Assembly (NCBI GenBank): GCA_017848795.1
Contig: JAFIHG010000041.1
Coordinates: 1 to 64,000 of the forward strand
Source: Candidatus Nanopelagicales bacterium
GTDB lineage: Bacteria > Actinomycetota > Actinomycetes > S36-B12 > CAIYMF01
Reading direction: 5' to 3'
DNA length: 64,000 bases
Below, piece by piece: positions 1 through 64,000 of the stretch. Each line of letters starts with the position of its first letter. The first letter of the stretch is position 1. The translations under genes were made by a program, and so were the position numbers. The notes beneath the pieces are model-generated. The model was not told the origin of the DNA. It made no database searches and worked only from the letters and a program-made list of their open reading frames with translations.

Positions 1-120
1 CCGCGTCACCATCGAATGGTTCACGACGGCCAGTGGAAGATCGTCGCCCGACCCGGGATCAGCCCCCTGGTCGCCGACTACTGGGAGTTCATCGCCCCAC
101 CGCGACGAACCCGGCCCTGA
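1..120 (+). CDS. C-terminal 39 codons of an unidentified protein (partial)
   Basis: Only the 3' end of this gene lies in the window, read in the frame that stops with TGA at 118-120. The visible tail contains VHDGQWKIVARPGI and then LVADYWEFIAPP. A final strand of the DGxWKI type is common at the end of SnoaL/NTF2-like and Mce-associated folds, but 39 residues are too few to assign a family, so no function is claimed. The next gene is on the opposite strand, and the space between them is filled with repeats. Confidence 0.5.
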   Translation, partial: PRHHRMVHDGQWKIVARPGISPLVADYWEFIAPPRRTRP

Positions 121-214
121 AGAAGGGCCCGCGCGCCACCCACCAAACCGTTGGTGTTCTCACGGTTCTCACCTCCCAAGTGACCCCGCCGCCCGGCGGT
201 GAGACCACGTATGC

Positions 215-360
215 CCAGTGATCTGGACCCGCTTGGCCCCTCGGTGGTCGAGCGAAGTCGAGACCAAATCCGCCCTCAGTGATCAGACCAGGGTGACCCC
301 TCGGTGGTCGAGCGTAGTCGAGACCACATGGCGCGCAGGGTCTCGACTGCGCTCGACCGA
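215..360. repeat. P1 repeat cluster: tandem 60-bp units plus inverted copy
   Basis: Two direct copies of a 60-bp unit occur, each holding CCCCTCGGTGGTCGAGCG and then AGTCGAGACCA (cores at 238-266 and 298-326). An inverted copy, GGTCTCGACTGCGCTCGACC, follows at 339-358. This is the same core found near 14.4, 33.2, 40.1 and 41.0 kb. The rest of the intergenic stretch 121-409 holds no credible gene. Confidence 0.85.
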
Positions 361-409
361 CGTGTGGTTGCGGCTGCTCGGTTTGGAGCAGACCACCGGG
401 AGCTGTTCC

Positions 410-892
410 TCAGTGGGCGGCGCGAAGCGCCTGCAGCACGACACCCACAGGGATGCTGACGAGGAGCACGCCTACCACGACTTGGAAAGCGAGCAGGAGG
501 CGCCGCTGCGGCGCGTGCCGTGTCGTGAGGAACGCGCTCGCGAGGGCGTACACGAGCAATGCGCAGCCGACGTAAAGCACCGGAACGATGTCGAGGAGCA
601 CGCCGGCGAGCACCGCGATGTTGCCGAGGTTCCACGCGACGTACTCGGCGCCCAGCACGCGTGGACTGCTCCGACCCACCCCGAGCACGGCCTGTCCGAG
701 CCCCAGCACCACTTGCGCTGCACCTGCGACGAGCACGATGTACGCGACGGCCCAGCTGGTGTGGTAGCTCGCGGTCCGCGCACTGGCCGCCGACACGAGC
801 CCCCCGGCAACGATCCACACGGCACCGAGCACGATGGGAACCACACTGTCTGCGGGTATCCGGACTCTGGTCGGAGGGAGCGGGTTCGCCAT
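410..892 (-). CDS. Small multi-pass membrane protein, function unknown
   Basis: This 160-residue protein consists almost entirely of hydrophobic segments. Four or five membrane helices can be seen: about residues 18-38, 47-70, 86-120 (long, perhaps two) and 133-153. A short basic, proline-containing N-terminus precedes them (MANPLPPTRVRIPA). I see no catalytic motif and do not recognise a family. The ATG at 892 is chosen because the hydrophobic pattern starts soon after it. A TetR-type palindrome lies 28 bp upstream, which suggests local regulation. It is transcribed away from the NicO gene. Confidence 0.65.
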   Translation of the reverse strand: MANPLPPTRVRIPADSVVPIVLGAVWIVAGGLVSAASARTASYHTSWAVAYIVLVAGAAQVVLGLGQAVLGVGRSSPRVLGAEYVAWNLGNIAVLAGVLLDIVPVLYVGCALLVYALASAFLTTRHAPQRRLLLAFQVVVGVLLVSIPVGVVLQALRAAH

Positions 893-919
893 GAATCCCA
901 GCCTATTCCGCGCACCGTG

Positions 920-935
920 CTGACCATCCGGTCAG
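920..935. promoter_or_regulatory. TetR-like operator palindrome
   Basis: CTGACC-ATCC-GGTCAG is a perfect inverted repeat with 6-bp arms in the divergent space between the membrane protein at 410-892 and the NicO gene. The half-site GACC/GGTC with a short spacer is common for TetR regulators. No TetR gene lies next to it, so the regulator would have to be elsewhere. Confidence 0.4.
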
Positions 936-1106
936 TACCCGACGCGTGGCTCGGACCGGGTTGCGCAGACATTCGGCGGCCCGCCAGGTGCCCAGCGGCT
1001 GGGCATACCGAACCTTGACCTCGGTGCAGTTGCACATGGATGGCAGCAGCGAGACGTTTGCATCGGCGATGTCCAGCGGTACGGCGACCAGCGGGAGGTG
1101 GCGCGG

Positions 1107-2261
1107 GTGACGGTCGTCGATGCGGCCGCCCGGCGGTTCGCTCCGTCGCAGCGGGGCGGACTGCGCGCGATCGTCCTGATGGCGGTCGTCGTCCTGGGCC
1201 TGACCGTGCTGGGTTGGGGCACGCTGCTCGTGCTGGTCGTACCGAGCGAGTACCAGCTCGGCTCCAGGCAGATGTTCGGCGCCGGTCTGGGCCTGACCGC
1301 GTACACGCTGGGGATGCGGCACGCGTTCGACGCCGACCACATCGCCGCGATCGACAACACCACGCGCAAGCTCATGGCCGATGGGCAGCGGCCGGTCACC
1401 GTGGGGTTCTGGTTCTCGCTCGGGCACTCCAGCGTCGTCTTCGCCCTGTGCGCGCTGCTCGCGTTCGGCATCCGCGCCCTCGCCGGTCAGGTCGAGGACG
1501 ACCGCTCCGCGCTGCACACGACGACCAGCCTCATCGGCACCGCCCTGTCCGGCAGCTTCCTGCTGGTCATCGGACTGCTGAACCTCGTCGTGCTCACCCG
1601 GATCCTGCGCGTCTTCCGCGACCTCCGGTATGGGCACTACGACGAACAGGCACTGGAGGCGCACCTCGCCGGTCGCGGCCTGCTCAACCGGGTGCTGTCC
1701 GGCGCCACCCGGTCGGTGAGTCGGCCGTGGCACATCTACCCGGTTGGTCTGCTGTTCGGGCTCGGGTTCGACACCGCGACGGAGGTGTCGCTGCTCGTGC
1801 TGGCGGGAGGCGCGGCCGCGTTCGCCCTCCCCTGGTACGCCGTGCTCACCCTGCCCGTCCTGTTCGCAGCGGGCATGAGCCTGTTCGACTCGATCGACGG
1901 GTGCTTCATGAACTACGCGTACGGCTGGGCGTTCGCGACACCGGTGCGCAAGGTCTTCTACAACCTCGCGATCACCTCCCTCAGCGTCGTCGTCGCGCTC
2001 GCCATCGGGTTGCTCGAGGTGCTGTCGCTGGCCGGCGAGGAGCTGCACCTCGACGGCCCGATTGCCTGGCTCGGGTCGCTCGACCTGAACGACGTCGGCT
2101 TCGTGATCGTGGGCCTGTTCGTCCTGGCCTGGGCGGTGGCCCTGCTCGTCTGGCGGCTCGGTCGCATCGAGCAGCGGTGGGCGGACGGGGGCCGCCCCGA
2201 CGAGCCGCGTCCAGCGCCCGGCGGTCAGTGTCCCGGGGCGGGCGCCGCGGGCGGCCAGTAG
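1107..2261 (+). CDS. NicO/HoxN-type nickel-cobalt transporter
   Basis: The product (384 residues) is a membrane permease of the HoxN/NixA/NicO class, which imports Ni2+ or Co2+ for metalloenzymes or cobalamin. The family signature is visible at about residues 70-87 as MRHAFDADHIAAIDNTTR (the HX4DH-type metal motif), followed by GFWFSLGHS at about 100-108 and the conserved segment LGFDTATEV near 217. Eight hydrophobic segments fit the family. I use GTG at 1107, because GGGAGG at 1093-1098 sits 8 nt before it; the earlier GTG at 1098 overlaps that ribosome site. The 3' end overlaps the convergent yggS by 37 bp. Ni versus Co cannot be decided, and no cobalamin riboswitch is apparent upstream. 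Confidence 0.9.
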   Translation: MTVVDAAARRFAPSQRGGLRAIVLMAVVVLGLTVLGWGTLLVLVVPSEYQLGSRQMFGAGLGLTAYTLGMRHAFDADHIAAIDNTTRKLMADGQRPVTVGFWFSLGHSSVVFALCALLAFGIRALAGQVEDDRSALHTTTSLIGTALSGSFLLVIGLLNLVVLTRILRVFRDLRYGHYDEQALEAHLAGRGLLNRVLSGATRSVSRPWHIYPVGLLFGLGFDTATEVSLLVLAGGAAAFALPWYAVLTLPVLFAAGMSLFDSIDGCFMNYAYGWAFATPVRKVFYNLAITSLSVVVALAIGLLEVLSLAGEELHLDGPIAWLGSLDLNDVGFVIVGLFVLAWAVALLVWRLGRIEQRWADGGRPDEPRPAPGGQCPGAGAAGGQ

Positions 2262-2974
2262 TAGGCGTCGCTCGTCGGGCGGCGCCCGAACACGGCGGTG
2301 CCCACCCGGACCATGGTCGCGCCCTCGGTGATCGCGAGGTCGAGGTCGCCGCTCATGCCCATCGACAGCTCGTACGCGGCCTGCGCCCCCGCGATCTCCG
2401 CGGACAGCACCGCGTCCCGGATCTCACGCAGCCGGCGGTAGCTGGCGCGCACTGCCGCCTCGTCGGCGGAGAACAGCCCGATCGTCATCAGCCCGCGTAG
2501 CCGCAACTGCGGTGCCGCCCCGACGTGCGCGACGAGGTCCAGGGCGCCGGGCGGCGCGACGCCGTACTTCGACTCCTCGCCGGACGTGTTCACCTGCACG
2601 AAAACGTCGAGTGGCGCACGCTCCGCCGGTACGCGCTTGGCGACCTGGTCGGCGAGGTCGGTGCTGTCGATGGACTGGATGCAGCTGGCGTGCCGCAACA
2701 CCTGGTTGATCTTGTTCTTCTGCAGGTGCCCGATGAAGTGGGCTTCATGCGGTACGACCGCGAGCGCATCGGCCTTCTCGACCAGTTCCTGCGCCCGGTT
2801 CTCGCCGATCAGGTCGTACCCGGCGCGCAGCGCGACGAGGATCCGCTCGGCGGGGACGGTCTTGGTCGCGAGCAGCAGCGTCACGTCGGCGGGGTCACGG
2901 CCGCAGCTCCGCGCGGCCCGGCCGATGCGTTCGCGCACATCGGTGAGCGCTTCGAGAATCGACGACTCCGTCAC
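2225..2974 (-). CDS. YggS/PLPBP-type pyridoxal phosphate homeostasis protein
   Basis: This 249-residue protein belongs to the YggS/PROSC family, single-domain alanine-racemase-like TIM barrels that bind PLP and help balance the cellular PLP and amino/keto acid pools. The PLP lysine is K38 in LLLATKTVPAE. Other family blocks are visible: GENRAQEL, HFIGHLQKNKIN, SIDS, QVNTSGEESKYG, GLMTIG, LSMGMSGD and VRVGTAVFG. I place the start at GTG 2974, since GGGAGG lies 5 nt upstream; an ATG at 3001 would add nine residues. In many actinobacteria yggS is in the division cluster, but here it stands alone, divergent from a polymerase gene. Confidence 0.9.
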   Translation of the reverse strand: MTESSILEALTDVRERIGRAARSCGRDPADVTLLLATKTVPAERILVALRAGYDLIGENRAQELVEKADALAVVPHEAHFIGHLQKNKINQVLRHASCIQSIDSTDLADQVAKRVPAERAPLDVFVQVNTSGEESKYGVAPPGALDLVAHVGAAPQLRLRGLMTIGLFSADEAAVRASYRRLREIRDAVLSAEIAGAQAAYELSMGMSGDLDLAITEGATMVRVGTAVFGRRPTSDAYYWPPAAPAPGH

Positions 2975-3070
2975 CCTGGCCTCCCGACCCGACCGTCTCA
3001 TACCGCGCTCAGCGTTGCTGCGATCGGCAGTCGGTCGGCTGACCGGAGACCTCCGGCCACCGCGCAGAAT

Positions 3071-4777
3071 GTGGCGGTGTCGCTGGTGGACGAACTCGCC
3101 GCGGTGGGCGTACGGCGCGGTGCTCCCCTCGCGGTGGCCGTGGTGCCGCGGCAGGGCCTGGCTCTCGCGTGGCATGGCGGCAGTCGCCAGGTACCGGCGC
3201 AGGAACCCACCGAGGTGGTACGGGCGCTCACCGCGCTCGAGCCCCGATGGGTGTGGTGGTCCGCGCGGCAGACCGCGGCGCCGCTGCTGGACGCCGGCGT
3301 GCGCCCGGCGACCTGCTGGGACCTCGCGGCCGTCGCCCGGCTGCTCGACGGCACCCGTCGAGACGATCCCGCGACGGTGTGGGCCGCTGCCCGCCAGTTA
3401 CCCGAACCGGAGCCGCTGCGCGAGCTGGACCTGCTGGACCTGCCGCGCGAGGACGGCGGCCCGGTGCACGCCGACGGTCAGCTCAGCCGGGAGTGGGCCG
3501 GGGGCGCCTGGGTCCGGTCGCTGGGCACCGCGGAGTGCTGGGCACAGTTGGCCCTCGACGCGCGATCCGCCCAGCACCGGCGCCTGCTGGCGCTGCCCGA
3601 CTCCCGGCCGGCGCCGCGCGGTCTGGCGCTGCCCCTCGCGACCGCGCACGCGGAATCGGCCGCCGCGCTGCTCGCGGTCGAGCTCGAGCAGGAGGGACTG
3701 CCCGTGGACCGCGACGCGGCGGCGGCCCTCCTCGGCAGCGCCGTCGGGCCCCGCCCGGTGGACGAGGCGCATGCGGCTGCGCTTCGCGCGCAGCGTGACG
3801 AGACGGTACGGCGCCATTTCCCCGGCACCGACGCCGACCTGCGCAATCCGGCGCAGGTACGGGCGTTGTTGCGCGGCCTCGGTCTGGAGCTGCCCGACAC
3901 CCGCTCCTGGCGGCTGCGCCCGCACGCCGACCTGCCGGGTGTCGCGGCACTGCTCGACTGGCGGCGAAAGGAGCGGATCGCCACGACGTACGGCTGGGGC
4001 TGGCTCGACGCGCACGTCGGTCCCGACGGCCGGCTGCGCGGGCGCTGGAGCGCAGCCGACGCGGCGGCAGGCCGGATGACCGCCGGTTCCGGGCTGCACA
4101 ACCTGCCGGCGGACCTGCGCGCGGCGGTGCGCGCCGAGCCCGACCACGTCCTGGTGCGGGCCGACCTCGGTCAGATCGAGCCGCGTGTCCTCGCCGCGGT
4201 GTCCGGCGACCCGGCACTGGCGGCAGCGGCGGCCGCCTCCGACATGTACGCCCCGGTCGCGGCGCACCTGCGCTGCGAGCGGTCCACCGCCAAGGTCGCC
4301 GTCCTCGCCGCCATGTACGGGCAGACGACCGGCGCCGCCGGCGCCGCCCTCGCCGACATGCGCCGCGCGTACCCGCGGGCAATGGCGTACCTCGCCGTGG
4401 CCGAACAGGCGGGCCGGGAGGGCCGGCCGGTCAGGACGTACGGCGGGCGGCTGCTCGCCGCCCATGTCCGCTCGCAGGACTGGGACCTGCGCGCCCGCGG
4501 ACGGTACGTCCGCAACGCGATGGTGCAGGGCGCGGCGGCCGAGTTGTTCAAGGCCTGGACCGCGACCGTACGCGCCGCGCTCGTCACGGCCGGGGGGCGG
4601 ATCGTGCTCTGCCTGCATGACGAATTGCTCGTGCACGTACCCCGTGACGGCGAGCAGCAGGTACGGGACGTGCTCGACCGGTCCCTGCAGTCGACGGCAT
4701 CCTGGTGGGCGGCCGGCAGCCGCGTGCGCTTCGTCGTGGAGGTCGGCGCGGGCGAGAGCTGGGTCGCAGCGCGGTGA
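3071..4777 (+). CDS. Family-A DNA polymerase-like protein (bifunctional 3'-5' exonuclease/polymerase type)
   Basis: The product (about 568 residues) is a short PolA relative lacking the 5' nuclease domain, of the actinobacterial kind annotated as bifunctional 3'-5' exonuclease/DNA polymerase. The polymerase half is clear: motif A as VRADLGQIEPRVLA (about residue 362), motif B as RSTAKVAVLAAMYGQ (about 403) with its R, K and YG, and motif C as LCLHDELLVHVP (about 513) with the HDE triad. The N-terminal third should hold the exonuclease fold, but I do not see intact DxE catalytic motifs, so proofreading may be lost. The start is uncertain: GTG at 3071 or 3077, neither with a good ribosome site. 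A housekeeping polA is expected elsewhere, so this is probably an auxiliary repair polymerase. Confidence 0.82.
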   Translation: MAVSLVDELAAVGVRRGAPLAVAVVPRQGLALAWHGGSRQVPAQEPTEVVRALTALEPRWVWWSARQTAAPLLDAGVRPATCWDLAAVARLLDGTRRDDPATVWAAARQLPEPEPLRELDLLDLPREDGGPVHADGQLSREWAGGAWVRSLGTAECWAQLALDARSAQHRRLLALPDSRPAPRGLALPLATAHAESAAALLAVELEQEGLPVDRDAAAALLGSAVGPRPVDEAHAAALRAQRDETVRRHFPGTDADLRNPAQVRALLRGLGLELPDTRSWRLRPHADLPGVAALLDWRRKERIATTYGWGWLDAHVGPDGRLRGRWSAADAAAGRMTAGSGLHNLPADLRAAVRAEPDHVLVRADLGQIEPRVLAAVSGDPALAAAAAASDMYAPVAAHLRCERSTAKVAVLAAMYGQTTGAAGAALADMRRAYPRAMAYLAVAEQAGREGRPVRTYGGRLLAAHVRSQDWDLRARGRYVRNAMVQGAAAELFKAWTATVRAALVTAGGRIVLCLHDELLVHVPRDGEQQVRDVLDRSLQSTASWWAAGSRVRFVVEVGAGESWVAAR

Positions 4778-4813
4778 CCCCAGCCCGGCGGACAGTCGGT
4801 GTCACCGTAGCCG

Positions 4814-5374
4814 TCAGCCGTGGGCGAGGTGCTGCAGCGCGAGCACCGTGCGCCAGTTGCGCGCCGTGCCCCACTGCCCGCCGAGGCGCCGTTCCAGCAT
4901 CGCGGGCGTCAGCCTGGATCGGCCCTGCCCGTGCGGGTAGTGCAGGTAGACGACCCGGTCGCCGAGCGACCCGCGCTCCGGGAGGTCGGAGAGATCGAAA
5001 GCCGCTGCGGCAGCAGGCGGGACCTCGTCCCGCAGGAACAGCGCGACCACCTTGGTCGGGTCCTCCGCCTCGGCGCGGTACGGATTTCCCGCCACGACGG
5101 CATCGAGGTCGGGGGCGCTGCGTACCACCACCGGGATGTCGATCCCGAAGGCGTCGCGCAGCGCCGGCTCGACCCGCGACACCACGTCCGTTGCGGTGGC
5201 GCCGGCAGCACCGAACACCGCGTTCCCTGACTGCAGGTAGGTCTGTACGTCCGTGTAGCCCAGCGCCGAGAGGCATTCCCGCAGCCGGACCATCGGGACC
5301 TTGCGGCCGCCGACGTTCACGGCGCGCAGGAGCAACGCGGTGCGGCCTGCGGTGCCCGCCACCGCGTCACTCAT
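4814..5374 (-). CDS. DUF1697 family protein
   Basis: This 186-residue protein matches the DUF1697 pattern: LLLRAVNVGGRKVPMVRLRE at the N-terminus, then LGYTDVQTYLQSGNAVF, and a C-terminal LTPAMLERRLGGQWGTARNW with the RNWRTV end typical of the family. The family is common in actinobacteria but has no firm biochemical role. Its ATG (5374) overlaps the end of the acyltransferase gene by 8 nt (ATGAGTGA), so the two are translationally coupled. It converges on the polymerase-like gene with a 36-bp gap. Confidence 0.88.
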   Translation of the reverse strand: MSDAVAGTAGRTALLLRAVNVGGRKVPMVRLRECLSALGYTDVQTYLQSGNAVFGAAGATATDVVSRVEPALRDAFGIDIPVVVRSAPDLDAVVAGNPYRAEAEDPTKVVALFLRDEVPPAAAAAFDLSDLPERGSLGDRVVYLHYPHGQGRSRLTPAMLERRLGGQWGTARNWRTVLALQHLAHG

Positions 5375-6032
5375 CTGCCGGGAGGTCGTTGTAGACCCCG
5401 GCGAGCTCCTGCCCGGAGAGGGCATGGATCGCGGCCATGATCTCGTCGGTGACCTCGCGCCGGCGCCGCCCGGACGGCACGCCCGGCTGCTCGGTGAAGG
5501 TCATCGGCGTACCGAACCGGACCGTGACCGGCCGGATCCGGGGCCGCGACGAGCCGACCGGCTGGATGTCCTGTGTGCCCGAGAGCGCGACCGGTACGAC
5601 CGGCGCGCCGGAGGTCAGCGCGAGCCAGGCGACCCCGGTGCGCCCGCGGTAGAGCCGCCCGTCGCGCGAACGGGTCCCCTCCGGGTAGATGCCGAACGCC
5701 TCGCCGGCGCGCAGCACGGCGAGCGCCGCGTCGAGTGCCTCCTGCGCCGCGCGCGCGCTCTCCCGGTCGACGGGCACCGACCCGATCGCCGTGTACCACC
5801 AGCGGTTGGCGACGCCCTTCGCGCCCGTACCGGTGAAGTACTCGGCCTTGGCGAGGAACTTCACCGGCCGCGGGGCGCAGATCGGGATGACGACGCTGTC
5901 GACGAAGGACAGGTGGTTGCTCGCCACGATCACCGGGCCGCCTCGCGGGACGTTGTCGCGCCCCACGACGGTGGGTCGCCAGATGAGCTTCGCGACAGGA
6001 GAGACGACCGCCTTCATGCTCTCGACGAGCAT
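5367..6032 (-). CDS. 1-acyl-sn-glycerol-3-phosphate acyltransferase family (PlsC-like)
   Basis: The product (221 residues) is a lysophospholipid acyltransferase that should acylate lysophosphatidate or a related lysolipid at the inner face of the membrane. The catalytic NHX4D motif is NHLSFVD at residues 39-45, and the acceptor-binding block is YPEGTRSRDG at 116-125. VPVALSGTQDI near 160 is also family-typical. The ATG at 6032 is preceded by GGAGA at 5-6 nt spacing. It is followed by, and overlaps, the DUF1697 gene in one operon. Its substrate is inferred from the family only. Confidence 0.92.
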   Translation of the reverse strand: MLVESMKAVVSPVAKLIWRPTVVGRDNVPRGGPVIVASNHLSFVDSVVIPICAPRPVKFLAKAEYFTGTGAKGVANRWWYTAIGSVPVDRESARAAQEALDAALAVLRAGEAFGIYPEGTRSRDGRLYRGRTGVAWLALTSGAPVVPVALSGTQDIQPVGSSRPRIRPVTVRFGTPMTFTEQPGVPSGRRRREVTDEIMAAIHALSGQELAGVYNDLPADE

Positions 6033-6115
6033 CGGTGTCTCCTTCGGCGGCGGCGATCTGGTCTCCGTACGGTGTCCCCGTACGGTACTGCGGCCCGGCT
6101 CCCTCTCCGGACGCC

Positions 6116-7153
6116 TCAGCGCCCGGCGGTCCAGTCGAGCAGCCGCCCGACGTCCCACGTGGTGACGATCCGCTCCGGCGGGATGCCCGCGCGGACCGCG
6201 CGGGCAGCGCCGTACGGCAACCAGTCCAGCTGCCCCGGCGCGTGCGCGTCGCTGTCGAGCGAGAACAGACAGCCGGTCTGCAACGCCAGCTCCAGCAGGC
6301 GCATCGGTGGGTCGAGCCGCTCGGGGCGGGAGTTGATCTCGACGGCGACGTCGTACTGGCGGCACGCCTCGAACACCAGCTCGGCGTCGAACTCGCTCTC
6401 CGGCCGGGTGCGCCCCGTACGGCCCTGCCCGCTCACCATCCGGCCGGTGCAGTGCCCGAGCACGTCGGTGTGCGGGTTCGCCACCGCCAGCACCATCCGG
6501 CGGGTCATCGCCTCGGCGTCCATGCGCAGCTTGGAGTGCACGGAGGCGACGACCACGTCGAGCCGCGCGAGCAGCTCCGGCTCCTGGTCCAGGGTGCCGT
6601 CCTCGAGGATGTCCACCTCGATCCCGGTGAGGACCCGCAACGGGGCGAGCCGCTCGCCCAGCTCCGCGACGACGTCGAGCTGGCGGCGCAGCCGCTCCGC
6701 GGTCAGCCCGCGGGCGACGGTGAGCCGTGGTGAGTGGTCGGTGAGTGCGACGTACCGACGACCCAGCGCCGCCGCGGTGCGCATCATCTCCTCGATCGGC
6801 GAACCGCCGTCGGACCAGTCGGAGTGGGTGTGCAGGTCGCCCTGCACCAGCGCCATGAGCTCTTCGCCGCCGCTCGCCACCGGTCCGGTGGCGGCCTGCT
6901 CGAGGTCCCGCAGGTAGCCCGGCGTCTCCCCGCCCACCACCTCCGCCACGATGCCGGCGGTCACCTCGCCGAGGCCCGGCAGCTCGGTGAGCGTGCCCGC
7001 GCGGGCCCGCGCGGCGACCTCCGCTCCCGGCAGTGCGGCGAGCGTGGCGGCCGCACCCCGGAAGGCGCGTACGCGGTACGTGGAGGCGTGCGCCCGCTCG
7101 AGCAGGAAGGCGATCCGGGCGAGCGTGTCGGCGGGATCCGCTTCGGAGGTCAC
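6116..7153 (-). CDS. PHP-domain phosphoesterase with N-terminal helix-hairpin-helix
   Basis: This 345-residue protein resembles the C-terminal half of bacterial PolX without a polymerase domain. Residues about 10-75 form a helix-hairpin-helix DNA-binding region (LTELPGLGEVTAGIV), and from about 100 a PHP metal-dependent phosphoesterase follows. Metal ligands are visible in GDLHTHSDWSDG (H108, H110), LTDHSPR, GIEVDIL, ASVHS, GHCTG and SLDSDAHAP. These nine-ligand sites usually bind three metal ions. A DNA 3'-end or AP-site processing role is likely but inferred. It is divergently placed from the TMEM175-like gene, 23 bp apart. Confidence 0.88.
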   Translation of the reverse strand: MTSEADPADTLARIAFLLERAHASTYRVRAFRGAAATLAALPGAEVAARARAGTLTELPGLGEVTAGIVAEVVGGETPGYLRDLEQAATGPVASGGEELMALVQGDLHTHSDWSDGGSPIEEMMRTAAALGRRYVALTDHSPRLTVARGLTAERLRRQLDVVAELGERLAPLRVLTGIEVDILEDGTLDQEPELLARLDVVVASVHSKLRMDAEAMTRRMVLAVANPHTDVLGHCTGRMVSGQGRTGRTRPESEFDAELVFEACRQYDVAVEINSRPERLDPPMRLLELALQTGCLFSLDSDAHAPGQLDWLPYGAARAVRAGIPPERIVTTWDVGRLLDWTAGR

Positions 7154-7176
7154 GGCGCCACGGTAATCATTCTCCC

Positions 7177-7764
7177 GTGACGACCGGGCGACTCGAGGCG
7201 TTCAGCGACGGCGTACTCGCCGTCATCATCACGATCATGGTGCTCGAGCTGCGGGTCCCGGACGGCGACACGCTCGGCGCGCTCGTCGGCTCGACCGGCA
7301 CGCCGCTGCTGACGTACCTGTTGAGCTTCGTCTACGTCGCCATCTACTGGAACAACCACCACCACATGTTCCAGCTCGCCGGTCGCGCCACGGGGGCGGT
7401 GCTGTGGGCCAACCTCGGGCTGCTGTTCTGCCTGTCGCTCGTCCCGTTCACCACCGCGTGGATGGACGACAGTGACCTTGCCCGCACGCCGGTGGCGGTC
7501 TACGGCGTGAACCTGCTGGCGTGCGCACTGGCGTACCTGGTGCTGCAGGCGGTCATCGTGCGGTCGCCGGAGGGCGCCCGGCTGCGGGCCGCCGTCGGGT
7601 CGGACTGGAAGGGCAAGTCCTCCCTCGTGCTGTACCTGTGCGGCATCGTCGTTGTCATGTTGATCGGCGCGCGCCTGGGAGTCTGGCTCGCGCTCGCGTG
7701 CTTCGTCGCGGTGGCAGTGATCTGGCTGGTGCCCGACCGGCGGATCGCCCGCACGCTGCAATGA
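7177..7764 (+). CDS. TMEM175-like (DUF1211) potassium channel protein
   Basis: This 195-residue membrane protein begins with RLEAFSDGVLAVIITIM, the FSD signature of transmembrane helix 1 that forms the selectivity filter in bacterial TMEM175 K+ channels. Six hydrophobic helices are visible: about residues 8-25, 45-63 (LLTYLLSFVYVAIYWNNHHH), 78-97, 110-130, 150-168 and 172-188. Bacterial versions have one repeat of six helices and assemble as tetramers, so the length is normal. The start is GTG at 7177, just after ATTCTCCC. The gene is divergent from the PHP protein. Confidence 0.85.
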   Translation: MTTGRLEAFSDGVLAVIITIMVLELRVPDGDTLGALVGSTGTPLLTYLLSFVYVAIYWNNHHHMFQLAGRATGAVLWANLGLLFCLSLVPFTTAWMDDSDLARTPVAVYGVNLLACALAYLVLQAVIVRSPEGARLRAAVGSDWKGKSSLVLYLCGIVVVMLIGARLGVWLALACFVAVAVIWLVPDRRIARTLQ

Positions 7765-7775
7765 GGCTTGCCAAT

Positions 7776-7814
7776 GTTACTGACGGGTAGCATCATGGTT
7801 ACCGACGGGTAACC
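7776..7814. promoter_or_regulatory. Operator-like double site upstream of the acyl-CoA dehydrogenase gene
   Basis: Two copies of TTAC(T/C)GACGGGTA follow each other at 7777-7789 and 7799-7811. The second is extended into GGTTACC-GACG-GGTAACC (7797-7814), an inverted repeat with perfect 7-bp arms. The ribosome site GGGAGG and the ATG of the acyl-CoA dehydrogenase lie directly downstream. The layout suggests a dimeric repressor, probably a TetR-family fatty-acid regulator; the identity of the regulator is not shown by the sequence. Confidence 0.6.
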
Positions 7815-7830
7815 ACCGCCGGGAGGAACC

Positions 7831-9666
7831 ATGGGCCACTACCGCGCCAACCGCCGCGACATCGAGTTCAACATCTTCGAGGTGTTCGATCGCGGTACGC
7901 ACCTGGGCACCGGGCCGTTCGCCGACGTCGACGAGGACACCGCACGGGAGATCCTCGCGGAGGTGGAGCACCTCGCCGAGGGCCCGCTCGCTGCCTCCTT
8001 CGCCGACGCCGACCGCAACCCGCCGGTCTACGACCCTACGACCTCCTCGGTGACGATGCCGGACTCGTTCCAGAAGTCCTTCCGGGCCTTGATGGACTCA
8101 GGGTTCTACAACCTCGACCTGCCGGTGCACCTCGGCGGCCCCGGCGCGCCCGCCTCACTGCGCTGGGGCGCCAGCGAGATGCTCCTCGGGGCGAACCCGG
8201 CCGCCTTCATGTACATGTCCGGGCCGGGCTTCGCGGCGATCCTCGACCACCTCGGCAACGCCGACCAGCAGGCCCTCGCGCGGCTGATGATCGAGCACCA
8301 GTGGGGCGCCACGATGGTCCTCACCGAGCCGGACGCCGGATCGGACGTCGGCGCCGGGCGCACCCGGGCCGTACCGCAGCCCGACGGCAGCTGGCACCTC
8401 GATGGCGTCAAGCGCTTCATCACCTCGGCCGAGCACGACCTGGCCGACAACATCATCCACCTCGTGCTGGCGCGTCCGCAGGGTGCCGGGCCCGGCACCA
8501 AGGGCCTGTCGCTGTTCGTCGTCCCCAAGTACCTCGTCGACCTCGGCACCGGGGAGCTCGGCGCGCGCAACGGCGTGTACGTCACGAACGTCGAGCACAA
8601 GATGGGCCTGAAGGCCTCCACCACGTGCGAGCTCACCTTCGGCGAGCGTGCCCCGGCCGTCGGGTGGCTCGTCGGCGACGTCCACGATGGCATCGCGCAG
8701 ATGTTCAAGGTCATCGAGTACGCGCGGATGATGGTCGGCACCAAGGCGATCGCGACGCTCTCGACGGGCTACCTGAACGCGCTCGAGTACGCCAAGAACC
8801 GGGTGCAGGGCGGGGACCTCGCGCAGTACCAGGACAAGAGCGCGCCCCGGGTCACCATCACCCATCACCCCGACGTGCGCCGCTCGCTGATGCTGCAGAA
8901 GGCCTATGCCGAGGGCATGCGCGCCCTGGTCCACTTCACCGCTTGGTGGCAGGACCAGATCGCGCTGGCCGAGGCCGGCGTGCCCGACGTCGACCGCGAG
9001 CTCGCTGAGTCCGTCAACGACCTGCTGCTGCCGATCGTCAAGGGGCTCGGCTCGGAGCGCTCGTACGAGCAGCTCGCCCAGTCGCTGCAGACGCTCGGCG
9101 GCTCGGGCTACCTGCAGGACTACCCGATCGAGCAGTACCTGCGCGACGCGAAGATCGACACGCTGTACGAGGGCACGACCGCCATCCAGGGTCAGGACCT
9201 GTTCTTCCGCAAGATGGTCCGCGACCAGTTCAAGGCGTACACCGCACTGACCGGTCAGATCGCCGAGTTCGCCAAGGACGACGACGGCGCAGGTGCCCTC
9301 GCCCGCGAACGGGCGCTGCTCACCCAAGGCCTCGAGGACGTCCAGGGCATCGTGGGGTCGCTCGGCGGTTTCGCGATGCGCAGCCAGCAGGACACCACCG
9401 AGCTCTACAAGGTCGGGCAGAACACCACCCGGCTCGTCTTCGCCCTGGGAGAGCTGGTGGTCGGCTGGCTGCTGCTGCGGCAGGCCGAGGTCGCGCTCAC
9501 GGCACTGGCGTCCGGGCCCGGTCCGCGCGACGAGGCGTTCTACCGGGGCAAGGTCGCGGCGGCGCAGTTCTTCGCCCGTCAGCGGTTGCCGCTGCTGAGC
9601 GCGGAGCGCGCCATCGTGGAGGCGACCGACAACGAGCTCATGGAGCTGGCCGAAGACGCCTTCTGA
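7831..9666 (+). CDS. Acyl-CoA dehydrogenase, long form with C-terminal extension
   Basis: The product (611 residues) is a FAD-dependent acyl-CoA dehydrogenase that introduces the 2,3-double bond in the first step of fatty-acid beta-oxidation. The FAD/substrate block is [13 protein letters not shown] at about 162-174. The segment [18 protein letters not shown] (about 436-453) carries the usual catalytic glutamate position in YEGT. Length and the C-terminal extension (residues 460-611) match the FadE-like 600-residue subgroup found next to electron-transfer genes in other bacteria. GGGAGG lies 5-6 nt before the ATG. The strong palindromes just upstream indicate regulated expression. It stands alone here, with no thiolase or hydratase beside it. 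Confidence 0.93.
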
Positions 9667-9682
9667 TCCGCGACCCGGCCGG

Positions 9683-10963
9683 TCAGCGGAACCGGCCGTG
9701 CGCGTACCTCAGCTTCACCTTCGCGCGGCCGTGCCGTGCCGTCTGCGGGACCGCGACGCGGTACACCCCCGCGCGGACCCGGACCTTGGCGAACCGGAAC
9801 CGTGCCTGCGCCCCGGCGGTTGCCGTCGCCAGCCGGTGGAAGCCGTGCGTGCCGCGGCTGCGGAACGCCAACCGGACCGTGTCGTGCCGGGTCAGCCCCT
9901 TGGGCCGGACCTTGCCGGCGAATCGCACGCGGGCGCCGGAACGTGCGCGTACGTGGTCGACGTGGACGCGCAACATCACGTGCGGCGCGGCCGACGGCGG
10001 GGCGGGATCGTCACCCGGGGGATCCGGCGGCGGGTCGACCGGCGGATCACCGTCGCCGATCCTGACGAAGGCGCGTTCGAGCAGGCCGTTGAACTGGTCG
10101 CTGCGGCTCTCGATCGCACCGGACGTGGTGAGTTTGCCGCCCACCGCGAGCGGCGTGCGGTGGTGCGCCGGACGCAGGCTGCCGGTCACCTCGGACCCGG
10201 TCGCCTCGCGCACGACCGGGCTGCCGCCGGCGTCCCAGGTCGTGACCGAGAGTGTCACCGTATGCCCGGCGCGGGCGCACACCAGGCGGTACCAATGGTC
10301 CGGGGTGACGCGCGGACGGGCGGTCACCGTGATGGTCCCGGACCGACCTTTGATCCGGCACACCGGGTAGCCGCCGTCGACCTGGATCTTGTACTGCGTC
10401 ACCTCGCCGAACAGGCCGCGCTGGATCACGTTGTTCCCGTCGTCGTGGCTGCCGCCCGCTTTGGATGCCGACTGCGCAGCGAGGCGGACGTCCGCACCGA
10501 AGACGAGGTCGCCGCCGCCGGGATCGAGCCGGTCGGGGCCGTCGCCGTCGCCGCGCACCCGGACCACCGCGCGCGGACCGGAGGCGGCCGGGTCGAAGCC
10601 GGGGAAGCGGGCCGCGGTGTCGCCCGCACGCCCCGTGACGGCGAGCAGCCGGCTGCCGTCCTGCGTCACCACGTCGACCCGCAGCGGCGCGGTGCCGCGG
10701 TTGCCCACCGCTGCCCTCGCGCCGTCCGGCTCCACCGCGAGCACGAACTGCCCGACGGGCGTGTCGGCGGCAGCGGCGGACCTCGCCGCGCCTCCCTCGC
10801 CCGGCGTGCGTGGGCCGTCGCCCGTCGCGACAGCGCCGCCGGACCAGGCGCCGCCCAGCAGTACCAGCGCGGTGCTCGTCACGACCGCCGCCCGGAGCGG
10901 GCGACGAGCGGCAGCGGGATGCGGCAGCACCCGGCCAGCCTGCCGCACCTCGGGCGATCCCAC
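9683..10963 (-). CDS. Secreted LamG-like (concanavalin A-like) protein with C-terminal beta domain
   Basis: This 426-residue protein has an N-terminal basic stretch and hydrophobic core (RRPLRAAVVTSTALVLLGGAW) that looks like a signal peptide. The middle (about 130-290) resembles a LamG/concanavalin A-like jelly roll: TQYKIQV, HWYRLVCARAGHTVTLSV and a FNGLLERAFVRIGDG end. A proline-rich linker (PPVDPPPDPPGDDPAPP) leads to a C-terminal domain of about 95 residues, LRVHVDHVRARSGARVRFAG to KVKLRYAHGRFR. That domain looks related to the C-termini of the products at 12727 and 56364. The role is unknown, probably carbohydrate or surface binding. It converges on the dehydrogenase gene and is divergent from marR. 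Confidence 0.75.
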   Translation of the reverse strand: MGSPEVRQAGRVLPHPAAARRPLRAAVVTSTALVLLGGAWSGGAVATGDGPRTPGEGGAARSAAAADTPVGQFVLAVEPDGARAAVGNRGTAPLRVDVVTQDGSRLLAVTGRAGDTAARFPGFDPAASGPRAVVRVRGDGDGPDRLDPGGGDLVFGADVRLAAQSASKAGGSHDDGNNVIQRGLFGEVTQYKIQVDGGYPVCRIKGRSGTITVTARPRVTPDHWYRLVCARAGHTVTLSVTTWDAGGSPVVREATGSEVTGSLRPAHHRTPLAVGGKLTTSGAIESRSDQFNGLLERAFVRIGDGDPPVDPPPDPPGDDPAPPSAAPHVMLRVHVDHVRARSGARVRFAGKVRPKGLTRHDTVRLAFRSRGTHGFHRLATATAGAQARFRFAKVRVRAGVYRVAVPQTARHGRAKVKLRYAHGRFR

Positions 10964-10981
10964 ATCCTGCAGACGGTGGTT

Positions 10982-11017
10982 TTGGCGATCATTAGTTGTT
11001 TAGCTATGCTAAATACT
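10982..11017 (+). promoter_or_regulatory. marR promoter with overlapping palindromic operator
   Basis: TTGGCG (10982-10987) and TATGCT (11005-11010) are separated by 17 bp and form a good housekeeping promoter in an unusually AT-rich patch. TTTAGC-TAT-GCTAAA (10999-11013) is a perfect 6-bp-arm palindrome that covers the -10 box, as expected for MarR autorepression. Transcription would begin about at the GTG of marR (11018), so the mRNA is probably leaderless. Confidence 0.7.
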
Positions 11018-11443
11018 GTGCCCGTCAGCTCGCCCGTGCTCGCATCCGACCTGCGGATGTCGGCCATGCGGCTCGCGCGACGGTTGCGTCAGCAGCGCGC
11101 CGACCACGGCCTGTCCTTCGGCCAGCTCTCGGTGCTCGCCAGCCTGGACCGGTCGGGAGCGATGACGGCAGGCGAGCTCGCTGCGTGTGAGCAGGTGAGC
11201 CCGCCGTCCATGACCCGGACCATCACGGCGCTCCTCGCCGCCGGCTACATCACCCGTACCCCGGTGGAAGCCGACCGCCGCCAGGTGATGCTCGACGTGA
11301 CCACACGGGCCCGCTCGCTGCTGCACGAGGACCGTCGCCGCCGCGACGAGTGGCTGGCAGAGCGGCTGGGCGAGCTCACCCCCGAGCAGCGTGCGGCGCT
11401 GGCCGACGCGGTCCCGGTGCTCGCCGCACTGGCGGCACGGTGA
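11018..11443 (+). CDS. MarR-family transcriptional regulator
   Basis: This 141-residue protein is a winged-helix MarR regulator. The recognition region reads MTAGELAACEQVSPPSMTRTITALLAAGYI, followed by the wing TRTPVEADRRQVMLDVT and the C-terminal dimerisation helix (ERLGELTPEQRAAL). I use the GTG at 11018 rather than the ATG at 11006, because that ATG lies inside the operator and next to the -10 box. The stop overlaps or abuts the exporter start, so the two genes form an operon. A regulator that represses its own exporter gene until a drug or phenolic ligand binds is the usual logic; the ligand is unknown. Confidence 0.9.
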   Translation: MPVSSPVLASDLRMSAMRLARRLRQQRADHGLSFGQLSVLASLDRSGAMTAGELAACEQVSPPSMTRTITALLAAGYITRTPVEADRRQVMLDVTTRARSLLHEDRRRRDEWLAERLGELTPEQRAALADAVPVLAALAAR

Positions 11444-11448
11444 GATCG

Positions 11449-12717
11449 ATGCGGCCCACCTTCCGCTCCCTCTGGGTGCGCAACTACCGGCTGTACTTCA
11501 GCGGTCAGATGCTGTCGAACACCGGCACCTGGATGCAGCGCGTCGCGCAGGACTGGCTGGTGCTCACGCTCTCGGGCGGGTCCGGTGCCGCGCTCGGCAT
11601 CACGACCGGGCTGCAGTTCCTGCCGTACCTGCTGTTCTCGATGTGGGGCGGCACGCTCGCCGACCGGATCTCCCGCCGCCGCCTGCTGATCATCACCCAG
11701 ACCCTCATGGGAATGCTCGCCCTGGCGTTGGGCGCGGTCACGCTCGCCGGGCAGGCCACGGTCGGCGTCGTGTACCTCTTCGCATTCGCCCTCGGACTGG
11801 TGTCCGCTGTCGACAACCCGTCGCGTCAGGCCTTCGTCGGCGAGATGGTCACCAAGCCGGACCTGCCGAACGCGGTCGCGCTCAACAGCGCCTCGTTCAA
11901 CCTGGGCCGCATTCTGGGTCCCGCGCTCGCCGGCGTGATGATCGCGATCATTGGCACCGGCTGGGTGTTCGTGCTCAACGGGCTTTCGTTCGGGGTCACG
12001 ATCGCCGCGCTCTGCGCCATGCGGGCCGCCGAGCTGGTCCCGCCCGCGCGCCGGGAGGGTTCCGTACGCCTGGCGCAGGGGCTGCGCTACGTCCGGTACC
12101 GGCCCGACCTGATCCTGATCCTGGTCCTCGTCGGGGTCGTCGGCACGCTCGGCTTCAACTTCCAGCTCACCTTGGCGCTCATGGCCCGTGAGCAGTTCGG
12201 CCTCGGCGCGGAAGCATTCGGGACCCTCTCCACCGCCATGGCGGTCGGCTCGCTCGGCGGTTCGCTGCTCGCCGCGCGGCGGGTGACCGTACCGGTCCAG
12301 CTCGTCGTGGCCGCCGCGGTGCTGTTCGCGATCCTCGAGGTGCTGGCGGGCCTGGCACCGACGTTCCTCATCATGGTGCTGGTGCTGCCCGCGGTTGGCG
12401 TCGTGGCGCTCACGTTCAGCAACACCGCCCAGAGCTACCTGCAGCTGCGCAGCGAAGCCTGGGTGCGCGGCCGGGTGATGGGCGTGTTCACCCTGGTCTT
12501 CTTCGGCGGTACGCCGATCGGTGCCCCCCTCGTGGGCTGGATCGCCGACCAGTTCGGGCCGCGTTGGGGACTGCTGGGCGGCGGGCTCTCGACGCTCGTG
12601 CTGACCGTGATCGCCGCGCTCGTCTACCTGCGGCGTCAGCAGCCCACGCCGCTGTCGCTCAGGGAGACGGTCGGGCGTGCCGCGACGCGGACCGTGCGGC
12701 ACACCCGACCGGGGTGA
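11449..12717 (+). CDS. MFS exporter (EntS/DUF894-like), co-transcribed with marR
   Basis: The product (422 residues) is a 12-helix major facilitator. The N-terminal FRSLWVRNYRLYFSGQMLSN and GTWMQRVAQDWLVLTL blocks are typical of the EntS/DUF894 subgroup of drug and siderophore exporters. The loop 2-3 motif is GGTLADRISRRRLL. A large mutual coupling with marR exists: the marR stop is at 11441-11443, and a GTG at 11440 overlaps it as an alternative start. I prefer the ATG at 11449 by comparison with family N-termini. The substrate is not predictable; the MarR partner suggests export of a toxic compound. Confidence 0.88.
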   Translation: MRPTFRSLWVRNYRLYFSGQMLSNTGTWMQRVAQDWLVLTLSGGSGAALGITTGLQFLPYLLFSMWGGTLADRISRRRLLIITQTLMGMLALALGAVTLAGQATVGVVYLFAFALGLVSAVDNPSRQAFVGEMVTKPDLPNAVALNSASFNLGRILGPALAGVMIAIIGTGWVFVLNGLSFGVTIAALCAMRAAELVPPARREGSVRLAQGLRYVRYRPDLILILVLVGVVGTLGFNFQLTLALMAREQFGLGAEAFGTLSTAMAVGSLGGSLLAARRVTVPVQLVVAAAVLFAILEVLAGLAPTFLIMVLVLPAVGVVALTFSNTAQSYLQLRSEAWVRGRVMGVFTLVFFGGTPIGAPLVGWIADQFGPRWGLLGGGLSTLVLTVIAALVYLRRQQPTPLSLRETVGRAATRTVRHTRPG

Positions 12718-12726
12718 TCCGGCCGC

Positions 12727-13323
12727 TCAGCGGATCCGGTACTTCATGACGGCCTTGGAGCCCAGCACGTACGTGGACCCCTTGAACGCGACACGCCACT
12801 TGCCCTGCTTGACCATCTTGACCTTCTTGAAGCGGTACGTCCCGTCCGCCTTCACCTTGGTCTTGCCCGCGGCCTTGAACTTCTTGGTGCCCTTGGCCTG
12901 GAACGCGAGCCCCAGCCTCTGGCCGGCGCGCGCGCCGTTGTCCGGGTACAGCGTCCCGTAGAAGTAGACCTTCTGGCCGGGACGGACGTACGAGCTGCTC
13001 GCATACATGCGCAGCACCGACTCGTGCTTGACCACGAACGTCGTCGTCTTGGACGCCGTGACGTCGCCGCCGCCGTAGCTGCCCGCGATGGCGCGCACCG
13101 TGTAGACGCCCGGGCGACGGGAGTTGTACGCCCGGTAGATCGCGCTCACCCGCTTCGACGCGCCCGACACGACTGGCGGTTGCGTCGGGTACACCGACGC
13201 CTTGTAGCCGCCGGGGCCGGAGACCTCGAAGCGGAAGCCCGAGTCACGTGCCGCGCCCGCCGGGTCGTTCCAGACGGCCGTCAACGTGACGCCCGCGCTG
13301 CCCTCGGCGTAGCGGACCACCAC
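12727..13323 (-). pseudogene. Truncated secreted-protein gene lacking its 5' end
   Basis: The frame encodes about 198 residues ending in a lysine-rich beta domain (VRPGQKVYFYGTLYPDNGA to GSKAVMKYRIR) similar to those of two other secreted proteins in the window. It has no signal peptide and no ribosome site. The frame stays open 28 codons further upstream (RPCPTASSVAATSS before VVVRYAEG), then meets TGA near 13408, inside a palindromic element at 13373-13446. The first part (to about residue 85) resembles an Ig-like domain. I infer that the 5' half, with signal peptide, was lost at the palindrome. A functional short cytosolic protein is the alternative. Confidence 0.6.
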
Positions 13324-13372
13324 GGAGCTGGTGGCGGCGACCGACGAGGCCGTCGGGCACGGTCGCCCTGCG

Positions 13373-13446
13373 CGTTGATCAAGGAAAAGGTGTCGTTTTC
13401 GATCACTGTTTCAAGATCGGAGAGGGCACCTTCTCCTTGATCAACG
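13373..13446. repeat. Palindromic element (family P3)
   Basis: The arms CGTTGATCAAGGAAAAGGTG (13373-13392) and CACCTTCTCCTTGATCAACG (13427-13446) are inverted with one mismatch around a 34-bp centre. The right arm contains the stop codon and last codons of the nitrilase-family gene. No second copy is in the window. Confidence 0.85.
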
Positions 13447-14253
13447 AGCCGATCCGGTCGGGTCCTGCCGGCGATCGGTGAGGGCTGGGAACTTCGTACG
13501 CCATGCCGGTGCCTCACCCGGGTCGATGCTCGCCCGCAGAACTTCTTGGGCCTCACCGGCTTCGGCGATCACGGTGCCGAGCGGGTCGACGATCGCCGAA
13601 CGGCCCGCCATCCGTACGCCGTTGTGGATCCCGGCCGTGTTGCAGCCGAGCACCCACGCCTGGTTCTCGATCGCCCGTGCGCGCAGCAGCACCGACCAGT
13701 GCTCGACCCGCGGAGCCGGCCAGCCGGACGGGATGAGGAACGCCGCTGCGCCGCGATCCACGAGCGTGCGGAACAGCTCCGGGAAACGCAGGTCGTAGCA
13801 GGTCGCGAGGCCGGTACGGCCGAGCGGGGTGTGGGCGACGACGAACTCGTCGCCCGCGCTCATCACCGACGGCTCGCCGTCCGCCCAGCCGAACAGGTAC
13901 TGCTTGCGGTACGTCGCCACCAGCTCCCCGCGCGGGTCCAGCAGCAGCGAGGTGTTGTAGCGCCGCCCGGTCGCCGCGTCGAGCTCGGCGACCGACCCGG
14001 CGTGCAGCCAGGCACCGGACTCGCGCGCCGCGGTACGCAGCTGCTGCAGCAGGGCACCGTCGAGCGGTGCCGCGTGCTCCCGTGCCCGGTCGAGAGCGAA
14101 GGCTCCCACGTGCCAGAGCTCGGGCAGCACCACCAGGTCGGCCTCGCGGTGCTCGCCTACCAGCGCGAGGGCTCGCGCCACCCGGGCGTCGACGCTCTCC
14201 TCGTCGGACACCTCGAGCTGTAGCAGCGCGACCCGCACCTTCGTCTCCTGCAT
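13441..14253 (-). CDS. Carbon-nitrogen (nitrilase superfamily) hydrolase
   Basis: This 270-residue enzyme carries the nitrilase-superfamily triad: E45 in VVLPELW, K117 in TYRKQYLFGW and C152 in ATCYDLRFPEL. The protein should hydrolyse an amide, most like the omega-amidase/Nit branch (NIT2-like), which acts on alpha-ketoglutaramate or deaminated glutathione, but the substrate is not fixed by the sequence. The start is ATG 14253, six codons before the first beta strand (VRVALLQLEV). The stop lies inside the P3 palindrome, and the 5' side is bounded by P1 repeats. Confidence 0.87.
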   Translation of the reverse strand: MQETKVRVALLQLEVSDEESVDARVARALALVGEHREADLVVLPELWHVGAFALDRAREHAAPLDGALLQQLRTAARESGAWLHAGSVAELDAATGRRYNTSLLLDPRGELVATYRKQYLFGWADGEPSVMSAGDEFVVAHTPLGRTGLATCYDLRFPELFRTLVDRGAAAFLIPSGWPAPRVEHWSVLLRARAIENQAWVLGCNTAGIHNGVRMAGRSAIVDPLGTVIAEAGEAQEVLRASIDPGEAPAWRTKFPALTDRRQDPTGSAR

Positions 14254-14301
14254 GCCCGCATCGTCGCATGCGCCAACCGGCCAGCCGAGGTGCCCAATCG
14301 G

Positions 14302-14479
14302 GCGGTGGCGCGCCCGTCGGGGTGTGAACGACCGGGCGAGCACGCGGTGGTCGAGCGCAGTCGAGTCACTCTGGGCTTGGTGGCGCGCCCGCCGGCGCGT
14401 GAAAGACCGGGCGAGTACTCGGTGGTCGAGCGCAGTCGAGACCACGTCAGTGATCATGGTCTCGACTCGGCTCGACCCA
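14302..14479. repeat. P1 repeat cluster, two tandem ~75-bp units and an inverted core
   Basis: Two direct units begin GGTGGCGCGCCCG (14304 and 14379) and run through ACCGGGCGAG to GGTGGTCGAGCGCAGTCGAG (14346-14365 and 14421-14440). An inverted core, TGGTCTCGACTCGGCTCGAC, follows at 14458-14477. The stretch 14254-14529 holds these repeats and no gene. Confidence 0.88.
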
Positions 14480-14529
14480 CGCGGGGAGGCCGGTCTTCAG
14501 CGCCCGACGGGTGGCCGGGCGTTCCGCCT

Positions 14530-15975
14530 TCAGGACAGTGCGAGGGCGAGCCCCGGGTCACGCAGGAACGCCGCGACGTCGGCGAGGACCCGCGAGCCGA
14601 GAGCACCGTCGATGAAGCGGTGGTCGAAGGAGAGCGTCAGCTCCATCACGCGCCGGGGCCGTACCCGTCCCTTGTGCACCCAGGGACGCTCGGCGATCTG
14701 TCCGGCGGCGAGGATCGCGCCCTCGCCGGGGTTGATGATCGGCGTGCCGCCGTCGACGCCGAACACGCCGACGTTCGTGATGGTGATCGTGCCGCCGCTC
14801 AGGTCGGCGGGCGCCGTACGTCCGGAGCGCGCGGTGTCGGTCAGCGCGGTCAGGGCGTGCGCGAGTTCGACGAGTCCGAGCCGGTCCGCGTTCTTGATGT
14901 TGGGTACGAGCAGCCCGCGCGGCGTGGCGGCCGCGATGCCGAGGTTCACCCAGTGCTTGACCACGAGCTCGCCGGCGCTCTCGTCCCAGGTCGCGTTCAC
15001 CTGCGGGTTGCGGCGTACGGCGCGCAGCAGCCCGGCCGCGACGAGCAGCAGCGGCGAGACCCGCGCGCCCTCCAGCTCGGGAGCGGTCCGCAGCCGTTCG
15101 ACCAGGGTCATGCTGCGCGTCACGTCCACCTGCACCCACTCGGTGACGTGCGGTGCGGTGAAGGCGCTGCGCACCATCGCATCGGCCATCGTGCGCAGCA
15201 CGCCGCGGATCGGGACGCGTTCCTCGGTGCCCGGTTCGGCGGCCGCCGCGGCCGGCCGGGACGGCACGATCCGGGAGGCCCGCTCGACGTCCTCCCGCGT
15301 GATGACCCCGCCGCTGCCGGTCGGGTCGACCGCGGCCAGGTCGACCCCGAGGTCGCGCGCCAGCTTGCGTACCGGCGGCTTGGCGAGCACCGGACTCTGC
15401 CGGGACAGCAGCTCCTCGGCGTGCCGGCCGACCTCCAGCCCGCCGTGCCGCACCGGCTTGACCGGCTCTCCGGGGGGACCGGCCTCCGGGGCGAGGGTGC
15501 CGTGGGGCGAGGCGGCCGCAGCACGGGGGCGCCGCGCGGGTGGCCCGGTCTCGCGCACCCCGTAGCCGACGAGCACCGACTCCCGCTTGTCACCGGCGGC
15601 AGCAGGAGCGGCGTCCGGTTCCGCCCCGGCGTCGTCCGCCGGCGAGCCCGGTGCCGCGGGCACCAGGTCGGGCGAGGGTGCCTGCTGCGGCGGGGCTGCG
15701 GCAGGTGCCTGCGTCGGCGCGGTCCCGGCCGTGTCGATCGTCATGATGGGCGCACCGACCGCGACCACATCGCCCTCGGAGACGTGCAGCGCGCTGACCA
15801 CGCCGTCGTACGGGCACGGCAGCTCGACGGCCGCCTTCGCGGTCTCTATCTCGACGATGACCTGGTTGACGTGCACCTCGTCGCCGACCTTGACCTGCCA
15901 GGACAGGATCTCGGCCTCGGTCAGCCCTTCTCCCACGTCGGGGAGCTTGAAGATCTGGTCGGTCACTTCGGCCAC
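14530..15975 (-). CDS. 2-oxoacid dehydrogenase E2, dihydrolipoamide acyltransferase (BkdC/PDH-E2 type)
   Basis: This 481-residue subunit forms the core of a 2-oxoacid dehydrogenase complex and transfers the acyl group to CoA. One lipoyl domain lies at residues 6-85 with lipoyl lysine K47 in EIETAKAAVE. An Ala/Pro linker follows, then the peripheral-subunit-binding domain (about 205-240, KPPVRKLARDLGVDLAAV). The catalytic domain ends with DHRFIDGALGSR, H452 and D456 being the active-site pair. It lies 4 bp behind E1beta. A single lipoyl domain and the split E1 partner fit branched-chain complexes better than the usual actinobacterial pyruvate complex, which has a homodimeric E1. Confidence 0.92.
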   Translation of the reverse strand: MAEVTDQIFKLPDVGEGLTEAEILSWQVKVGDEVHVNQVIVEIETAKAAVELPCPYDGVVSALHVSEGDVVAVGAPIMTIDTAGTAPTQAPAAAPPQQAPSPDLVPAAPGSPADDAGAEPDAAPAAAGDKRESVLVGYGVRETGPPARRPRAAAASPHGTLAPEAGPPGEPVKPVRHGGLEVGRHAEELLSRQSPVLAKPPVRKLARDLGVDLAAVDPTGSGGVITREDVERASRIVPSRPAAAAAEPGTEERVPIRGVLRTMADAMVRSAFTAPHVTEWVQVDVTRSMTLVERLRTAPELEGARVSPLLLVAAGLLRAVRRNPQVNATWDESAGELVVKHWVNLGIAAATPRGLLVPNIKNADRLGLVELAHALTALTDTARSGRTAPADLSGGTITITNVGVFGVDGGTPIINPGEGAILAAGQIAERPWVHKGRVRPRRVMELTLSFDHRFIDGALGSRVLADVAAFLRDPGLALALS

Positions 15976-15979
15976 CCCC

Positions 15980-16963
15980 TCACCAGGCCAGCGCCCGGTC
16001 GACGCCGTCGAGCACCCGGTCCAGGTCCGGCAGGTAGTCCTCCTCGACCTTGCTCGGGGGGTACGGCGAGTGGTACCCGCCGACGCGCAGCACCGGAGCC
16101 TGCAAGGAGTAGAAGCATGCCTCGGTGATCCGCGCCGCGAGTTCGGCGCCCATGCCCAGGAACACCGGCGCCTCGTGCACCACCACCAGGCGCCCGGTGC
16201 GCCGTACCGACTCCGCGACGGTGTCGACGTCCAGCGGCGACATCGACCGCAGGTCGATCACCTCCAGGTCGTGCCCGTCGTGCTCGGCGGCCGTCGCGGC
16301 CTCCAGGCAGGTGCGCACCATGGGCCCGTAGCAGGCGAGCGTGACGTGCTGGCCGGGGCGTACGACGCGTGCGCGGTAGGGCGAGGGCGCATCGGCGAGG
16401 TCCGCGTCGACGTCGACGTCGGCCTTCTCCCAGTAGCGGCGCTTGGGTTCGAAAAACACCACCGGGTCGGCGGAGGCGATCGCCTGCTGCACCATCAGGT
16501 ACGCGTCCGCCGCATTCGACGGGCTGATGACCCGCAGTCCTGCGGTGTGCGCGAAGTAGGCCTCCGGGGATTCGCTGTGGTGCTCGACCGCGCCGATGCC
16601 GCCGCCGTACGGGATGCGGATCGTGATCGGCATCGGGGTGCGGCCCTCGGAGCGGGCGTTGAACTTGGCGACCTGGGTGACGATCTGGTCGAAGGCGGGA
16701 AAGACGAACCCGTCGAACTGGATCTCGACGACCGGGCGGTAGCCGCGCATGGCGAGCCCGACCGCCGTGCCGACGATCCCGCTCTCGGCGAGCGGTGCGT
16801 CGACGACCCGGGCCTCCCCGAAGTCCTTCTGCAGCCCGTCGGTGACCCGGAACACCCCGCCGAGCTTGCCGATGTCCTCGCCGATCAACAGCACGGCGGG
16901 GTCGGTCTCCATGGCCCGGCGCAGCCCGGCGTTCAGCGCCTTGGCCATCGTCATGACCACCAT
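15980..16963 (-). CDS. 2-oxoacid dehydrogenase E1 component, beta subunit
   Basis: This 327-residue protein is the E1beta chain that completes the thiamine diphosphate site and binds the E2 core. Family blocks visible are MAKALNAGLRRAMETDP, LLIGEDIGKLGGVFRVTDGL, DAPLAESGIVGTAVGLAMRG, PYGGGIGAVEHHSES and the C-terminal GYHSPYPPSKVEEDYLPD. The ATG at 16963 overlaps the stop of E1alpha (TGATG), so translation is coupled. No E3 (dihydrolipoamide dehydrogenase) is encoded nearby, so a shared one must serve. Confidence 0.93.
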   Translation of the reverse strand: MVVMTMAKALNAGLRRAMETDPAVLLIGEDIGKLGGVFRVTDGLQKDFGEARVVDAPLAESGIVGTAVGLAMRGYRPVVEIQFDGFVFPAFDQIVTQVAKFNARSEGRTPMPITIRIPYGGGIGAVEHHSESPEAYFAHTAGLRVISPSNAADAYLMVQQAIASADPVVFFEPKRRYWEKADVDVDADLADAPSPYRARVVRPGQHVTLACYGPMVRTCLEAATAAEHDGHDLEVIDLRSMSPLDVDTVAESVRRTGRLVVVHEAPVFLGMGAELAARITEACFYSLQAPVLRVGGYHSPYPPSKVEEDYLPDLDRVLDGVDRALAW

Positions 16964-18060
16964 CAGTGCCCCCCTCCCACAGTCGCCCCGGACTGGAACG
17001 AGGCGTGGTACGCCGCAGCCTCCGCCCGCTCCTTGGCGACGAGCGGGTGCGGCTCGGCGTAGACGTGCTCGAAGATGGTGTCGATGCCGCGGCTCTCGAG
17101 CTTGCGGCAGCCGGCGCGCAGCTCTACCGCCAGCTGTTCGGCCTCGGCCTCGACGGCGTCGAAGAAGTCGTGGTCGGCGAGCCCGCCGCGGGCCAGGTGC
17201 ACCCGTACCCGCTCGATCGGGTCCTTGAGCTTCCACGCCTCCAGCTCGGCCGCCACCCGGTAGCGGGTCGGGTCGTCGGAGGTCGTGTGCGCGCCCATCC
17301 GGTAGGTGAACGCCTCGACGAGGGTCGGACCGGCGCCGTCACGGGCCCGCTGCAACGCCGCGCGCGTCACGGCGAGCACCGCGAGCACGTCGTTGCCGTC
17401 GACCCGTACGCCCGGGAAGCCGAAGCCCGCGGCCCGGCGGTAGAGCGGGATCTGCGTCTGCCGCTCCAGCGGCGCGCTGATCGCCCACTGGTTGTTCTGG
17501 CAGAAGAACACCACGGGTGCGTTGAACACCGAGGCGAACACGAACGACTCGTTGACGTCGCCCTGGCTCGACGCGCCGTCGCCGAAGTAGCAGATGACCG
17601 CGTCCTCCGTGCCGTCGCGCTGGATGCCCATCGCGTACCCCACGGCATGCAGCGTCTGGTCGCCGATCACGATCGTGTACAGCGCGAAGTTGTGGTCGTG
17701 CGGGTCCCATCCACCGTTCGTCACCCCGCGGAAGAGCCCGAGCAGCGTGAGCGGGGCGACGCCCCGGGTCCAGGCGACCCCGTGCTCGCGGTACGTGGGG
17801 AACGCGTAGTCGCCCGGCCGCAGCGCCCGCCCGGAGCCGATCTGCGCGGCCTCCTGCCCCAGCAGCGGCGCCCAGAGCCCCAACTCGCCCTGGCGCTGCA
17901 GGGCTGTCGCCTCCAGGTCCACCCGGCGGACCAGCACCAGGTCGCGGTAGAGCGCGCGCAGTTCTTCGGGGGTGATGTCGATGTCGTACTCGGGGTGGTG
18001 CACCCGCTCGCCCTCAGGGGTCAGGAGCTGGACGAGCTCGGGGCCTCCGTCTGCGGTCAT
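16963..18060 (-). CDS. 2-oxoacid dehydrogenase E1 component, alpha subunit
   Basis: This 365-residue protein is the thiamine-diphosphate-binding E1alpha chain, first gene of the operon. The TPP motif runs from GDGASSQGD (about 160-168) to FFCQNN (about 185-190). Other markers are FPTYREHGVAWTRG, YRMGAHTTSDDPTRYR and the phosphorylation-loop-like region near it. The start is ATG 18060, because GGAGG precedes it by about 7 nt; an upstream in-frame ATG-like site at 18096 lacks this. The complex most likely oxidises branched-chain 2-oxoacids, supplying starters for branched fatty acids, but some genomes label the same set pyruvate dehydrogenase. Confidence 0.92.
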   Translation of the reverse strand: MTADGGPELVQLLTPEGERVHHPEYDIDITPEELRALYRDLVLVRRVDLEATALQRQGELGLWAPLLGQEAAQIGSGRALRPGDYAFPTYREHGVAWTRGVAPLTLLGLFRGVTNGGWDPHDHNFALYTIVIGDQTLHAVGYAMGIQRDGTEDAVICYFGDGASSQGDVNESFVFASVFNAPVVFFCQNNQWAISAPLERQTQIPLYRRAAGFGFPGVRVDGNDVLAVLAVTRAALQRARDGAGPTLVEAFTYRMGAHTTSDDPTRYRVAAELEAWKLKDPIERVRVHLARGGLADHDFFDAVEAEAEQLAVELRAGCRKLESRGIDTIFEHVYAEPHPLVAKERAEAAAYHASFQSGATVGGGH

Positions 18061-18263
18061 CGTGGGACCTCCTGGCGGATCGGTCGTACGGCGCACGGAG
18101 AGGGTCGCTCCCGCGCACCGTGCACGTCGTCGTTGATCGCATCATCGCATCGGAACGGGTCCGACCGCAGCCGTGTGGCACGTTGCCGTGCGGTGGTCAG
18201 CAGGAGCAGACTTCTCCCGGCCGCGATGGCGCGGGTCGGGGGACGGGCCTGCCGGGAGACAAC

Positions 18264-21200
18264 GTGTCGTCGCTGTTGCGCCACCTCGGCGCGTTCTGCG
18301 CGCAGCGCCGACTGCTGGTGCTGCTCGTCTGGCTGCTGATCGCGACGGCCAGCGTGCTGGTGCTCAAGGCCGTACCGGACACCACCAACAACGACCTGAG
18401 CCTGCCGGGCACGGACAGCCAGGCCGCCACCGACCTGCTCGCCGCGGAGTTCCCGCCGCAGCAGAACGGCGGCAGCCCGATCGTGTTCCACGTCAAGAGC
18501 GGCAAACTCACCGGCGACTCGGACACAAAGGCGATCCAGGCGTCGGTCAAGGCGATCGGCAAGCTGCCCCACGTCTACAGCGCCAGCGACCCCACCGCCA
18601 ACCCGCAGGCCGGCCTGATCAGCAAGAACGGCCAGACAGCGTTCAGCACCGTGCTGATGGACGTCGGCACCGCCGACCTCACCCCCGAGCTGGCCCGGTC
18701 GGTGCTGGACGCGGCTGAGCCGGCCCGGCAGGCGGGGATGGAGGTGGAGGCCGGGGGACCGATCGGCAGCGTGCTCTCGCCGTCGGACACCGGCGACTCC
18801 GAACTGATCGGCATCATCGCGGCGATCATCATCCTGACGTTCACCTTTGGCGCGCTCGTCGCCATGGGCATGCCGATCCTGCTCGCGATCCTCGGTCTGC
18901 TGGGAGCGCTCGCCGTCGTACGGGTCGTCGGCATCTTCGTCAACATCGCCTCGACCGGCCCCACCCTCGCCACGATGATCGGCCTCGGGGTCGGGATCGA
19001 CTACGCGCTGTTCCTCGTCACGCGGCATCGCGACAACCTGCGCGCCGGTCTGGAACCACACGACTCGATCGCCGACGCCGTCGCCGGCTCCGGGAGCGCG
19101 ATCGTCTTCGCCGGCACCACCGTCGTCATCGCCCTGCTCTCCCTGATGGTCGCGGGCATCCCGCTGGTCACCTCGCTGGGGTACGCCACCGCCATCGCCG
19201 TCGCCGTCGCGGTCATCGCGGCGATCACCCTGCTCCCCGCGCTGCTCTCGCTCGTCGGGCGCCGCCTCAACGCCCTTCGGCTGCCGCGCTGGCTGCACCC
19301 GGAGCCGAAACCGGAGGGCAAGGGGCTCTGGGCCCACTGGGCCGCACTCGTCAGCCGGCACCGGTTCGCGGCGACGGTCCTGGCGCTCGCCATCCTGGTC
19401 CCGCTGGCGATCCCGTTGCTGTCCCTGCGCCTGGGGCAGGAGGACGTCGGGGTCACGCCGACCACCACTACCGAGCGGCGCGCCTTCGACATCATGAGCA
19501 AGGACTTCGGACCGGGCTACAACGGCCCGCTGCTCGTCGCCGTCTCCCTCGACCCGAAAGCCGCGCCCAGCCAGCAGTACCAGGACCAGTACAACCAGGC
19601 CACCGCGCTGAAGAACAGCCTCACCAAGCAGCAGCAGCAGCTGCAGGAACAGGCCGACCAGCTGCAGGCCCAGGAGGAGGAGCTGACCCGGCAGGGCGAC
19701 GCGCTGCAGGCGCAGAAGGCACAGCTCGAGGCACAGCAGAAGCAGCTGGAGAAGCAGCAGCACCAGCTCGAAGCGCAAGCGCGAACGCTCGCCGCCCAGG
19801 AGGCGACGCTGCGCGCACGGCAGGCGTCACTGCAGCGCCAGGCCGACCAGCTGCGACGAGAGGGCACGGCGCTGCGGGCGCGCGCCGGCGAGCTGGCCCG
19901 CAAGCTCGTGACCCTGCGGCGCGAGGACGTCCGGCTGGCCCGCGAGATCAGGCAGGCGCCGACCCCGGCCGAACGCGCGAAGCTGCGGGCTGAACGGCGC
20001 GCCGTACGTGCCGACATCCGAAGGACGCGGTCCGCGCTGCGCGGCCTGGCGCCCAAGGCGCGCCGGCTGCTGGCACAGGCCCGTTCGCTGTCCCAGCAGG
20101 CGGTCGCGCTGAAGCAACAGGCGGACCAGCTGCAACGCGAAGCCGATCAGCTGCAGCGGCAAGCGGAGGCGCTCGCGGCGAAGGGACAGTCGCTGCAGCA
20201 GCAGGCGAACCAGTTGCAGAAGCAGGCCGACAAGCTGAACAAGCAGGCCGCCGCGCTGCAGAAGCAGGCCGACAAGCTCAACAAGCAGAAGAAGTCGCTG
20301 CAACAGCAGCAGAAGCAAGCGGAGGCGCTGCAGGACCAGATCACGGCCGAGCTCACCAAGGCCGGCGGCGACGACCGCGGTACGGACCCACGGCTGGTCT
20401 CGCTGCAGGACGCGCTCGCGACACCGCAGGACGTCACCCTCGTGTCACCGCCGAACATCAGCAAGGCCGGCACCGCGGCCACCTTCACGGTCATCCCGAA
20501 GACGCGGCCCGCGGACCCGGTGACCGCCGACCTCGTCACGCAGCTGCGCGAGCAGGTGATCCCGCCGGCACTGACCACGGCGGCGGAGAAGACCGCCGAG
20601 GACCAGGACATGAGTCCGTCCGCCAGCCCGTCCGCGAGCCCGTCCGGCAGCCCGGCGGCGGCCGCCGCGGGCAGTCCCGCCACAGTCGAGCAGGCGGCGC
20701 TGTCCGCATCCGCTCCGGGCTACGGCAGCGCCGTGGCGTACGTGGGCGGCAGCACGGCGGCGAACGTCGACCTCGCAGCCAAGATCACCCGGCAGTTGCC
20801 GCTCGTCATCCTCACCGTGCTGGCACTGTCGTTCCTGCTGCTGATGATCGCCTTCCGTTCACTGCTGATCCCGCTGCAGGCGGCGATCACCAACCTGCTG
20901 ACCGCCGCCGCGTCCTTCGGTGTGCTCACCGCGTGCTTCCAGTGGGGCTGGGGACTGGACCTGGTGCACCTGGACAGCCCGTACGGCACGGTGCCGATCG
21001 CCTCGTACGTCCCGCTGATGATGTTCGCGGCCCTGTTCGGGCTGTCGATGGACTACGAGGTCTTCTTCGTCAGCCACGTGCAGCACTTCCACGCCGGCGG
21101 CGACAGCGTGCGCGATGCCGTACGCCGTGGCCTGGCTGCGAGCTCCCGGGTGATCGTCGCCGCCGCCGTCATCATGTTCTGCGTCTTCGCGAGCTTCGTG

Positions 21201-21893
21201 CTCGCCGACGATCCGATCATCAAGCAGTTCGGCGTCGGGCTCTCGGTCGCCGTCGCGTTGGCCGGGGCGATGGTGATCCTGCTGGCGCCCGCGCTGCTCG
21301 CGATGTTCGGGGCGGGCGCGTTCTGGGTGCCGCGTTGGCTCGGCGCGATCCTGCCGCACATGAACCTGGAGGGCGAGGCACCATCGGCCCCGCCGGTCGC
21401 TCCCGCCGGCGTTCCCACGGATGTCGGGCAGGGACCAGAGCCGTCGCCCGCGACGCCAGAAACAGAGCCGTCGCCCGCGGGGCCAGAAACAGAGCCGTTG
21501 CACGCGACGCCGCGTCACGCGCGCAGCGACACGACCGGCACGCCGGCCCCTGTCCTCGCGGCAGCCGAGACCGATCGCGCGCTCGACGATGCGGAACCGC
21601 AGGTCTTCGGAGCCGAGCCGACGAGCACCATGGACGCCGTCCCGGATCATCAACCCACGAACGGCACGGAACCGGCGGCCACGACAGGCGCGGTCGAGCC
21701 GACCGAGGCGCTCGCGCCGGTCACCGCATCCGAGACGGCGGTGCCCGTACCCGTCGGTGCTCTGACGGCGGACGCCGTGACAGCCCCGGCCGAGGCCGAA
21801 GAGCCTTCCAGCAGCATCGATCCAGCAGGCGTCCCGGAGAGCGACCCGGTCCGCGACAGCGGACCCGACGACGCGGCGACGATCTCGACTTGA
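18264..21893 (+). CDS. MMPL/RND-type transporter with long coiled-coil hairpin
   Basis: The product (1209 residues) is an MMPL-family exporter. Helix 1 is at about 13-32, porter domain 1 at 35-170, helices 2-6 at about 172-345, and helix 7 near 375-395. Porter domain 2 is split by a heptad-rich insertion at about 435-700 (LxxQAxx repeats such as LQKQADKLNKQ). The insertion breaks at RQAPTPAERA, so it forms two antiparallel arms of about 110-130 residues. Helices 8-12 follow at about 845-1015, with the MMPL-typical GLSMDYEVFF. The last 170 residues are a Pro/Glu/Thr-rich tail containing three 27-bp tandem repeats. GTG 18264 follows CGGGAGA. The cargo is unknown; lipids or glycolipids are usual. 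MmpL4/5 carry an insertion at the same place. Confidence 0.9.
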   Translation: MSSLLRHLGAFCAQRRLLVLLVWLLIATASVLVLKAVPDTTNNDLSLPGTDSQAATDLLAAEFPPQQNGGSPIVFHVKSGKLTGDSDTKAIQASVKAIGKLPHVYSASDPTANPQAGLISKNGQTAFSTVLMDVGTADLTPELARSVLDAAEPARQAGMEVEAGGPIGSVLSPSDTGDSELIGIIAAIIILTFTFGALVAMGMPILLAILGLLGALAVVRVVGIFVNIASTGPTLATMIGLGVGIDYALFLVTRHRDNLRAGLEPHDSIADAVAGSGSAIVFAGTTVVIALLSLMVAGIPLVTSLGYATAIAVAVAVIAAITLLPALLSLVGRRLNALRLPRWLHPEPKPEGKGLWAHWAALVSRHRFAATVLALAILVPLAIPLLSLRLGQEDVGVTPTTTTERRAFDIMSKDFGPGYNGPLLVAVSLDPKAAPSQQYQDQYNQATALKNSLTKQQQQLQEQADQLQAQEEELTRQGDALQAQKAQLEAQQKQLEKQQHQLEAQARTLAAQEATLRARQASLQRQADQLRREGTALRARAGELARKLVTLRREDVRLAREIRQAPTPAERAKLRAERRAVRADIRRTRSALRGLAPKARRLLAQARSLSQQAVALKQQADQLQREADQLQRQAEALAAKGQSLQQQANQLQKQADKLNKQAAALQKQADKLNKQKKSLQQQQKQAEALQDQITAELTKAGGDDRGTDPRLVSLQDALATPQDVTLVSPPNISKAGTAATFTVIPKTRPADPVTADLVTQLREQVIPPALTTAAEKTAEDQDMSPSASPSASPSGSPAAAAAGSPATVEQAALSASAPGYGSAVAYVGGSTAANVDLAAKITRQLPLVILTVLALSFLLLMIAFRSLLIPLQAAITNLLTAAASFGVLTACFQWGWGLDLVHLDSPYGTVPIASYVPLMMFAALFGLSMDYEVFFVSHVQHFHAGGDSVRDAVRRGLAASSRVIVAAAVIMFCVFASFVLADDPIIKQFGVGLSVAVALAGAMVILLAPALLAMFGAGAFWVPRWLGAILPHMNLEGEAPSAPPVAPAGVPTDVGQGPEPSPATPETEPSPAGPETEPLHATPRHARSDTTGTPAPVLAAAETDRALDDAEPQVFGAEPTSTMDAVPDHQPTNGTEPAATTGAVEPTEALAPVTASETAVPVPVGALTADAVTAPAEAEEPSSSIDPAGVPESDPVRDSGPDDAATIST

Positions 21894-21924
21894 CCTGGGC
21901 GCACCGGTTTGTCACCGTGCTCCG

Positions 21925-22377
21925 ATGCGTCGACCCCTCTCCGCTCTCGCGCTCCTCGTCACGATCCCGCTGCTCGGAGTGATACCGACCGCCACCGCTG
22001 ACGCCGCGCCGGCGGCGAAGCGCACCGTCGCCAAGGCGGGCTCGTACGTGGGGAACTTCTACACCTCGAAGGGCAAGCGGCTCGAGCAGTTCACGTTCAA
22101 GGTGAACAAGAAGGGCACCAAGCTCAACAAGTTCCGCGCCCTGGTGAACGTCACGTGCGGGTCGTACCCCGTCAGCGTCGCGACGCACCCGCTGTCGTTC
22201 TCCGGCGTGAAGATCAAGCAGAACGGCTCCTTCAAGAGGACCTGGAATCCGGCCGGGGCCGACGGCAAGGTCACGATCAAGGGTTCGTTCAAGGGTAAGA
22301 AGCTGCGTACCGGCACCCTCGACTACCGCGCTGGGGTCTGCGTGCGTACGGCCCAGCTCAAGGCCACCCGCCGCTGA
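21925..22377 (+). CDS. Small secreted lysine-rich beta protein
   Basis: This 150-residue protein has a clear signal peptide (MRRPLSALALLVTIPLLGVI, cleavage near ADAAPA). The mature part is basic and predicted all-beta, with alternating strands such as EQFTFKVNKKG, GVKIKQNGSFKRTW and GKVTIKGSFKGKKLRTGTLDY. Two cysteines (in NVTCGSY and AGVCVRT) could form a disulphide. I do not recognise a family. It starts 31 bp after the MMPL stop on the same strand, so it may share that transcript. Its size and location recall MmpS partners of MmpL proteins, but no sequence similarity is claimed. Confidence 0.72.
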   Translation: MRRPLSALALLVTIPLLGVIPTATADAAPAAKRTVAKAGSYVGNFYTSKGKRLEQFTFKVNKKGTKLNKFRALVNVTCGSYPVSVATHPLSFSGVKIKQNGSFKRTWNPAGADGKVTIKGSFKGKKLRTGTLDYRAGVCVRTAQLKATRR

Positions 22378-22381
22378 TTCC

Positions 22382-22442
22382 CGCGTCCCTGCTCGAAGCG
22401 TCGTTATCTGGCGCAGATAGCGACGCTTCGAGCAGGGACGCG
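22382..22442. repeat. Palindromic element P2 between convergent genes
   Basis: CGCGTCCCTGCTCGAAGCGT and its inverted copy ACGCTTCGAGCAGGGACGCG frame a 61-bp palindrome with 29-bp arms (one mismatch) around a 3-bp centre. It lies between convergent genes, so it can also serve as a bidirectional terminator. Related copies are at 25918 and 34005. Confidence 0.92.
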
Positions 22443-22453
22443 AGGAGTCGAGG

Positions 22454-24280
22454 TCAGGGACGCAGGCCGAGGGCGCTCGGCAGGTTGGTGATACCGCCGA
22501 CGATGCTGATGTCGGAGTCGATGGACTTGCCGCCGCTCACTCCGCCTCCGCCAGCGGACACGCCCGCAGTCGTGCGGATTCCGACGTCGACCGCCCCGTT
22601 CGCGCCGACGGTCACGTAGATGCCCTGCTCGGCGCCGCCGATCCGCAGCGGGCCGGCGTTGGCACCGACCGAGACACCGGCCACGATCGTGAGCTCGCCG
22701 GTGCGGACGTTCTTGTTGATGTAGCCGAACGGGTTGAGCCAGGGGCTCACGCCCTCGATGCGCAGCTTGAAGTTCTCGCAGTCGATGACGACCGACACGA
22801 CCTTGGCGGACAGCCCGAGCGAGCTCGGCGCGTCCGAGCACGGTCCCGTCTCGCCCGCCTGCAGCGTGCCGTTCTGCACCTCGCCGCGTCCCGCGGCGGG
22901 GAGCGGATTGGGGTCGCAGACGGCTGCGTACTGCACCCCTTCTCCGACGAGCAGCACGATGTTGCCCGCCAGGGCGAGCCGCGCCTGGGCCATGACCAGG
23001 TCGTACGCGGGCGCAGCCTTGAGTTCGTGGGCGATCGCGGTCAGGCGTTCGTAGAGGGCGCTGGTGTAGTCGCGCTGCGCCTTGTCGAACGACAGCAGCG
23101 CCGGATGGTACCCAGGGCAGTCCTTGATGAGCCCGTCGCCGCCCCCTGGTGCCACCTTCCAGTAGTCCCGGAGCTCGGCCTGGCGGCGGGACGCAACTCC
23201 CCACATGGCGTTGAGGTCCGGGTCCATCATCCCGCTCGCTGCCGCGACCAGATCCTGGGTGCGCCGCTTGGTGAGCGGCGACAGTGTCTTCAGATGCGCG
23301 GCGTACCGGACGGCAGCGTCGTACACGGTTTGCTGGGCGGCCACCATTGCCGCGATGGCGTCCTGCTGCATCGCCAGGAACGCCGGACGCACTTCCTTGC
23401 CTGGCACCCGGTAGATGTAGTTCGGGATCACTGGACGCTCGCCCTTGTCGAGCTGGATCACCTCGACACTCGGCAGCCGGGTCTGCACCCGGGGCGGCGG
23501 CGGGGTCATCACCTTGCTCTTCTTGGTGACGCCCTGCCGGCGCGCGCCGAGGAACATCATGTCCGCGGCCTTCTTCGTCTTGCCGGTGCAGAGCAGGGCG
23601 AGTGCCTGGTTGGTGCTCGCCTCCCGCAGCAGCGGGGAGCGCTTCACCGCGGCCTTCGCCGCCTTCTGCGCGGGCTTCCACTTGCCCAGCGCGAGTTGCG
23701 CGTACGCGACGTTGTTGTCGAGCACCGCGCGCGCCGGGATGCCGAACGGCGGCTTCTTCGGCGCCTTGAGCTTCTTGGCCGCGGCAAGCAGCGCGAGCGC
23801 CTCGTTCGGCATTCCGAGATCGGTCAGCACCGGTGCGAGCGCGATCAACGGGGTCGGGCTCTTGCGCTTGCGGTCGTGTGCTCGCCGCAGCGCGGCGACG
23901 GCGGCTGTCGGCTTGCCGACCGCGATCGCGGTGACCGCGTCCTGCATGGCTACCGCGGGCTTCTTGTACGCCTTGCTCTTCGCGAACTTCTTGCGCGCCT
24001 TCTTGCTCGTGCGTTTGGCCAGGAACGCGTCGATGCTGCGCAGTGCCTGTTTCGTCGAAAGCTTCTTCGCCTTCGGCTTCTTCGCGACCGTGCAGAGCTG
24101 CTTCTTCAGGCCGGGCAGCTTGCCGGCGAACGTCGCGGCGGTCGGCACCTCCTGCGCGTCCGAGAGGGCGATGATCCCGCTCCCGCCCCTGTCCAGCGGA
24201 CCGGCCTGCGCCGGCGCGATGGTCGCGGCCGCGAGAGCTCCGGTCGCGAGCAGCACGAGAGCCGTGCGGTAGTGCCTCAT
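22454..24280 (-). CDS. Secreted TPR-like protein, function unknown
   Basis: This 608-residue protein has a signal peptide (RTALVLLATGALAAATIAPA, cleavage near AQA). Residues about 60-240 are helical, rich in Lys and Ala, with repeats like AVAALRRAHDRKR, NEALALLAAAKKLK, NNVAYAQLALGKWKPAQKAAK and NQALALLCTGKTKKAADM, which look like degenerate tetratricopeptide repeats. The middle is helical, and the end (about 500-608) is glycine-rich with repeated VGANAG/VGANG/SAGGGG motifs. The ATG at 24280 is chosen because the signal peptide starts there. No enzyme motif is seen. It is divergent from the DHA2 exporter. Confidence 0.72.
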   Translation of the reverse strand: MRHYRTALVLLATGALAAATIAPAQAGPLDRGGSGIIALSDAQEVPTAATFAGKLPGLKKQLCTVAKKPKAKKLSTKQALRSIDAFLAKRTSKKARKKFAKSKAYKKPAVAMQDAVTAIAVGKPTAAVAALRRAHDRKRKSPTPLIALAPVLTDLGMPNEALALLAAAKKLKAPKKPPFGIPARAVLDNNVAYAQLALGKWKPAQKAAKAAVKRSPLLREASTNQALALLCTGKTKKAADMMFLGARRQGVTKKSKVMTPPPPRVQTRLPSVEVIQLDKGERPVIPNYIYRVPGKEVRPAFLAMQQDAIAAMVAAQQTVYDAAVRYAAHLKTLSPLTKRRTQDLVAAASGMMDPDLNAMWGVASRRQAELRDYWKVAPGGGDGLIKDCPGYHPALLSFDKAQRDYTSALYERLTAIAHELKAAPAYDLVMAQARLALAGNIVLLVGEGVQYAAVCDPNPLPAAGRGEVQNGTLQAGETGPCSDAPSSLGLSAKVVSVVIDCENFKLRIEGVSPWLNPFGYINKNVRTGELTIVAGVSVGANAGPLRIGGAEQGIYVTVGANGAVDVGIRTTAGVSAGGGGVSGGKSIDSDISIVGGITNLPSALGLRP

Positions 24281-24418
24281 CTGTCGGTACTCCCCATTCG
24301 CGCTCGGCGGTGATGCGGGGCACCGTAGCAACGTTCTACTGCGCCGTACAGCAACCGCTCGGGGCGGTCACCGGTTCGGTCGGCAGGGCCGGGGCACCGC
24401 TGCCGTAGCGTCGCCGGC

Positions 24419-25846
24419 GTGAGCGAGCGCGGACCGGCCCTAGGGTCGCGGCAGCGCCGACTCGTGCTCGCGGCCACCATCACGGCGAGCGGTGTCGCGT
24501 TCCTGGACGGTTCGATCGTCAACGTCGCACTCCCGCACATCACGGCGGACCTCGGCGGGGGCTTCGCGACGGCGCAGTGGGTGCTCGACGGCTACCTGCT
24601 CACCCTCGGTGCGCTGGTCCTGGTCGGCGGCGGGCTCGGCGACCTGCTGGGCAAGCGGCGGGTGTTCGAGGTCGGCATGGTGCTGTTCGGGCTCGCCTCG
24701 GTGCTGTGCGGGCTCGCGCCGAGTGCGGCCGTACTGATCGGGGCGCGGCTGCTGCAGGGGGTCGGCGCCGCGATGCTCGTACCGGCGTCGCTCGCGATCC
24801 TCTCGGCGCTGTTCACCGGCGAGGCGCGGGGACGTGCCATCGGGACGTGGTCGGGACTGTCGGGGGTGTTCACCGCGCTCGGCCCCTTCGTCGGGGGCGC
24901 CCTCATCGACTCCAGCGCCGCGGGGTGGCGCCTCGCTTTCCTCGTCAACCCGCCCCTGGTGCTGCTGGCCTTCGTCCTCACCCGGCGCGGCATCCCCGAC
25001 CTGCCCGGCAGCCGTACCGCGGCGCCGCTGCGCGGCCAGCTCGACCTCCTCGGGGGCGGCCTGACCGTGCTGGGCCTCGGGCTGCTCGTCGGGCCGCTCA
25101 TCGAGGTGGACCGGATCGGCGGCGGGTGGGCCACCGCCCTCGCCGCTGTGGGGCTGCTCGCGCTCGGGGCGTTCGTTGCGGTGGAGCGACGCCGGGAGCG
25201 CGTACGGCGACCCCCGCCGATGATCCCGTTGCAGCTCTTCGCCATCCGAGCCTTCACGGTGGCGAACGCGGTGACCTTCGTCGTGTACGGCGCGCTGTCG
25301 GTGGTGATGTTCATGCTCACCGTGCTGCTGCAGACCGAGCTCGGCTACAGCGCGCTGGCCGCCGGCGCCGCCGTGCTGCCGGTGACCGTGCTGCTCGCGC
25401 TGCTCTCGGCCCGGGCCGGTGCGCTCGTACCCCGGATCGGGTCGCGGCCGTTGCTCGCCGCCGGCCCGGTGCTGATGGCGGTCGCGGTGGGCGGGATGGC
25501 GACGATCGGCAGGGATGCCGGCTATGCCCTCGGGGTGCTGCCGTGGGTCGTCGTGTTCGGCGTGGGGATGTGCCTGGTCGTCGCGCCGGTCACGACGACC
25601 GTGCTCGCCGACGTCTCCGCAGCACACGCCGGCGCCGCGTCGGGTGTGAACAACGCGCTGGCGCGGGTGGGCGGCCTGCTCGCCGTCGCGGTGCTGCCGC
25701 TGGCCGGCGGGCTCGCGGGCGGCGCCGTGCGGGGGGAGGCGTTCCTGCACGGGTACGCGCGCACCATGTGGGCTGCGGCAGCGCTCTGCCTGATCGGCGG
25801 CATGCTGTCGTGGGTCGGCTTCACCCGCCGTACCGGCCGCGGCTGA
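24419..25846 (+). CDS. DHA2-family MFS exporter (EmrB/QacA type)
   Basis: The product (475 residues) is a 14-helix drug:H+ antiporter. Family motifs visible are LDGSIVNVALPHI in helix 1 (motif D1), LVGGGLGDLLGKRRVF between helices 2 and 3 (motif A), RLLQGVGAAMLVPASLAIL (motif B) and WSGLSGVFTALGPFVGGALI (motif C). It should pump lipophilic compounds from the cytosol, but the substrate is open. The start is GTG 24419. It stands alone: no TetR or MarR gene is next to it. The P2 palindrome follows 70 bp downstream. Confidence 0.92.
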   Translation: MSERGPALGSRQRRLVLAATITASGVAFLDGSIVNVALPHITADLGGGFATAQWVLDGYLLTLGALVLVGGGLGDLLGKRRVFEVGMVLFGLASVLCGLAPSAAVLIGARLLQGVGAAMLVPASLAILSALFTGEARGRAIGTWSGLSGVFTALGPFVGGALIDSSAAGWRLAFLVNPPLVLLAFVLTRRGIPDLPGSRTAAPLRGQLDLLGGGLTVLGLGLLVGPLIEVDRIGGGWATALAAVGLLALGAFVAVERRRERVRRPPPMIPLQLFAIRAFTVANAVTFVVYGALSVVMFMLTVLLQTELGYSALAAGAAVLPVTVLLALLSARAGALVPRIGSRPLLAAGPVLMAVAVGGMATIGRDAGYALGVLPWVVVFGVGMCLVVAPVTTTVLADVSAAHAGAASGVNNALARVGGLLAVAVLPLAGGLAGGAVRGEAFLHGYARTMWAAAALCLIGGMLSWVGFTRRTGRG

Positions 25847-25917
25847 CCGGGGCCTGCCACACGGGGTAGCCCTCGTAGCCGGGGACCTCGTTGACCGACC
25901 ACCCCGTGTCCCCGTGT

Positions 25918-25984
25918 CCCCGTGTCCCTGCTCGAGATGTCGCTATCTGCGCCGGATAACGACGTTTCGAGCAGGGACACGGGG
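25918..25984. repeat. Palindromic element P2, second copy
   Basis: CCCCGTGTCCCTGCTCGA and TCGAGCAGGGACACGGGG are the outer arms, with inner arms GTCGCTATC/GATAACGAC. It is preceded by a tandem run of CCCCGTGTC (25902-25926). It lies between the DHA2 exporter and the nitronate monooxygenase gene. Confidence 0.9.
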
Positions 25985-26012
25985 AGGGGGTGGGCGGCCT
26001 AGCGTGGCTCCC

Positions 26013-26984
26013 ATGGCGGACGTGTTGCAGACAGCGTTGACGGTACGGCTCGGGCTCCGGGTCCCGATCGTGTGCGCGCCGATGGCCGGGGTCGCGGGCG
26101 GGAGCCTCGCGGCCGCCGTCTCCCAGGCCGGCGGGCTCGGGATGCTCGGGGTGGGAAGCGCCACGCCGCCCGACTGGATCGGCGAGCAGGCGCAGCTGAC
26201 GCGCGACGCGGACCGGGCGTACGGCATCGGGCTGATGGCGTGGGCGCAGCAGGGCAACCCCGGCCAGCTGGGCGCGGCCATCGCTGCGGCTCCCGCACTC
26301 GTGTCCGTCAGCTTCGGGGAGTACGCGCCGTACGTCGCGCCGCTGCACGACGCCGGGATCCTCGTCGCCACCCAGGTCGGCACCGTCGCGCAGGCCCGCG
26401 ACGCGGTCGACGCCGGTGTCGACGTGATCGTGGCGCGGGGCAGCGAGGCGGGCGGGCACGGGCCGTACGGTCTGGCGACACTGCCGCTGCTGCAGGCGGT
26501 GCTCGACGCCGTACCCGACACCCCGGTGCTCGCCGCGGGCGGCATCGCCACCGGCCGCGGGCTCGCCGCGGTGCTGGCCGCCGGCGCCGCGGGCGCCTGG
26601 GTCGGTACGGCCTTCCTCGGCTGCCCGGAGGCGGCGAACCACCCGGCGGCCCGCGAACGGCTCTGCGCCGCCGGCGGGGAGGAGACGATCTATACGCGGG
26701 TCTTCGACATCGGCCGCGGGATCCCCTGGCCCCCCGAGTACGGCGGGCGCGCGCTCGCCAACGACTTCAGCGCGCGGTGGCACGGCGCCGAGGACGCGCT
26801 CGCGGGCGACAAGGCTGCGCACCGCGTGCTGCAGGACGCGATCAGCGCCCGGGACTACCGCCAGGCCGTCCTGTACGCCGGCCAGGGCATCGGCTCGCTC
26901 ACCGCGCAACGTCCCGCCGCCGAGGTCGTCACCCGCATGGCCACCCAGGCCGCCGAGCTGCTTGAGCGCCGTACCGCGACCTGA
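26013..26984 (+). CDS. Nitronate monooxygenase (NMO/2-nitropropane dioxygenase family)
   Basis: This 323-residue protein is an FMN-dependent TIM-barrel enzyme that oxidises alkyl nitronates, detoxifying compounds such as propionate-3-nitronate. Visible blocks are PIVCAPMAGVAGGSLAAAVSQ (FMN region at the N-terminus), VIVARGSEAGGHGP (about 146-159, containing the catalytic histidine position of class I/II enzymes), PVLAAGGIATGRGLA and AAGAAGAWVGTAFLGC. The ATG at 26013 is used because the barrel begins soon after. It is on the same strand as the following DNA glycosylase, with 25 bp between. Confidence 0.88.
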   Translation: MADVLQTALTVRLGLRVPIVCAPMAGVAGGSLAAAVSQAGGLGMLGVGSATPPDWIGEQAQLTRDADRAYGIGLMAWAQQGNPGQLGAAIAAAPALVSVSFGEYAPYVAPLHDAGILVATQVGTVAQARDAVDAGVDVIVARGSEAGGHGPYGLATLPLLQAVLDAVPDTPVLAAGGIATGRGLAAVLAAGAAGAWVGTAFLGCPEAANHPAARERLCAAGGEETIYTRVFDIGRGIPWPPEYGGRALANDFSARWHGAEDALAGDKAAHRVLQDAISARDYRQAVLYAGQGIGSLTAQRPAAEVVTRMATQAAELLERRTAT

Positions 26985-27009
26985 CCCCCGGCGTGGCAGG
27001 GTGGCAGGC

Positions 27010-27741
27010 GTGGCGGACCCCCTTGAGCACGCCCCCGAGCGGGCCGGTGGGGTGCGCACGCTCGCCGAGCTCGACGAGCTGGTCGTCACGTGCCGGGCCT
27101 GTCCGCGGCTGGTGGCGTGGCGGGAGTCGGTGCCGGTACGTGCCGCGTACGCCGGGCAGACCTACTGGCGGCGCCCGGTGCCCGCGTTCGGCCCGCCCGA
27201 CGCGCGGCTGCTGGTGGTCGGGCTGGCTCCGGCGGCCCACGGCGGGAATCGCACCGGGCGGATGTTCACCGGGGACCGCAGCGGCGACGTGCTGTTCGCC
27301 GCGCTGCACCGGGCCGGTCTCGCCTCCCAACCGCACGCCGTCTCTCGCGACGACGGACTGCGCCTTTCCGGCGTACGGGTCACCGCGCCGGTGCACTGCG
27401 CCCCGCCGGCGAACAAGCCGACGCCGTTGGAGCGTGACACGTGCAGCGCGTACCTGGCGCGCGAGCTCGAACTGCTCGCCCCGACGTTGCGGGTCGCTGT
27501 CGTGCTGGGCGGGTTCGGCTGGCAGGCCCTGCTCGGGGTGCTGGTCGGTGCCGGCTGGCTGGTGCCACGCCCCCGGCCCCGGTTCGGTCACGGCGCCGAG
27601 GTACGGATCACCCATCCGGTCGGCCGCGCGCTGACGCTGCTGGGCTGCTTCCACGTCAGCCAGCAGAACACCTTCACCGGCCGGCTCACCCCGGCGATGC
27701 TCGACCGGGTGTTCACGCGTGCCGGGGAACTCACGGGATAG
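27010..27741 (+). CDS. Family 5 uracil-DNA glycosylase (UDGb)
   Basis: This 243-residue protein matches family 5 uracil-DNA glycosylases, Fe-S enzymes that remove uracil and related damaged bases. Motif A is GLAPAAHGGNRTGRMFTGD (about 74-92), and the C-terminal motif is HVSQQNTFTGRL (about 216-227). CRACPRL near residue 28 supplies two cluster cysteines, with further cysteines at APVHCAPP and RDTCSAY. Family 5 lacks a catalytic Asp in motif A, as seen here. GTG at 27010 and GTG at 27001 are both possible starts; ribosome signals are weak. Such an enzyme suits a high-GC genome prone to cytosine deamination. Confidence 0.93.
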   Translation: MADPLEHAPERAGGVRTLAELDELVVTCRACPRLVAWRESVPVRAAYAGQTYWRRPVPAFGPPDARLLVVGLAPAAHGGNRTGRMFTGDRSGDVLFAALHRAGLASQPHAVSRDDGLRLSGVRVTAPVHCAPPANKPTPLERDTCSAYLARELELLAPTLRVAVVLGGFGWQALLGVLVGAGWLVPRPRPRFGHGAEVRITHPVGRALTLLGCFHVSQQNTFTGRLTPAMLDRVFTRAGELTG

Positions 27742-27799
27742 CCGGTCGAAACGCTCGAATGCGCCGACGGCACCGGGAGCAGGTGCCAGGCTGGCGAAC

Positions 27800-29182
27800 A
27801 TGGCAGTACGCGACGACCTGATGGCCGCGGGCCGTGGGGACCGGACGACAGTGCGCCGTTCCGAGCACGCCGGACTCGACCTCCCGGAGCGCGACCCGGT
27901 CGCCGTACTGGAGCAGCAGAACACGACCCGGCTCGCGGACCTCGTACCGGTCCGCATGGGCCGGATGCTGCAGTCGCCGTTCACGTTCTACCGCGGCAGT
28001 GCCGCGGTGATGGCACACGACCTGACGACGGCGAAGGTCACCGGCACCACGGTCGTGTGCTGCGGCGACGCGCACGTGAGCAACTTCGGCCTGTTCGCCT
28101 CCCCGGAGCGCACGCTGCTGTTCGACCTCAACGACTTCGACGAAGCCGCCATCGCTCCGTGGGAATGGGACCTCAAACGGCTGACGACCAGCGTCGTGCT
28201 CGCCGCGCGGGACCGTGGCCTGACCGAGGACGCCGCGCAGCAGGCCGTACTCCGGGCGGCACACGGATATCGCACCACGTTGGCGCAGCTGATGGATCTC
28301 ACCGCCCTGGAGCGGTTCTACTTCCGGGTGAGTGCCGACGACGTCACGGATGCGGCGGGCGCCGTTGCCGGTCGACGTGTAGTGACCAAGGCCGCCACGA
28401 AGGCGGCGCAGCGCACCTCCGAGCAGCTGCTGGACAAGATCACCGTCATGGAGCGGGGCGGCGTACGGCACATCACCACGGCACCCCCGGTCCTCGTGCC
28501 GCTCACCGAACCTGGTCAACGCGACCTCGCGCAGGAGGCTCTGCGGCGCTACCGCAGTACGGCCCGCGAGGACGTGATCGTGCTGCTCGAGAAGTTCACG
28601 TTCACCGACGTCGCGCTGCGCGTCGTGGGCGTCGGCTCCGTGGGCACTCGATGCTTCATCGCGCTGCTCGTCGGGCCCGCCGATGAGCCGCTGTTCGTCC
28701 AGGCCAAGCAAGCTCTGCCATCGACGCTCGAGACCCACGGCCGCGTCCGGCAGCCGCCGGTGCCGGGGACGTCCGCGGACGCAGCGCCGTGCCAGGGTCG
28801 TCGGGTCGTCGCGTACCAACGGGTCCTCCAGGCGCATTCCGACCCGCTGCTGGGGTGGGTGACAGGGCTGCGGATGCGGGACGGGGTGACGACCGACTTC
28901 TACTTCCGGCAGTTCCGCGACATGAAGGGCGGGCTCGACCTCGCCCGGCTCACTGCCGAGCAACTCACGGCGTACGGCGTGCTGTGCGCGCGCCTGCTCG
29001 CCCGAGCGCACAGCCAGAGCCTGGGCGCCTTCCGGATCACCGGCTACCTCGCAGACTCCGGGCGGTTCGACGAAGCGATCGGACGGTGGAGCGTGGCGTA
29101 CGCCGATGTCGTCGAGCAGGATTTCGAACGCCTCGAGCGGGCAACGGCCTGCGGCCGGGTGCCGGTCGAGCGCGGCGTCTGA
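27800..29182 (+). CDS. DUF2252 family protein
   Basis: This 460-residue protein belongs to DUF2252, a family with a kinase-like fold common in actinobacteria. Diagnostic segments are RMGRMLQSPFTFYRGSAAV, CCGDAHVSNFGLFASPE, LFDLNDFDEAAIAPWEWDLK and the later YFRQFRDMKGGLD. The GDAHxxNFG and DLNDFDE blocks look like the catalytic and metal-binding loops of aminoglycoside-phosphotransferase-like kinases. No substrate is known to me. ATG 27800 is used, preceded by weak ribosome complementarity. The gene is on the same strand as the glycosylase and the EamA exporter. Confidence 0.9.
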   Translation: MAVRDDLMAAGRGDRTTVRRSEHAGLDLPERDPVAVLEQQNTTRLADLVPVRMGRMLQSPFTFYRGSAAVMAHDLTTAKVTGTTVVCCGDAHVSNFGLFASPERTLLFDLNDFDEAAIAPWEWDLKRLTTSVVLAARDRGLTEDAAQQAVLRAAHGYRTTLAQLMDLTALERFYFRVSADDVTDAAGAVAGRRVVTKAATKAAQRTSEQLLDKITVMERGGVRHITTAPPVLVPLTEPGQRDLAQEALRRYRSTAREDVIVLLEKFTFTDVALRVVGVGSVGTRCFIALLVGPADEPLFVQAKQALPSTLETHGRVRQPPVPGTSADAAPCQGRRVVAYQRVLQAHSDPLLGWVTGLRMRDGVTTDFYFRQFRDMKGGLDLARLTAEQLTAYGVLCARLLARAHSQSLGAFRITGYLADSGRFDEAIGRWSVAYADVVEQDFERLERATACGRVPVERGV

Positions 29183-29279
29183 CCCGCTCCGAAGTGCTCG
29201 GAGCCACGCGTGCCGGGGAACTCGGCGGCCGGCAGACACCCCGTTACTGATCGCCGAGTCAGCGCAGCATGATTGGTCG

Positions 29280-30224
29280 GTGACGACGTCTGCCGCGGTG
29301 CCGGCCACCCGCGCGAACCCGGCCGGCGTCTGGACGGCGATGTCGCTGGTCTACGTGATCTGGGGATCGACCTACCTCGCGATCGCGATCACCGTCGAGA
29401 GCGCGCCGCCGATGGTCTCCATGGGGCTGCGCTTCCTGACCGCGGCCCTGCTCGTCGCCGGCTACCTCGCGGTACGCCGCGGGCCACGCGTGCTCTCGGT
29501 GTCGAGGCGCGAGCTCGCCAGCAGCGCGCTCGTCGGCGTGCTGCTGCTCTTCGGTGGGATGGGGGGCTTGGCGTACGCCGAGCGGCACGTCGACACCGGC
29601 GTCGCGGCACTGATCGTCGCCGGCGTCCCGATGTGGGTGGTGCTGCTGCGCCTCACCGTCCGCGACCGGCCGCGTCCGGTCACCTGGCTGGGGGTCGGCG
29701 TCGGCCTGGTCGGGCTCGCGGTGCTGCTGCGACCCGGATCCGGCACCGACTCCCCCCTCGGCTGGTCGCTGCTGATCATGCTCGGCTCGGCCGCCTGGGC
29801 CGTCGGCAGCTTCCTGCAGCCGCGGCTCGTCACACCCTCCGACCCACTCGTGCTGACCTGCTACGAGATGTGCGCCGGAGGGCTCGCGCTGGTCCTGGTC
29901 GGCCTGGCGATCGGCGAGCGTCTCGACCTCGGGACGCTCACCACGAGCAGCTGGCTCGCGTGGGCCTACCTGGTCCTGATCGGGTCCCTTGTCGGCTACG
30001 TCGCGTACGTGTGGGTGCTCGGCAACGCCCCGCTCTCGCTCGTGTCCACGTACGCGTACGTCAACCCGGTCGTCGCGGTAGCCCTCGGGGTGCTGCTGCA
30101 CGGCGAGCGCGTCACCGCGGCCATGGCGCTCGGCGGCGCGATCGTGGTGCTCGGGGTGGTGCTCGTGGTGACCGGCGAACGGCCGGGACGGGCGGTCCGC
30201 TCGCTGCCGGACGCCGCCACCTGA
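29280..30224 (+). CDS. EamA-family (DMT superfamily) transporter
   Basis: This 314-residue membrane protein has ten hydrophobic helices arranged as two EamA repeats (about 17-145 and 165-300). The first helix reads SLVYVIWGSTYLAIAI and the repeat end GMGGLAYAERHVDTGVAALI; the second repeat ends in YAYVNPVVAVALGVLLHGERV, the usual EamA signature. Members export amino acids, nucleobases or other metabolites. The start GTG 29280 is inferred from the hydrophobic onset. It converges on the aminotransferase gene with a 9-bp gap. Confidence 0.9.
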   Translation: MTTSAAVPATRANPAGVWTAMSLVYVIWGSTYLAIAITVESAPPMVSMGLRFLTAALLVAGYLAVRRGPRVLSVSRRELASSALVGVLLLFGGMGGLAYAERHVDTGVAALIVAGVPMWVVLLRLTVRDRPRPVTWLGVGVGLVGLAVLLRPGSGTDSPLGWSLLIMLGSAAWAVGSFLQPRLVTPSDPLVLTCYEMCAGGLALVLVGLAIGERLDLGTLTTSSWLAWAYLVLIGSLVGYVAYVWVLGNAPLSLVSTYAYVNPVVAVALGVLLHGERVTAAMALGGAIVVLGVVLVVTGERPGRAVRSLPDAAT

Positions 30225-30233
30225 CCCGCCGGC

Positions 30234-31310
30234 CTACCCGGCAGCCGGGACGAACGCCGGGGTGAGGGTGAGCAACCGGTCGTTGGCCTCCGGCTCGCCG
30301 ATGGTGACCCGTACGCCCTCCTCGCCGAACGCCCGCACCGAGAGGTTCACCTCCGCGCACGCCGCCTCGAACTCCGGGGTTCGCGCACCGAGCGCAAGCC
30401 AGACGAAGTTGCCCTCGGCCTGCGGCACCCGGTACCCCTGCGCGGCGAGCACGCCCAGCACCCGGGTGCGCTCCGCGACGAGCGCGTCGACCCGCTCGCG
30501 CAGCGCCGGCTCGGCCGCGAGCGACGCGACAGCCGCGGCCTGGGCGACCCGCGAGACCCCGAACGGGGTGGCGACCCGGCGCAGCGCCGCGGCCACCGGG
30601 GCGTGCGCGACGGCGTAGCCGACCCGCAGCCCGGCCAGCCCGTACGCCTTGGAGAAGGTACGCAGCACCGCGACGTTCGGACGCTCGCGGTAGGTGGCCA
30701 GCCCGTCGACCGCCTCGGGATCCCGTACGAACTCCAGGTACGCCTCGTCGATCACGACCAGCAGGTCCGGCCGGACCCGGTCGAGGAACCGCGCGACCGC
30801 GTCGCGGTGCAGCACCGGTCCGGTCGGGTTGTTCGGCGTGCAGAGCAGCACGAGCCGGGTGCGCTCGGTCACGGCAGCGGCCATCGCGTCGAGGTCGTGC
30901 GTGCCGTCCGGGCGCAGCGGCACCCGGCAGGCCACGGCGCCCTCGACGGCCGCCGCGATCGGGTACGCCTCGAAGGACCGCCAGGCGAACAGCACCTCGT
31001 CGCCCTCGTCACAGGTCACCTGCACCAGGTGCGTCAGCAGCGCCACCGACCCGGCGCCGAGCGCCAGATGCTCGACCGGTACGGCGAGCCGCTGCGCGAG
31101 CGCCGCCTTCAGGTCCGTCGCTGCCGCATCGGGGTAGCGGTTCGTGTCCGCGGCCGCCGCATTGATCGCCTCCAGCACACCTGGCAACGGCGGATAGGGG
31201 TTCTCGTTGCTGGAGAGTTTGTACGGTGCCAGATCGCTCGCACCGCGCGCCGGCCGCCCGGCGACGTAGGCGGGGAGCCGGTCGAGCGCACTCCGAAGTC
31301 GAGGTGACAT
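30234..31310 (-). CDS. Histidinol-phosphate/aromatic amino acid aminotransferase (HisC/Pat-like)
   Basis: This 358-residue class I/II PLP aminotransferase reads [16 protein letters not shown] at the N-terminus, [10 protein letters not shown] (about 157-166), [10 protein letters not shown] and the Schiff-base region [16 protein letters not shown] with its lysine near 221. It is away from any his operon, which favours the second actinobacterial type (Pat, aromatic 2-oxoacid transamination) over HisC; both share the fold and motifs. The start ATG 31310 follows GTG 31313 by one codon, and either may be used. It is divergent from the DUF1707 gene. Confidence 0.85.
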
Positions 31311-31370
31311 CACCCGGTCAGCCTACGGGCGGTCCCTCAAGTGCCCCGTGCCTGCGCCGAAGAACTAGGT

Positions 31371-31405
31371 GAGCGGGCGACAGACCTGGAGGCTGTCGCC
31401 CGCTC
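31371..31405. other. Strong stem-loop in a divergent intergenic region
   Basis: GAGCGGGCGACAG and CTGTCGCCCGCTC are perfect 13-bp inverted arms separated by a 9-nt loop (ACCTGGAGG). It lies between two divergent genes, where a terminator has no obvious purpose, 66 bp ahead of the DUF1707 start. The loop carries GGAGG. Confidence 0.75.
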
Positions 31406-31471
31406 TACTCGTGCAGCCACCCTCACGCGCGTACGGTTCCAGGGAGGACCGCAGCACGAGGGAGACTGCAG

Positions 31472-31897
31472 ATGTCGACACCGTCAGGGCCCGATGGGCT
31501 GGACCTGCGGGCCAGCGACAACGAACGTCGGGTGACGACCGACCGGCTCTCCGCGGCGATGGCGGCCGGGCAGCTCAGCCCGGACGAGCACGCCGACCGG
31601 ACCGCGCAGGCGCTCGCCGCGCGGACCCGCGGAGACCTGGCCCGGCTCACCGCGGACCTGCCCGAGCTGCCCCGCAACCCGGCAGAGGTCGCCGCAGACG
31701 CACGCCGGCAGCGGCGCGTGGAGAACTGGAACAACTGGCGCAGCTGGCTCGCTGTCGCGGTGCTGCTGAACGCTATCTGGCTGGTGTCGAACATCGCCGG
31801 ACAGCATCCCAACTGGCACAACTACTGGCCCGCGTGGCCGTTGGGCGCCTGGGGGGCGGTCCTGCTGTTCCGTCTCGTGCGTCCGAGCGACGACTGA
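31472..31897 (+). CDS. DUF1707 and two-helix membrane protein
   Basis: This 141-residue protein begins with a DUF1707 domain (about residues 10-65): LRASDNERRVTTDRLSAAMA, GQLSPDEHADRTAQALAART and DLARLTADLP. After a basic linker come a tryptophan-rich segment and two membrane helices (WLAVAVLLNAIWLVSNIAG and LGAWGAVLLFRLV). This DUF1707-2TM layout is common in actinobacteria near signalling or envelope genes, but its role is unknown to me. GGGAGA precedes the ATG by 6 nt. A strong hairpin lies in its presumed leader. Confidence 0.85.
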   Translation: MSTPSGPDGLDLRASDNERRVTTDRLSAAMAAGQLSPDEHADRTAQALAARTRGDLARLTADLPELPRNPAEVAADARRQRRVENWNNWRSWLAVAVLLNAIWLVSNIAGQHPNWHNYWPAWPLGAWGAVLLFRLVRPSDD

Positions 31898-31901
31898 GCG
31901 C

Positions 31902-32270
31902 TCAGGCCCCGCCGGCCCCCAGCTCGATGCAGTCCGCGCCGCAGTCGGTCTCGGCAGCAGCGGGCCGGTGCAGGACCGCGCGGCTCGGGGTGACCCGAAG
32001 CGCGCCGGCGTCGAACGCGGCGGTCCCGTCCACGATGAGCGAGTAGCCGCCGCGCTCCGGCGGCGGGAACAGCACGGTGACCGCGGCGTTCCCCGCGACA
32101 CCTGCGCGGGTGCGGTTGCCGACCTGACCGACGTCGAGCGTGCCGTCGACGAGCGTCGCAGTGACCGCGACGGCGTGCGGGCCGCCCTGTGCGGACGCGG
32201 TCAGCAGGTAGGCGAAGTCATACTCCGGCAAGGTCTTCTCGAGTGCTTCCAACGACACCGGGATGCTCAC
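31902..32270 (-). CDS. Pyridoxamine 5'-phosphate oxidase-like FMN-binding protein
   Basis: This 122-residue protein resembles short split-barrel flavin/F420-binding proteins: FAYLLTASAQGGPHAVAV, LVDGTLDVGQVGNRTRAGVAGN and YSLIVDGTAAF fit the strands that bind FMN or F420 phosphate. The C-terminus holds two cysteines (ETDCGADCIE), perhaps a metal or redox pair. Substrate and cofactor are undecided. It lies 10 bp after the methyltransferase gene on the same strand, so they are probably co-transcribed, and it converges closely on the DUF1707 gene. Confidence 0.72.
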   Translation of the reverse strand: MSIPVSLEALEKTLPEYDFAYLLTASAQGGPHAVAVTATLVDGTLDVGQVGNRTRAGVAGNAAVTVLFPPPERGGYSLIVDGTAAFDAGALRVTPSRAVLHRPAAAETDCGADCIELGAGGA

Positions 32271-32280
32271 CCGTACGAGC

Positions 32281-33099
32281 CTAGACCCCGGTGGTCACCG
32301 GTGGCCGCCGCGCGCCGAGCAGTACGACGCACCCCCGCTCGTCGTCGGGGAGCAGCTGCGGGTGGAGGCCGGCCCGCGCGACGATCGTGCGGGCGGCGGG
32401 CACCTGGGCGTCGGCGACTTCCACGAGCAGCGTGCCGTCCGGTCCCAGCCAGGAGCGGGCGTCCGTGGCCAGGCGGCGCAGCGGCGCGAGCCCGTCGGCG
32501 CCGCCGTCGAGCGCGATCCGCCGCTCGTGCTCGCGTGCCTCTGCAGGAAGCGTGGGAAGGTCGCCGGTCGGGACGTACGGGAGGTTCGCGACGAGCACGT
32601 CGATGCGTCCGCGCAGGGCGGCCGGCAGCCCGTCGAACAAGTCAGCGCAGACCTCCCGGGCCTCGGGCAGGTTCCGCCGCGCGCACCGCACGGCGGCCGG
32701 GTCGATGTCGGAGGCGTACAGCGTGGTGTCGGGCCGGTGGGCCAGCAGCACCGCACCGATCGCGCCGGAGCCGCAGCACAGGTCGACGGCGACCGGTGAC
32801 CGGCGCGCGACGGCGACCAGCCGCTCTACGGCGGCACGGGCGAGCGCCTCCGTACGGCGACGCGGTACGAACACCCCGTCGTCCAGCAGGATCCGCTGCC
32901 CGCAGAACTCCGCCCACCCCAGTACGTGCTCGAGCGGCGCCCCTGCGACCCGCCGGGCGACCATCGCCTCCAACGCGGCGTGCGAAACGGGCGCCGCGCA
33001 CAGCAGTGCGGCCTCGTCCTCGGCGTACACCGAACCCGCAGCGCGCAGCCGCCGCGCCACCTCGTCGACCTCGCCAGCGATGCCGTCCACCACAACCAC
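32281..33099 (-). CDS. PrmC-related methyltransferase (putative protein N5-glutamine methyltransferase)
   Basis: This protein (about 272 residues) is a SAM-dependent methyltransferase close to PrmC/HemK. The helical N-terminal domain contains APLEHVLGWAEFCGQRILLD and VFVPRRRTEAL; the SAM site is VDLCCGSGAIGAVLL, and the catalytic NPPY-type motif is NLPYVPTGDLPTLP, here NLPY. This NLPYVP version marks the actinobacterial PrmC-related family rather than PrmC itself. The start is uncertain: GTG codons at 33099, 33093 and 33090 cluster where the homologous region begins, and none has a good ribosome site. A P1 composite repeat lies immediately upstream. Confidence 0.85.
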   Translation of the reverse strand: MVVVDGIAGEVDEVARRLRAAGSVYAEDEAALLCAAPVSHAALEAMVARRVAGAPLEHVLGWAEFCGQRILLDDGVFVPRRRTEALARAAVERLVAVARRSPVAVDLCCGSGAIGAVLLAHRPDTTLYASDIDPAAVRCARRNLPEAREVCADLFDGLPAALRGRIDVLVANLPYVPTGDLPTLPAEAREHERRIALDGGADGLAPLRRLATDARSWLGPDGTLLVEVADAQVPAARTIVARAGLHPQLLPDDERGCVVLLGARRPPVTTGV

Positions 33100-33130
33100 A
33101 TCGAAGCCGGAATGTCCATGAAGGACCGGC

Positions 33131-33300
33131 CTACCCATCCGTTGGTCGAGCGTAGTCGAGACCATGAGCACCAACGTGGTCTGAGTCGAAAGAGCGGACG
33201 CAACCATCCGTTGGTCGAGCGCAGTCGAGACCATGATCACTGAAGTGGACTCGACTACGCTCGACGGCCGGCTACTCACCCGATCCTTCCTGCGACGAGC
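33131..33300. repeat. P1 composite repeat, two cores plus inverted core
   Basis: Direct cores CCGTTGGTCGAGCGTAGTCG (33139-33158) and CCGTTGGTCGAGCGCAGTCG (33208-33227) are followed by an inverted GACTCGACTACGCTCGAC (33248-33265). The segments 33157-33191 and 33195-33240 recur almost exactly at 40901-40935 and 41029-41074. No gene is seen in 33100-33327. Confidence 0.88.
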
Positions 33301-33327
33301 GCAACGGAGTGCCGTTGGACGCGGGTG

Positions 33328-33969
33328 TCAGGGCCACGCGCCGTCGCCGGGGGCCTGGTCGAGCGGGCCGTCTGGGCGGCAGTCGCCGGTGCGGTAGCCG
33401 TCGGACAGCCGCGGGTAGACCTCGCTCCAGTAGCGCTGCGCGAGCGCCGTGGCCTGCGCGCGGGTGGCGCCGAGCAACACCACCGTACGGGCATCCGCCT
33501 GCATCGCCATGCACTCCGCGACCGCCTCGGAGCGTTCACCCTTGACGTGCATCGCCTCGTGCGTGAGCACGTGGACGGCGACGACCTGCTGCTCGGTCGG
33601 TGCGCTGCGACCACCCTCCCGCCAGTCGCGGATCCGCTGGCAGGTTTCGTACGTCAGCCACGCCTCCGGCGAGGTGCTGCCGTCCTCGCCGTACTCGACC
33701 CATCCCGTCGCTGCGCGCGCGTAGAAGAAGGCACCGCTGAACCGCTGGCACTGCGCGTACGCCTCCGGTCGGCCGGAGAGCGCGCGTACGACCTCGCTCG
33801 CCGCCGCCTGGGTGCGCAACCAGCGCGCCTCCATCCACCAGTTCGGGGCCAGCAGCACCAGGAACGCCAGCGCCCACACCAGCCGGGCCCGCGCGGTGCG
33901 TCCCGGCCACGCCACGATCCCGACCGCGAGCGCGGTCAGCAGGATCAGCAGCACCGGGCGTACGGGCAC
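33328..33969 (-). CDS. Membrane-anchored protein with an HExxH-like motif
   Basis: This 213-residue protein has two N-terminal hydrophobic helices (about 4-20 and 28-44, LVWALAFLVLLAPNWW) and a soluble domain after about residue 50. It contains VLTHEAMHVKGERSEAVAECMAMQ, in which HEAMH plus a downstream glutamate look like the HExxH + E ligands of a gluzincin-type metalloprotease. Four cysteines (QCQRF, ETCQR, AECMA, GDCRP) could be paired outside the cell. I do not recognise a family. The GTG at 33969 is the first start before the membrane helix. A P2 palindrome lies upstream. Confidence 0.65.
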   Translation of the reverse strand: MPVRPVLLILLTALAVGIVAWPGRTARARLVWALAFLVLLAPNWWMEARWLRTQAAASEVVRALSGRPEAYAQCQRFSGAFFYARAATGWVEYGEDGSTSPEAWLTYETCQRIRDWREGGRSAPTEQQVVAVHVLTHEAMHVKGERSEAVAECMAMQADARTVVLLGATRAQATALAQRYWSEVYPRLSDGYRTGDCRPDGPLDQAPGDGAWP

Positions 33970-34004
33970 AACCGATCATCGGCACGTCCACGCCCCCACT
34001 CCAG

Positions 34005-34069
34005 CGCGTGTCCCTGCTCGAATCGTCGCTAACTCGGCGAGTTGACGACGTTTCGAGCAGGGACACGCG
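34005..34069. repeat. Palindromic element P2, third copy
   Basis: CGCGTGTCCCTGCTCGAA and TTCGAGCAGGGACACGCG are the outer arms of a 65-bp imperfect palindrome; the centre is GCTAACTCGGCGAGTTGAC. It lies between the HExxH protein start and the subtilase stop. Confidence 0.92.
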
Positions 34070-34083
34070 GTCCTGGAGGTAGG

Positions 34084-37000
34084 TCAGCGGGTGAAGGTCA
34101 GCACCTGGGCACGGGCGCCGGTGGCGCCGTGCAGGTGCAGGATCAGCGCCTTGGCGACAGCGCCGTGGCCGTACCCACCGCCCGGACTCGGACTCGCGCT
34201 CGGACTCGGGCTGGGGTTCGGGCCTGCCCCCAGCGCGGGCAACGCGATCTTCGCCCCGCCCCGGTCCAGGTACAGCGGCGAGTCGACGCGGAAGGGCGTG
34301 GTGACCGGGTCGAACGTGACCGGGCCGACCTGGTCGATGTCCCCGCTCGGGTTGTTCGTGTACGGCGAGTTCATGCCCACCGCGTACGAGATCGGGAACG
34401 TCGTCGCGTCTGCGGCGAGGCCGATGAACTCCTTGAACACCGGGATCAGCAGCACGTTGTTGTCGAACACGTTGGTGTCGACGTCGGCGAACTGGAAGTT
34501 CACCGGCTCCATGTCGATCGCCTTGCCGGTGGCGAGGTCGACCAGGATCGCGAGCAGCACGTCCGTGGCCGGGTAGTTCTGGACGTACACCTCGTAGTCC
34601 GGTTCGCCGTCGCCCGTGGTGTCGAAGTCGACGTACGGGATCACGACGTTGCCGATGTTCGCCCAGTCGCCCCAACTGGCGATGCCGAACCAGATCGCGT
34701 CGTCGGTCGCGCCGGCGCCGACGTAGCGCAGGTCACCGCCGACCGCGGTCTGGTTCACCGTGCACCCGGTCGTGAGCGTCCCCTTGCAGCGCGGCAGGCG
34801 CGGGCTGCTGGCGCCCAGTTCCATCACCGAGACCAGCGAGTTCCAGGCCTGGCTGCCCGATCCCTGCGACACGCCCCGACCGCGCAGCGCGACGGCGTCA
34901 CCGCGCGCCGAGACCGACGCGCTGGTCGCTGCGGTCGGCTTGGCGGCGCCGTACACCGGCACCCGCAGCGGCGCTCGACCCTTCGGCTTCACGAGCACCC
35001 GCCCGGAGGCGTCCGCGACGAACTGCCGCGGTACATCGAGCTGCTCCGCTGCCATCGTGCGGTCCATCGTGCGCCGCAGCGCGGCGGTACGGACCGTCAT
35101 GATCACGACCGCCTTCACCGAGCGGTGCGCACCGATCCGCACCCGGGAGGGGGAAACCCGGTAGGAGACGCCCGGCTGGGACACGACGGGCGAGTAGCGC
35201 AGCTTCGCGCTCACCGCGCGCTTCCCGGTGTTCTGCAGCCGCAGCACCTGGGCGCGCACGGTCGCGGCCCGGGTGACCGGTACGGGCACCACGCCGAAGG
35301 ACGCCGAGACGCCGCCCCCACGATCGGCGTTGTACACGAGCAGCTGGTTGCCCACTGCCGACCGGGCATCGACGCGCCCAGCCCCCACGCGGGCGGGCGC
35401 GTACCGCAGACCCTTGCGGTTCTGCTTGGTGAACAGGTCATGGCCGGCGGTGTTCATGATGTCGGCCTTGATCTGCTCCGGCGTCCATGCACGGTGCGCC
35501 CGCTTGACCAAGGCTGCGATGCCGGCCGTGTGCGGGGCCGCCATGGAGGTGCCCGACTCGCTGACCGGCTCGAAGCCACTGCCGATCTTCGCGGAGGCGA
35601 TCGTGTCACCCGGCGCGGCGACGTCCGGCTTCACGACCCCGATCGACCCGTGCGGGCCGCGGGAGCTGAAGTTCGAGAGCAGGTCGGCGATCGAGGGATC
35701 GATGTCCTTGACCGACGCGAGCAGCGAGGCGGAGAAGGTGACGTTGAGCGTCCCGGCGTCCACCGCGGGGGCGAGCTGCTGGCTCCATCGCTGGGTGAGC
35801 TGGAGCACCGGGATGTCCGCGTCGCCCAGGATGCCACCGTTGAAGGTCGGCTGGTCGCCGGTGAAGATCGCGCCCTTCGCGCCGGCCGCCTTCACGTTCG
35901 CGGACCGGCCGGCCGAGCCGCAGCGCCGCGTCGTGTCGTCGGAGTCCCAGATCAGCCAGGCGATCTTGCCGTTCACCGCCGCCTGATCCGCTTTGTCGAG
36001 CGGCGCGCACCCGTCCTGGTTCGTCGGCTGCGAGAGCCGGACCACATCGCCGGTCACGTCGGACATCGCCGCCCAGTCGTACGCCGTGGACACCTGCCCG
36101 GCGGCGATCCCGGCGTCCGCCTCCGGTCGGTTGACCCGCAGACCGTCGAGCAGCTGGTACTGGTCGACGCTCGAGGCGACCGCCAAGGAGCGGACCGCGT
36201 TGCCGGGTGACCCGCCGGTGTCGGTGAGGTCGCCGTTGTTGCCCATCGAGATGACCGGCAGCACCCCGAGCTTGGCGATGCGGTTCACGACGTCGTTCTC
36301 GGGGTCGTCGACGGCGCTGTAGTCGCTGCCGAGGGAGAGGTTGACGATGTCGAGGTGGTCGGAGAAGTTCCCGTCACCGTTCGGGTCGAGCGCCCAGTCC
36401 AGTGCCGGGATCACCACGTCGGTCGAACCGGTGCAGCCGAACACCTTCAGGCCGTACAGCTTCGCCGACGGCGCCATGCCGGGGCCGATGTCCATCTTGT
36501 AGAGAGCCGGTCCGGTGAGCTTTCGGTAGTCCCCGGTGAACGTCTTGCCGCCGGCGGTGACCCCGTACCCGGCGGCGGTGCCCGAGACGTGCGTGCCGTG
36601 CCCCTCGCAGTCGAGCGGGTTCTTGTCCGGGTGCGGTACGGGCTGGTAGTCGTCCGCCTCGGGGTCGGCGTTGTAGTCGTCACCCACGAAGTCGAAACCG
36701 CCGGCGACCTTCAGTTTCGCGAGCCCGGGCAGTGTGCTGCGCCAGTTGGGCGACGCGCTGTTCGCGTGGGCGGCGTCCCACGCCGCCACGGTGCCGACAC
36801 CGCCGAAGTCGGCGTGGGTGTAGTCGATCCCGGTGTCGATCACGCCGATCCGTACGCCCTTGCCGGTGTTGCCCAGACTGCGCCAGGTGTTCAGGACGCG
36901 GGTGAGCTGCGCTGCTCCCGCGTTCGACACGGTCTTCGGGACCAACGGGGTGATCTTCTTGACGTCGCTGCGGGCCGCGACGGCGCGCAGCGCGGGGCCG

Positions 37001-37434
37001 GTCGCCTCGATCGCCATCCCGGGCACGGCGTTGGAGACCTCGAACAGCCGGCGCACCCGCGCGTCACGGCTGCGCGCGGTCTGCAGCACCGCATTCGCCT
37101 GCAGCGAGACGACATCCTGACGTGCGGTCGCGGCCCGGCGCGCGGCATCCCTGCTGCGCCCGTTGCCGAGCGCCGTCGCGGACACCTGCGCCGCCCCCTT
37201 GCCGCGGAACTGCACGAACGCCGAGTGCCGCGCCGTACGGGACCGGTCGAGCGGGCCGAGCTTGCTCTTCGGCGCATCGATCCGGTGGCGCGGGCTGGGT
37301 ACGGCGGTCGCATCGTCCGGGCCGCCGGGTGCGGCCTGCGCCGGGACCGCGGCCAGGCCGAGCACCGGCATCAACAAGGCGGTTCCGATGACGACAGGCG
37401 TACGCCACCGCGGTCTTCCAGCGTGGTGCGACAT
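34084..37434 (-). CDS. Secreted subtilisin-like serine peptidase (S8) with PA-type insertion
   Basis: This 1116-residue exported protease has a signal peptide (VVIGTALLMPVLGLAAV, cleavage near AQA) and an inhibitor-I9-like propeptide to about residue 170. The catalytic triad is Asp in GVIDTGIDYTHADFGG (about 200), His in CEGHGTHVSGTAAG (about 277) and Ser in SGTSMAAPHTAGIAAL (about 627). The long space between His and Ser contains a PA-like domain (GAIFTGDQPTFNGG). A beta-rich C-terminal half follows, ending after a Ser/Pro linker (NPSPSPSASPSPGGG). The architecture fits cell-envelope S8 peptidases of about 1,000-1,100 residues. It has its own upstream region of about 215 bp. Confidence 0.93.
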   Translation of the reverse strand: MSHHAGRPRWRTPVVIGTALLMPVLGLAAVPAQAAPGGPDDATAVPSPRHRIDAPKSKLGPLDRSRTARHSAFVQFRGKGAAQVSATALGNGRSRDAARRAATARQDVVSLQANAVLQTARSRDARVRRLFEVSNAVPGMAIEATGPALRAVAARSDVKKITPLVPKTVSNAGAAQLTRVLNTWRSLGNTGKGVRIGVIDTGIDYTHADFGGVGTVAAWDAAHANSASPNWRSTLPGLAKLKVAGGFDFVGDDYNADPEADDYQPVPHPDKNPLDCEGHGTHVSGTAAGYGVTAGGKTFTGDYRKLTGPALYKMDIGPGMAPSAKLYGLKVFGCTGSTDVVIPALDWALDPNGDGNFSDHLDIVNLSLGSDYSAVDDPENDVVNRIAKLGVLPVISMGNNGDLTDTGGSPGNAVRSLAVASSVDQYQLLDGLRVNRPEADAGIAAGQVSTAYDWAAMSDVTGDVVRLSQPTNQDGCAPLDKADQAAVNGKIAWLIWDSDDTTRRCGSAGRSANVKAAGAKGAIFTGDQPTFNGGILGDADIPVLQLTQRWSQQLAPAVDAGTLNVTFSASLLASVKDIDPSIADLLSNFSSRGPHGSIGVVKPDVAAPGDTIASAKIGSGFEPVSESGTSMAAPHTAGIAALVKRAHRAWTPEQIKADIMNTAGHDLFTKQNRKGLRYAPARVGAGRVDARSAVGNQLLVYNADRGGGVSASFGVVPVPVTRAATVRAQVLRLQNTGKRAVSAKLRYSPVVSQPGVSYRVSPSRVRIGAHRSVKAVVIMTVRTAALRRTMDRTMAAEQLDVPRQFVADASGRVLVKPKGRAPLRVPVYGAAKPTAATSASVSARGDAVALRGRGVSQGSGSQAWNSLVSVMELGASSPRLPRCKGTLTTGCTVNQTAVGGDLRYVGAGATDDAIWFGIASWGDWANIGNVVIPYVDFDTTGDGEPDYEVYVQNYPATDVLLAILVDLATGKAIDMEPVNFQFADVDTNVFDNNVLLIPVFKEFIGLAADATTFPISYAVGMNSPYTNNPSGDIDQVGPVTFDPVTTPFRVDSPLYLDRGGAKIALPALGAGPNPSPSPSASPSPGGGYGHGAVAKALILHLHGATGARAQVLTFTR

Positions 37435-37652
37435 GGGCGGTCCTCGGGCTCGAGCGGCGGGGAGTGCTCCCCGTTGTCGGACCAGCGGACGGTACTGCCC
37501 GCGCAGCCGCTCCCGCGGCGATTCGCATCATTGCGCCCGAATCACCACTTCCGCACAGCGCAGGTGTCACACGCGTCCCGGCCGTACCACCGGCGTCGCC
37601 GCTGCGTCACCCGTTCGGCGCAGCGGCGGCACTGGCCGGTGGCGCGCCCTTG

Positions 37653-38090
37653 TCAGGCGAGCGCGGCGTCGAGCGTGATTTCGGTGCCGGTGAGCGCCTT
37701 GCTGACCGGGCAGCCGCTCTTGGCGGCATCCGCGGCCTTGGCGAACCCGTCCGCGTCCAGGCCGCTGACCTTGGCGCGCACCGTCAACTTGATGCCGGTG
37801 ATGCGGAAGCCGGCCGGGCTGTCGGGGCCGAGCGAGACATCGGTCGTCACGTCGAGCTGCTCGGGCGTACCGCCCGCCTCGGCGATGTTGGCCGACAGCT
37901 GCATCGCGAAGCACGCCGAGTGCGCGGCGGCGATGAGCTCCTCCGGGCTCGTCGTACCGCCCGCCTCGTCGGCGGCGCGCTTGGGGAACGACACGTCGTA
38001 CGAGCCGGCGCCGCTGCTCGCCAGGTCCACCCGGCCCGTCCCCTCCTGCAGTGTCCCCTTCCATGCGGTCCGTGCGGTGCGCGTAGGCAT
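37653..38090 (-). CDS. OsmC-family peroxiredoxin
   Basis: This 145-residue protein is an OsmC/Ohr-class thiol peroxidase, acting on organic hydroperoxides. The two redox cysteines are in AAHSACFAMQLS (about residue 60) and KSGCPVSKAL (about 126), the OsmC-type spacing. The N-terminal TARTAWKGTLQEGTGRV and the SPEELIAAAHSAC helix are characteristic. GGAGG stands 6 nt before ATG 38090, which fixes the start against a longer frame. It is on the same strand as the subtilase but 218 bp apart, so it is probably a separate unit. Confidence 0.93.
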   Translation of the reverse strand: MPTRTARTAWKGTLQEGTGRVDLASSGAGSYDVSFPKRAADEAGGTTSPEELIAAAHSACFAMQLSANIAEAGGTPEQLDVTTDVSLGPDSPAGFRITGIKLTVRAKVSGLDADGFAKAADAAKSGCPVSKALTGTEITLDAALA

Positions 38091-38227
38091 CAGCAGCCTC
38101 CCTCTCTCGGTGTTGTCGCTTCCGTTCCATTTCACCCCGAGCGGTGCTCCGGCGCCAGGGTGCGGACCGCCACGCGACGGGTAGCGTCGAGAGAGCCGAG
38201 GAGCACATCGAGCAAGGGAGGCCGAAC

Positions 38228-38578
38228 GTGAGCGTCGATCCGGCGATCGATCCCAGCGCGCCGCCGAGCGGACCGGGCTGCGTGGAGTGCGAGCAGTCGG
38301 CCGGCTGGTGGGTGGAGTTGCGCAGGTGTGCCACCTGCGGCCATGTCGGCTGCTGCGCCTCCTCGCCCGGCCAGCACGCGACCGGCCACTACCGCGACAC
38401 CGGCCACCCAGTGATGCGCACCTACGAGCCGGGCGGCGACTGGTGGTGGGACTACCGCACCTCCGACTACACCTCCGGGCCCGACCTGGCCCCGCCGCTG
38501 CATCATCCCGAGGACCAGCCGACGCCCGGACCGGTCGGACGGGTACCGGCGAACTGGCGGGACCTGTTGGCCGAGTAG
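38228..38578 (+). CDS. UBP-type zinc finger protein
   Basis: This 116-residue protein carries a compact zf-UBP domain: GCVECEQSAGWWVELRRCATCGHVGCC followed by HATGHYRDTGHPVMRTYEPG. The cysteine and histidine pattern gives three zinc sites as in eukaryotic ubiquitin-C-terminus-binding fingers. The C-terminus reads VPANWRDLLAE. Bacterial stand-alone versions are common in actinobacteria, and their ligand is unknown; without ubiquitin they may bind another Gly-Gly tail such as Pup-like proteins, which is speculation. GTG 38228 follows GGGAGG by 6 nt. Confidence 0.9.
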   Translation: MSVDPAIDPSAPPSGPGCVECEQSAGWWVELRRCATCGHVGCCASSPGQHATGHYRDTGHPVMRTYEPGGDWWWDYRTSDYTSGPDLAPPLHHPEDQPTPGPVGRVPANWRDLLAE

Positions 38579-38596
38579 CGCTCGCAGGTGATCCGG

Positions 38597-39274
38597 TCAG
38601 CCGGTCGACGCGAGCAGCCGCGCCAGCTCGGCTGGGCAGCTCACCATCGGCCAGTGACCGGAAGCGAGGTCGACGAGGTCCACCTCACCCGCGCGAGCGA
38701 GCTCCGGGCACTCGCCACCATCGATCCACTCCTGGGCTTGCGCCGGGGTGAACTCGGGGCAGGCGACCGTCACCGGCACGTCGTAGCGGCGCGGGTCGCG
38801 AAGCCGTACGACCCCGCGCGCGACGCCTTCCGGCACCGGCACCGCGACGCTCTCGATCCGGCTGCGGGCGGCCGCATCGAGGTCGGCCCGGTCCGCCTCG
38901 TCGAACGCGTCCCAGCCCGGGAAGGGCATGCGGCCCGCGCTGATCTCGAAGAACGTCGCGTACGGCTCGCCGTCCTGGTGAGGGAAGCCGCCGATCAGCA
39001 CGACCCTCGCGACCTTGTCGGGACGACGGTCGGCGGCGAGCCAGGCGAGCGTGCTGGCCGCCGAGTGACCAACGACCACCGGCCGGTCCGCTGCCGCATC
39101 GACCGCGGCGAGGACGGCGGCGAGCTGTTCCTCAAGCGTCGCCTGCGTTGCACCATCGTCCTGTCCAGGCAGCCGGACCGGGACGGCGCGGTGCCCGTAC
39201 GTCGCGAGCTCGCCGACGACATCGTCCCAGAGCACACTCGGCAACCACAGGCCGGCGACGAGCACGATCTCCAT
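38597..39274 (-). CDS. Alpha/beta hydrolase
   Basis: This 225-residue protein has the alpha/beta hydrolase core: an oxyanion-loop strand EIVLVAGLWLPSVLWDDV, the nucleophile elbow VVGHSAAST (serine near residue 70) and the catalytic histidine in ASGHWPMVSCPAELA. The acid residue is likely in the VACPEFTP/DGGECPE region. It is short, with a small cap, similar to actinobacterial esterase-like hydrolases. The substrate is unknown. It is divergent from the GNAT gene with 87 bp between, and converges on the zinc-finger gene. Confidence 0.88.
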   Translation of the reverse strand: MEIVLVAGLWLPSVLWDDVVGELATYGHRAVPVRLPGQDDGATQATLEEQLAAVLAAVDAAADRPVVVGHSAASTLAWLAADRRPDKVARVVLIGGFPHQDGEPYATFFEISAGRMPFPGWDAFDEADRADLDAAARSRIESVAVPVPEGVARGVVRLRDPRRYDVPVTVACPEFTPAQAQEWIDGGECPELARAGEVDLVDLASGHWPMVSCPAELARLLASTG

Positions 39275-39361
39275 CTCGGACCTCCGTACGTCGCGGATCG
39301 GTCACCGCTCAACGTAGAGGAGGGCGCCGACAGCGCGACGCGAACTGCTACACAGGACGTC

Positions 39362-40183
39362 ATGTCGTTGACCGTCGAGACGATGGATGCCCGGGAACGG
39401 TCCGCCCAGAAGCTGCAGCAACTGTTCGGTGACGGTTGGCCCGCGTTCATCACCGCCGACGTGGTGGCCAAGAGGTACCTCGGCCCGGTTCGGGAGCTGT
39501 TCGCCGACCTCGAGCTCGTGCTGCTCGAGGACGGCGAGACCCCGGTCGCTGCGGGCTGGGCCGTACCGCTGCGCTGGAACGGTGACCCGGCGCAACTGCC
39601 GGGCGGCTACACCGATTCGCTGGTGCGGGCGGTGGAGGGCCACGACGCGGGCGAGCCGCCGGACACGTTGGTCGTCATGGCGGGGCAGGTGCACCCCGAG
39701 CGCCGGGGCCGCGGTCTGGCCGGTGAGCTGCTGACGGCGTTGCGCGACCCGGCCGCACGACGTGGACTGCCACGCGTCATCGCCCCGGTACGCCCCACCC
39801 TCAAGAGCCGTTACCCCTTGACACCGATCGAGAGATTCGCCTCCTGGACCCGCGCGGACGGGCTGCCGCTCGACCCCTGGCTGCGTACCCACGCTCGCCT
39901 CGGAGCGCGCATGGTGGCGCTCGCGCCGGCCTCGCAGACGATGACCGGAACCGTCGCGCAGTGGGAGGAGTGGACCGGGATGCGCTTCCCGGACGACGGC
40001 GCGTACGTGATCCCGGACGGGCTGAGCACCCTTCACATCGATCACACCGCGGACAGCGGGACGTACGTCGAACCCAACGTGTGGATGCAGCACCGAGAGC
40101 CGGCACCCGGTGGTCGAGCGCAGTCGAGTCACGTTGGGCCTGCTGGCGCCCGTCGGGCGCTGAAAATGGGGCTGCCCGCCTAG
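39362..40183 (+). CDS. GNAT-like acetyltransferase with a repeat-derived C-terminus
   Basis: This 273-residue protein has a GNAT acetyl-CoA motif: VMAGQVHPERRGRGLAGELL (about 105-124), with the RRGRGLA pyrophosphate loop. It is longer than minimal GNATs, with conserved-looking C-terminal blocks (GTVAQWEEWTGMRFP, YVIPDGLSTLHID and GTYVEPNVWMQHR). The natural C-terminus is probably near residue 249. The last ~24 residues (PGGRAQSSHVGPAGARRALK and a few more) are encoded by a P1 repeat at 40108-40171. The ATG at 39362 follows AGGACGTC. The acetyl acceptor is unknown. Confidence 0.8.
   Translation: MSLTVETMDARERSAQKLQQLFGDGWPAFITADVVAKRYLGPVRELFADLELVLLEDGETPVAAGWAVPLRWNGDPAQLPGGYTDSLVRAVEGHDAGEPPDTLVVMAGQVHPERRGRGLAGELLTALRDPAARRGLPRVIAPVRPTLKSRYPLTPIERFASWTRADGLPLDPWLRTHARLGARMVALAPASQTMTGTVAQWEEWTGMRFPDDGAYVIPDGLSTLHIDHTADSGTYVEPNVWMQHREPAPGGRAQSSHVGPAGARRALKMGLPA
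40108..40171. repeat. P1 repeat copy inside the 3' end of the GNAT gene
   Basis: CCGGTGGTCGAGCGCAGTCG begins at 40108 and is followed by AGTCACGTTGGGCCTGCTGG and CGCCCGTCGGGCGC, matching the ~75-bp P1 unit seen near 14.35 kb and, inverted, near 41.1 kb. The copy is read through by the GNAT reading frame. Confidence 0.85.
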
Positions 40184-40186
40184 AGA

Positions 40187-40612
40187 TCAGGGGAGGGTGC
40201 CGGGGGAGGCGACCCATTGAGCGGTGAACGTGAGCACTTCGCCGACGACGTCGAAGTCGGCGTCGTAATGCACGACGGTGAGCTGATGCTCGCTGGCAAG
40301 GACTGCGGTGAGCAGGTCGGCAATTCCGACGGCGCGATGCCTGCCGGTTCGGGCAAGGGACCGTTGCGCGTCGAAGGCGGCTTGCCAGTCACGATCTTCG
40401 GTCGCCAGGTACTCGTAGGCGTGCCGCCGGTCAGCGCGGATCTGCTCGTACTCGGCGGGGCTGCGGGCGCTGTAGAGCGCTTCGGCGTCCAATGTGGCGC
40501 ATGTCGCCACCACCCCGGCTTCGATCAGAGGCGTTAACCGGGTGGCGACCACGGAATGCCGCATCCGGGCTGCCGCGCTGGTGTCAACCAGGTAACGAGC
40601 GATCAGCGCCAC
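40187..40612 (-). CDS. vapC: PIN-domain ribonuclease toxin (VapC family)
   Basis: This 141-residue protein is a PIN-domain endoribonuclease toxin. The acidic active-site residues are visible: D in YLVDTSAAARM, E in LDAEALYSAR, D in VGIADLLTAVLA and D in HYDADFDVV. VapC toxins cleave tRNA or rRNA when their antitoxin is degraded. Its start overlaps the end of vapB by 10 nt, so it is translated from the same mRNA. The stop is 3 bp from that of the convergent GNAT gene. The pair lies between P1 repeat clusters, which suggests acquisition. Confidence 0.9.
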   Translation of the reverse strand: MALIARYLVDTSAAARMRHSVVATRLTPLIEAGVVATCATLDAEALYSARSPAEYEQIRADRRHAYEYLATEDRDWQAAFDAQRSLARTGRHRAVGIADLLTAVLASEHQLTVVHYDADFDVVGEVLTFTAQWVASPGTLP

Positions 40613-40809
40613 ACCGCGGCCCGCGTCTCCCGGTCCGCCAGGGGTTCCAGGCCACCTTCGCGCAGCCAGTCAACCTGTCGTGCTCGCGCCGCGGCGTCCG
40701 CCGCTTGCTTCAACGCCGCCCGCACGGTGTCCGAAACACCGGTGGTGTGCAACTCCCGACGTGCAGCGGCCAGCAGGTCGTCGTCCAGCTCGATCAGTCG
40801 TTTCGTCAC
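40603..40809 (-). CDS. vapB: VapB-type antitoxin
   Basis: This 68-residue protein has an N-terminal ribbon-helix-helix segment (VTKRLIELDDDLLAAARRELHTTG) with the SDTVRAALKQAAD second helix, and a C-terminal toxin-binding tail (DWLREGGLEPLADRETRAAVW). The protein should bind DNA as a dimer and block VapC. GTG 40809 is the start, following directly on the AT-rich promoter/operator. The length and overlap with vapC are typical of type II VapBC modules. Confidence 0.9.
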   Translation of the reverse strand: MTKRLIELDDDLLAAARRELHTTGVSDTVRAALKQAADAAARARQVDWLREGGLEPLADRETRAAVWR

Positions 40810-40818
40810 CGTCGACCC

Positions 40819-40858
40819 TACTCTATATATACGACATACTGAGTGAGTATATACTGAC
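40819..40858 (-). promoter_or_regulatory. AT-rich vapBC promoter/operator
   Basis: This patch is far richer in A+T than its surroundings. It holds ATACT-GAGTG-AGTAT (40836-40850) and the perfect palindrome AGTATATACT (40846-40855), overlapping each other, plus a TATATATA run (40824-40831). Overlapping short palindromes 10-50 bp before vapB suit cooperative autorepression by the VapBC complex. Confidence 0.65.
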
Positions 40859-40880
40859 GTGACCGCGCGGTAGCGCTCCC

Positions 40881-41168
40881 AGTCGTCGGTCGAGCGCCGT
40901 CGAGACCATGAGCACCGAAGTGGTCTGAGTCGAAAATAGCCGGGCCGAACGCTGGGTGCCCGCGACCGCAGCCGGATTTTCCACCGTCCAGGGCGGGTCG
41001 AAGGGCCCGGGGTGCTGCTCCGAAAAACCGGACGCAACCATCCGTTGGTCGAGCGTAGTCGAGACCATGATCACCCACGTGGCGTCGACTACGCTCGACC
41101 ACCGAGTACTCGCCCGGTCCTTCACGCGCCGACGGGCGCGCCGCCCGGCCCAGAGTGACTCGACGGCG
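40881..41168. repeat. P1 composite repeat with extra ~90 bp, up to the dnaB stop
   Basis: Cores occur at 40886-40906 and 41043-41066, and an inverted core GTCGACTACGCTCGACCACC is at 41083-41102. The segments 40901-40935 and 41029-41074 match the 33.2-kb locus, but 93 bp separate them here instead of 3. The right end (41103-41165) is an inverted copy of the ~75-bp P1 unit. The stretch 40810-41172 contains the vapBC promoter and this element and no gene. Confidence 0.88.
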
Positions 41169-41172
41169 GTGC

Positions 41173-43779
41173 TCAGCTTTGTGCCATGTCGACGAAACGC
41201 GAGTAATGGCCCTGGAATGCGACGGTCACGGTGTCGGTGGGGCCGTTGCGGTGCTTGGCGAGGATGATGTCGGCCTCGCCGGCGCGGGGGGATTCGCGTT
41301 CGTACATGTCCTCACGATGCAACAGCAGTACGACGTCGGCGTCCTGCTCGATCGAGTTGTGAACGGCGACACCATTCGCAATGAAATTGTGCCGTTCGAG
41401 CACCGTCGCGTCGAAGACGTCCTCGCAACCGTCGTGCGTGATGGACACGATCGCGTCCCACAACACATCGTTCGTCGCCAACATCTCCAGTTCGGCGTTG
41501 TCCAGAACTGCCGCTACGCGCCCGAGGCGCTCGCGGCTCGCCGAATGCTCCCCCATCGCCGTGCCGCGATAGGCCGTGCCCATCGCCGCCCGCACGTCGT
41601 CCCAAACCCGGACCGGCACAGTGTCGACGTTGGGGTTCGCAGACTTGGTTCGCACGATGTCGAGCAAGCGGGTAGCCGCGCTGCTACGCGCGCCGTGAAC
41701 TCCGATCTCTGCGAGGAACCTACGTTGGTCATCAGAGCCAACGATGTCGAGGGTGTGCACCGGCCGATGGTGGCCGTGGGACGTGGTCCTCACTCGGCCG
41801 CTGATTCCGAACCGGAGCAAGAGCCGGCTGATGTCGTCCACCAGCCGTCGGCTCGTCGAGCTGTAGAACACACGACCGCCCGCACCGTGACGGTTGACGG
41901 TGACCGAGCCGTCTGTCGCCCACAGATGCTGCAGGAACAGTGCGAGCTGGGGTTTCGGGAGGGCGGCGACGCCTGGCGGTACGAACTTCTCATGTGGTCG
42001 TATACCGAAGAGCCCCAGGCCGTCCAACCACGCGGCGATCGGGTTGCGACGCCCTCGCGCCAGGCGACATGGCGCGGATAGTCGCAATGTCGTGCAGCGC
42101 GCCATTGCAGAGTCGTCGCGAACCGGCTCGATACCGAAGTGCTCGGCGGCCGACCTGACCGCTGCCAGGTTCGCCTCGTCCGCGCTGGCATAGCGGATCG
42201 GCTGCCGGCGCACGAATGACCCATCGCCCAGCAGATGGGCCAACATGACCACTTCGGCGTCGGCCCAGGGCGTCTGCTCACGCGGCGCGCAGACGTGACG
42301 CGGGACCGCGAGCCGGACCCCCGGTGCGAGATCGCCCAGAGCGCGCCAGCCTTCGTACGTGAGGAAGGGGTGGTTGGCGGTCGCGCGGACCTCCTTGCCG
42401 GACGCTAGGCGCAGCCGGAACACCTCGCGCCTACCCGTCGGGAACACGTGGGTGAGTGTGGAGCGCACATAGCGCAATGAGTCGTCGAGGGCCCACACCT
42501 CCACATCACGCTCGCCCGAGGCGTACAACTCGCCCATCGCGACCTCGGCGCCGGTGTCGGCGCGCAGCACGCGCGTGTCCGCCGTGAGGCAGCCCGATTC
42601 GCGGAGGTCGCTGATCAGCGGCTTCTTGTCGGTGCGCTGCTCGGGGCCGCGGTTGAGCTGGCTGATCGCGATGACCGGGACCTCGAGCTCCTTGGCCAGC
42701 AGCTTGATCGAGCGGGAGAACTCCGAGACCTCGGTCTGCCGGCTCTCGACCTTCTTGCCCGAGGTCATCAGCTGCAGGTAGTCGATGACGACGAGCTGCA
42801 GGTCGTTGCGCTGCTTGAGCCGCCGGCACTTGGCGCGGATCTCCATCATCGTGAGGTTCGGGCTGTCGTCGATGAACAACGGCGCCTCGGACACCCGGCC
42901 CATGTGGCGTGCCAGCTTGGTCCAGTCGTTGTCGCTCATCGTGCCGCCGCGCAGGTGGTTGAGCCCGATCGTCGCCTCGGCCGACAGCAGCCGCATGGTG
43001 ATCTCCTGGCGGCTCATCTCCAGGCTGAAGATGGCGCTGGTCAGGCCATGCTTGATGGAGGCCGAACGTGCCAGGTCCAGGCCGATCGTGCTCTTGCCGA
43101 CGCCCGGTCGTGCCGCGATGACGATCATCTGCCCGGGATGCATGCCGTTCATCCGGGCGTCGAGGTCCTGGAACCCGGTCGGGACCCCGGTCATCTTGCC
43201 GCCGCGGGAGGCGATCGCCTCGATCTCCTCGAGCGTGGACGGCATGATCTCGCGCAGCGGCAGGTAGTCCTCGGCGGTGCGCTTGTCGGTCACGTCGTAG
43301 ACCGCGGCCTGCGCGCGGTCCACGATCCCGTCGACGTCGCCCTCGCCGGCGTACGCCAGCTGCGTGATGCGGGTGCCCGCCTCGACCAGCCGCCGCAGGA
43401 TGGCGCGCTCGCGCACGATCCGCGCGTAGTAGTCGGCGTTCGCCGCAGTGGGGACGCTCGCCACCAGCGTGTGCAGGTACGGCGCGCCGCCCACCCGGCC
43501 GAGGTCCCCGGTGCGGGTCAGCTCGGCGGCGACCGTGACGGCGTCCGCGGGCTCGCCGCGCCCGTACAGGTCGATGACCGCGGCGTAGATGCTCGCGTGC
43601 GCCGGGCGGTAGAAGTCGGTCTCCCGGATCGTCTCCACCACGTCGGCGATCGCGTCCTTGGACAGCAGCATCGCGCCGAGCACCGACTGCTCGGCTGGCA
43701 CGTCCTGCGGCGGGGTGCGGTCCGGGCCGGAACCGTAGCCGTCGTAACCGTCGTGGTCGCGCAGCTCGACGACGCTCAC
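41173..43779 (-). CDS. dnaB: Replicative DNA helicase DnaB, interrupted by an intein
   Basis: The 868-residue precursor is the hexameric replication-fork helicase. The N-terminal DnaB domain begins at about residue 24 (PPQDVPAEQSVLGAMLLSKD), and the RecA-like ATPase has its Walker A in AARPGVGKST (222-231) and its Walker B region in LQLVVIDYLQLM. Residues 397-808 are an intein. After splicing, SDLRESG joins SIEQDADVVLLLHRED, giving a mature protein of about 456 residues, the normal DnaB length. GTG 43779 follows GGAGGTGCC. It lies at the end of the ssb/ribosomal protein neighbourhood as in other actinobacteria, but 2.8 kb away from rplI. Confidence 0.97.
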   Translation of the reverse strand: MSVVELRDHDGYDGYGSGPDRTPPQDVPAEQSVLGAMLLSKDAIADVVETIRETDFYRPAHASIYAAVIDLYGRGEPADAVTVAAELTRTGDLGRVGGAPYLHTLVASVPTAANADYYARIVRERAILRRLVEAGTRITQLAYAGEGDVDGIVDRAQAAVYDVTDKRTAEDYLPLREIMPSTLEEIEAIASRGGKMTGVPTGFQDLDARMNGMHPGQMIVIAARPGVGKSTIGLDLARSASIKHGLTSAIFSLEMSRQEITMRLLSAEATIGLNHLRGGTMSDNDWTKLARHMGRVSEAPLFIDDSPNLTMMEIRAKCRRLKQRNDLQLVVIDYLQLMTSGKKVESRQTEVSEFSRSIKLLAKELEVPVIAISQLNRGPEQRTDKKPLISDLRESGCLTADTRVLRADTGAEVAMGELYASGERDVEVWALDDSLRYVRSTLTHVFPTGRREVFRLRLASGKEVRATANHPFLTYEGWRALGDLAPGVRLAVPRHVCAPREQTPWADAEVVMLAHLLGDGSFVRRQPIRYASADEANLAAVRSAAEHFGIEPVRDDSAMARCTTLRLSAPCRLARGRRNPIAAWLDGLGLFGIRPHEKFVPPGVAALPKPQLALFLQHLWATDGSVTVNRHGAGGRVFYSSTSRRLVDDISRLLLRFGISGRVRTTSHGHHRPVHTLDIVGSDDQRRFLAEIGVHGARSSAATRLLDIVRTKSANPNVDTVPVRVWDDVRAAMGTAYRGTAMGEHSASRERLGRVAAVLDNAELEMLATNDVLWDAIVSITHDGCEDVFDATVLERHNFIANGVAVHNSIEQDADVVLLLHREDMYERESPRAGEADIILAKHRNGPTDTVTVAFQGHYSRFVDMAQS
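41356..42591 (-). other. DnaB intein with LAGLIDADG-type homing endonuclease domain (412 residues)
   Basis: The intein starts at Cys397 (CLTADTRVLRADTGAEV, block A) and ends with VAVHN at 808, followed by Ser as the +1 residue. Block B is RATANHPFLT, and block F is DVFDATVLERHNFIANG. Two dodecapeptide motifs, LAHLLGDGSF (about 513-522) and LQHLWATDGSV (about 616-626), carry the aspartates of a LAGLIDADG endonuclease, so both splicing and homing parts appear intact. The insertion point in the conserved RESG/SIEQ sequence is the one used by the Ssp and Rma DnaB inteins. Confidence 0.96.
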
Positions 43780-43979
43780 GGCACCTCCTCCGACCCGTCC
43801 TGTCGATCCGCCCGTACGTGTGTACGAGGCACGGGATCGATGATCGTGCAGGCCTGTGACAGTGCTGCCGCGTCCGCGGCCCGTGCCGAGGACTTCCCCC
43901 ACCGCCAGGTCACGGCGGGGAACGTTAGGGATGAGGGCCGCGACGCGCCAAAGGATCGATCTTGGATCGTCCCGGCGGC

Positions 43980-44045
43980 TGTGGACAACGTCGTGGACAG
44001 CGTGTGAACCGCGCCGAGCGGGGCGGTTCACAGTGTTGTGGACAA
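43980..44045. promoter_or_regulatory. DnaA-box-like cluster with hairpin upstream of dnaB
   Basis: TGTGGACAA, the complement of the actinobacterial DnaA box TTGTCCACA, occurs at 43980-43988 and 44037-44045, with a weaker CGTGGACAG at 43992-44000. Between them GTGAACCGC (44004-44012) and GCGGTTCAC (44023-44031) form a perfect 9-bp stem. The rest of 43780-44232 shows no gene. Confidence 0.6.
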
Positions 44046-44232
44046 CCCGGGGATAACCGGACGAAAACCCCCATAACGTACCGCTGACCTGCGGCGATGC
44101 TTCACACACCCTGGGGAGGAAAAATAGTTGGTCCGGCGTTCCAGGGCGCGGACGCGCGGGCCGGTCGGAAGGAGCGCGGCGCTAGCGGCGGCGCCGTACC
44201 GGCCCGCGACGCCCGCCTGGCACAGTGAGCGG

Positions 44233-45576
44233 GTGAGCGCCGGACCGCCCCCGCGATCCCAGCTGCGGCGGGTGACCGACCGCAGCATCGCCCGGCTCGC
44301 GGTCCCCGCCTTCGGCGCTCTTGTGGCCCAGCCGCTCTACCTGCTCGTCGACGCCGCCGTCGTCGGCACCCTCGGCACCGAGCCGCTCGCCGGACTGGGT
44401 GCCGCCGGCACGGTGTTCGCGCTGGTGGTCGGGCTGTGCATCTTCCTCGCGTACGCCACGACGTCGTCGGTGGCGCGGCGCGTCGGCGCGGGGGACTGGG
44501 CTGGCGGGGTCGCGCACGGGTTGGCGGGCATGGTGCTGGGGTGCGGCCTCGGGACCGTCCTCGGCCTGCTGACCTGGCCGCTCGCCGAGCCGGTGGTGGC
44601 GGCGCTCGGGGTGTCGCCTGCCGCGGCGCCCTACGCCGTCGCGTACCTGCACGTCATCGCCTGGGCGATGCCGGCGGTGCTCGCCGGTACGGCCGGCGTC
44701 GGCGTGCTGCGGGGCCTGCAGGACACCCGCACCACCCTCGTCGTCACGTTGCTCGCGGTCGCGCTGAACACCGGCCTGTCGCTCTACCTGGTGCTCGTCG
44801 CGGGCTGGGGGATCCGCGGCTCCGCGTTCGCGACCGCGGTGGCGGAGGTGGTGCAGGCCGCCGCGTACGCCGCCGTCCTGGTCCGGGTCGCCCGCCGTCA
44901 TCGGGTGCCGCTGCGCCCGACCGGCGACGGGATCCTCTCCGCCGCTCGCGACGGTGCTCCGCTGTTCTGGCGTACCGCGGCGCTGCGCGCGGTCTTCCTC
45001 GTCGCGGCGTCCGTGGCGGCCCGGCTCGGCGACGCCGACCTGGCGGCCTACCACGTGAGCTTCCAGATCTGGACGCTGCTCGCGCTCGCCGCCGACGCGC
45101 TGGCGATCGCGGGCCAGGCGCTGCTCGGACTGCGCCTGGGCGCGGCCGACCTACCCGGTGCGCGCCACGTCACGACCCGGCTGGTGGTGCTCGGCGCCTG
45201 GCTCGGGCTGGCGTTGGGAGCGGCGCTGCTGCTCGCACGTCCCTGGCTGCCCGGCTGGTTCAGCGCGGATCCGGCCGTGCAGGCGCTCGTCGCCGGGTGC
45301 CTGCTCGTCGTGGCCGTGCAGCAGCCCCTCGCCGGGCCGGTGTTCGCCCTCGACGGCATCCTGATCGGCGCCGGTGACGGGCGCTGGCTCGCCGGCGCGG
45401 GCACGGTGATGCTTCTGGCCTTCGTCCCCGCGGCGTGGCTCGTCGCGGCCGGCTCGCTCGGGGTCGTCGCGCTCTGGTGGGCGTTGACCTGGTTCATGCT
45501 GGTGCGCGGGGCGCTGCTCGCGTACCGCGCCCGCGGGGACCGCTGGATGCGCCTCACACCGGCGCGAAGTCGCTGA
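44233..45576 (+). CDS. MATE-family efflux transporter (DinF-like)
   Basis: This 447-residue protein has 12 hydrophobic helices in two MATE repeats. The N-terminal IARLAVPAFGALVAQPLYLLVD and VVGTLGTEPLAGLGAAGTV blocks and the central RGLQDTRTTLVV (the DinF-type RGxQDT motif) place it in the DinF branch, which uses Na+ or H+ gradients to export cationic or lipophilic compounds. GTG 44233 precedes SAGPPPRSQLRRVTDRSIAR. It is divergent from dnaB and overlaps the convergent DUF6174 lipoprotein gene by 23 bp. Confidence 0.92.
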   Translation: MSAGPPPRSQLRRVTDRSIARLAVPAFGALVAQPLYLLVDAAVVGTLGTEPLAGLGAAGTVFALVVGLCIFLAYATTSSVARRVGAGDWAGGVAHGLAGMVLGCGLGTVLGLLTWPLAEPVVAALGVSPAAAPYAVAYLHVIAWAMPAVLAGTAGVGVLRGLQDTRTTLVVTLLAVALNTGLSLYLVLVAGWGIRGSAFATAVAEVVQAAAYAAVLVRVARRHRVPLRPTGDGILSAARDGAPLFWRTAALRAVFLVAASVAARLGDADLAAYHVSFQIWTLLALAADALAIAGQALLGLRLGAADLPGARHVTTRLVVLGAWLGLALGAALLLARPWLPGWFSADPAVQALVAGCLLVVAVQQPLAGPVFALDGILIGAGDGRWLAGAGTVMLLAFVPAAWLVAAGSLGVVALWWALTWFMLVRGALLAYRARGDRWMRLTPARSR

Positions 45577-46024
45577 CGCCCCAGGCGATCTCGTCGTCGA
45601 CGGCGTTCTTGATCCAGTCGATCGATACCGACCTCGGTACCCCCGTGCGCGGGTCGTAGCGCGCCTCGACCGTCGGGCCCGGGGTCGTCTCGGCGCGTAC
45701 CGCCTCGTCGAGGATCTCGTCGATCGTGGGCAGTTCCGGGCGGCGCCCGCGCTGGTCGTCGAGCGGCTCGGCGTCAACGACGTCCTGGCCGTCGACAGTG
45801 ATGCGCCAGCGGCCGTACGTCGGGCAGAAGCACATCACGTCGACCGTGAACTCGTACGCGGACGGGCGGGTCCGCTCCCAGAGCCGCTGCGCCTGCTGGG
45901 CCGCCCCCTCCACCGACGCGCTCGCGGACCGTTCCGGGACCGCCTGCGAGTCGGGAAGCGCCGTGCCGCAGCCCGCGAGGAGCAGCGCCAACGCGCCGTA
46001 CGTCACGTGCCGGGTGCCGCGCAT
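45554..46024 (-). CDS. DUF6174-like lipoprotein
   Basis: This 156-residue protein has a lipoprotein signal (GALALLLAGCGTALP, lipobox LAGC with the acylated cysteine near residue 19). The mature part contains RTRPSAYEFTVDVMCFCPTYGRWRITVDG and the C-terminal ARYDPRTGVPRSVSIDWIKN and DDEIAWGVSDF, which fit the DUF6174 family. Two cysteines (CFC) lie in the core. It is probably anchored on the outer face of the membrane; the function is unknown. It is divergent from the phosphatase gene with 81 bp between. Confidence 0.82.
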   Translation of the reverse strand: MRGTRHVTYGALALLLAGCGTALPDSQAVPERSASASVEGAAQQAQRLWERTRPSAYEFTVDVMCFCPTYGRWRITVDGQDVVDAEPLDDQRGRRPELPTIDEILDEAVRAETTPGPTVEARYDPRTGVPRSVSIDWIKNAVDDEIAWGVSDFAPV

Positions 46025-46105
46025 GACGCTCGGACGCCGCCCCACCCGTCGTGGTTCCGCGGAGCAGGGCGTGGACCCACCGGCGCGGTTTGGCATGGTG
46101 GAGGC

Positions 46106-46594
46106 ATGCGCGTGACCGTCGTCTGCTCGGGCAACATCTGCCGCTCCCCGATGGCCGAGGTGGTGCTGCAGGCCGCGCTCGCGGACAGCGGGCTCGGCGA
46201 TCAGGTGGTCGTGGACTCGGCCGGCACCGGCGACTGGCACGTCGGGGGACCGGCCGACCGGCGGGCGGTCGCGATGCTGCGCGAGCACGGGTACGACGGC
46301 AGCGCACACCGCGCCCAGCAGTTCACCGAGCAGTCGTGGTCCCCCGAGCCGCACCTCGTGCTGGCCGCGGACCGCGGCCACCTGCGCCGGCTGCGGCGGC
46401 TCGGCGACGGCACCGAGGACGTCCGGCTGCTGCGCTCGTTCGATCCCGCGCTCGCGGGCGCCGACGAACGCGACCCGGAGCTCGACCTGCCCGATCCGTA
46501 CTACGACGGCAACTTCGCCGAGGTCATGGAGATGGTGCAGGCCGCCGTGCCGGGCCTCGTCGCGTACGTCCGCGACCGCCTGGCAGGTCCCTGA
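46106..46594 (+). CDS. Low-molecular-weight protein-tyrosine phosphatase
   Basis: This 162-residue protein has the CX5R catalytic loop near its start, CSGNICRS with C7 and R13, and the acid loop DPYYDG (about 133-138) with the general-acid aspartate. VDSAGTGDWHVGGPADRRA is the usual third block. It should dephosphorylate tyrosine, or possibly arginine, residues of proteins; in actinobacteria relatives of PtpA are secreted or regulate envelope enzymes. ATG 46106 follows GGAGG by a very short spacer. It converges on rplI. Confidence 0.93.
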   Translation: MRVTVVCSGNICRSPMAEVVLQAALADSGLGDQVVVDSAGTGDWHVGGPADRRAVAMLREHGYDGSAHRAQQFTEQSWSPEPHLVLAADRGHLRRLRRLGDGTEDVRLLRSFDPALAGADERDPELDLPDPYYDGNFAEVMEMVQAAVPGLVAYVRDRLAGP

Positions 46595-46612
46595 GGCCCC
46601 GCGGGAGGCGTG

Positions 46613-47059
46613 TCAGGCCGGAACGACCTGGACGGTGAGGGTCGCCACCGACTCCGGGTGCAGGCGCACGGTCACCTGGTGCGAGCCGACCGTCTTGATC
46701 GGGCCGGGGATCTGCACCTTGCGCTTGTCGACCGCCGGGCCGCCGGCCGCGGTGATCGCGTCCACGACGTCGCCGACCGTCACGGCACCGAACAGCCGCC
46801 CGCCGTCGCCGCTGCGCGCCGCGATCGACACCTTGGCCGCCTCCAGCTGGGCGCGTACCTGCTCGGCGGTGTCCAGGTCGCGGATCTCGCGCGCCGCCCG
46901 GGCCCGCTTGATCTGCGTGACCTGCTTCTCGCCGCCCTTGGTCCACGGGGTCGCGAGGCCGCGGGGCAGCAGGTAGTTGCGGCCGTAGCCGTCCTTGACC
47001 TCGACGACATCGCCCGGCTCGCCGAGCCCGGTGACGTCCTGGGTGAGGATGAGCTTCAT
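46613..47059 (-). CDS. rplI: Large ribosomal subunit protein bL9
   Basis: This 148-residue protein is bL9, which bridges ribosomal domains. The N-terminal RNA-binding domain reads [36 protein letters not shown], with a long connecting helix (residues about 45-80) and a C-terminal domain ending [15 protein letters not shown]. Length is standard. It follows rpsR by 10 bp in the rpsF-ssb-rpsR-rplI operon and is the last gene, since the phosphatase gene converges on it. Confidence 0.98.
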
Positions 47060-47069
47060 CGCCTCGCTC

Positions 47070-47306
47070 CTAGCGGTTCGTCGAGGTGTACGGCAGCAGC
47101 GCCATCTCGCGCGCGTTCTTGATGGCGATCGCGAGGTCGCGCTGCTCCTGCACGGTCACGCCGGTGACCCGCCGGGCCCGGATCTTGCCGCGGTCCGAGA
47201 TGAACTTGCGCAGCAGCGCCGTGTCCTTGTAGTCGATCTTGGTGATCTTCGCGGCCTTGAGCGGGTTCTGCTTCTTCTTCGGCTTGCGCACTATGGGCTT
47301 GGCCAT
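47070..47306 (-). CDS. rpsR: Small ribosomal subunit protein bS18
   Basis: This 78-residue protein is bS18, which pairs with bS6 on the platform of the small subunit. The hallmark segment is [31 protein letters not shown], followed by [20 protein letters not shown]. It lacks the extra zinc-binding cysteines of the C+ form. It is placed between ssb and rplI, and the start ATG 47306 follows GAGAAGGAGC. The 103 bp after ssb include a small GC-rich stretch with no gene. Confidence 0.98.
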
Positions 47307-47409
47307 CGTGGTGCTCCTTCTCGTGGAGCCCGGCCCTTCGCCTGCTGGCTACGGGCCGGGATGGGTCGTACGGGAAATCGCCGGGCGGGTACCCGGCCGG
47401 TGAGCCGAC

Positions 47410-47934
47410 CTAGAACGGCGGCTCGTCGTCGTAGCTCGGCGGAGACTGCGGTGCCGACTCCCAGGGGTCGCCGCCGCCCTGGCCGGACGGTGCCGGAGTG
47501 CCGCCACCGCCTCCGCCGCCGTAGCCGCCGCCCCCACCGCCGCCATACCCCCCACCGCCGCTGCCGCGCTCGGTGCGGTTGACCTTGGCCGTGGCGAAGC
47601 GCAGCACCGGGCCGATGTCGTCGACGTCCATCTCGACACTGGTGCCCTTGCCGCCCTCGCGGGTCTCGTACTGGCGGACCTTGAGCCGGCCGGTCGCGAT
47701 CACCCGCATGCCCCGGGACAGGGACTCGGCGACGTTCTCGGCGTACTGGCGCCACACGCTGCCGCGGATGTAGGTGGTGTCGCCGTCGCGCCACTCGCCG
47801 GACTGCTTGTCCAGCACCCGGGTCGAGGAGGCGATCGTGAAGTTCGCGACCGCGTGTCCGTTCGGGGTGAAACGGAGCTCGGGGTCGGCCGTCAGGTTGC
47901 CGACGACCGTGATGTTGATGTCGCCTTGCGCCAT
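47410..47934 (-). CDS. ssb: Single-stranded DNA-binding protein
   Basis: This 174-residue SSB has an OB fold over residues 1-115 ([37 protein letters not shown]-type strands, and [18 protein letters not shown]). A linker rich in glycine (repeated [10 protein letters not shown]) follows, and an acidic tail ends in DDEPPF, the peptide that binds partner proteins. It is co-transcribed with rpsF upstream and rpsR downstream. The length is normal for actinobacterial SsbA. Confidence 0.98.
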
Positions 47935-48015
47935 CGGAGGATCACCTTCCGTCGAGGGGGTGGTACGCGGAACGCTAGGTGCGCGCGGCGTGCCGTGACC
48001 AGCCGCTGCTGTGGA

Positions 48016-48303
48016 TTACGCGTCGACGCGCATGACCTTGGTGCGCAGGACCGTCTCGTTGAGCGTGAGCTGCCGGTCGAGCTCGGCGACGGCGCCCGGG
48101 TTGCACGTCAGGTCCAGCACCGCGTAGATGCCCTCGGACTTCTTGTTGATCTCGTACGCCAAGCGGCGCCGGCCCCAGATGTCGATGTTGTCGACGGTGC
48201 CGCCGTCCTTCTTCACGACCTTCAGGAACGACTCGAGGCTCGATGCGACGGTGCGCTCCTCGGAATCGGGGTCGAGGATGACCATGACCTCGTATCGACG
48301 CAT
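48016..48303 (-). CDS. rpsF: Small ribosomal subunit protein bS6
   Basis: This 95-residue protein is bS6. The N-terminal strand [16 protein letters not shown], the [23 protein letters not shown] core and the C-terminal [22 protein letters not shown] are diagnostic. ATG 48303 is used with GGAGG about 10 nt upstream. It is the first gene of the rpsF-ssb-rpsR-rplI operon and lies 150 bp from the divergent exonuclease III gene. Confidence 0.98.
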
Positions 48304-48453
48304 GCGGTGACCCGCCTCCTCTGGACTGGTACGGCCGCGGTCTCTCCGCGGCAGGAGGGTGTGCGCCCGCGCGTACGGTCGCACGAGCCGCACCATCCTA
48401 ACGGCCCCCGGCCCGTGCTCGGTCCGGCCGGTGCGGCCCGTAGTGTGCCGGAC

Positions 48454-49263
48454 GTGCGGATCGCGACCTGGAACATCAACTCGGTGAGCGTCCGGCTCGA
48501 GCGGCTGCGGGACTGGCTACGCGGGACGCAGCCCGACGTGCTGTGCCTGCAGGAGCTCAAGCTCGCCGCGGACGACTTCCCCGTCGAGGCGGTCGCCGAG
48601 CTCGGTTACGAGGTCGCCGCGCACGGCGACGGGCGCTGGAACGGCGTCGCCGTGCTGTCCCGCGTCGGGGTCACCGACGTGGTGCGGGACCTGCCCGGCC
48701 AGCCCGCGTTCGAGGGCGCCGTGGAGCCCCGCGCGATCGGGGTCACCTGCGGACCGGTCCGGGTGTGGTCGCTGTACGTGCCGAACGGGCGCTCCCCGGC
48801 CGACCCCCACTACGCGTACAAGCTGGCGTGGCTGGACGCGCTGCACCACGTGGCCGCCAGCGAGCTGACCACCGGCGCGCCCATGGCCCTGCTCGGCGAC
48901 TTCAACATCGCGCCCACGGACGCGGACGTGTACGACCCGGCGCTGTTCGTCGGTTCCACGCACGTGACGGCGCCGGAACGGGACCGGCTGGCCGCGCTGG
49001 AGACGGCCGGCCTCGTGGAGGTCGTGCCGCGTGCGCTGAAGTACGACACCAACTACACGTACTGGGACTACCGCCAGCTGTGCTTCCCGAAGAACCGCGG
49101 GATGCGGATAGACCTGGTCTACGGCTCGCCCGCGTTCGCCGATGCGGTCACCGACGCGTACGTCGACCGCGAGGCGCGCAAGCCGGGCAAGGCGCCCAAG
49201 GGCGGGCCGAAGCCGGTGCCGCCGTCCGACCACGCGCCTGTCGTTGTCGAGGTCGGCCTGTGA
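48454..49263 (+). CDS. xth: Exodeoxyribonuclease III / AP endonuclease
   Basis: This 269-residue protein is an ExoIII/APE1-type nuclease acting at abasic sites and 3' blocked ends. Catalytic blocks are [26 protein letters not shown] (metal-binding Glu), [17 protein letters not shown] (Asp/Asn), [20 protein letters not shown] and the terminal [10 protein letters not shown] (Asp-His). GTG 48454 sits right before the first strand; an apparent longer open frame upstream runs through rpsF on the other strand and is not coding. It is divergent from rpsF. A palindromic element follows its stop. Confidence 0.95.
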
Positions 49264-49293
49264 ACCGTCACCGAGCCGCCGCGTGATCGCCAC

Positions 49294-49376
49294 TTCGGGT
49301 CACCTGCCGCAGTTCAACTACGTTGATCCCCCCAAAGGGGCGATCTTGGGAGTCGAGCTGGCGGTTGTGACCCGAA
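49294..49376. repeat. Palindromic element (family P4) with nested hairpin
   Basis: TTCGGGTCACCTGCCGCAGT at 49294 and GCGGTTGTGACCCGAA ending at 49376 are inverted arms of 26 bp with about six mismatches. The centre contains a second hairpin, GATCCCCCCAAAGGGGCGATC split around CAAA (49324-49344). It sits between xth and femX. Confidence 0.8.
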
Positions 49377-49413
49377 CCGACGCTCTTGGATGGCGGCGCT
49401 CCGAGGCAGCGCG

Positions 49414-50544
49414 GTGAGCGCGCACGGCCCGGTGACGGTCCGGCCGATCACGGGCGCGGAGCACCTGGCGTACGCGCGCACCCGGCCCGCGGTGTCGTTC
49501 CTGCAGCTGCCCAGCTGGGCGGGGGTCAAGGCCGACTGGCGGCACCAGAGCCTGGGCTGGTTCGAGGACGGGGAGCTGGTCGGGGCGGGCCTGGTGCTGC
49601 TGCGCCAGGTGCCGCGGCTGCCGCGCTTCCTCGCCTACCTCCCGGAGGGTCCGGACCTGCCCTGGGAACGGATCACGGACCTCGGACACTGGCTCGACCC
49701 GCTCGTCACGCACCTGCGCCGGCGGGGGGCGTTCGCGGTGAAGATGGGCCCGGCCGTGCCCGTACGGCGCTGGGAGCCGGCCACCTTGAAGGCCGCGGTC
49801 GCCGACCCGCAGGTGACCCGGCTGCGTGAGGTGCCGGCGGACTGGACCGGCCCCACCGGGGCGCACCTCACCGCCGAGCTGCAGCGGCTCGGATGGCGCC
49901 GGCAGGCGGACACCGGCGCCGGGTTCGGCGACGTGCAGCCGCGGTACGTCTTCCAGCTCGCGCTCGCCGGCCGCAGCCTCGAGCAGGTGTTCGCCGGGTT
50001 CAACCAGCTGTGGCGTCGCAACGTGCGCAAGGCCCAGAAGGCGGACGTCGAGGTGAGCCGTGGGGGGTACGACGACCTGCCCGCCTTCCACGAGGTGTAC
50101 GTCGAGACGGCGCGGCGCGACGGGTTCACCCCGCGCGGGCTCGTGTACTTCCAGCGGATGTGGCACGCGATGGCGGCGGAGGACCCGGACCGGCTCACGC
50201 TGTTCCTGGCCCGGCACGAGGGCCGGCTGCTGGCGGCGACGACGCTGGTCACGGTCGGCGACCACGCGTGGTACTCGTACGGCGCGTCCACCACCGAGGG
50301 CCGCGACGTACGGCCGTCGAACGCGGTGCAGTGGGCCATGATCGAGCACGCGCACGCCGCCGGGTGCGCGGTCTACGACCTGCGCGGCATCAGCGACACC
50401 CTCGACCAGAACGACCCGCTGTTCGGACTCATCGGCTTCAAGCTCGGCACCGGTGGGTACGCCCAGGAGTACGTGGGGGAGTGGGACCTCACGCTGCGCC
50501 CGCTGCTGGCGCGCGCGGTCCGGGCCTACCTGTCCCGGCGGTAG
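49414..50544 (+). CDS. FemX/FemAB-type peptidyltransferase
   Basis: The product (376 residues) is a FemAB-family aminoacyl transferase, which adds amino acids from tRNA to lipid II or peptidoglycan side chains. Two GNAT-like halves are visible: SFLQLPSWAGVKADWRHQSLGW with GAGLVLLRQVPRLPRFLAYLPEGPDL, and later FNQLWRRNVRKAQKADVEV, ARHEGRLLAATTLV and YDLRGISDTLDQNDPLFGLIGFKLG. GTG 49414 has GAGG eight bases upstream; ATG 49390 is the alternative. The alanine-racemase-like gene that commonly follows femX is displaced 1.2 kb downstream by a toxin-antitoxin-like pair. Confidence 0.9.
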   Translation: MSAHGPVTVRPITGAEHLAYARTRPAVSFLQLPSWAGVKADWRHQSLGWFEDGELVGAGLVLLRQVPRLPRFLAYLPEGPDLPWERITDLGHWLDPLVTHLRRRGAFAVKMGPAVPVRRWEPATLKAAVADPQVTRLREVPADWTGPTGAHLTAELQRLGWRRQADTGAGFGDVQPRYVFQLALAGRSLEQVFAGFNQLWRRNVRKAQKADVEVSRGGYDDLPAFHEVYVETARRDGFTPRGLVYFQRMWHAMAAEDPDRLTLFLARHEGRLLAATTLVTVGDHAWYSYGASTTEGRDVRPSNAVQWAMIEHAHAAGCAVYDLRGISDTLDQNDPLFGLIGFKLGTGGYAQEYVGEWDLTLRPLLARAVRAYLSRR

Positions 50545-50966
50545 CCGAGCCGCTCGATCCGCAGCAGCATCGATGCCGAAGGCGTGACGCGGCCGGCGGC
50601 ATACGTGCTGAGCCGCGACCGCGACGTCCCGGCGCGCGAAGCGAACTCGGTCAGGGTGGAACCTGACGCCTCGATCGCGCGACGCACGCGCACCGCCACC
50701 TCCTCGCGCTCGCTGCGTTCCTGCTCCGCCCGGGCGCACTCGAGCAACATCCCGAACAAGGCCCGAAGCGCCGGGTCGTCCGTATCGGCGAGGTAACGCT
50801 CGACGCGCCGTGCCACCGGTCCCCACGGCTCTGCGCGGAGCGCGCGGAAGACCGGCTGCCAGTCCCCGACCAGCCCACGTTCGAGCACCGTCACGAGCGC
50901 CTCGTAGGGCCATGCGTCGACCGGTGCGTCTGGACGCACGTCGACGTTGCGGAACGAAACCGTCAC
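50526..50966 (-). CDS. HTH protein, putative antitoxin/repressor of the nucleotidyltransferase pair
   Basis: This 146-residue protein has an acidic helical N-terminal part (about 1-85) and a C-terminal Xre-like helix-turn-helix: SGSTLTEFASRAGTSRSRLSTYAAGRVTPSASML. Its GTG start overlaps the stop of the upstream nucleotidyltransferase gene (GTGA), so the two are coupled. I infer that it binds the 16-bp palindrome at 51677-51692 and restrains its partner, in the manner of type II or AbiE-like systems. The stop overlaps the end of convergent femX by 19 bp. Confidence 0.72.
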   Translation of the reverse strand: MTVSFRNVDVRPDAPVDAWPYEALVTVLERGLVGDWQPVFRALRAEPWGPVARRVERYLADTDDPALRALFGMLLECARAEQERSEREEVAVRVRRAIEASGSTLTEFASRAGTSRSRLSTYAAGRVTPSASMLLRIERLGYRRDR

Positions 50967-51667
50967 GGCGGCATCGCCTGATCCTCGGCGACCTGGATCG
51001 CCAGAGCGCGGCAGGCGTCGACCACTTCGGGCCACTCGTGCCAACGCGGCGACAAGCGCTTGTACTGCGCAAGCTCGGCCGTGACCGGCTCGTCGCGCGG
51101 TTCCGGCGCAGCAAGCCGCAACGCAAGGGCGGTCCGCACCGACCCACTCGTCGCGGATCGGTCGTCGTAGTACGTGTCAATAGCGCGCAACACCGTCCCG
51201 GCTTGCTCCAGCCCAAGATCGTCCGCGAGCGCGACTACGTCCAGGTAGTCGCGCACCACGTTGCGCGCGACGACGAGATAGGCCTTGATCCGCAAGATCT
51301 CTGCTTCGGTCGGAACGGTCAAGGAATGCCCCTCGACATCGAGGGTCGCCGTCTCGAGAGGTCTTGTACGGCGCAGCTGACGCAGGCCAGCCTCGACCCC
51401 GCCCAGCTCACCCATGATCGTCACTGGTGGCCGTGACGCCCGCACGGACGTGGCCCATCCGCCGGTTGCTTCGACAGCTTCCAGCACATCCAGGTACCGC
51501 TGCGATAGGTCCGTCAGCACGTGGTCGTGGTCGAACGAGTCCCGGTGACCGGCGTACAGGGCGGCTGCGGCCCCGCCGACGAGCACCGCGTCGGGCACCG
51601 CCTGCTGCAGCCTGGCGGCAGACTGTAGAACCTCTTGGAGGATGGGAGAGCGATTCCGCGCGTCCAC
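50963..51667 (-). CDS. Nucleotidyltransferase-fold protein (AbiEii-like putative toxin)
   Basis: This 234-residue protein reads AVLVGGAAAALYAGHRDSFDHDHVL near residues 27-52, a GGxxxxxxxxxR.S.D.D nucleotidyltransferase motif with two aspartates (D45, D47 region). It continues with a helical part (PTEAEILRIKAYLVVARNVVRDYLDVVALADDLG) resembling the AbiEii/COG2253 pattern in which K and RDxxD follow. Such proteins modify tRNA or other targets as toxins. GTG 51667 lies 10 bp from the palindromic operator, so the message may be leaderless. With the downstream HTH gene it forms a two-gene unit. Toxicity is inferred. Confidence 0.75.
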   Translation of the reverse strand: MDARNRSPILQEVLQSAARLQQAVPDAVLVGGAAAALYAGHRDSFDHDHVLTDLSQRYLDVLEAVEATGGWATSVRASRPPVTIMGELGGVEAGLRQLRRTRPLETATLDVEGHSLTVPTEAEILRIKAYLVVARNVVRDYLDVVALADDLGLEQAGTVLRAIDTYYDDRSATSGSVRTALALRLAAPEPRDEPVTAELAQYKRLSPRWHEWPEVVDACRALAIQVAEDQAMPP

Positions 51668-51676
51668 GGGGCCAGT

Positions 51677-51692
51677 GTATCAGATCTGATAC
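51677..51692. promoter_or_regulatory. Perfect 16-bp palindromic operator
   Basis: GTATCAGATCTGATAC is a perfect palindrome without spacer in the 57-bp space between the nucleotidyltransferase gene (start 51667, leftward) and the alanine-racemase-like gene (start 51725, rightward). On the minus strand it overlaps a -10-like GATACACT. It can control both directions. Confidence 0.75.
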
Positions 51693-51724
51693 GGCACGGT
51701 TGGGTGCGCTCTAGGGTGGCGCGC

Positions 51725-52984
51725 GTGAGCTTCACGCTGCAGGTCCTGGCGGATCGCTGGTGGGCGCACGCCGACGGCGTACGCGATGCGGTACGCGCGG
51801 CGGTCGCGGGCGCGGCGGTCGCCGGGGACCTGGTGCCGGTCGCCAAGGGCAACGGGTACGGCTTCGGGATCCCCCGGCTGGCCCGCGAGGCCACCCGGCT
51901 CGGCACGCCCGTGCTCGCCGTGGGCACGGTGTTCGAGCTCGAGGCGGCCGCAGGGTTCCCTGGCGACCTGCTGGTGATGACGCCGTACGAACCGGTCGAT
52001 ACCGTCGCCGCGGCGGTGTGGGACGAGGTACTCGCCGGGCCGCTGGCGCCGCGGCTGATCCGCACAATCGCCTCTCCCGCCGCGCTGCGCGCGGTCGCCA
52101 TCGCGCCCGGCCCGGCGCGGGTGGTCGTGGAGGCGCTCACCAGCACCGGACGGTTCGGGTTCTCGGCCGCGCAGCTGGACACCGAACTGCGCAGCGTGCC
52201 GGTGAGCGCCGGGCTCGCTGCCGGGACCCTCACGCTCGAGGGGCTGGCCCTCCACCTGCCCCTCACCCAGCCGAGCGTCGACCACCGCACCGACCCGGGA
52301 GCGCGGTGGCACGACACGGCGCTCGCCCCGGTCGCTCCCGCGGGCGCGAGCGCACGGGTGCGGGAGGCGCTCGCCTGGGCCCAGGGGTGGACCACCCTGC
52401 TGGGGGAGGTGCAGGCAGGGCACGAACCGGACGCGGGTGCCTCGAACGCGCGCGTCGAGGCGCTGACCCGCGCTCCGGCGCTCTGGGTGTCGCACCTCGA
52501 CGACGGCGAGCTGCGCACGCTGCGCGCGGCGCTGCCCGGAGTGCCGCTGCACCCGCGGATCGGCACCCGGCTCTGGCTCGGCGACCGGGACGCCTTCGCC
52601 GTCCAGGGCACGGTCCTCGCCGTCCACCCGCAGCGGCGCGGGCAACGCGCCGGCTACCGTCAGCGCCGGGCCGGCCGCGACGGAGCGCTGCTGGTCGTGT
52701 CCGGAGGTACCGCCCACGGCGTCGCCCTGGAGGCCCCGAGCCCGGCGTCGACGCTGCGCCAGCGCGCGGTGGCAGCCGGGTCGGGAGCGCTGGAGGCCGG
52801 CGGCCGGGCGCTCTCGCCGTTCACGGTCGGCGGCCGGCAACGCTGGTTCGCCGAGCCCCCGCACGTGCACGTGTCGTTGGTGCGCCTACCGAGCGGAGTC
52901 CCGCCGCCGTCCGTCGGCGACCAGGTCCGCTGCGACGTACGCATGACGACCGCCGCCTTCGACCGGATCCTCGGCCTGGAGTAG
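51725..52984 (+). CDS. Alanine racemase-like PLP enzyme
   Basis: This 419-residue protein has the alanine-racemase N-terminal barrel: LVPVAKGNGYGFGIPRLARE carries the PLP lysine (VAKGNGYGFG, compare AKxNAYGHG) near residue 39. PYEPVDTVAAA, VVVEALTSTGRFGF and LEGLALHLPL follow. The C-terminal half has GTRLWLGDRDAFAVQGTVLAV, perhaps a degenerate racemase beta domain, without the clear catalytic tyrosine. Actinobacteria often encode this protein next to femX, which suggests a cell-wall amino acid role; whether it racemises alanine is not shown. GTG 51725. Confidence 0.8.
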   Translation: MSFTLQVLADRWWAHADGVRDAVRAAVAGAAVAGDLVPVAKGNGYGFGIPRLAREATRLGTPVLAVGTVFELEAAAGFPGDLLVMTPYEPVDTVAAAVWDEVLAGPLAPRLIRTIASPAALRAVAIAPGPARVVVEALTSTGRFGFSAAQLDTELRSVPVSAGLAAGTLTLEGLALHLPLTQPSVDHRTDPGARWHDTALAPVAPAGASARVREALAWAQGWTTLLGEVQAGHEPDAGASNARVEALTRAPALWVSHLDDGELRTLRAALPGVPLHPRIGTRLWLGDRDAFAVQGTVLAVHPQRRGQRAGYRQRRAGRDGALLVVSGGTAHGVALEAPSPASTLRQRAVAAGSGALEAGGRALSPFTVGGRQRWFAEPPHVHVSLVRLPSGVPPPSVGDQVRCDVRMTTAAFDRILGLE

Positions 52985-53006
52985 CACCGCGCGTCCCGCC
53001 GATGAA

Positions 53007-53109
53007 GATCGGAAGTAGATCCGAGCCGCTCGCACCACCTCAGCGGCCCGTACCCGAGCGCGGGCCGCCTCGAACGCGCCGACGTCGGAGCCTCGATCTA
53101 CTGCCGATC
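53007..53109. repeat. Palindromic element (family P5) with central hairpin
   Basis: GATCGGAAGTAGATCCGAG (53007-53025) and CTCGATCTACTGCCGATC (53092-53109) are inverted outer arms with two differences. AGCGGCCCG and CGGGCCGC form a smaller central stem (about 53042-53068). It fills most of the space 52985-53223 between two genes. Confidence 0.82.
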
Positions 53110-53223
53110 ATGAAGTGCACCCTGGCGCGGCGACCGAACGCGGGTCTAGCCTGACGCCGCGATCTTGCGATGCCCGCAAGGCCCCGCCCTGCGGCGGGCG
53201 CACCCACTCGACGCGGAGTCCCC

Positions 53224-54816
53224 ATGGCAGTTCGGCAACCCGATCCCACGCGCATCGGCCGGCGCAGCATCGGCCGGCGCAGCATCGCCGGCGTCGGGAT
53301 CGCAGCGCTCGCGGCGAGCCTGCTCGGCGCGACCGGGTCACCGGCCGCGACTGCGGCGCCGGGCGCGAAGGGCGACATCGACGCGGCTGTCGCGCGGCTC
53401 GACACGCTGGCCGCCGACCTGATGGCCAAGTCGCGCATCCCCGGCATGGCGGTCGCCGTGGTCCACGGCGGCAAGACCATCTACGCCAAGGGGTTCGGCG
53501 TCCGCAAGGCCGGTGCGCCGGGCAAGGTGGACCCGGACACCGTCTTCCAGCTCGCTTCCGTGTCCAAGTCGATCGGCGCGACCGTCGTGGCCCACCAGGT
53601 CGGAGAGCGGGTCGTGTCGTGGGACACCCCGGTGCGCAGGCACCTGCCCTGGTTCCGCCTGAAGTCGAACTACGTCAGCCGCAATGTCACCGTCGGGGAC
53701 CTGTACGCCCACCGCTCCGGCCTACCCGGCGGGGCCGGTGATCTCGCCGAGGTCGTCGGTTTCCACCGCAAGCAGGTCCTCCGGCGGCTGCGCTACTTCC
53801 CACTCAGCCCGTTCCGGAACACCTACGCGTACAGCAACTTCGGCCTCACGGCCGGCGGCGAAGCTGTCGCACGGGCCTCGGGCAAGAGCTGGGCCGGCCT
53901 CTCGCAGCAGGTGCTCTACCGCCCGCTCGGCATGAGGTCGACGAGCTCGCGCTTCAAGGATTTCGTCAAGCGCAGCGACCGCGCGTACGGGCACGTCAAG
54001 CGCGGTGGCAGCTGGGTGCCACTGTACGTCCGTCAGCCCGACGCCCAGTCGCCCGCCGGCGGGGTCAGCTCGAGCGTCAACGACCTCGGGCGCTGGCTGG
54101 CGATGATCCTGGGCAACGGCACGTACCGAGGGGAACGGATCGTGAAGCCGGCGGCCCTCCTGCCGGCCCTCTCGCCGCAGTCGCCGTCCCGGCGGGCGGC
54201 CGCCCTCGGCGACCCGACGGGCTTCTACGGCTACGGGTTCAACGTCTCGTACGACACCCAGGGCAACCTGGTCCTCGCCCACTCCGGGGCGTTCACCACG
54301 GGAGCGGGCACCGCGTTCACCGCCATCCCGGCCCTCGACCTGGCGATCGTCACGCTGACCAACGCCGCACCGACGGGTGTCGCCGAGACCCTCAACAGCG
54401 AGTTCATGGACCTGGCCCGGTTCGGCTCGGTCCAGCGGGACTGGTGGGCGTTCTTCCAGGCGGCCTTCGCCCCGGTGACAGGACCCGAGGGTTCGCTGGC
54501 CGGCAGGAAGCCTCCCGCCGACGCGCGGCCGGCGCGGGCGCTGAGCGCGTACACCGGCACCTACTCGAGCCCGGTCTACGGCCGGGTCCGGGTCAAGCTG
54601 AGCGGGAAGGCGCTGCGGCTGGTCGTCGGTCCGGCCAAGCGGCACTGGAAGCTGCGGCACTGGAGCGGTGACCGGTTCGCGCTGCGGCCGGGCGGCGAGG
54701 ACGCCAACCCTGGCTCGGCGTTCGTCGTGCGGTTCGAGCGGTTCCGGTCGGGCAGCGCCCGCGCGGTGTGGTTCGAGTACTTCGACCTGGGCGGGCGCGG
54801 GACGTTCCGGCGCTGA
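53224..54816 (+). CDS. Exported serine hydrolase of the beta-lactamase/class C PBP family
   Basis: This 530-residue protein has an N-terminal Tat-like signal: tandem GRRSIGRRSIAGVG (from a 15-bp duplication) followed by a hydrophobic AALAASLLGA. The class C beta-lactamase/DD-peptidase fold follows, with SxxK as SVSKS (about residue 118), YxN as YSN (about 202) and HSG as the KTG equivalent (about 357). The C-terminal 100 residues (ALSAYTGTYSSPVYGRVRV onwards) form a lipocalin-like beta domain often seen in this family. Substrate may be a D-amino peptide or ester. ATG 53224 follows GGAG. Confidence 0.9.
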   Translation: MAVRQPDPTRIGRRSIGRRSIAGVGIAALAASLLGATGSPAATAAPGAKGDIDAAVARLDTLAADLMAKSRIPGMAVAVVHGGKTIYAKGFGVRKAGAPGKVDPDTVFQLASVSKSIGATVVAHQVGERVVSWDTPVRRHLPWFRLKSNYVSRNVTVGDLYAHRSGLPGGAGDLAEVVGFHRKQVLRRLRYFPLSPFRNTYAYSNFGLTAGGEAVARASGKSWAGLSQQVLYRPLGMRSTSSRFKDFVKRSDRAYGHVKRGGSWVPLYVRQPDAQSPAGGVSSSVNDLGRWLAMILGNGTYRGERIVKPAALLPALSPQSPSRRAAALGDPTGFYGYGFNVSYDTQGNLVLAHSGAFTTGAGTAFTAIPALDLAIVTLTNAAPTGVAETLNSEFMDLARFGSVQRDWWAFFQAAFAPVTGPEGSLAGRKPPADARPARALSAYTGTYSSPVYGRVRVKLSGKALRLVVGPAKRHWKLRHWSGDRFALRPGGEDANPGSAFVVRFERFRSGSARAVWFEYFDLGGRGTFRR

Positions 54817-54835
54817 ACCGCTGACGCCCTTCGGT

Positions 54836-56266
54836 TCAGGTGCGGTCGGCGGCGAGCGCGTCGACGAACGGTCGCGTCCCCTGTGGCGCAGCGCCGCCGG
54901 GCGGCGGTGCGGCCGGCACCGGCAGGCGTTCCTCGACGACCGGGTCGTGTGCCGGTTGCAGCACGTCGCGTACGACGACGGCGCACAGGTAGAGCGTCGC
55001 GATCACGTGCACCGCGATCGCCGCGGAGTACCACTGCTCGAGCAGTCCCTTGTTGTCCGGCTGCCCGTACCCCTCGAGGAACAGCCAGATCGCGGCGAAG
55101 TAGACCGCTTCGCCCGCCTGCCAGATCAGCAGGTCCCGCCAGCGGGGCCGGGCGAGCGCGGCGAACGGGATCAGCCAGAGCACGTACTGCGGCGAGTACA
55201 CCTTGTTGGTCAGGCAGAACGCGGCGACGACGAGGAAGCCGAGCTGGGCCAGGCGTGCCGGCAATGGGGCGCGCCAGGCGAGCAGCGCGATCCCGGCGCA
55301 GCAGACGAGCAGCGCCACCATGGCCACGTCGTTCAGCGAGCTCGGCGTGACACCGTGGCCCCAGAGCCGCAGCGCGTACCAGACCGATCCCCAGTCCTCC
55401 CCGCGCTCGGCGGAGAAGGTGTAGAACCGCGACCAGCCGGAGGGGTTCGCCAGGTAGACCGACAGGTTCACGACAACCCAGGTGATGACGGCCGCGGCCG
55501 TGGTCCCCAGGAGCGGGCGCCAGGTGCGGGCGCGCCAGCACACCAGCAGCAGCGGCCCGAGCAGGACCACGGGGTAGAACTTCGCCGAGACCGCGAGACC
55601 GAGCAGCACCCCCGCCAGCACCGGGCGCGAGCGCGTCCAGGCGAGCAGGAACCCCGCGGTCAGCGCGACCGCGAACAGGTCCCAGTTGATGATCGCGGTA
55701 AGCGCCGCGGCAGGTGCGAGGGCGAGCAGCGCCGCGTCCCACGGGCGGCGGCGGTGGGTCAGGGCGGTGCACGCGACGGCGACCAGGAAGCTGGCGCCGA
55801 GCAGGATCACGTTCCAGTCGTAGAAGCGCAGCGCGCGCAGGCCGACCGGGCCGGAGTCGCCGGTGAACCAGGACGCCACGAGCATGAAGAAGCCGGTGAG
55901 CACGGGGTACTCCAGCGCCTCCCCGTTCGGGTCCGTCTGCAGGTAGGGCAGGAAGCCGTCGGCGAACCCGCGCAACTGGTAGAGGTACGGGATGTCGGAG
56001 TAGCACAGGTGGGTGTAGCGGACCTCGGAGTCGAACCCCGTCGCGCCGTGGCACGGCGCCTTCATCAGGTAGCCGGCGATGAACGCGAGCATCCCGAGCA
56101 CGAGCAGCACCCGCAGGGGCCCCCAGAACCCGGCGGCGGCGCGGACCCGCGTACCGGCGATGCCGCCGACACCCTCGGCGCTGTCCCGTACGAACGGGTC
56201 GTCGTGCGTGGGCAGGACCACGTCCGAACCGGGCGCCGGCGTTCGTCCCGACCGGCGCGCGTCCAC
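54836..56266 (-). CDS. GT87-type polyprenol-dependent membrane glycosyltransferase
   Basis: This 476-residue protein has about ten membrane helices and the GT-C features of family 87 (DUF2029): an extracytoplasmic loop after helix 1 containing VRYTHLCYSDIPYLYQLRG and DPNGEALEYPVLTGFF, then YDWNVILLG, IINWDLFAVAL and SAKFYPVVLLGPLLL. GT87 enzymes are mannosyl- or arabinosyl-transferases using polyprenyl-phosphate sugars. The location between ponA and rpsF matches Rv0051 of M. tuberculosis. GTG 56266 is chosen; the frame is open further upstream only because it reads through a palindrome at 56315-56373. Confidence 0.88.
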   Translation of the reverse strand: MDARRSGRTPAPGSDVVLPTHDDPFVRDSAEGVGGIAGTRVRAAAGFWGPLRVLLVLGMLAFIAGYLMKAPCHGATGFDSEVRYTHLCYSDIPYLYQLRGFADGFLPYLQTDPNGEALEYPVLTGFFMLVASWFTGDSGPVGLRALRFYDWNVILLGASFLVAVACTALTHRRRPWDAALLALAPAAALTAIINWDLFAVALTAGFLLAWTRSRPVLAGVLLGLAVSAKFYPVVLLGPLLLVCWRARTWRPLLGTTAAAVITWVVVNLSVYLANPSGWSRFYTFSAERGEDWGSVWYALRLWGHGVTPSSLNDVAMVALLVCCAGIALLAWRAPLPARLAQLGFLVVAAFCLTNKVYSPQYVLWLIPFAALARPRWRDLLIWQAGEAVYFAAIWLFLEGYGQPDNKGLLEQWYSAAIAVHVIATLYLCAVVVRDVLQPAHDPVVEERLPVPAAPPPGGAAPQGTRPFVDALAADRT

Positions 56267-56314
56267 CGCGCCATCCTGCCGCAGCCACCGCGCGTACCCG
56301 GCCCCGGCGCCCGG

Positions 56315-56373
56315 TTCCGGATGAATGTGGCAGAACTCCGTCAAGAACGGACTTCTGCCACATTCACCGGGAA
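56315..56373. repeat. Palindromic element (family P6), includes a stop codon
   Basis: TGAATGTGGCAGAACTCCGT (56321-56340) and ACGGACTTCTGCCACATTCA (56347-56366) are inverted with one mismatch around a 6-nt loop; including flanks the arms extend to 27 bp. The TCA at 56364-56366 is the stop of the heparinase-like gene, so the element also acts as its terminator. Confidence 0.88.
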
Positions 56374-58580
56374 CGGTGCTTGGCGGGTTTGGTGACGCGG
56401 ACCTTGACGGTGGTCGAGGTGCCCTTCTTCCAGCCGTCGGTGCCGGGGCGGGCGCCGACCTTGGTGCGGAACACCAGCGCGCCCGCGGACGCGGCGGGAC
56501 GGGCGACGGTGAACCGTCCCTTGCGGTTCGTACGATCCGCCGCGACCTTGCGCCAGGTGCCGCCTAGCCGCTGCTGCACGGTGACCGGCAGCCCGGGCAG
56601 GCGGCGCCCGGCGGCGCGCACGTCGCCGGCGAGCTTGATCGTCCTACCGCGCTTCACGGTGGACTTCTTGGCGTGCAAGGCGACCTTCGCGCGGGGCCGC
56701 GGGAACGCGGTGAACCGCGTCCGGACGGTCTCGCTGCGTCCCGCTGTCGTCACGCGCAGCGCGCGGCGGCCACCTTCCATCGTCGCGGTCACGGCCGCCC
56801 CCTGCGCCGCGAGCACCGTCGTCGTGCTGCTGGTGAGCCCGACCGGTGCCGTCCACGGCACGCGCAGCAGCCGGCCGTACTCGCGGGTCCCGTACGTGCG
56901 CCCCAGGACCGCCCGCGTGCTCGTCGCCTTCCGGACCTCGGCGGCCCGGGTCGCGGAGGCTGTCGCGTGGCGCTCCGCACCGCTCGGGGTGGTCCCGGTC
57001 ATGCTCACCTGCCTGCCGCGGGCCGTGGCGCGCCCGACCTCCGGCGGCAGCACGAACTGCTGGCGCACCTGGGTCGCGCGTGCCGTGGGCCGTACGAAGT
57101 CCTGCACCACGAGCGCATCCAGCTTGCGCAGGTAGTACGCGCAGCGCACGACCTGCACCTGGGCGTACCGCTCGTACGCCGGGTCGCGCAGGCAGGTCGT
57201 GTCCGTCCCGCCGGTCGTGCCGCCGCGCACCCACCGCGCGGGCGCCACGAAGGCGGGGGTGCCGGAGACGACGAGCGCGGAGTGCGCGGCGCGGCCGCGG
57301 ACGTAGCTGCGCAGCGCCGAGGTGTCGTACCGGTACGGCCCGGGGTCGCCGACCCAGGGGACCCCGCGCGAGTACCAGGTGAGGGCCGTGGTGTCGGAGT
57401 GCCGGTGGGCGGCGTTCGGTGTGGTGCGCCCGGTGCGCACCGAGTAGAAGGTGCTCGCCTCGTCCGCGCCGGCGACCCACCCGGACCGGCCGAACGCGTA
57501 CCCGCCGGTCCAGTCGCTGTAGCGCACGGCGGGCTTGGTCCCGGACTCGCCGGAGGTCGCGACCCAGGTGGCCGGTGAGGCGGCGGGGAACAGGTCGGCG
57601 GGGATGCGCTGGTACTCCGTGTCGCCGATCGTCGCCAGCCGCCGGTCGGGTCGGGAGGCCGCGACGAGGAAGTCGGCGCTGCGGCGTACGGCGGCGCGGG
57701 CAGACGCGGCGCCCTGCGCGTCCCCGAACGCCTCCATCACCCGGGCGGCGCGCGCCTCGATGGTGGCCAGGTAGCGCCCGTAGCCCGGCGCGCCCTCCTT
57801 GTCCGAACCGTCGCGGTGCGCGAGCGAGCCGAGCAGCGCCAGCACGTTCCGCCGCGCCTTGGTCCGCCCCGCCGCCGTCCCGACCTCGGTCGCGGCGGCG
57901 TACGCGGCGAGCTGCGCGTTCAGCATCGTGTTGTTCGCCCCGGCGAGCGAGTGGCCGAGCTGCACCGCGAGCTCGGCGCGGGCCTGCGTGCGCGCCCACG
58001 CGTTGTCGACCGGGTCGGGCAGCTCGCGCGCGGCGCAGACGAACACGGCGAGCCGGAAACCGCCGTACTGCGGGTGGTTCACCCACACCCCGCGCTTGGC
58101 CGGCTTGGGCTGGTCGGCGACCCAGCTGCGCAGCAGCGCGACGAACTGCGCCGTCATCGCCGGGCCCTCCGGGCTGGCCGGTTGCACGGTGGTCAGGTCG
58201 AGCCCGACCCGCAGCAGCGGCACCGTCCACTGCAGCGAGTCGACGTACCGGTTCCCGGCCAGGTCGAGCGTCGACTGCGTACGCCAGTCGGGCCGCAGCG
58301 CGTTCGTCGTCGGGTTCAGCGGGATGGTCATGGTGCCGTACGACCCCATGTCGACGACCCCCGACATGAGTGCTCGAGCGGTCTTGCGCTTGAGCAAGGT
58401 GTCCTTGTAGCCGAACAGGTTCGGGCAGACGGTGTCGTCCTGCGGGGAGTGCGCGACGGGTACGGGCGGTGGGTCGACCGCGCGAGCGACCGGATCGCCC
58501 GGGACGAGCGCTCCGGCCGTGACGGCGGCAACGAGCGCGCCGATCCCGACCACGCGGGCGGCGACCCGGGCAGCTCGCAC
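56364..58580 (-). CDS. Secreted heparinase II/III-like protein with C-terminal beta domain
   Basis: This 738-residue protein has a signal peptide (ARVVGIGALVAAVTAGALV). Its first half is alpha-helical, as in the alpha/alpha toroid of polysaccharide lyases (SLQWTVPLLRVGLDLT, NTMLNAQLAAYAAATEVGT). A heparinase II/III-like beta part follows: YSDWTGGYAFGRSGW, HRHSDTTALTWYSRGVPWVGDPGPY and RAAHSALVVSG, with H and Y candidates for catalysis. The last ~100 residues form a domain like those of the products at 9683 and 12727. GTG 58580 is selected, since AAGGAGGAGCCG precedes it. It is inserted between ponA and the GT87 gene and might act on cell-surface glycans. Confidence 0.8.
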   Translation of the reverse strand: MRAARVAARVVGIGALVAAVTAGALVPGDPVARAVDPPPVPVAHSPQDDTVCPNLFGYKDTLLKRKTARALMSGVVDMGSYGTMTIPLNPTTNALRPDWRTQSTLDLAGNRYVDSLQWTVPLLRVGLDLTTVQPASPEGPAMTAQFVALLRSWVADQPKPAKRGVWVNHPQYGGFRLAVFVCAARELPDPVDNAWARTQARAELAVQLGHSLAGANNTMLNAQLAAYAAATEVGTAAGRTKARRNVLALLGSLAHRDGSDKEGAPGYGRYLATIEARAARVMEAFGDAQGAASARAAVRRSADFLVAASRPDRRLATIGDTEYQRIPADLFPAASPATWVATSGESGTKPAVRYSDWTGGYAFGRSGWVAGADEASTFYSVRTGRTTPNAAHRHSDTTALTWYSRGVPWVGDPGPYRYDTSALRSYVRGRAAHSALVVSGTPAFVAPARWVRGGTTGGTDTTCLRDPAYERYAQVQVVRCAYYLRKLDALVVQDFVRPTARATQVRQQFVLPPEVGRATARGRQVSMTGTTPSGAERHATASATRAAEVRKATSTRAVLGRTYGTREYGRLLRVPWTAPVGLTSSTTTVLAAQGAAVTATMEGGRRALRVTTAGRSETVRTRFTAFPRPRAKVALHAKKSTVKRGRTIKLAGDVRAAGRRLPGLPVTVQQRLGGTWRKVAADRTNRKGRFTVARPAASAGALVFRTKVGARPGTDGWKKGTSTTVKVRVTKPAKHRSR

Positions 58581-58716
58581 CGGCTCCTCCTTCACCCGCC
58601 GAGCTCGGGCGGGTGCCGGCAGGTCGCAGGACCATATCGACGCGTCGACGGCGCTCCTCAAGCGCGACGACCGCGCACCGGACAGCGGCCGTCGGCGAGG
58701 ACCGGCGAGGTGCGCC

Positions 58717-60813
58717 TCAGCCGTCGTCGGCGCCCCCGGCGGCCGGCGACCCGCTCGGCGGCGGCGGCGCGCTCGTCGTGCGGGTCGGGGTCGGCGTCAG
58801 GGTCGGCGACTGCGAGGGACTCTGCGAGGGCGACTGGGACGGCGAATGTGACGGCGAGTGCGTGGCGGAGTGCGTCGGCGTCGCCGTGTCGGACGGCGGC
58901 GCGCTCGAGGAGGACTGGCTGGGTTCCACCGGCGTCGTCGGCGCAGGTCGCACGAACTGCTCGACCGGCTCTCCGTCCAGGGCGCCGTGCATGAACGCGG
59001 TCCAGACGGCCGCCGGGTAGCCGCCGCCGGTGACGCTGCCCCCGCCCCCGAGACCGGCGAGCGAGACCGGGTTGCCGTCCTTGCCGTCCCGCACCAGCAT
59101 CACCGCGGTCGAGAGCTGCGGGGTGTAGCCGACGAACCAGGCCGACAGGTTCCCGTTGGTAGTGCCGGTCTTCCCGGCGGCCGGGCGGCCCAGCTGCTGG
59201 GCCCGGAAGCCGGTGCCGTTCGTGACGACCTGCTGCAAGGCGTAGTTGACCGTGTCGGCGACTCCGTGGTCGAACTGCTGGCGCGGGGTCGGGTCGGGCT
59301 GTAGCAGCACCCGCCCGTCGGGGCCCTCGACCCGTACCAGGACCGTCGGGTCCACCTCGTCGCCACGGTTGGCGAACGTCGCGTACGCGTTCGCCATGTC
59401 GATCACGTGCGGCGAGGCGACACCGAGCGCGACGGTCCGCACGGCGGACAGCGCCGGGGTGTTGCGCGGGATGCCCGCGCGCACTGCGGCGTCGACGACG
59501 CTCTCGTAGCCGACCCGCTGGGAGAGCGCGACGTACGCCGAGTTCACCGACGACTCGGTCGCCTTCAGCAGGCTGATCTGCCCCCAGGACCGGTCCCCCT
59601 CGTTCACGACGCGGTAGCCGTCCACGTCGACGCCGTTGTTGCCGTTCCACATCGAGTCGAGCGAGATGCCCTGTTCGATCGCGGCGGCGAGCGCGAACGG
59701 CTTGAAGGTGGATCCGGCCTGGCCGATCGCCTGCGTGGCGTTGTTGACCTGGTTCTTCGCGTAGTCGGCGCCGCCATACATCGCCTCGACCTGACCGGTC
59801 CCGGGCCGGATGGCGACCAGCCCGACCCGCAGCCCCTTCGCGCCGGTGCGCGGGATCTGGGCGCGTACCGCCTGCACCGCCGCGCGCTGCGCGCTCCGGT
59901 CGAAGGTGGTCACGACGCGCAACCCACCGGCGGCGAGCTGGTCGTCGCTCAGCCCGCGCCGGGCCAGCTCGGAGCGTACGGCCTGCAGCAGGTATCCGGC
60001 GGTGCCGCCGAGGCGGGTCGTGGCCCCCGGCGGTACGAACTTGGGGAACTTCGCGGCGTCGGCCTGCTGCTGGGTGACCCAGCCCATCGTCACCATGCCG
60101 TCGAGCACGTACTGCCAGCGTCCTTTGAGCTGCGCCTTGTGGTTGTCCGGGGAGTAACCGGCCGGCGAGCGGATGATCGCCGCGAGCGCCGCGGACTGCC
60201 CGAGGTCCAGCTTGCTCGCCGGCACCCCGAAGTACGCCTGGGCGGCGGTCTGGATGCCGTACGCGCCGCGGCCGAAGTAGATGGTGTTGAGGTAGTCCTC
60301 GAGGATCTGGTCCTTGCTCACCTGGGTCTCGAGCTTGACCGAGATGAGCAGTTCGGAGAACTTGCGGCTCCAGGTGCGCTGCTGGGTGAGGAACGCGTTC
60401 TTGGCGTACTGCTGGGTGATCGTGGAGGAGCCCTGGGTCGCCCCGCCGGTGAGGTTGTTCCAGGCCGCGCGCACCGCCCCGGTGATCGAGAAGCCGGCGT
60501 GCTCGTAGAACTCCCGGTCCTCCGCGGCGAGCACCGCGTGCTGGGTGACGAGCGGTACGTCGGCGAGCGGGACGCTGATCCGGTTCGCCTCCCCGATGTG
60601 GCCGATCTCGGTGCTGGCGTCGTTCCAGTAGACGATCGACGCCTGCGCGCTCGCGATCTCGTTGGGGGTGGGGATGGTGGTCCGGGCCACCAGGATGGCG
60701 AAGCCGCCGACGACGATCACGAACCCGGCGACCACCAGCAGGAGCCACTGCCGCCAGGACGGCCAGAGCTTGCACAACCCGCGCTTGCCCGAGCGGGGGT
60801 AGTCGATCCTCAC
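58717..60813 (-). CDS. ponA: Class A penicillin-binding protein (transglycosylase/transpeptidase)
   Basis: This 698-residue bifunctional enzyme polymerises and cross-links peptidoglycan. A basic N-terminus and one membrane helix (WLLLVVAGFVIVVGGFAILV, about 23-42) precede the GT51 domain with E98-D99 in AAEDREFYEHAG, GSSTITQQYAKN and YLNTIYFGRGAYGIQ. The transpeptidase has STFK (about 369), SSVNS and KTGTT (about 548). The tail after about 630 is Ser/Pro/Thr-rich with repeated SPSQ and may span the wall. The position relative to the GT87 gene and rpsF matches ponA1 in mycobacteria. A palindrome, TGACGGCCGTCA, is at 60868-60879, upstream. Confidence 0.96.
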   Translation of the reverse strand: MRIDYPRSGKRGLCKLWPSWRQWLLLVVAGFVIVVGGFAILVARTTIPTPNEIASAQASIVYWNDASTEIGHIGEANRISVPLADVPLVTQHAVLAAEDREFYEHAGFSITGAVRAAWNNLTGGATQGSSTITQQYAKNAFLTQQRTWSRKFSELLISVKLETQVSKDQILEDYLNTIYFGRGAYGIQTAAQAYFGVPASKLDLGQSAALAAIIRSPAGYSPDNHKAQLKGRWQYVLDGMVTMGWVTQQQADAAKFPKFVPPGATTRLGGTAGYLLQAVRSELARRGLSDDQLAAGGLRVVTTFDRSAQRAAVQAVRAQIPRTGAKGLRVGLVAIRPGTGQVEAMYGGADYAKNQVNNATQAIGQAGSTFKPFALAAAIEQGISLDSMWNGNNGVDVDGYRVVNEGDRSWGQISLLKATESSVNSAYVALSQRVGYESVVDAAVRAGIPRNTPALSAVRTVALGVASPHVIDMANAYATFANRGDEVDPTVLVRVEGPDGRVLLQPDPTPRQQFDHGVADTVNYALQQVVTNGTGFRAQQLGRPAAGKTGTTNGNLSAWFVGYTPQLSTAVMLVRDGKDGNPVSLAGLGGGGSVTGGGYPAAVWTAFMHGALDGEPVEQFVRPAPTTPVEPSQSSSSAPPSDTATPTHSATHSPSHSPSQSPSQSPSQSPTLTPTPTRTTSAPPPPSGSPAAGGADDG

Positions 60814-60951
60814 CTGGGCGCCTCACGTCGTCGTACGGCCGTGGCCCGGCGGGCCAGCCGCCGGGTATGACGGCCGTCAAGGCTCCCAGGTTTCCCCGTC
60901 GGCGGCGCGGTGGCGCTCCGGGAGCGTGACATGGATCATGCCGGGGCCGCC

Positions 60952-61086
60952 TCACCCGCCGGCGTCGACGTGCTCCGGGCTGACACCGAGCGCCTCCGCG
61001 ACCCGATGGGCGGCGAGCCGGAACTGCAACGCCAGGATCAGCAGGTAGGTGCTCGTGGCCACCGCTCCGACGACGAGCCACACCAT
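60952..61086 (-). CDS. Possible 44-residue single-pass membrane protein
   Basis: A frame from ATG 61086 to TGA at 60952-60954 encodes MVWLVVGAVATSTYLLILAL followed by QFRLAAHRVAEALGVSPEHVD and AGG. It has one membrane helix and an amphipathic, charged tail, unlike a random GC-rich frame. It lies 138 bp upstream of ponA on the same strand. The ribosome site is weak. I do not recognise a family. It could encode a small membrane regulator, or nothing. The remaining parts of 60814-61284 show no gene. Confidence 0.45.
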   Translation of the reverse strand: MVWLVVGAVATSTYLLILALQFRLAAHRVAEALGVSPEHVDAGG

Positions 61087-61284
61087 CGGCCCATGTCAGG
61101 CTGCTGATCAGCACCACTGAGCAGCACCGCCGAGCCACCGACGGCAGGTGCGCCCCGCTTACGGCCTTTGATCGATCATGCGGTTGTGGGCCTCGCACAC
61201 CGAATGAACACCACGATCCCATGATCAACCGGAGTTGGCAGCGGGAGGATCGGTCACCGGGTGCAGTGCCCGCCACGCGCGCGC

Positions 61285-62058
61285 CTAGAGCACCTTCGAG
61301 AGGAACGACTTGGTCCGCTCGTGCTGGGGGGCGGTCAACACATCACGCGGTCGACCGGACTCGACAACGACGCCCGCATCCATGAATACCAGCTGGTCGC
61401 CGACCTCGCGCGCGAACCCCATTTCGTGGGTGACGACGACCATGGTCATCCCCTCGTCGGCAAGGTTGCGCATTACGTCGAGGACCTCGCCGACGAGCTC
61501 CGGGTCGAGCGCAGACGTCGGTTCGTCGAAGAGCATGAGCTTGGGCGCCATCGCGAGCGCCCGCGCGATGGCGACTCGCTGCTGCTGCCCACCGGAGAGG
61601 TGGTTCGGGTATGCGGCGCGTTTGTCGGCCAGACCGACCCGTTCGAGCAGCTGCACGGCGCGTTCGGTCGCCGCCGCCTTGGCGATCCCGGCGACTCGGA
61701 TCGGGGCTTCTATGACGTTCTCGAGAACCGACATGTGGGGAAACAGGTTGAAGCGCTGGAAGACCATGCCGATCTGCTCGCGCTTTGCAGCGACCTCGCG
61801 CTCCTTGAGCTCGTACAGCTTGCCGCCGTCCTCGCGGTAGCCGACGAGCTCCCCGTCCACGACGAGACGACCCGCGTCGACCTTCTCCAGGTGATTGATG
61901 CAGCGCAGGAAGGTCGACTTGCCCGACCCGGAGGGACCGACGATGCAGAAGACCTCGCCACGGCCAACCTCGAGAGTGATGCCTTTGAGGACCTCCAAGC
62001 GGCCGAAATGCTTGCGTACCTCCTCGGCCTTGACCATCGGGATGGTGGCATCGGTCAT
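61285..62058 (-). CDS. Amino-acid ABC transporter, ATP-binding protein (GlnQ type)
   Basis: This 257-residue ATPase of a polar amino acid importer has the Walker [10 protein letters not shown] (about 42-50), the GlnQ-type [16 protein letters not shown], the Q-loop [14 protein letters not shown], the signature [17 protein letters not shown], Walker [15 protein letters not shown] and the H-loop [13 protein letters not shown]. The start ATG 62058 overlaps the permease stop (ATGA) and follows GGAGG. It is the last gene of the SBP-permease-ATPase operon. Confidence 0.96.
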
Positions 62059-63047
62059 CGGATGCCTCCGGTCTCCGACAGTGGTGCCTGCGATGGCGGG
62101 GCGGTGTGGAAGCGTGTCAAGTTTCGCCAGAGCCGCAGCCACAACGAGTCCGGATCCGCGCGGCGATTACCGCGCGAGTAGCGCCGCTCGATCCGGCTCT
62201 GGATCATCGTCAGGATCGTGGTGACGATGAGGTACCAGATGCTGGCCAGGATCAGCAGCGGGATGATCTGGAAGGTCCGCGAAGAGATGATCTGCGAGCT
62301 GTAGAGCAGGTCGGCCAGCGAGATGACGCTCACCAGCGACGTCGTCTTGAGCATCGAGATCACCTCATTGCCGGTCGGCGGGATGATGACGCGCATCGCT
62401 TGCGGCAGCACGATCCGGCGCATGGTCAGGCTGCGGCGCATGCCGAGCGCCTGCGCCGCTTCGGTCTGTCCCTCGTCGACCGAGTGGATGCCGGCGCGCA
62501 CGATCTCGGCCATGTAAGCAGCTTCGTTCAGACCCAGCCCGAGCAGTGCCGCGACGAACGGGGTGATGAGCGCGTTCGCGTCGAGGACCATGAACTCGGG
62601 CCCGAACGGGATTCCCACTGAGATCCTCGGGAAGAGCGCGGCGAGGTTGAACCACACGAGCAGTTGGACGAGGACCGGCGTACCGCGGAAGAACCAGATG
62701 TAGAGCCCGCTCGCCCCCGAGAGCACCGGATTCGGCGAGAGCCTCATCACGGCCAGGAGGATGCCGAGCAGGATGCCCAGCACCATCACCAGCACTGTGA
62801 GCAGCAGGGTCATCCAGAGGCCCTGCAGGATCGTCTCGGAGGTGAAGTACTTTCCGACGACGTCCCACTCGAAGTTCGGGTTCGTGACGATCGTGCTGAC
62901 CAGCATCGCGGCCAGCATCAGCACCACGAAGATCGCCACCCACCGCCAGGGATGGCGAACCGGTACCGCGGTCAGCGACGCCCCCGGATGGGGCGCCGCG
63001 ACCGCCGTACCGGTGGACAGCACGTGGCGATCAGCCGGTGACTTCAT
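62055..63047 (-). CDS. Amino-acid ABC transporter, permease
   Basis: This 330-residue permease has about five or six membrane helices and the EAA loop [20 protein letters not shown] that docks on the ATPase. [20 protein letters not shown] and [20 protein letters not shown] are typical of the HisM/GlnP family. A longer hydrophilic N-terminus (about 35 residues) and a basic C-terminus frame the core. A single permease gene suggests a homodimer. It overlaps the binding-protein gene by 17 nt and the ATPase gene by 4 nt. Confidence 0.95.
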
Positions 63048-63984
63048 TGATCTTCGGCGTGTCGATCGCCCCCGCCTGCATACCCCACTTGTCGAGCGGC
63101 GCCTTGTAGCTGCCGTCGGCCAGCATCGCCTCGAGCGCCTTCTGGACCGCCTTGTCCATGCCGTTGCCCTTCGGCGAGGCGATGCCGAACGGCGCCGGGT
63201 TGTACGGCTGGCCGGTGGCGACCTCGAACTTGCCGTCCGACAGTTTCGCTGCGTACGCCGCGTTCGAACCGTCTGTCAAGACGGCGTCCACGCGCCCGCT
63301 CTGCAGCGACAGACCAAGGTCGTTTGACCCCGGGACCACGGTTGCCGCTATGTCGGGCTTGCCGGCCGACTTGCAGCCCTTGTCCAGCTCTGGAACCGAC
63401 CGCAGCGCCTGAGTGCTGCCCTTGAGGACGGCGACCTTCGCGCCGCACAGGGAGTCACCGATCGTGAGGTTCGACGGGTCTCCCGCCTTCACCATCAGCC
63501 CGTCACCCTCGTAGTAGTAGGTGACGAAGTCGACCTGCTTCTCCCGTTCGGCGGTCACCGTGAAGCCGGAGATCCCGAGGTCGTACCGGCCGCTGGCCAG
63601 CGACGGGATGATTGAGTCGAACGCGGCATCGTTGAGCACGAGCTTGAGACCCATGTGCTTCGCGAGCGCGTTGGCGATGTCCGCGTCGAAGCCGATGATC
63701 GTCGTGTTGTCGGTGTCGTAGAACTCGAACGGCGGGTACTGCGCCTCCATACCGACCGACAGCTCGCCCTTCTCCTTGACCGCTGCCGGCAGCAGGTCGA
63801 CGACCGCCTGGTCCGCGCCTTCGGGTACCGCTGCGGTCGGCGTGCTGCCCGCGTCGGCGGTCGGCTCGGGAGTGGCGGCGCCGCTGCTGCTGCTCGACCC
63901 GCAGGCAGCGAGCGCGAGGACCAGCACGGCCGCGCCTGCCCCCGCGGCGGTGCGCCAGATCGCTGTGCCTGTCATGGACTTCAT
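63031..63984 (-). CDS. Amino-acid ABC transporter, substrate-binding lipoprotein
   Basis: This 317-residue protein is a family 3 solute-binding protein. The signal ends in the lipobox LALAACGSSS (cysteine near residue 28), followed by a Ser/Thr/Pro linker. The ligand domain has KGELSVGMEAQYPPFEFYD, IGFDADIANALAKHMGLKL, LASGRYDLGISGFTVTAERE and VDFVTYYYEGDGLMVK, the usual polar amino acid binders. The C-terminal half includes GLSLQSGRVDAVLTDGSNAAY. The particular amino acid is not predictable. ATG 63984 is used with GAAAGG about 10 nt upstream, near the window edge; promoter elements lie outside. Confidence 0.94.
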   Translation of the reverse strand: MKSMTGTAIWRTAAGAGAAVLVLALAACGSSSSSGAATPEPTADAGSTPTAAVPEGADQAVVDLLPAAVKEKGELSVGMEAQYPPFEFYDTDNTTIIGFDADIANALAKHMGLKLVLNDAAFDSIIPSLASGRYDLGISGFTVTAEREKQVDFVTYYYEGDGLMVKAGDPSNLTIGDSLCGAKVAVLKGSTQALRSVPELDKGCKSAGKPDIAATVVPGSNDLGLSLQSGRVDAVLTDGSNAAYAAKLSDGKFEVATGQPYNPAPFGIASPKGNGMDKAVQKALEAMLADGSYKAPLDKWGMQAGAIDTPKINEVTG

Positions 63985-64000
63985 CCGATGGGTGCCTTTC

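Follow-up and report, generated by a model that had tools for sequence, protein, structure and literature searches.

The window, that is, the whole 64,000-nucleotide stretch of a Candidatus Nanopelagicales contig that was analysed, encodes an MMPL-family (RND) transporter whose PC domain carries, at residues 437–699, an insertion of about 262 residues predicted to form a rigid antiparallel coiled coil of two helices. This hairpin occupies the β1–α1 loop, a site that differs from that of the mycobacterial coiled coil (after β2), and it arose separately from the mycobacterial coiled-coil domain (CCD), being convergent in architecture. The protein would act as a proton-driven MMPL exporter with the rigid arm of its PC domain as a wall-penetrating spacer or docking arm, a reading to which a probability of about one half can be given.

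The reading frame, whose features are collected in the table, matches Pfam MMPL (PF03176) in two stretches (E 9e-74; 248.8 bits, the cut-off being 20.5), and hydropathy and fold matching agree on an RND fold made up of 12 TM helices and a pair of porter loops. Its fold superimposes on those of MmpL3, MmpL4 and MmpL5 with Z 32–35 over about 650 residues, and its nearest PDB relatives by sequence are MmpL3 (1e-49), MmpL5 (about 1e-17) and MmpL4 (about 1e-13). MmpL3 is the trehalose monomycolate exporter; its alignment with the window protein covers the C-terminal half, but it has no hairpin. Identity as an MmpL3 orthologue was rejected, since the window protein scores 202 bits on the equivalog model NF052608, with a cut-off of 1400 and a control (L104) at 1770. 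The Asp-Tyr pairs of TM4 and TM10, which serve as the proton relay in MMPL transporters, are shared with mycobacterial MmpL4, MmpL5 and MmpL10, as is the MMPL fold. The Ser/Pro-rich linker is unique to the window protein among the nine aligned, and the C-terminal tail differs in length from those of the homologues.

Table. Features of the window MMPL gene and its product (positions in the window).
Feature	Position	Strand	Basis
MMPL-family RND transporter ORF, 1209 aa	18264..21893	+	GTG start behind GGGAG
TM4 Asp-Tyr pair, D246-Y247	18999..19004	+	invariant in nine aligned homologues
TM7, residues ~366–393	19359..19442	+	hydropathy; helix 367–381 in AlphaFold2 model
PC-domain β1, residues 423–428, directly before the insertion	19530..19547	+	AlphaFold2; alignment with hairpin-less relatives
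Predicted hairpin N-arm, residues 437–564, 128 aa	19572..19955	+	AlphaFold2; heptad periodicity
Predicted hairpin turn, residues 565–567, inside RQAPTPAERA	19956..19964	+	AlphaFold2 domain model
Predicted hairpin C-arm, residues 568–699, 132 aa	19965..20360	+	AlphaFold2; periodicity; 21-nt DNA tandem repeat
PC-domain α1 (709–719), β2 (724–727) and β3 (738–745), after the insertion	20388..20498	+	AlphaFold2 and alignment
Ser/Pro-rich linker, residues ~779–815	20598..20708	+	alignment
TM8, residues ~841–879	20784..20900	+	hydropathy
TM10 Asp-Tyr pair, D930-Y931	21051..21056	+	invariant in the same nine-homologue alignment
Low-complexity C-terminal tail, ~170 residues	21381..21890	+	sequence; alignment

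The segment 19563–20360 (residues 434–699) is open, in frame and inside the Pfam MMPL match. AlphaFold2, applied to the domain together with nine homologues, predicts helices at 437–564 and 568–699 with pLDDT mostly 86–97; in the full-length model, the helices reappear at 437–564 and 568–698 with pLDDT of about 67–86, and the mean of 63 for the whole model is a modest confidence that counts against the preferred explanation. The power at a period of 3.5 residues is 61.5 in the N-arm, reached by 5 of 5000 composition-preserving shuffles, and 123.5 in the C-arm, reached by none of 5000 (shuffle mean about 10 in both cases). In each arm, one heptad position is 0.81–0.88 ILVMFWY and every other position at most 0.14; Gln often follows three residues past the hydrophobic position, and Ala is abundant. 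Leu at the heptad positions and the tip proline P568 are invariant across the nine aligned homologues. Moreover, VIA-align superimposes the domain model on coiled-coil arms of Smc (Z 15.7, rmsd 2.7 Å, 237 residues; in a second match, Z 14.5, 2.6 Å, 252 residues), which supports antiparallel packing of the hairpin; SMC arms share this two-stranded geometry but belong to an unrelated protein in another compartment, so that the likeness is one of shape. MmpL5 hairpins are absent from the best 50 VIA-align matches, a list too short to be evidence against similarity.

The lengths of the two arms provide a further line of evidence. Counting the N-arm from the end of GPL to the tip proline and the C-arm from the tip proline to AGGD, N/C lengths by lineage are 131/117, 138/124, 145/131, 149/135 and 152/138. 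They covary with r = 0.95 over 15 sequences, and none of 10,000 permutations gave so constant a difference, although the rows are related and their independence is therefore overstated; N-arm minus C-arm is 13–15 in most of the 15 rows and 8 or 10 in the others. Only arms that pair with one another, as those of an antiparallel hairpin must, would be expected to change in length together. The sequence-only reading had proposed an MMPL transporter with an antiparallel hairpin of about 265 residues between TM7 and TM8, all of which is borne out, the single-chain models giving a helical hairpin and not a disordered or globular region. Other details needed adjustment: its two arms stand, although at 128–132 residues instead of about 110–130; the LxxQ part of its LxxQAxx heptads is strong in both arms, whereas regular Ala is found mainly in the C-arm; and RQAPTPAERA (at PTP) is indeed the sole predicted helix break, but not the sole proline site, since there is also GLAPKA, P597. 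The expected reach of 16–19 nm agrees with the present value of about 19 nm per arm, at 0.15 nm per residue.

The position of the insertion distinguishes it from the mycobacterial coiled coil. In the window protein, the elements of the PC domain follow in the order β1 (GPLLVAV), hairpin, α1 (DPRLVSLQDAL), β2 and β3. In proteins of the mycobacterial MmpL4/5/10 type (loci L091–L099), the order is β1, α1, β2, coiled coil and β3, read in the sequence as NPELLMVESD, IDKIAKAVFRVPGI, ARVQTITRP, hairpin and FISPDGKSVRFII, and mapping onto the solved MmpL4 agrees with a coiled coil after β2. The claim that both lie in the same loop thus holds for the TM7–TM8 loop, the PC domain and the general architecture, but neither for the insertion point nor for descent. 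In a tree of the shared core, 12 hairpin proteins group together (SH-aLRT 100), surrounded by actinobacterial MMPL proteins without hairpin, and nine mycobacterial coiled-coil proteins form a separate clade (SH-aLRT 100), so that the core phylogeny called for by the sequence-only reading sets the two apart. Forcing both into a single clade costs 124.6 log-likelihood units (p-AU about 1e-64), in a tree of the quick kind with long branches; the difference in insertion site is independent of it. The separate origin follows from the different insertion point together with the separate core clades. By its TIGR00833 (actII-type) score (184 bits, with a cut-off of 874.7 and a mycobacterial control, L092, at 1084), its clade, its insertion site and its lack of the MmpS partner that most members have, the window MMPL falls outside the mycobacterial CCD group; it may work similarly.

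The same element occurs on eight named MAG contigs. Of 197 genomes searched in the window's class, 5 gave strong matches at the level of the long hairpin, each of them from its own order, and a search within that order found such matches in 12 of 166 genomes, from five families; the class also holds mycobacteria (G049 and G003, with many MmpL and MmpS genes), but in another order. A search of 396 genomes of the phylum returned, besides the window, seven genomes from beyond the class, one of which (G358, locus L186) gave a reading frame that did not show the hairpin and was left out of further analysis. The viral contigs searched contained no relative, and the plasmid search gave only hairpin-less MMPL proteins covering about 60% of the query. 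In a tree of 50 proteins, the 18 long-hairpin proteins, from several families and more than one class, form one clade (support 100) in which all members carry the hairpin. Its sister group has shorter inserts at the same site and one member without insert, the segments spanning 130–244 residues compared with about 59 where no insert is present, and the next groups are hairpin-less. Within that range, L194, L197 and L198 have Gln/Glu-rich inserts (segments of 244, 134 and 130 residues), which are possible intermediates in hairpin growth.

Hairpin-less actinobacterial MMPL proteins (Streptomyces type, MmpL13-like) and the order's own type B paralogues are about 40% identical to the window protein in the core, but have 50–65 residues where the window protein has about 330. 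In type B, the flanks of the insertion are kept (PATAP..GDPRTQDPRL) and the site is empty, as in IATAPEGATGPGDPRTQDPRL. Insert size varies widely: L151 has about 30 residues at the site, the homologues of the window hairpin 248–291, and L080 and L140, with an enlarged tip, 414. In these last two (6699–10259 and 882–4385, respectively, both on the minus strand), proline breaks recur every 33–36 residues or so near the tip (QPTDPA, LSPQG, SDPA, LSPAD, TDPVV), a region that is perhaps a helical bundle. Empty, short and long inserts at one site, together with 21-nt tandem repeats that persist in the DNA of the window hairpin, fit growth by heptad duplication.

The host is probably a monoderm without mycomembrane, since it lacks Emb, MmpS, an MmpL3 orthologue and Omp85, a conclusion drawn from gene markers. 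Emb arabinosyltransferases number zero in eight hairpin-carrying genomes and three in each of two mycobacteria, the Corynebacterium control also being positive; MmpS (PF05423) is absent from the host genome, which is 98% complete, compared with 6 and 12 copies in two mycobacteria, and from the related genomes tested, save one weak match (24 bits) in G001. No MMPL paralogue of the host groups with MmpL3 in the core tree, and Omp85 was not found in the host genome, with positive controls. The suspicion that the host lacks a mycomembrane, raised from the letters of the DNA, is therefore in line with these markers. A FemAB-family gene (49390–50541, +) and a bifunctional transglycosylase/transpeptidase PBP (58720–60813, −) are peptidoglycan genes of the usual sort and fit a wall of Gram-positive type.

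In 18 neighbourhoods, near-identical lake MAGs apart, the transporter has no recurring neighbour family, so that the window MMPL probably acts without a dedicated operon partner; an MFS-type gene lies near homologues in three loci, at varying distance, and no conserved neighbour hints at the substrate. The adjoining reading frames encode secreted proteins of 150 residues (21925–22377, +) and 625 residues (22454–24331, −), neither with a Pfam match nor conserved beside homologues. Between this small frame 3' of the MMPL gene and the convergent 625-residue orphan sits the first of three copies (22382–22445, 25921–25984 and 34007–34070) of a 64-nt near-perfect inverted repeat, CGTGTCCCTGCTCGA...TCGAGCAGGGACACG, a terminator-like or REP-type element. 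Elsewhere in the window, a dispersed repeat with the core GGTCGAGCGCAGTCGAGACC occurs in both orientations at 226, 286, 14329, 14404, 33134, 33203, 40067, 40878 and 41037, with 126-nt arms (14356–14481 and 41043–41168) that are 89% complementary across 26 kb, and the DnaB replicative helicase (41176–44109, −) is split by an intein that has a LAGLIDADG domain.

As a spacer or docking arm, the hairpin would project about 19 nm past the porter domain, to some 24 nm above the membrane for a porter as tall as that of MmpL5, and in a monoderm envelope would enter the peptidoglycan and probably cross a large part of it. There, it could hold, dock or guide the exporter relative to the wall or a wall-borne partner, while the conserved Asp-Tyr proton relay would drive the movement of an amphiphilic substrate; by analogy with MmpL4/5/10, the exporter would probably work within an MMPL trimer. 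Variation in length (248–291, and 414) and in net charge (−38 to +20, depending on the lineage) speaks against an exact ruler and against docking at a fixed charged site, and a conserved tip charge as a docking site for teichoic acid or wall was rejected as a family feature given that range of charge. A spacer or docking arm is judged the most likely explanation, a trimeric conduit the second and a functionless expansion the third.

Alternatively, the three hairpins of a trimer might form a six-helix tube conducting substrate through the wall, as a functional twin of the mycobacterial CCD. This is a possibility to be held tentatively, on the unlikely side. MmpL4, MmpL5 and MmpL10 also carry such a long hairpin with antiparallel arms (CCD/PD3) in their PC (PD2) domain, within the TM7–TM8 loop, and those of MmpL5 and MmpL10 trimerise into tubes, CCD-driven MmpL10 trimers forming with no stated need for MmpS (PMC12501195, PMC12183618, PMC12346298); MmpL10-type members may do without MmpS. 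The lumen of the mycobacterial coiled coil is described as lined with Met and its tip as hydrophobic (PMC12501195). However, window-type hairpins contain 0–0.4% Met, compared with 9–12% in three MmpL4/5-like mycobacterial hairpins (1.4% in a fourth, L094), lack Cys and end in a tip that is charged or polar, neither hydrophobic nor aromatic; they have a single hydrophobic seam per arm, where a six-helix barrel would be expected to need more. Moreover, the window-type hairpin occurs with no MmpS, in a host without Emb, and, being attached elsewhere, it may have another geometry above the trimer axis. The single seam, low Met, absence of Cys and polar tip accord better with a self-contained rod than with one third of a six-helix tube.

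It is improbable that the hairpin is a stretch of Gln/Ala-rich repeats that has expanded in a permissive surface loop, with no specific role other than to be soluble and extended: the DNA repeats, the low-complexity composition and the differences in length and charge between lineages speak for it, but the hairpin is kept in 18 of 18 members of a well-supported clade, its arm lengths covary, and its heptad Leu and tip proline are invariant. Homology with the mycobacterial cluster I CCD, by descent or transfer, has in its favour the same domain and the same general shape; it is contradicted by both the insertion site and the tree, in the closest relatives this site is either empty or holds a short insert, and the composition differs, all of which make it very improbable. 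The chance of a frameshift, an assembly error or a chimera is negligible, as the frame is single and open, the homologues with long hairpins that the search recovered place the same element in independent assemblies, and nothing was found in favour of an artefact.

Returning to the spacer or docking arm, its dimensions exceed those of MmpL5: each window arm has 128–132 residues, compared with 186–196 for the whole MmpL5 insert, which measures 12.5–13 nm (PMC12346298, PMC12501195), and the tip of MmpL5, with its coiled coil of 13 nm, stands about 18 nm above the membrane (PMC12501195). In the literature searched, which had subscription papers mostly outside its scope, no such insertion was found described outside mycobacteria, and MMPL annotation leaves it unreported. 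The cited MmpL papers treat the coiled coil solely as a means to the mycomembrane and disagree on its reach, the tip being embedded in that membrane according to PMC12346298 and the coiled coil too short for it according to PMC12501195. A bolder version, in which a trimeric MMPL exporter of monoderm actinobacteria, evolved independently of mycobacteria, conducts substrate, or hands it on, through the entire peptidoglycan layer along a stalk of about 19 nm, is doubtful, at odds of roughly three to one against; if true, it would export across the wall in cells that have no outer membrane. A coiled coil that is longer and evolved a second time, independently, in organisms where the mycomembrane appears to be missing makes spanning the wall separable from reaching an outer membrane, and arms of this kind are not bound to the mycomembrane. 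Relatives whose inserts at this site range from none through short and long to very long offer a ready-made series for testing the function of the arm.
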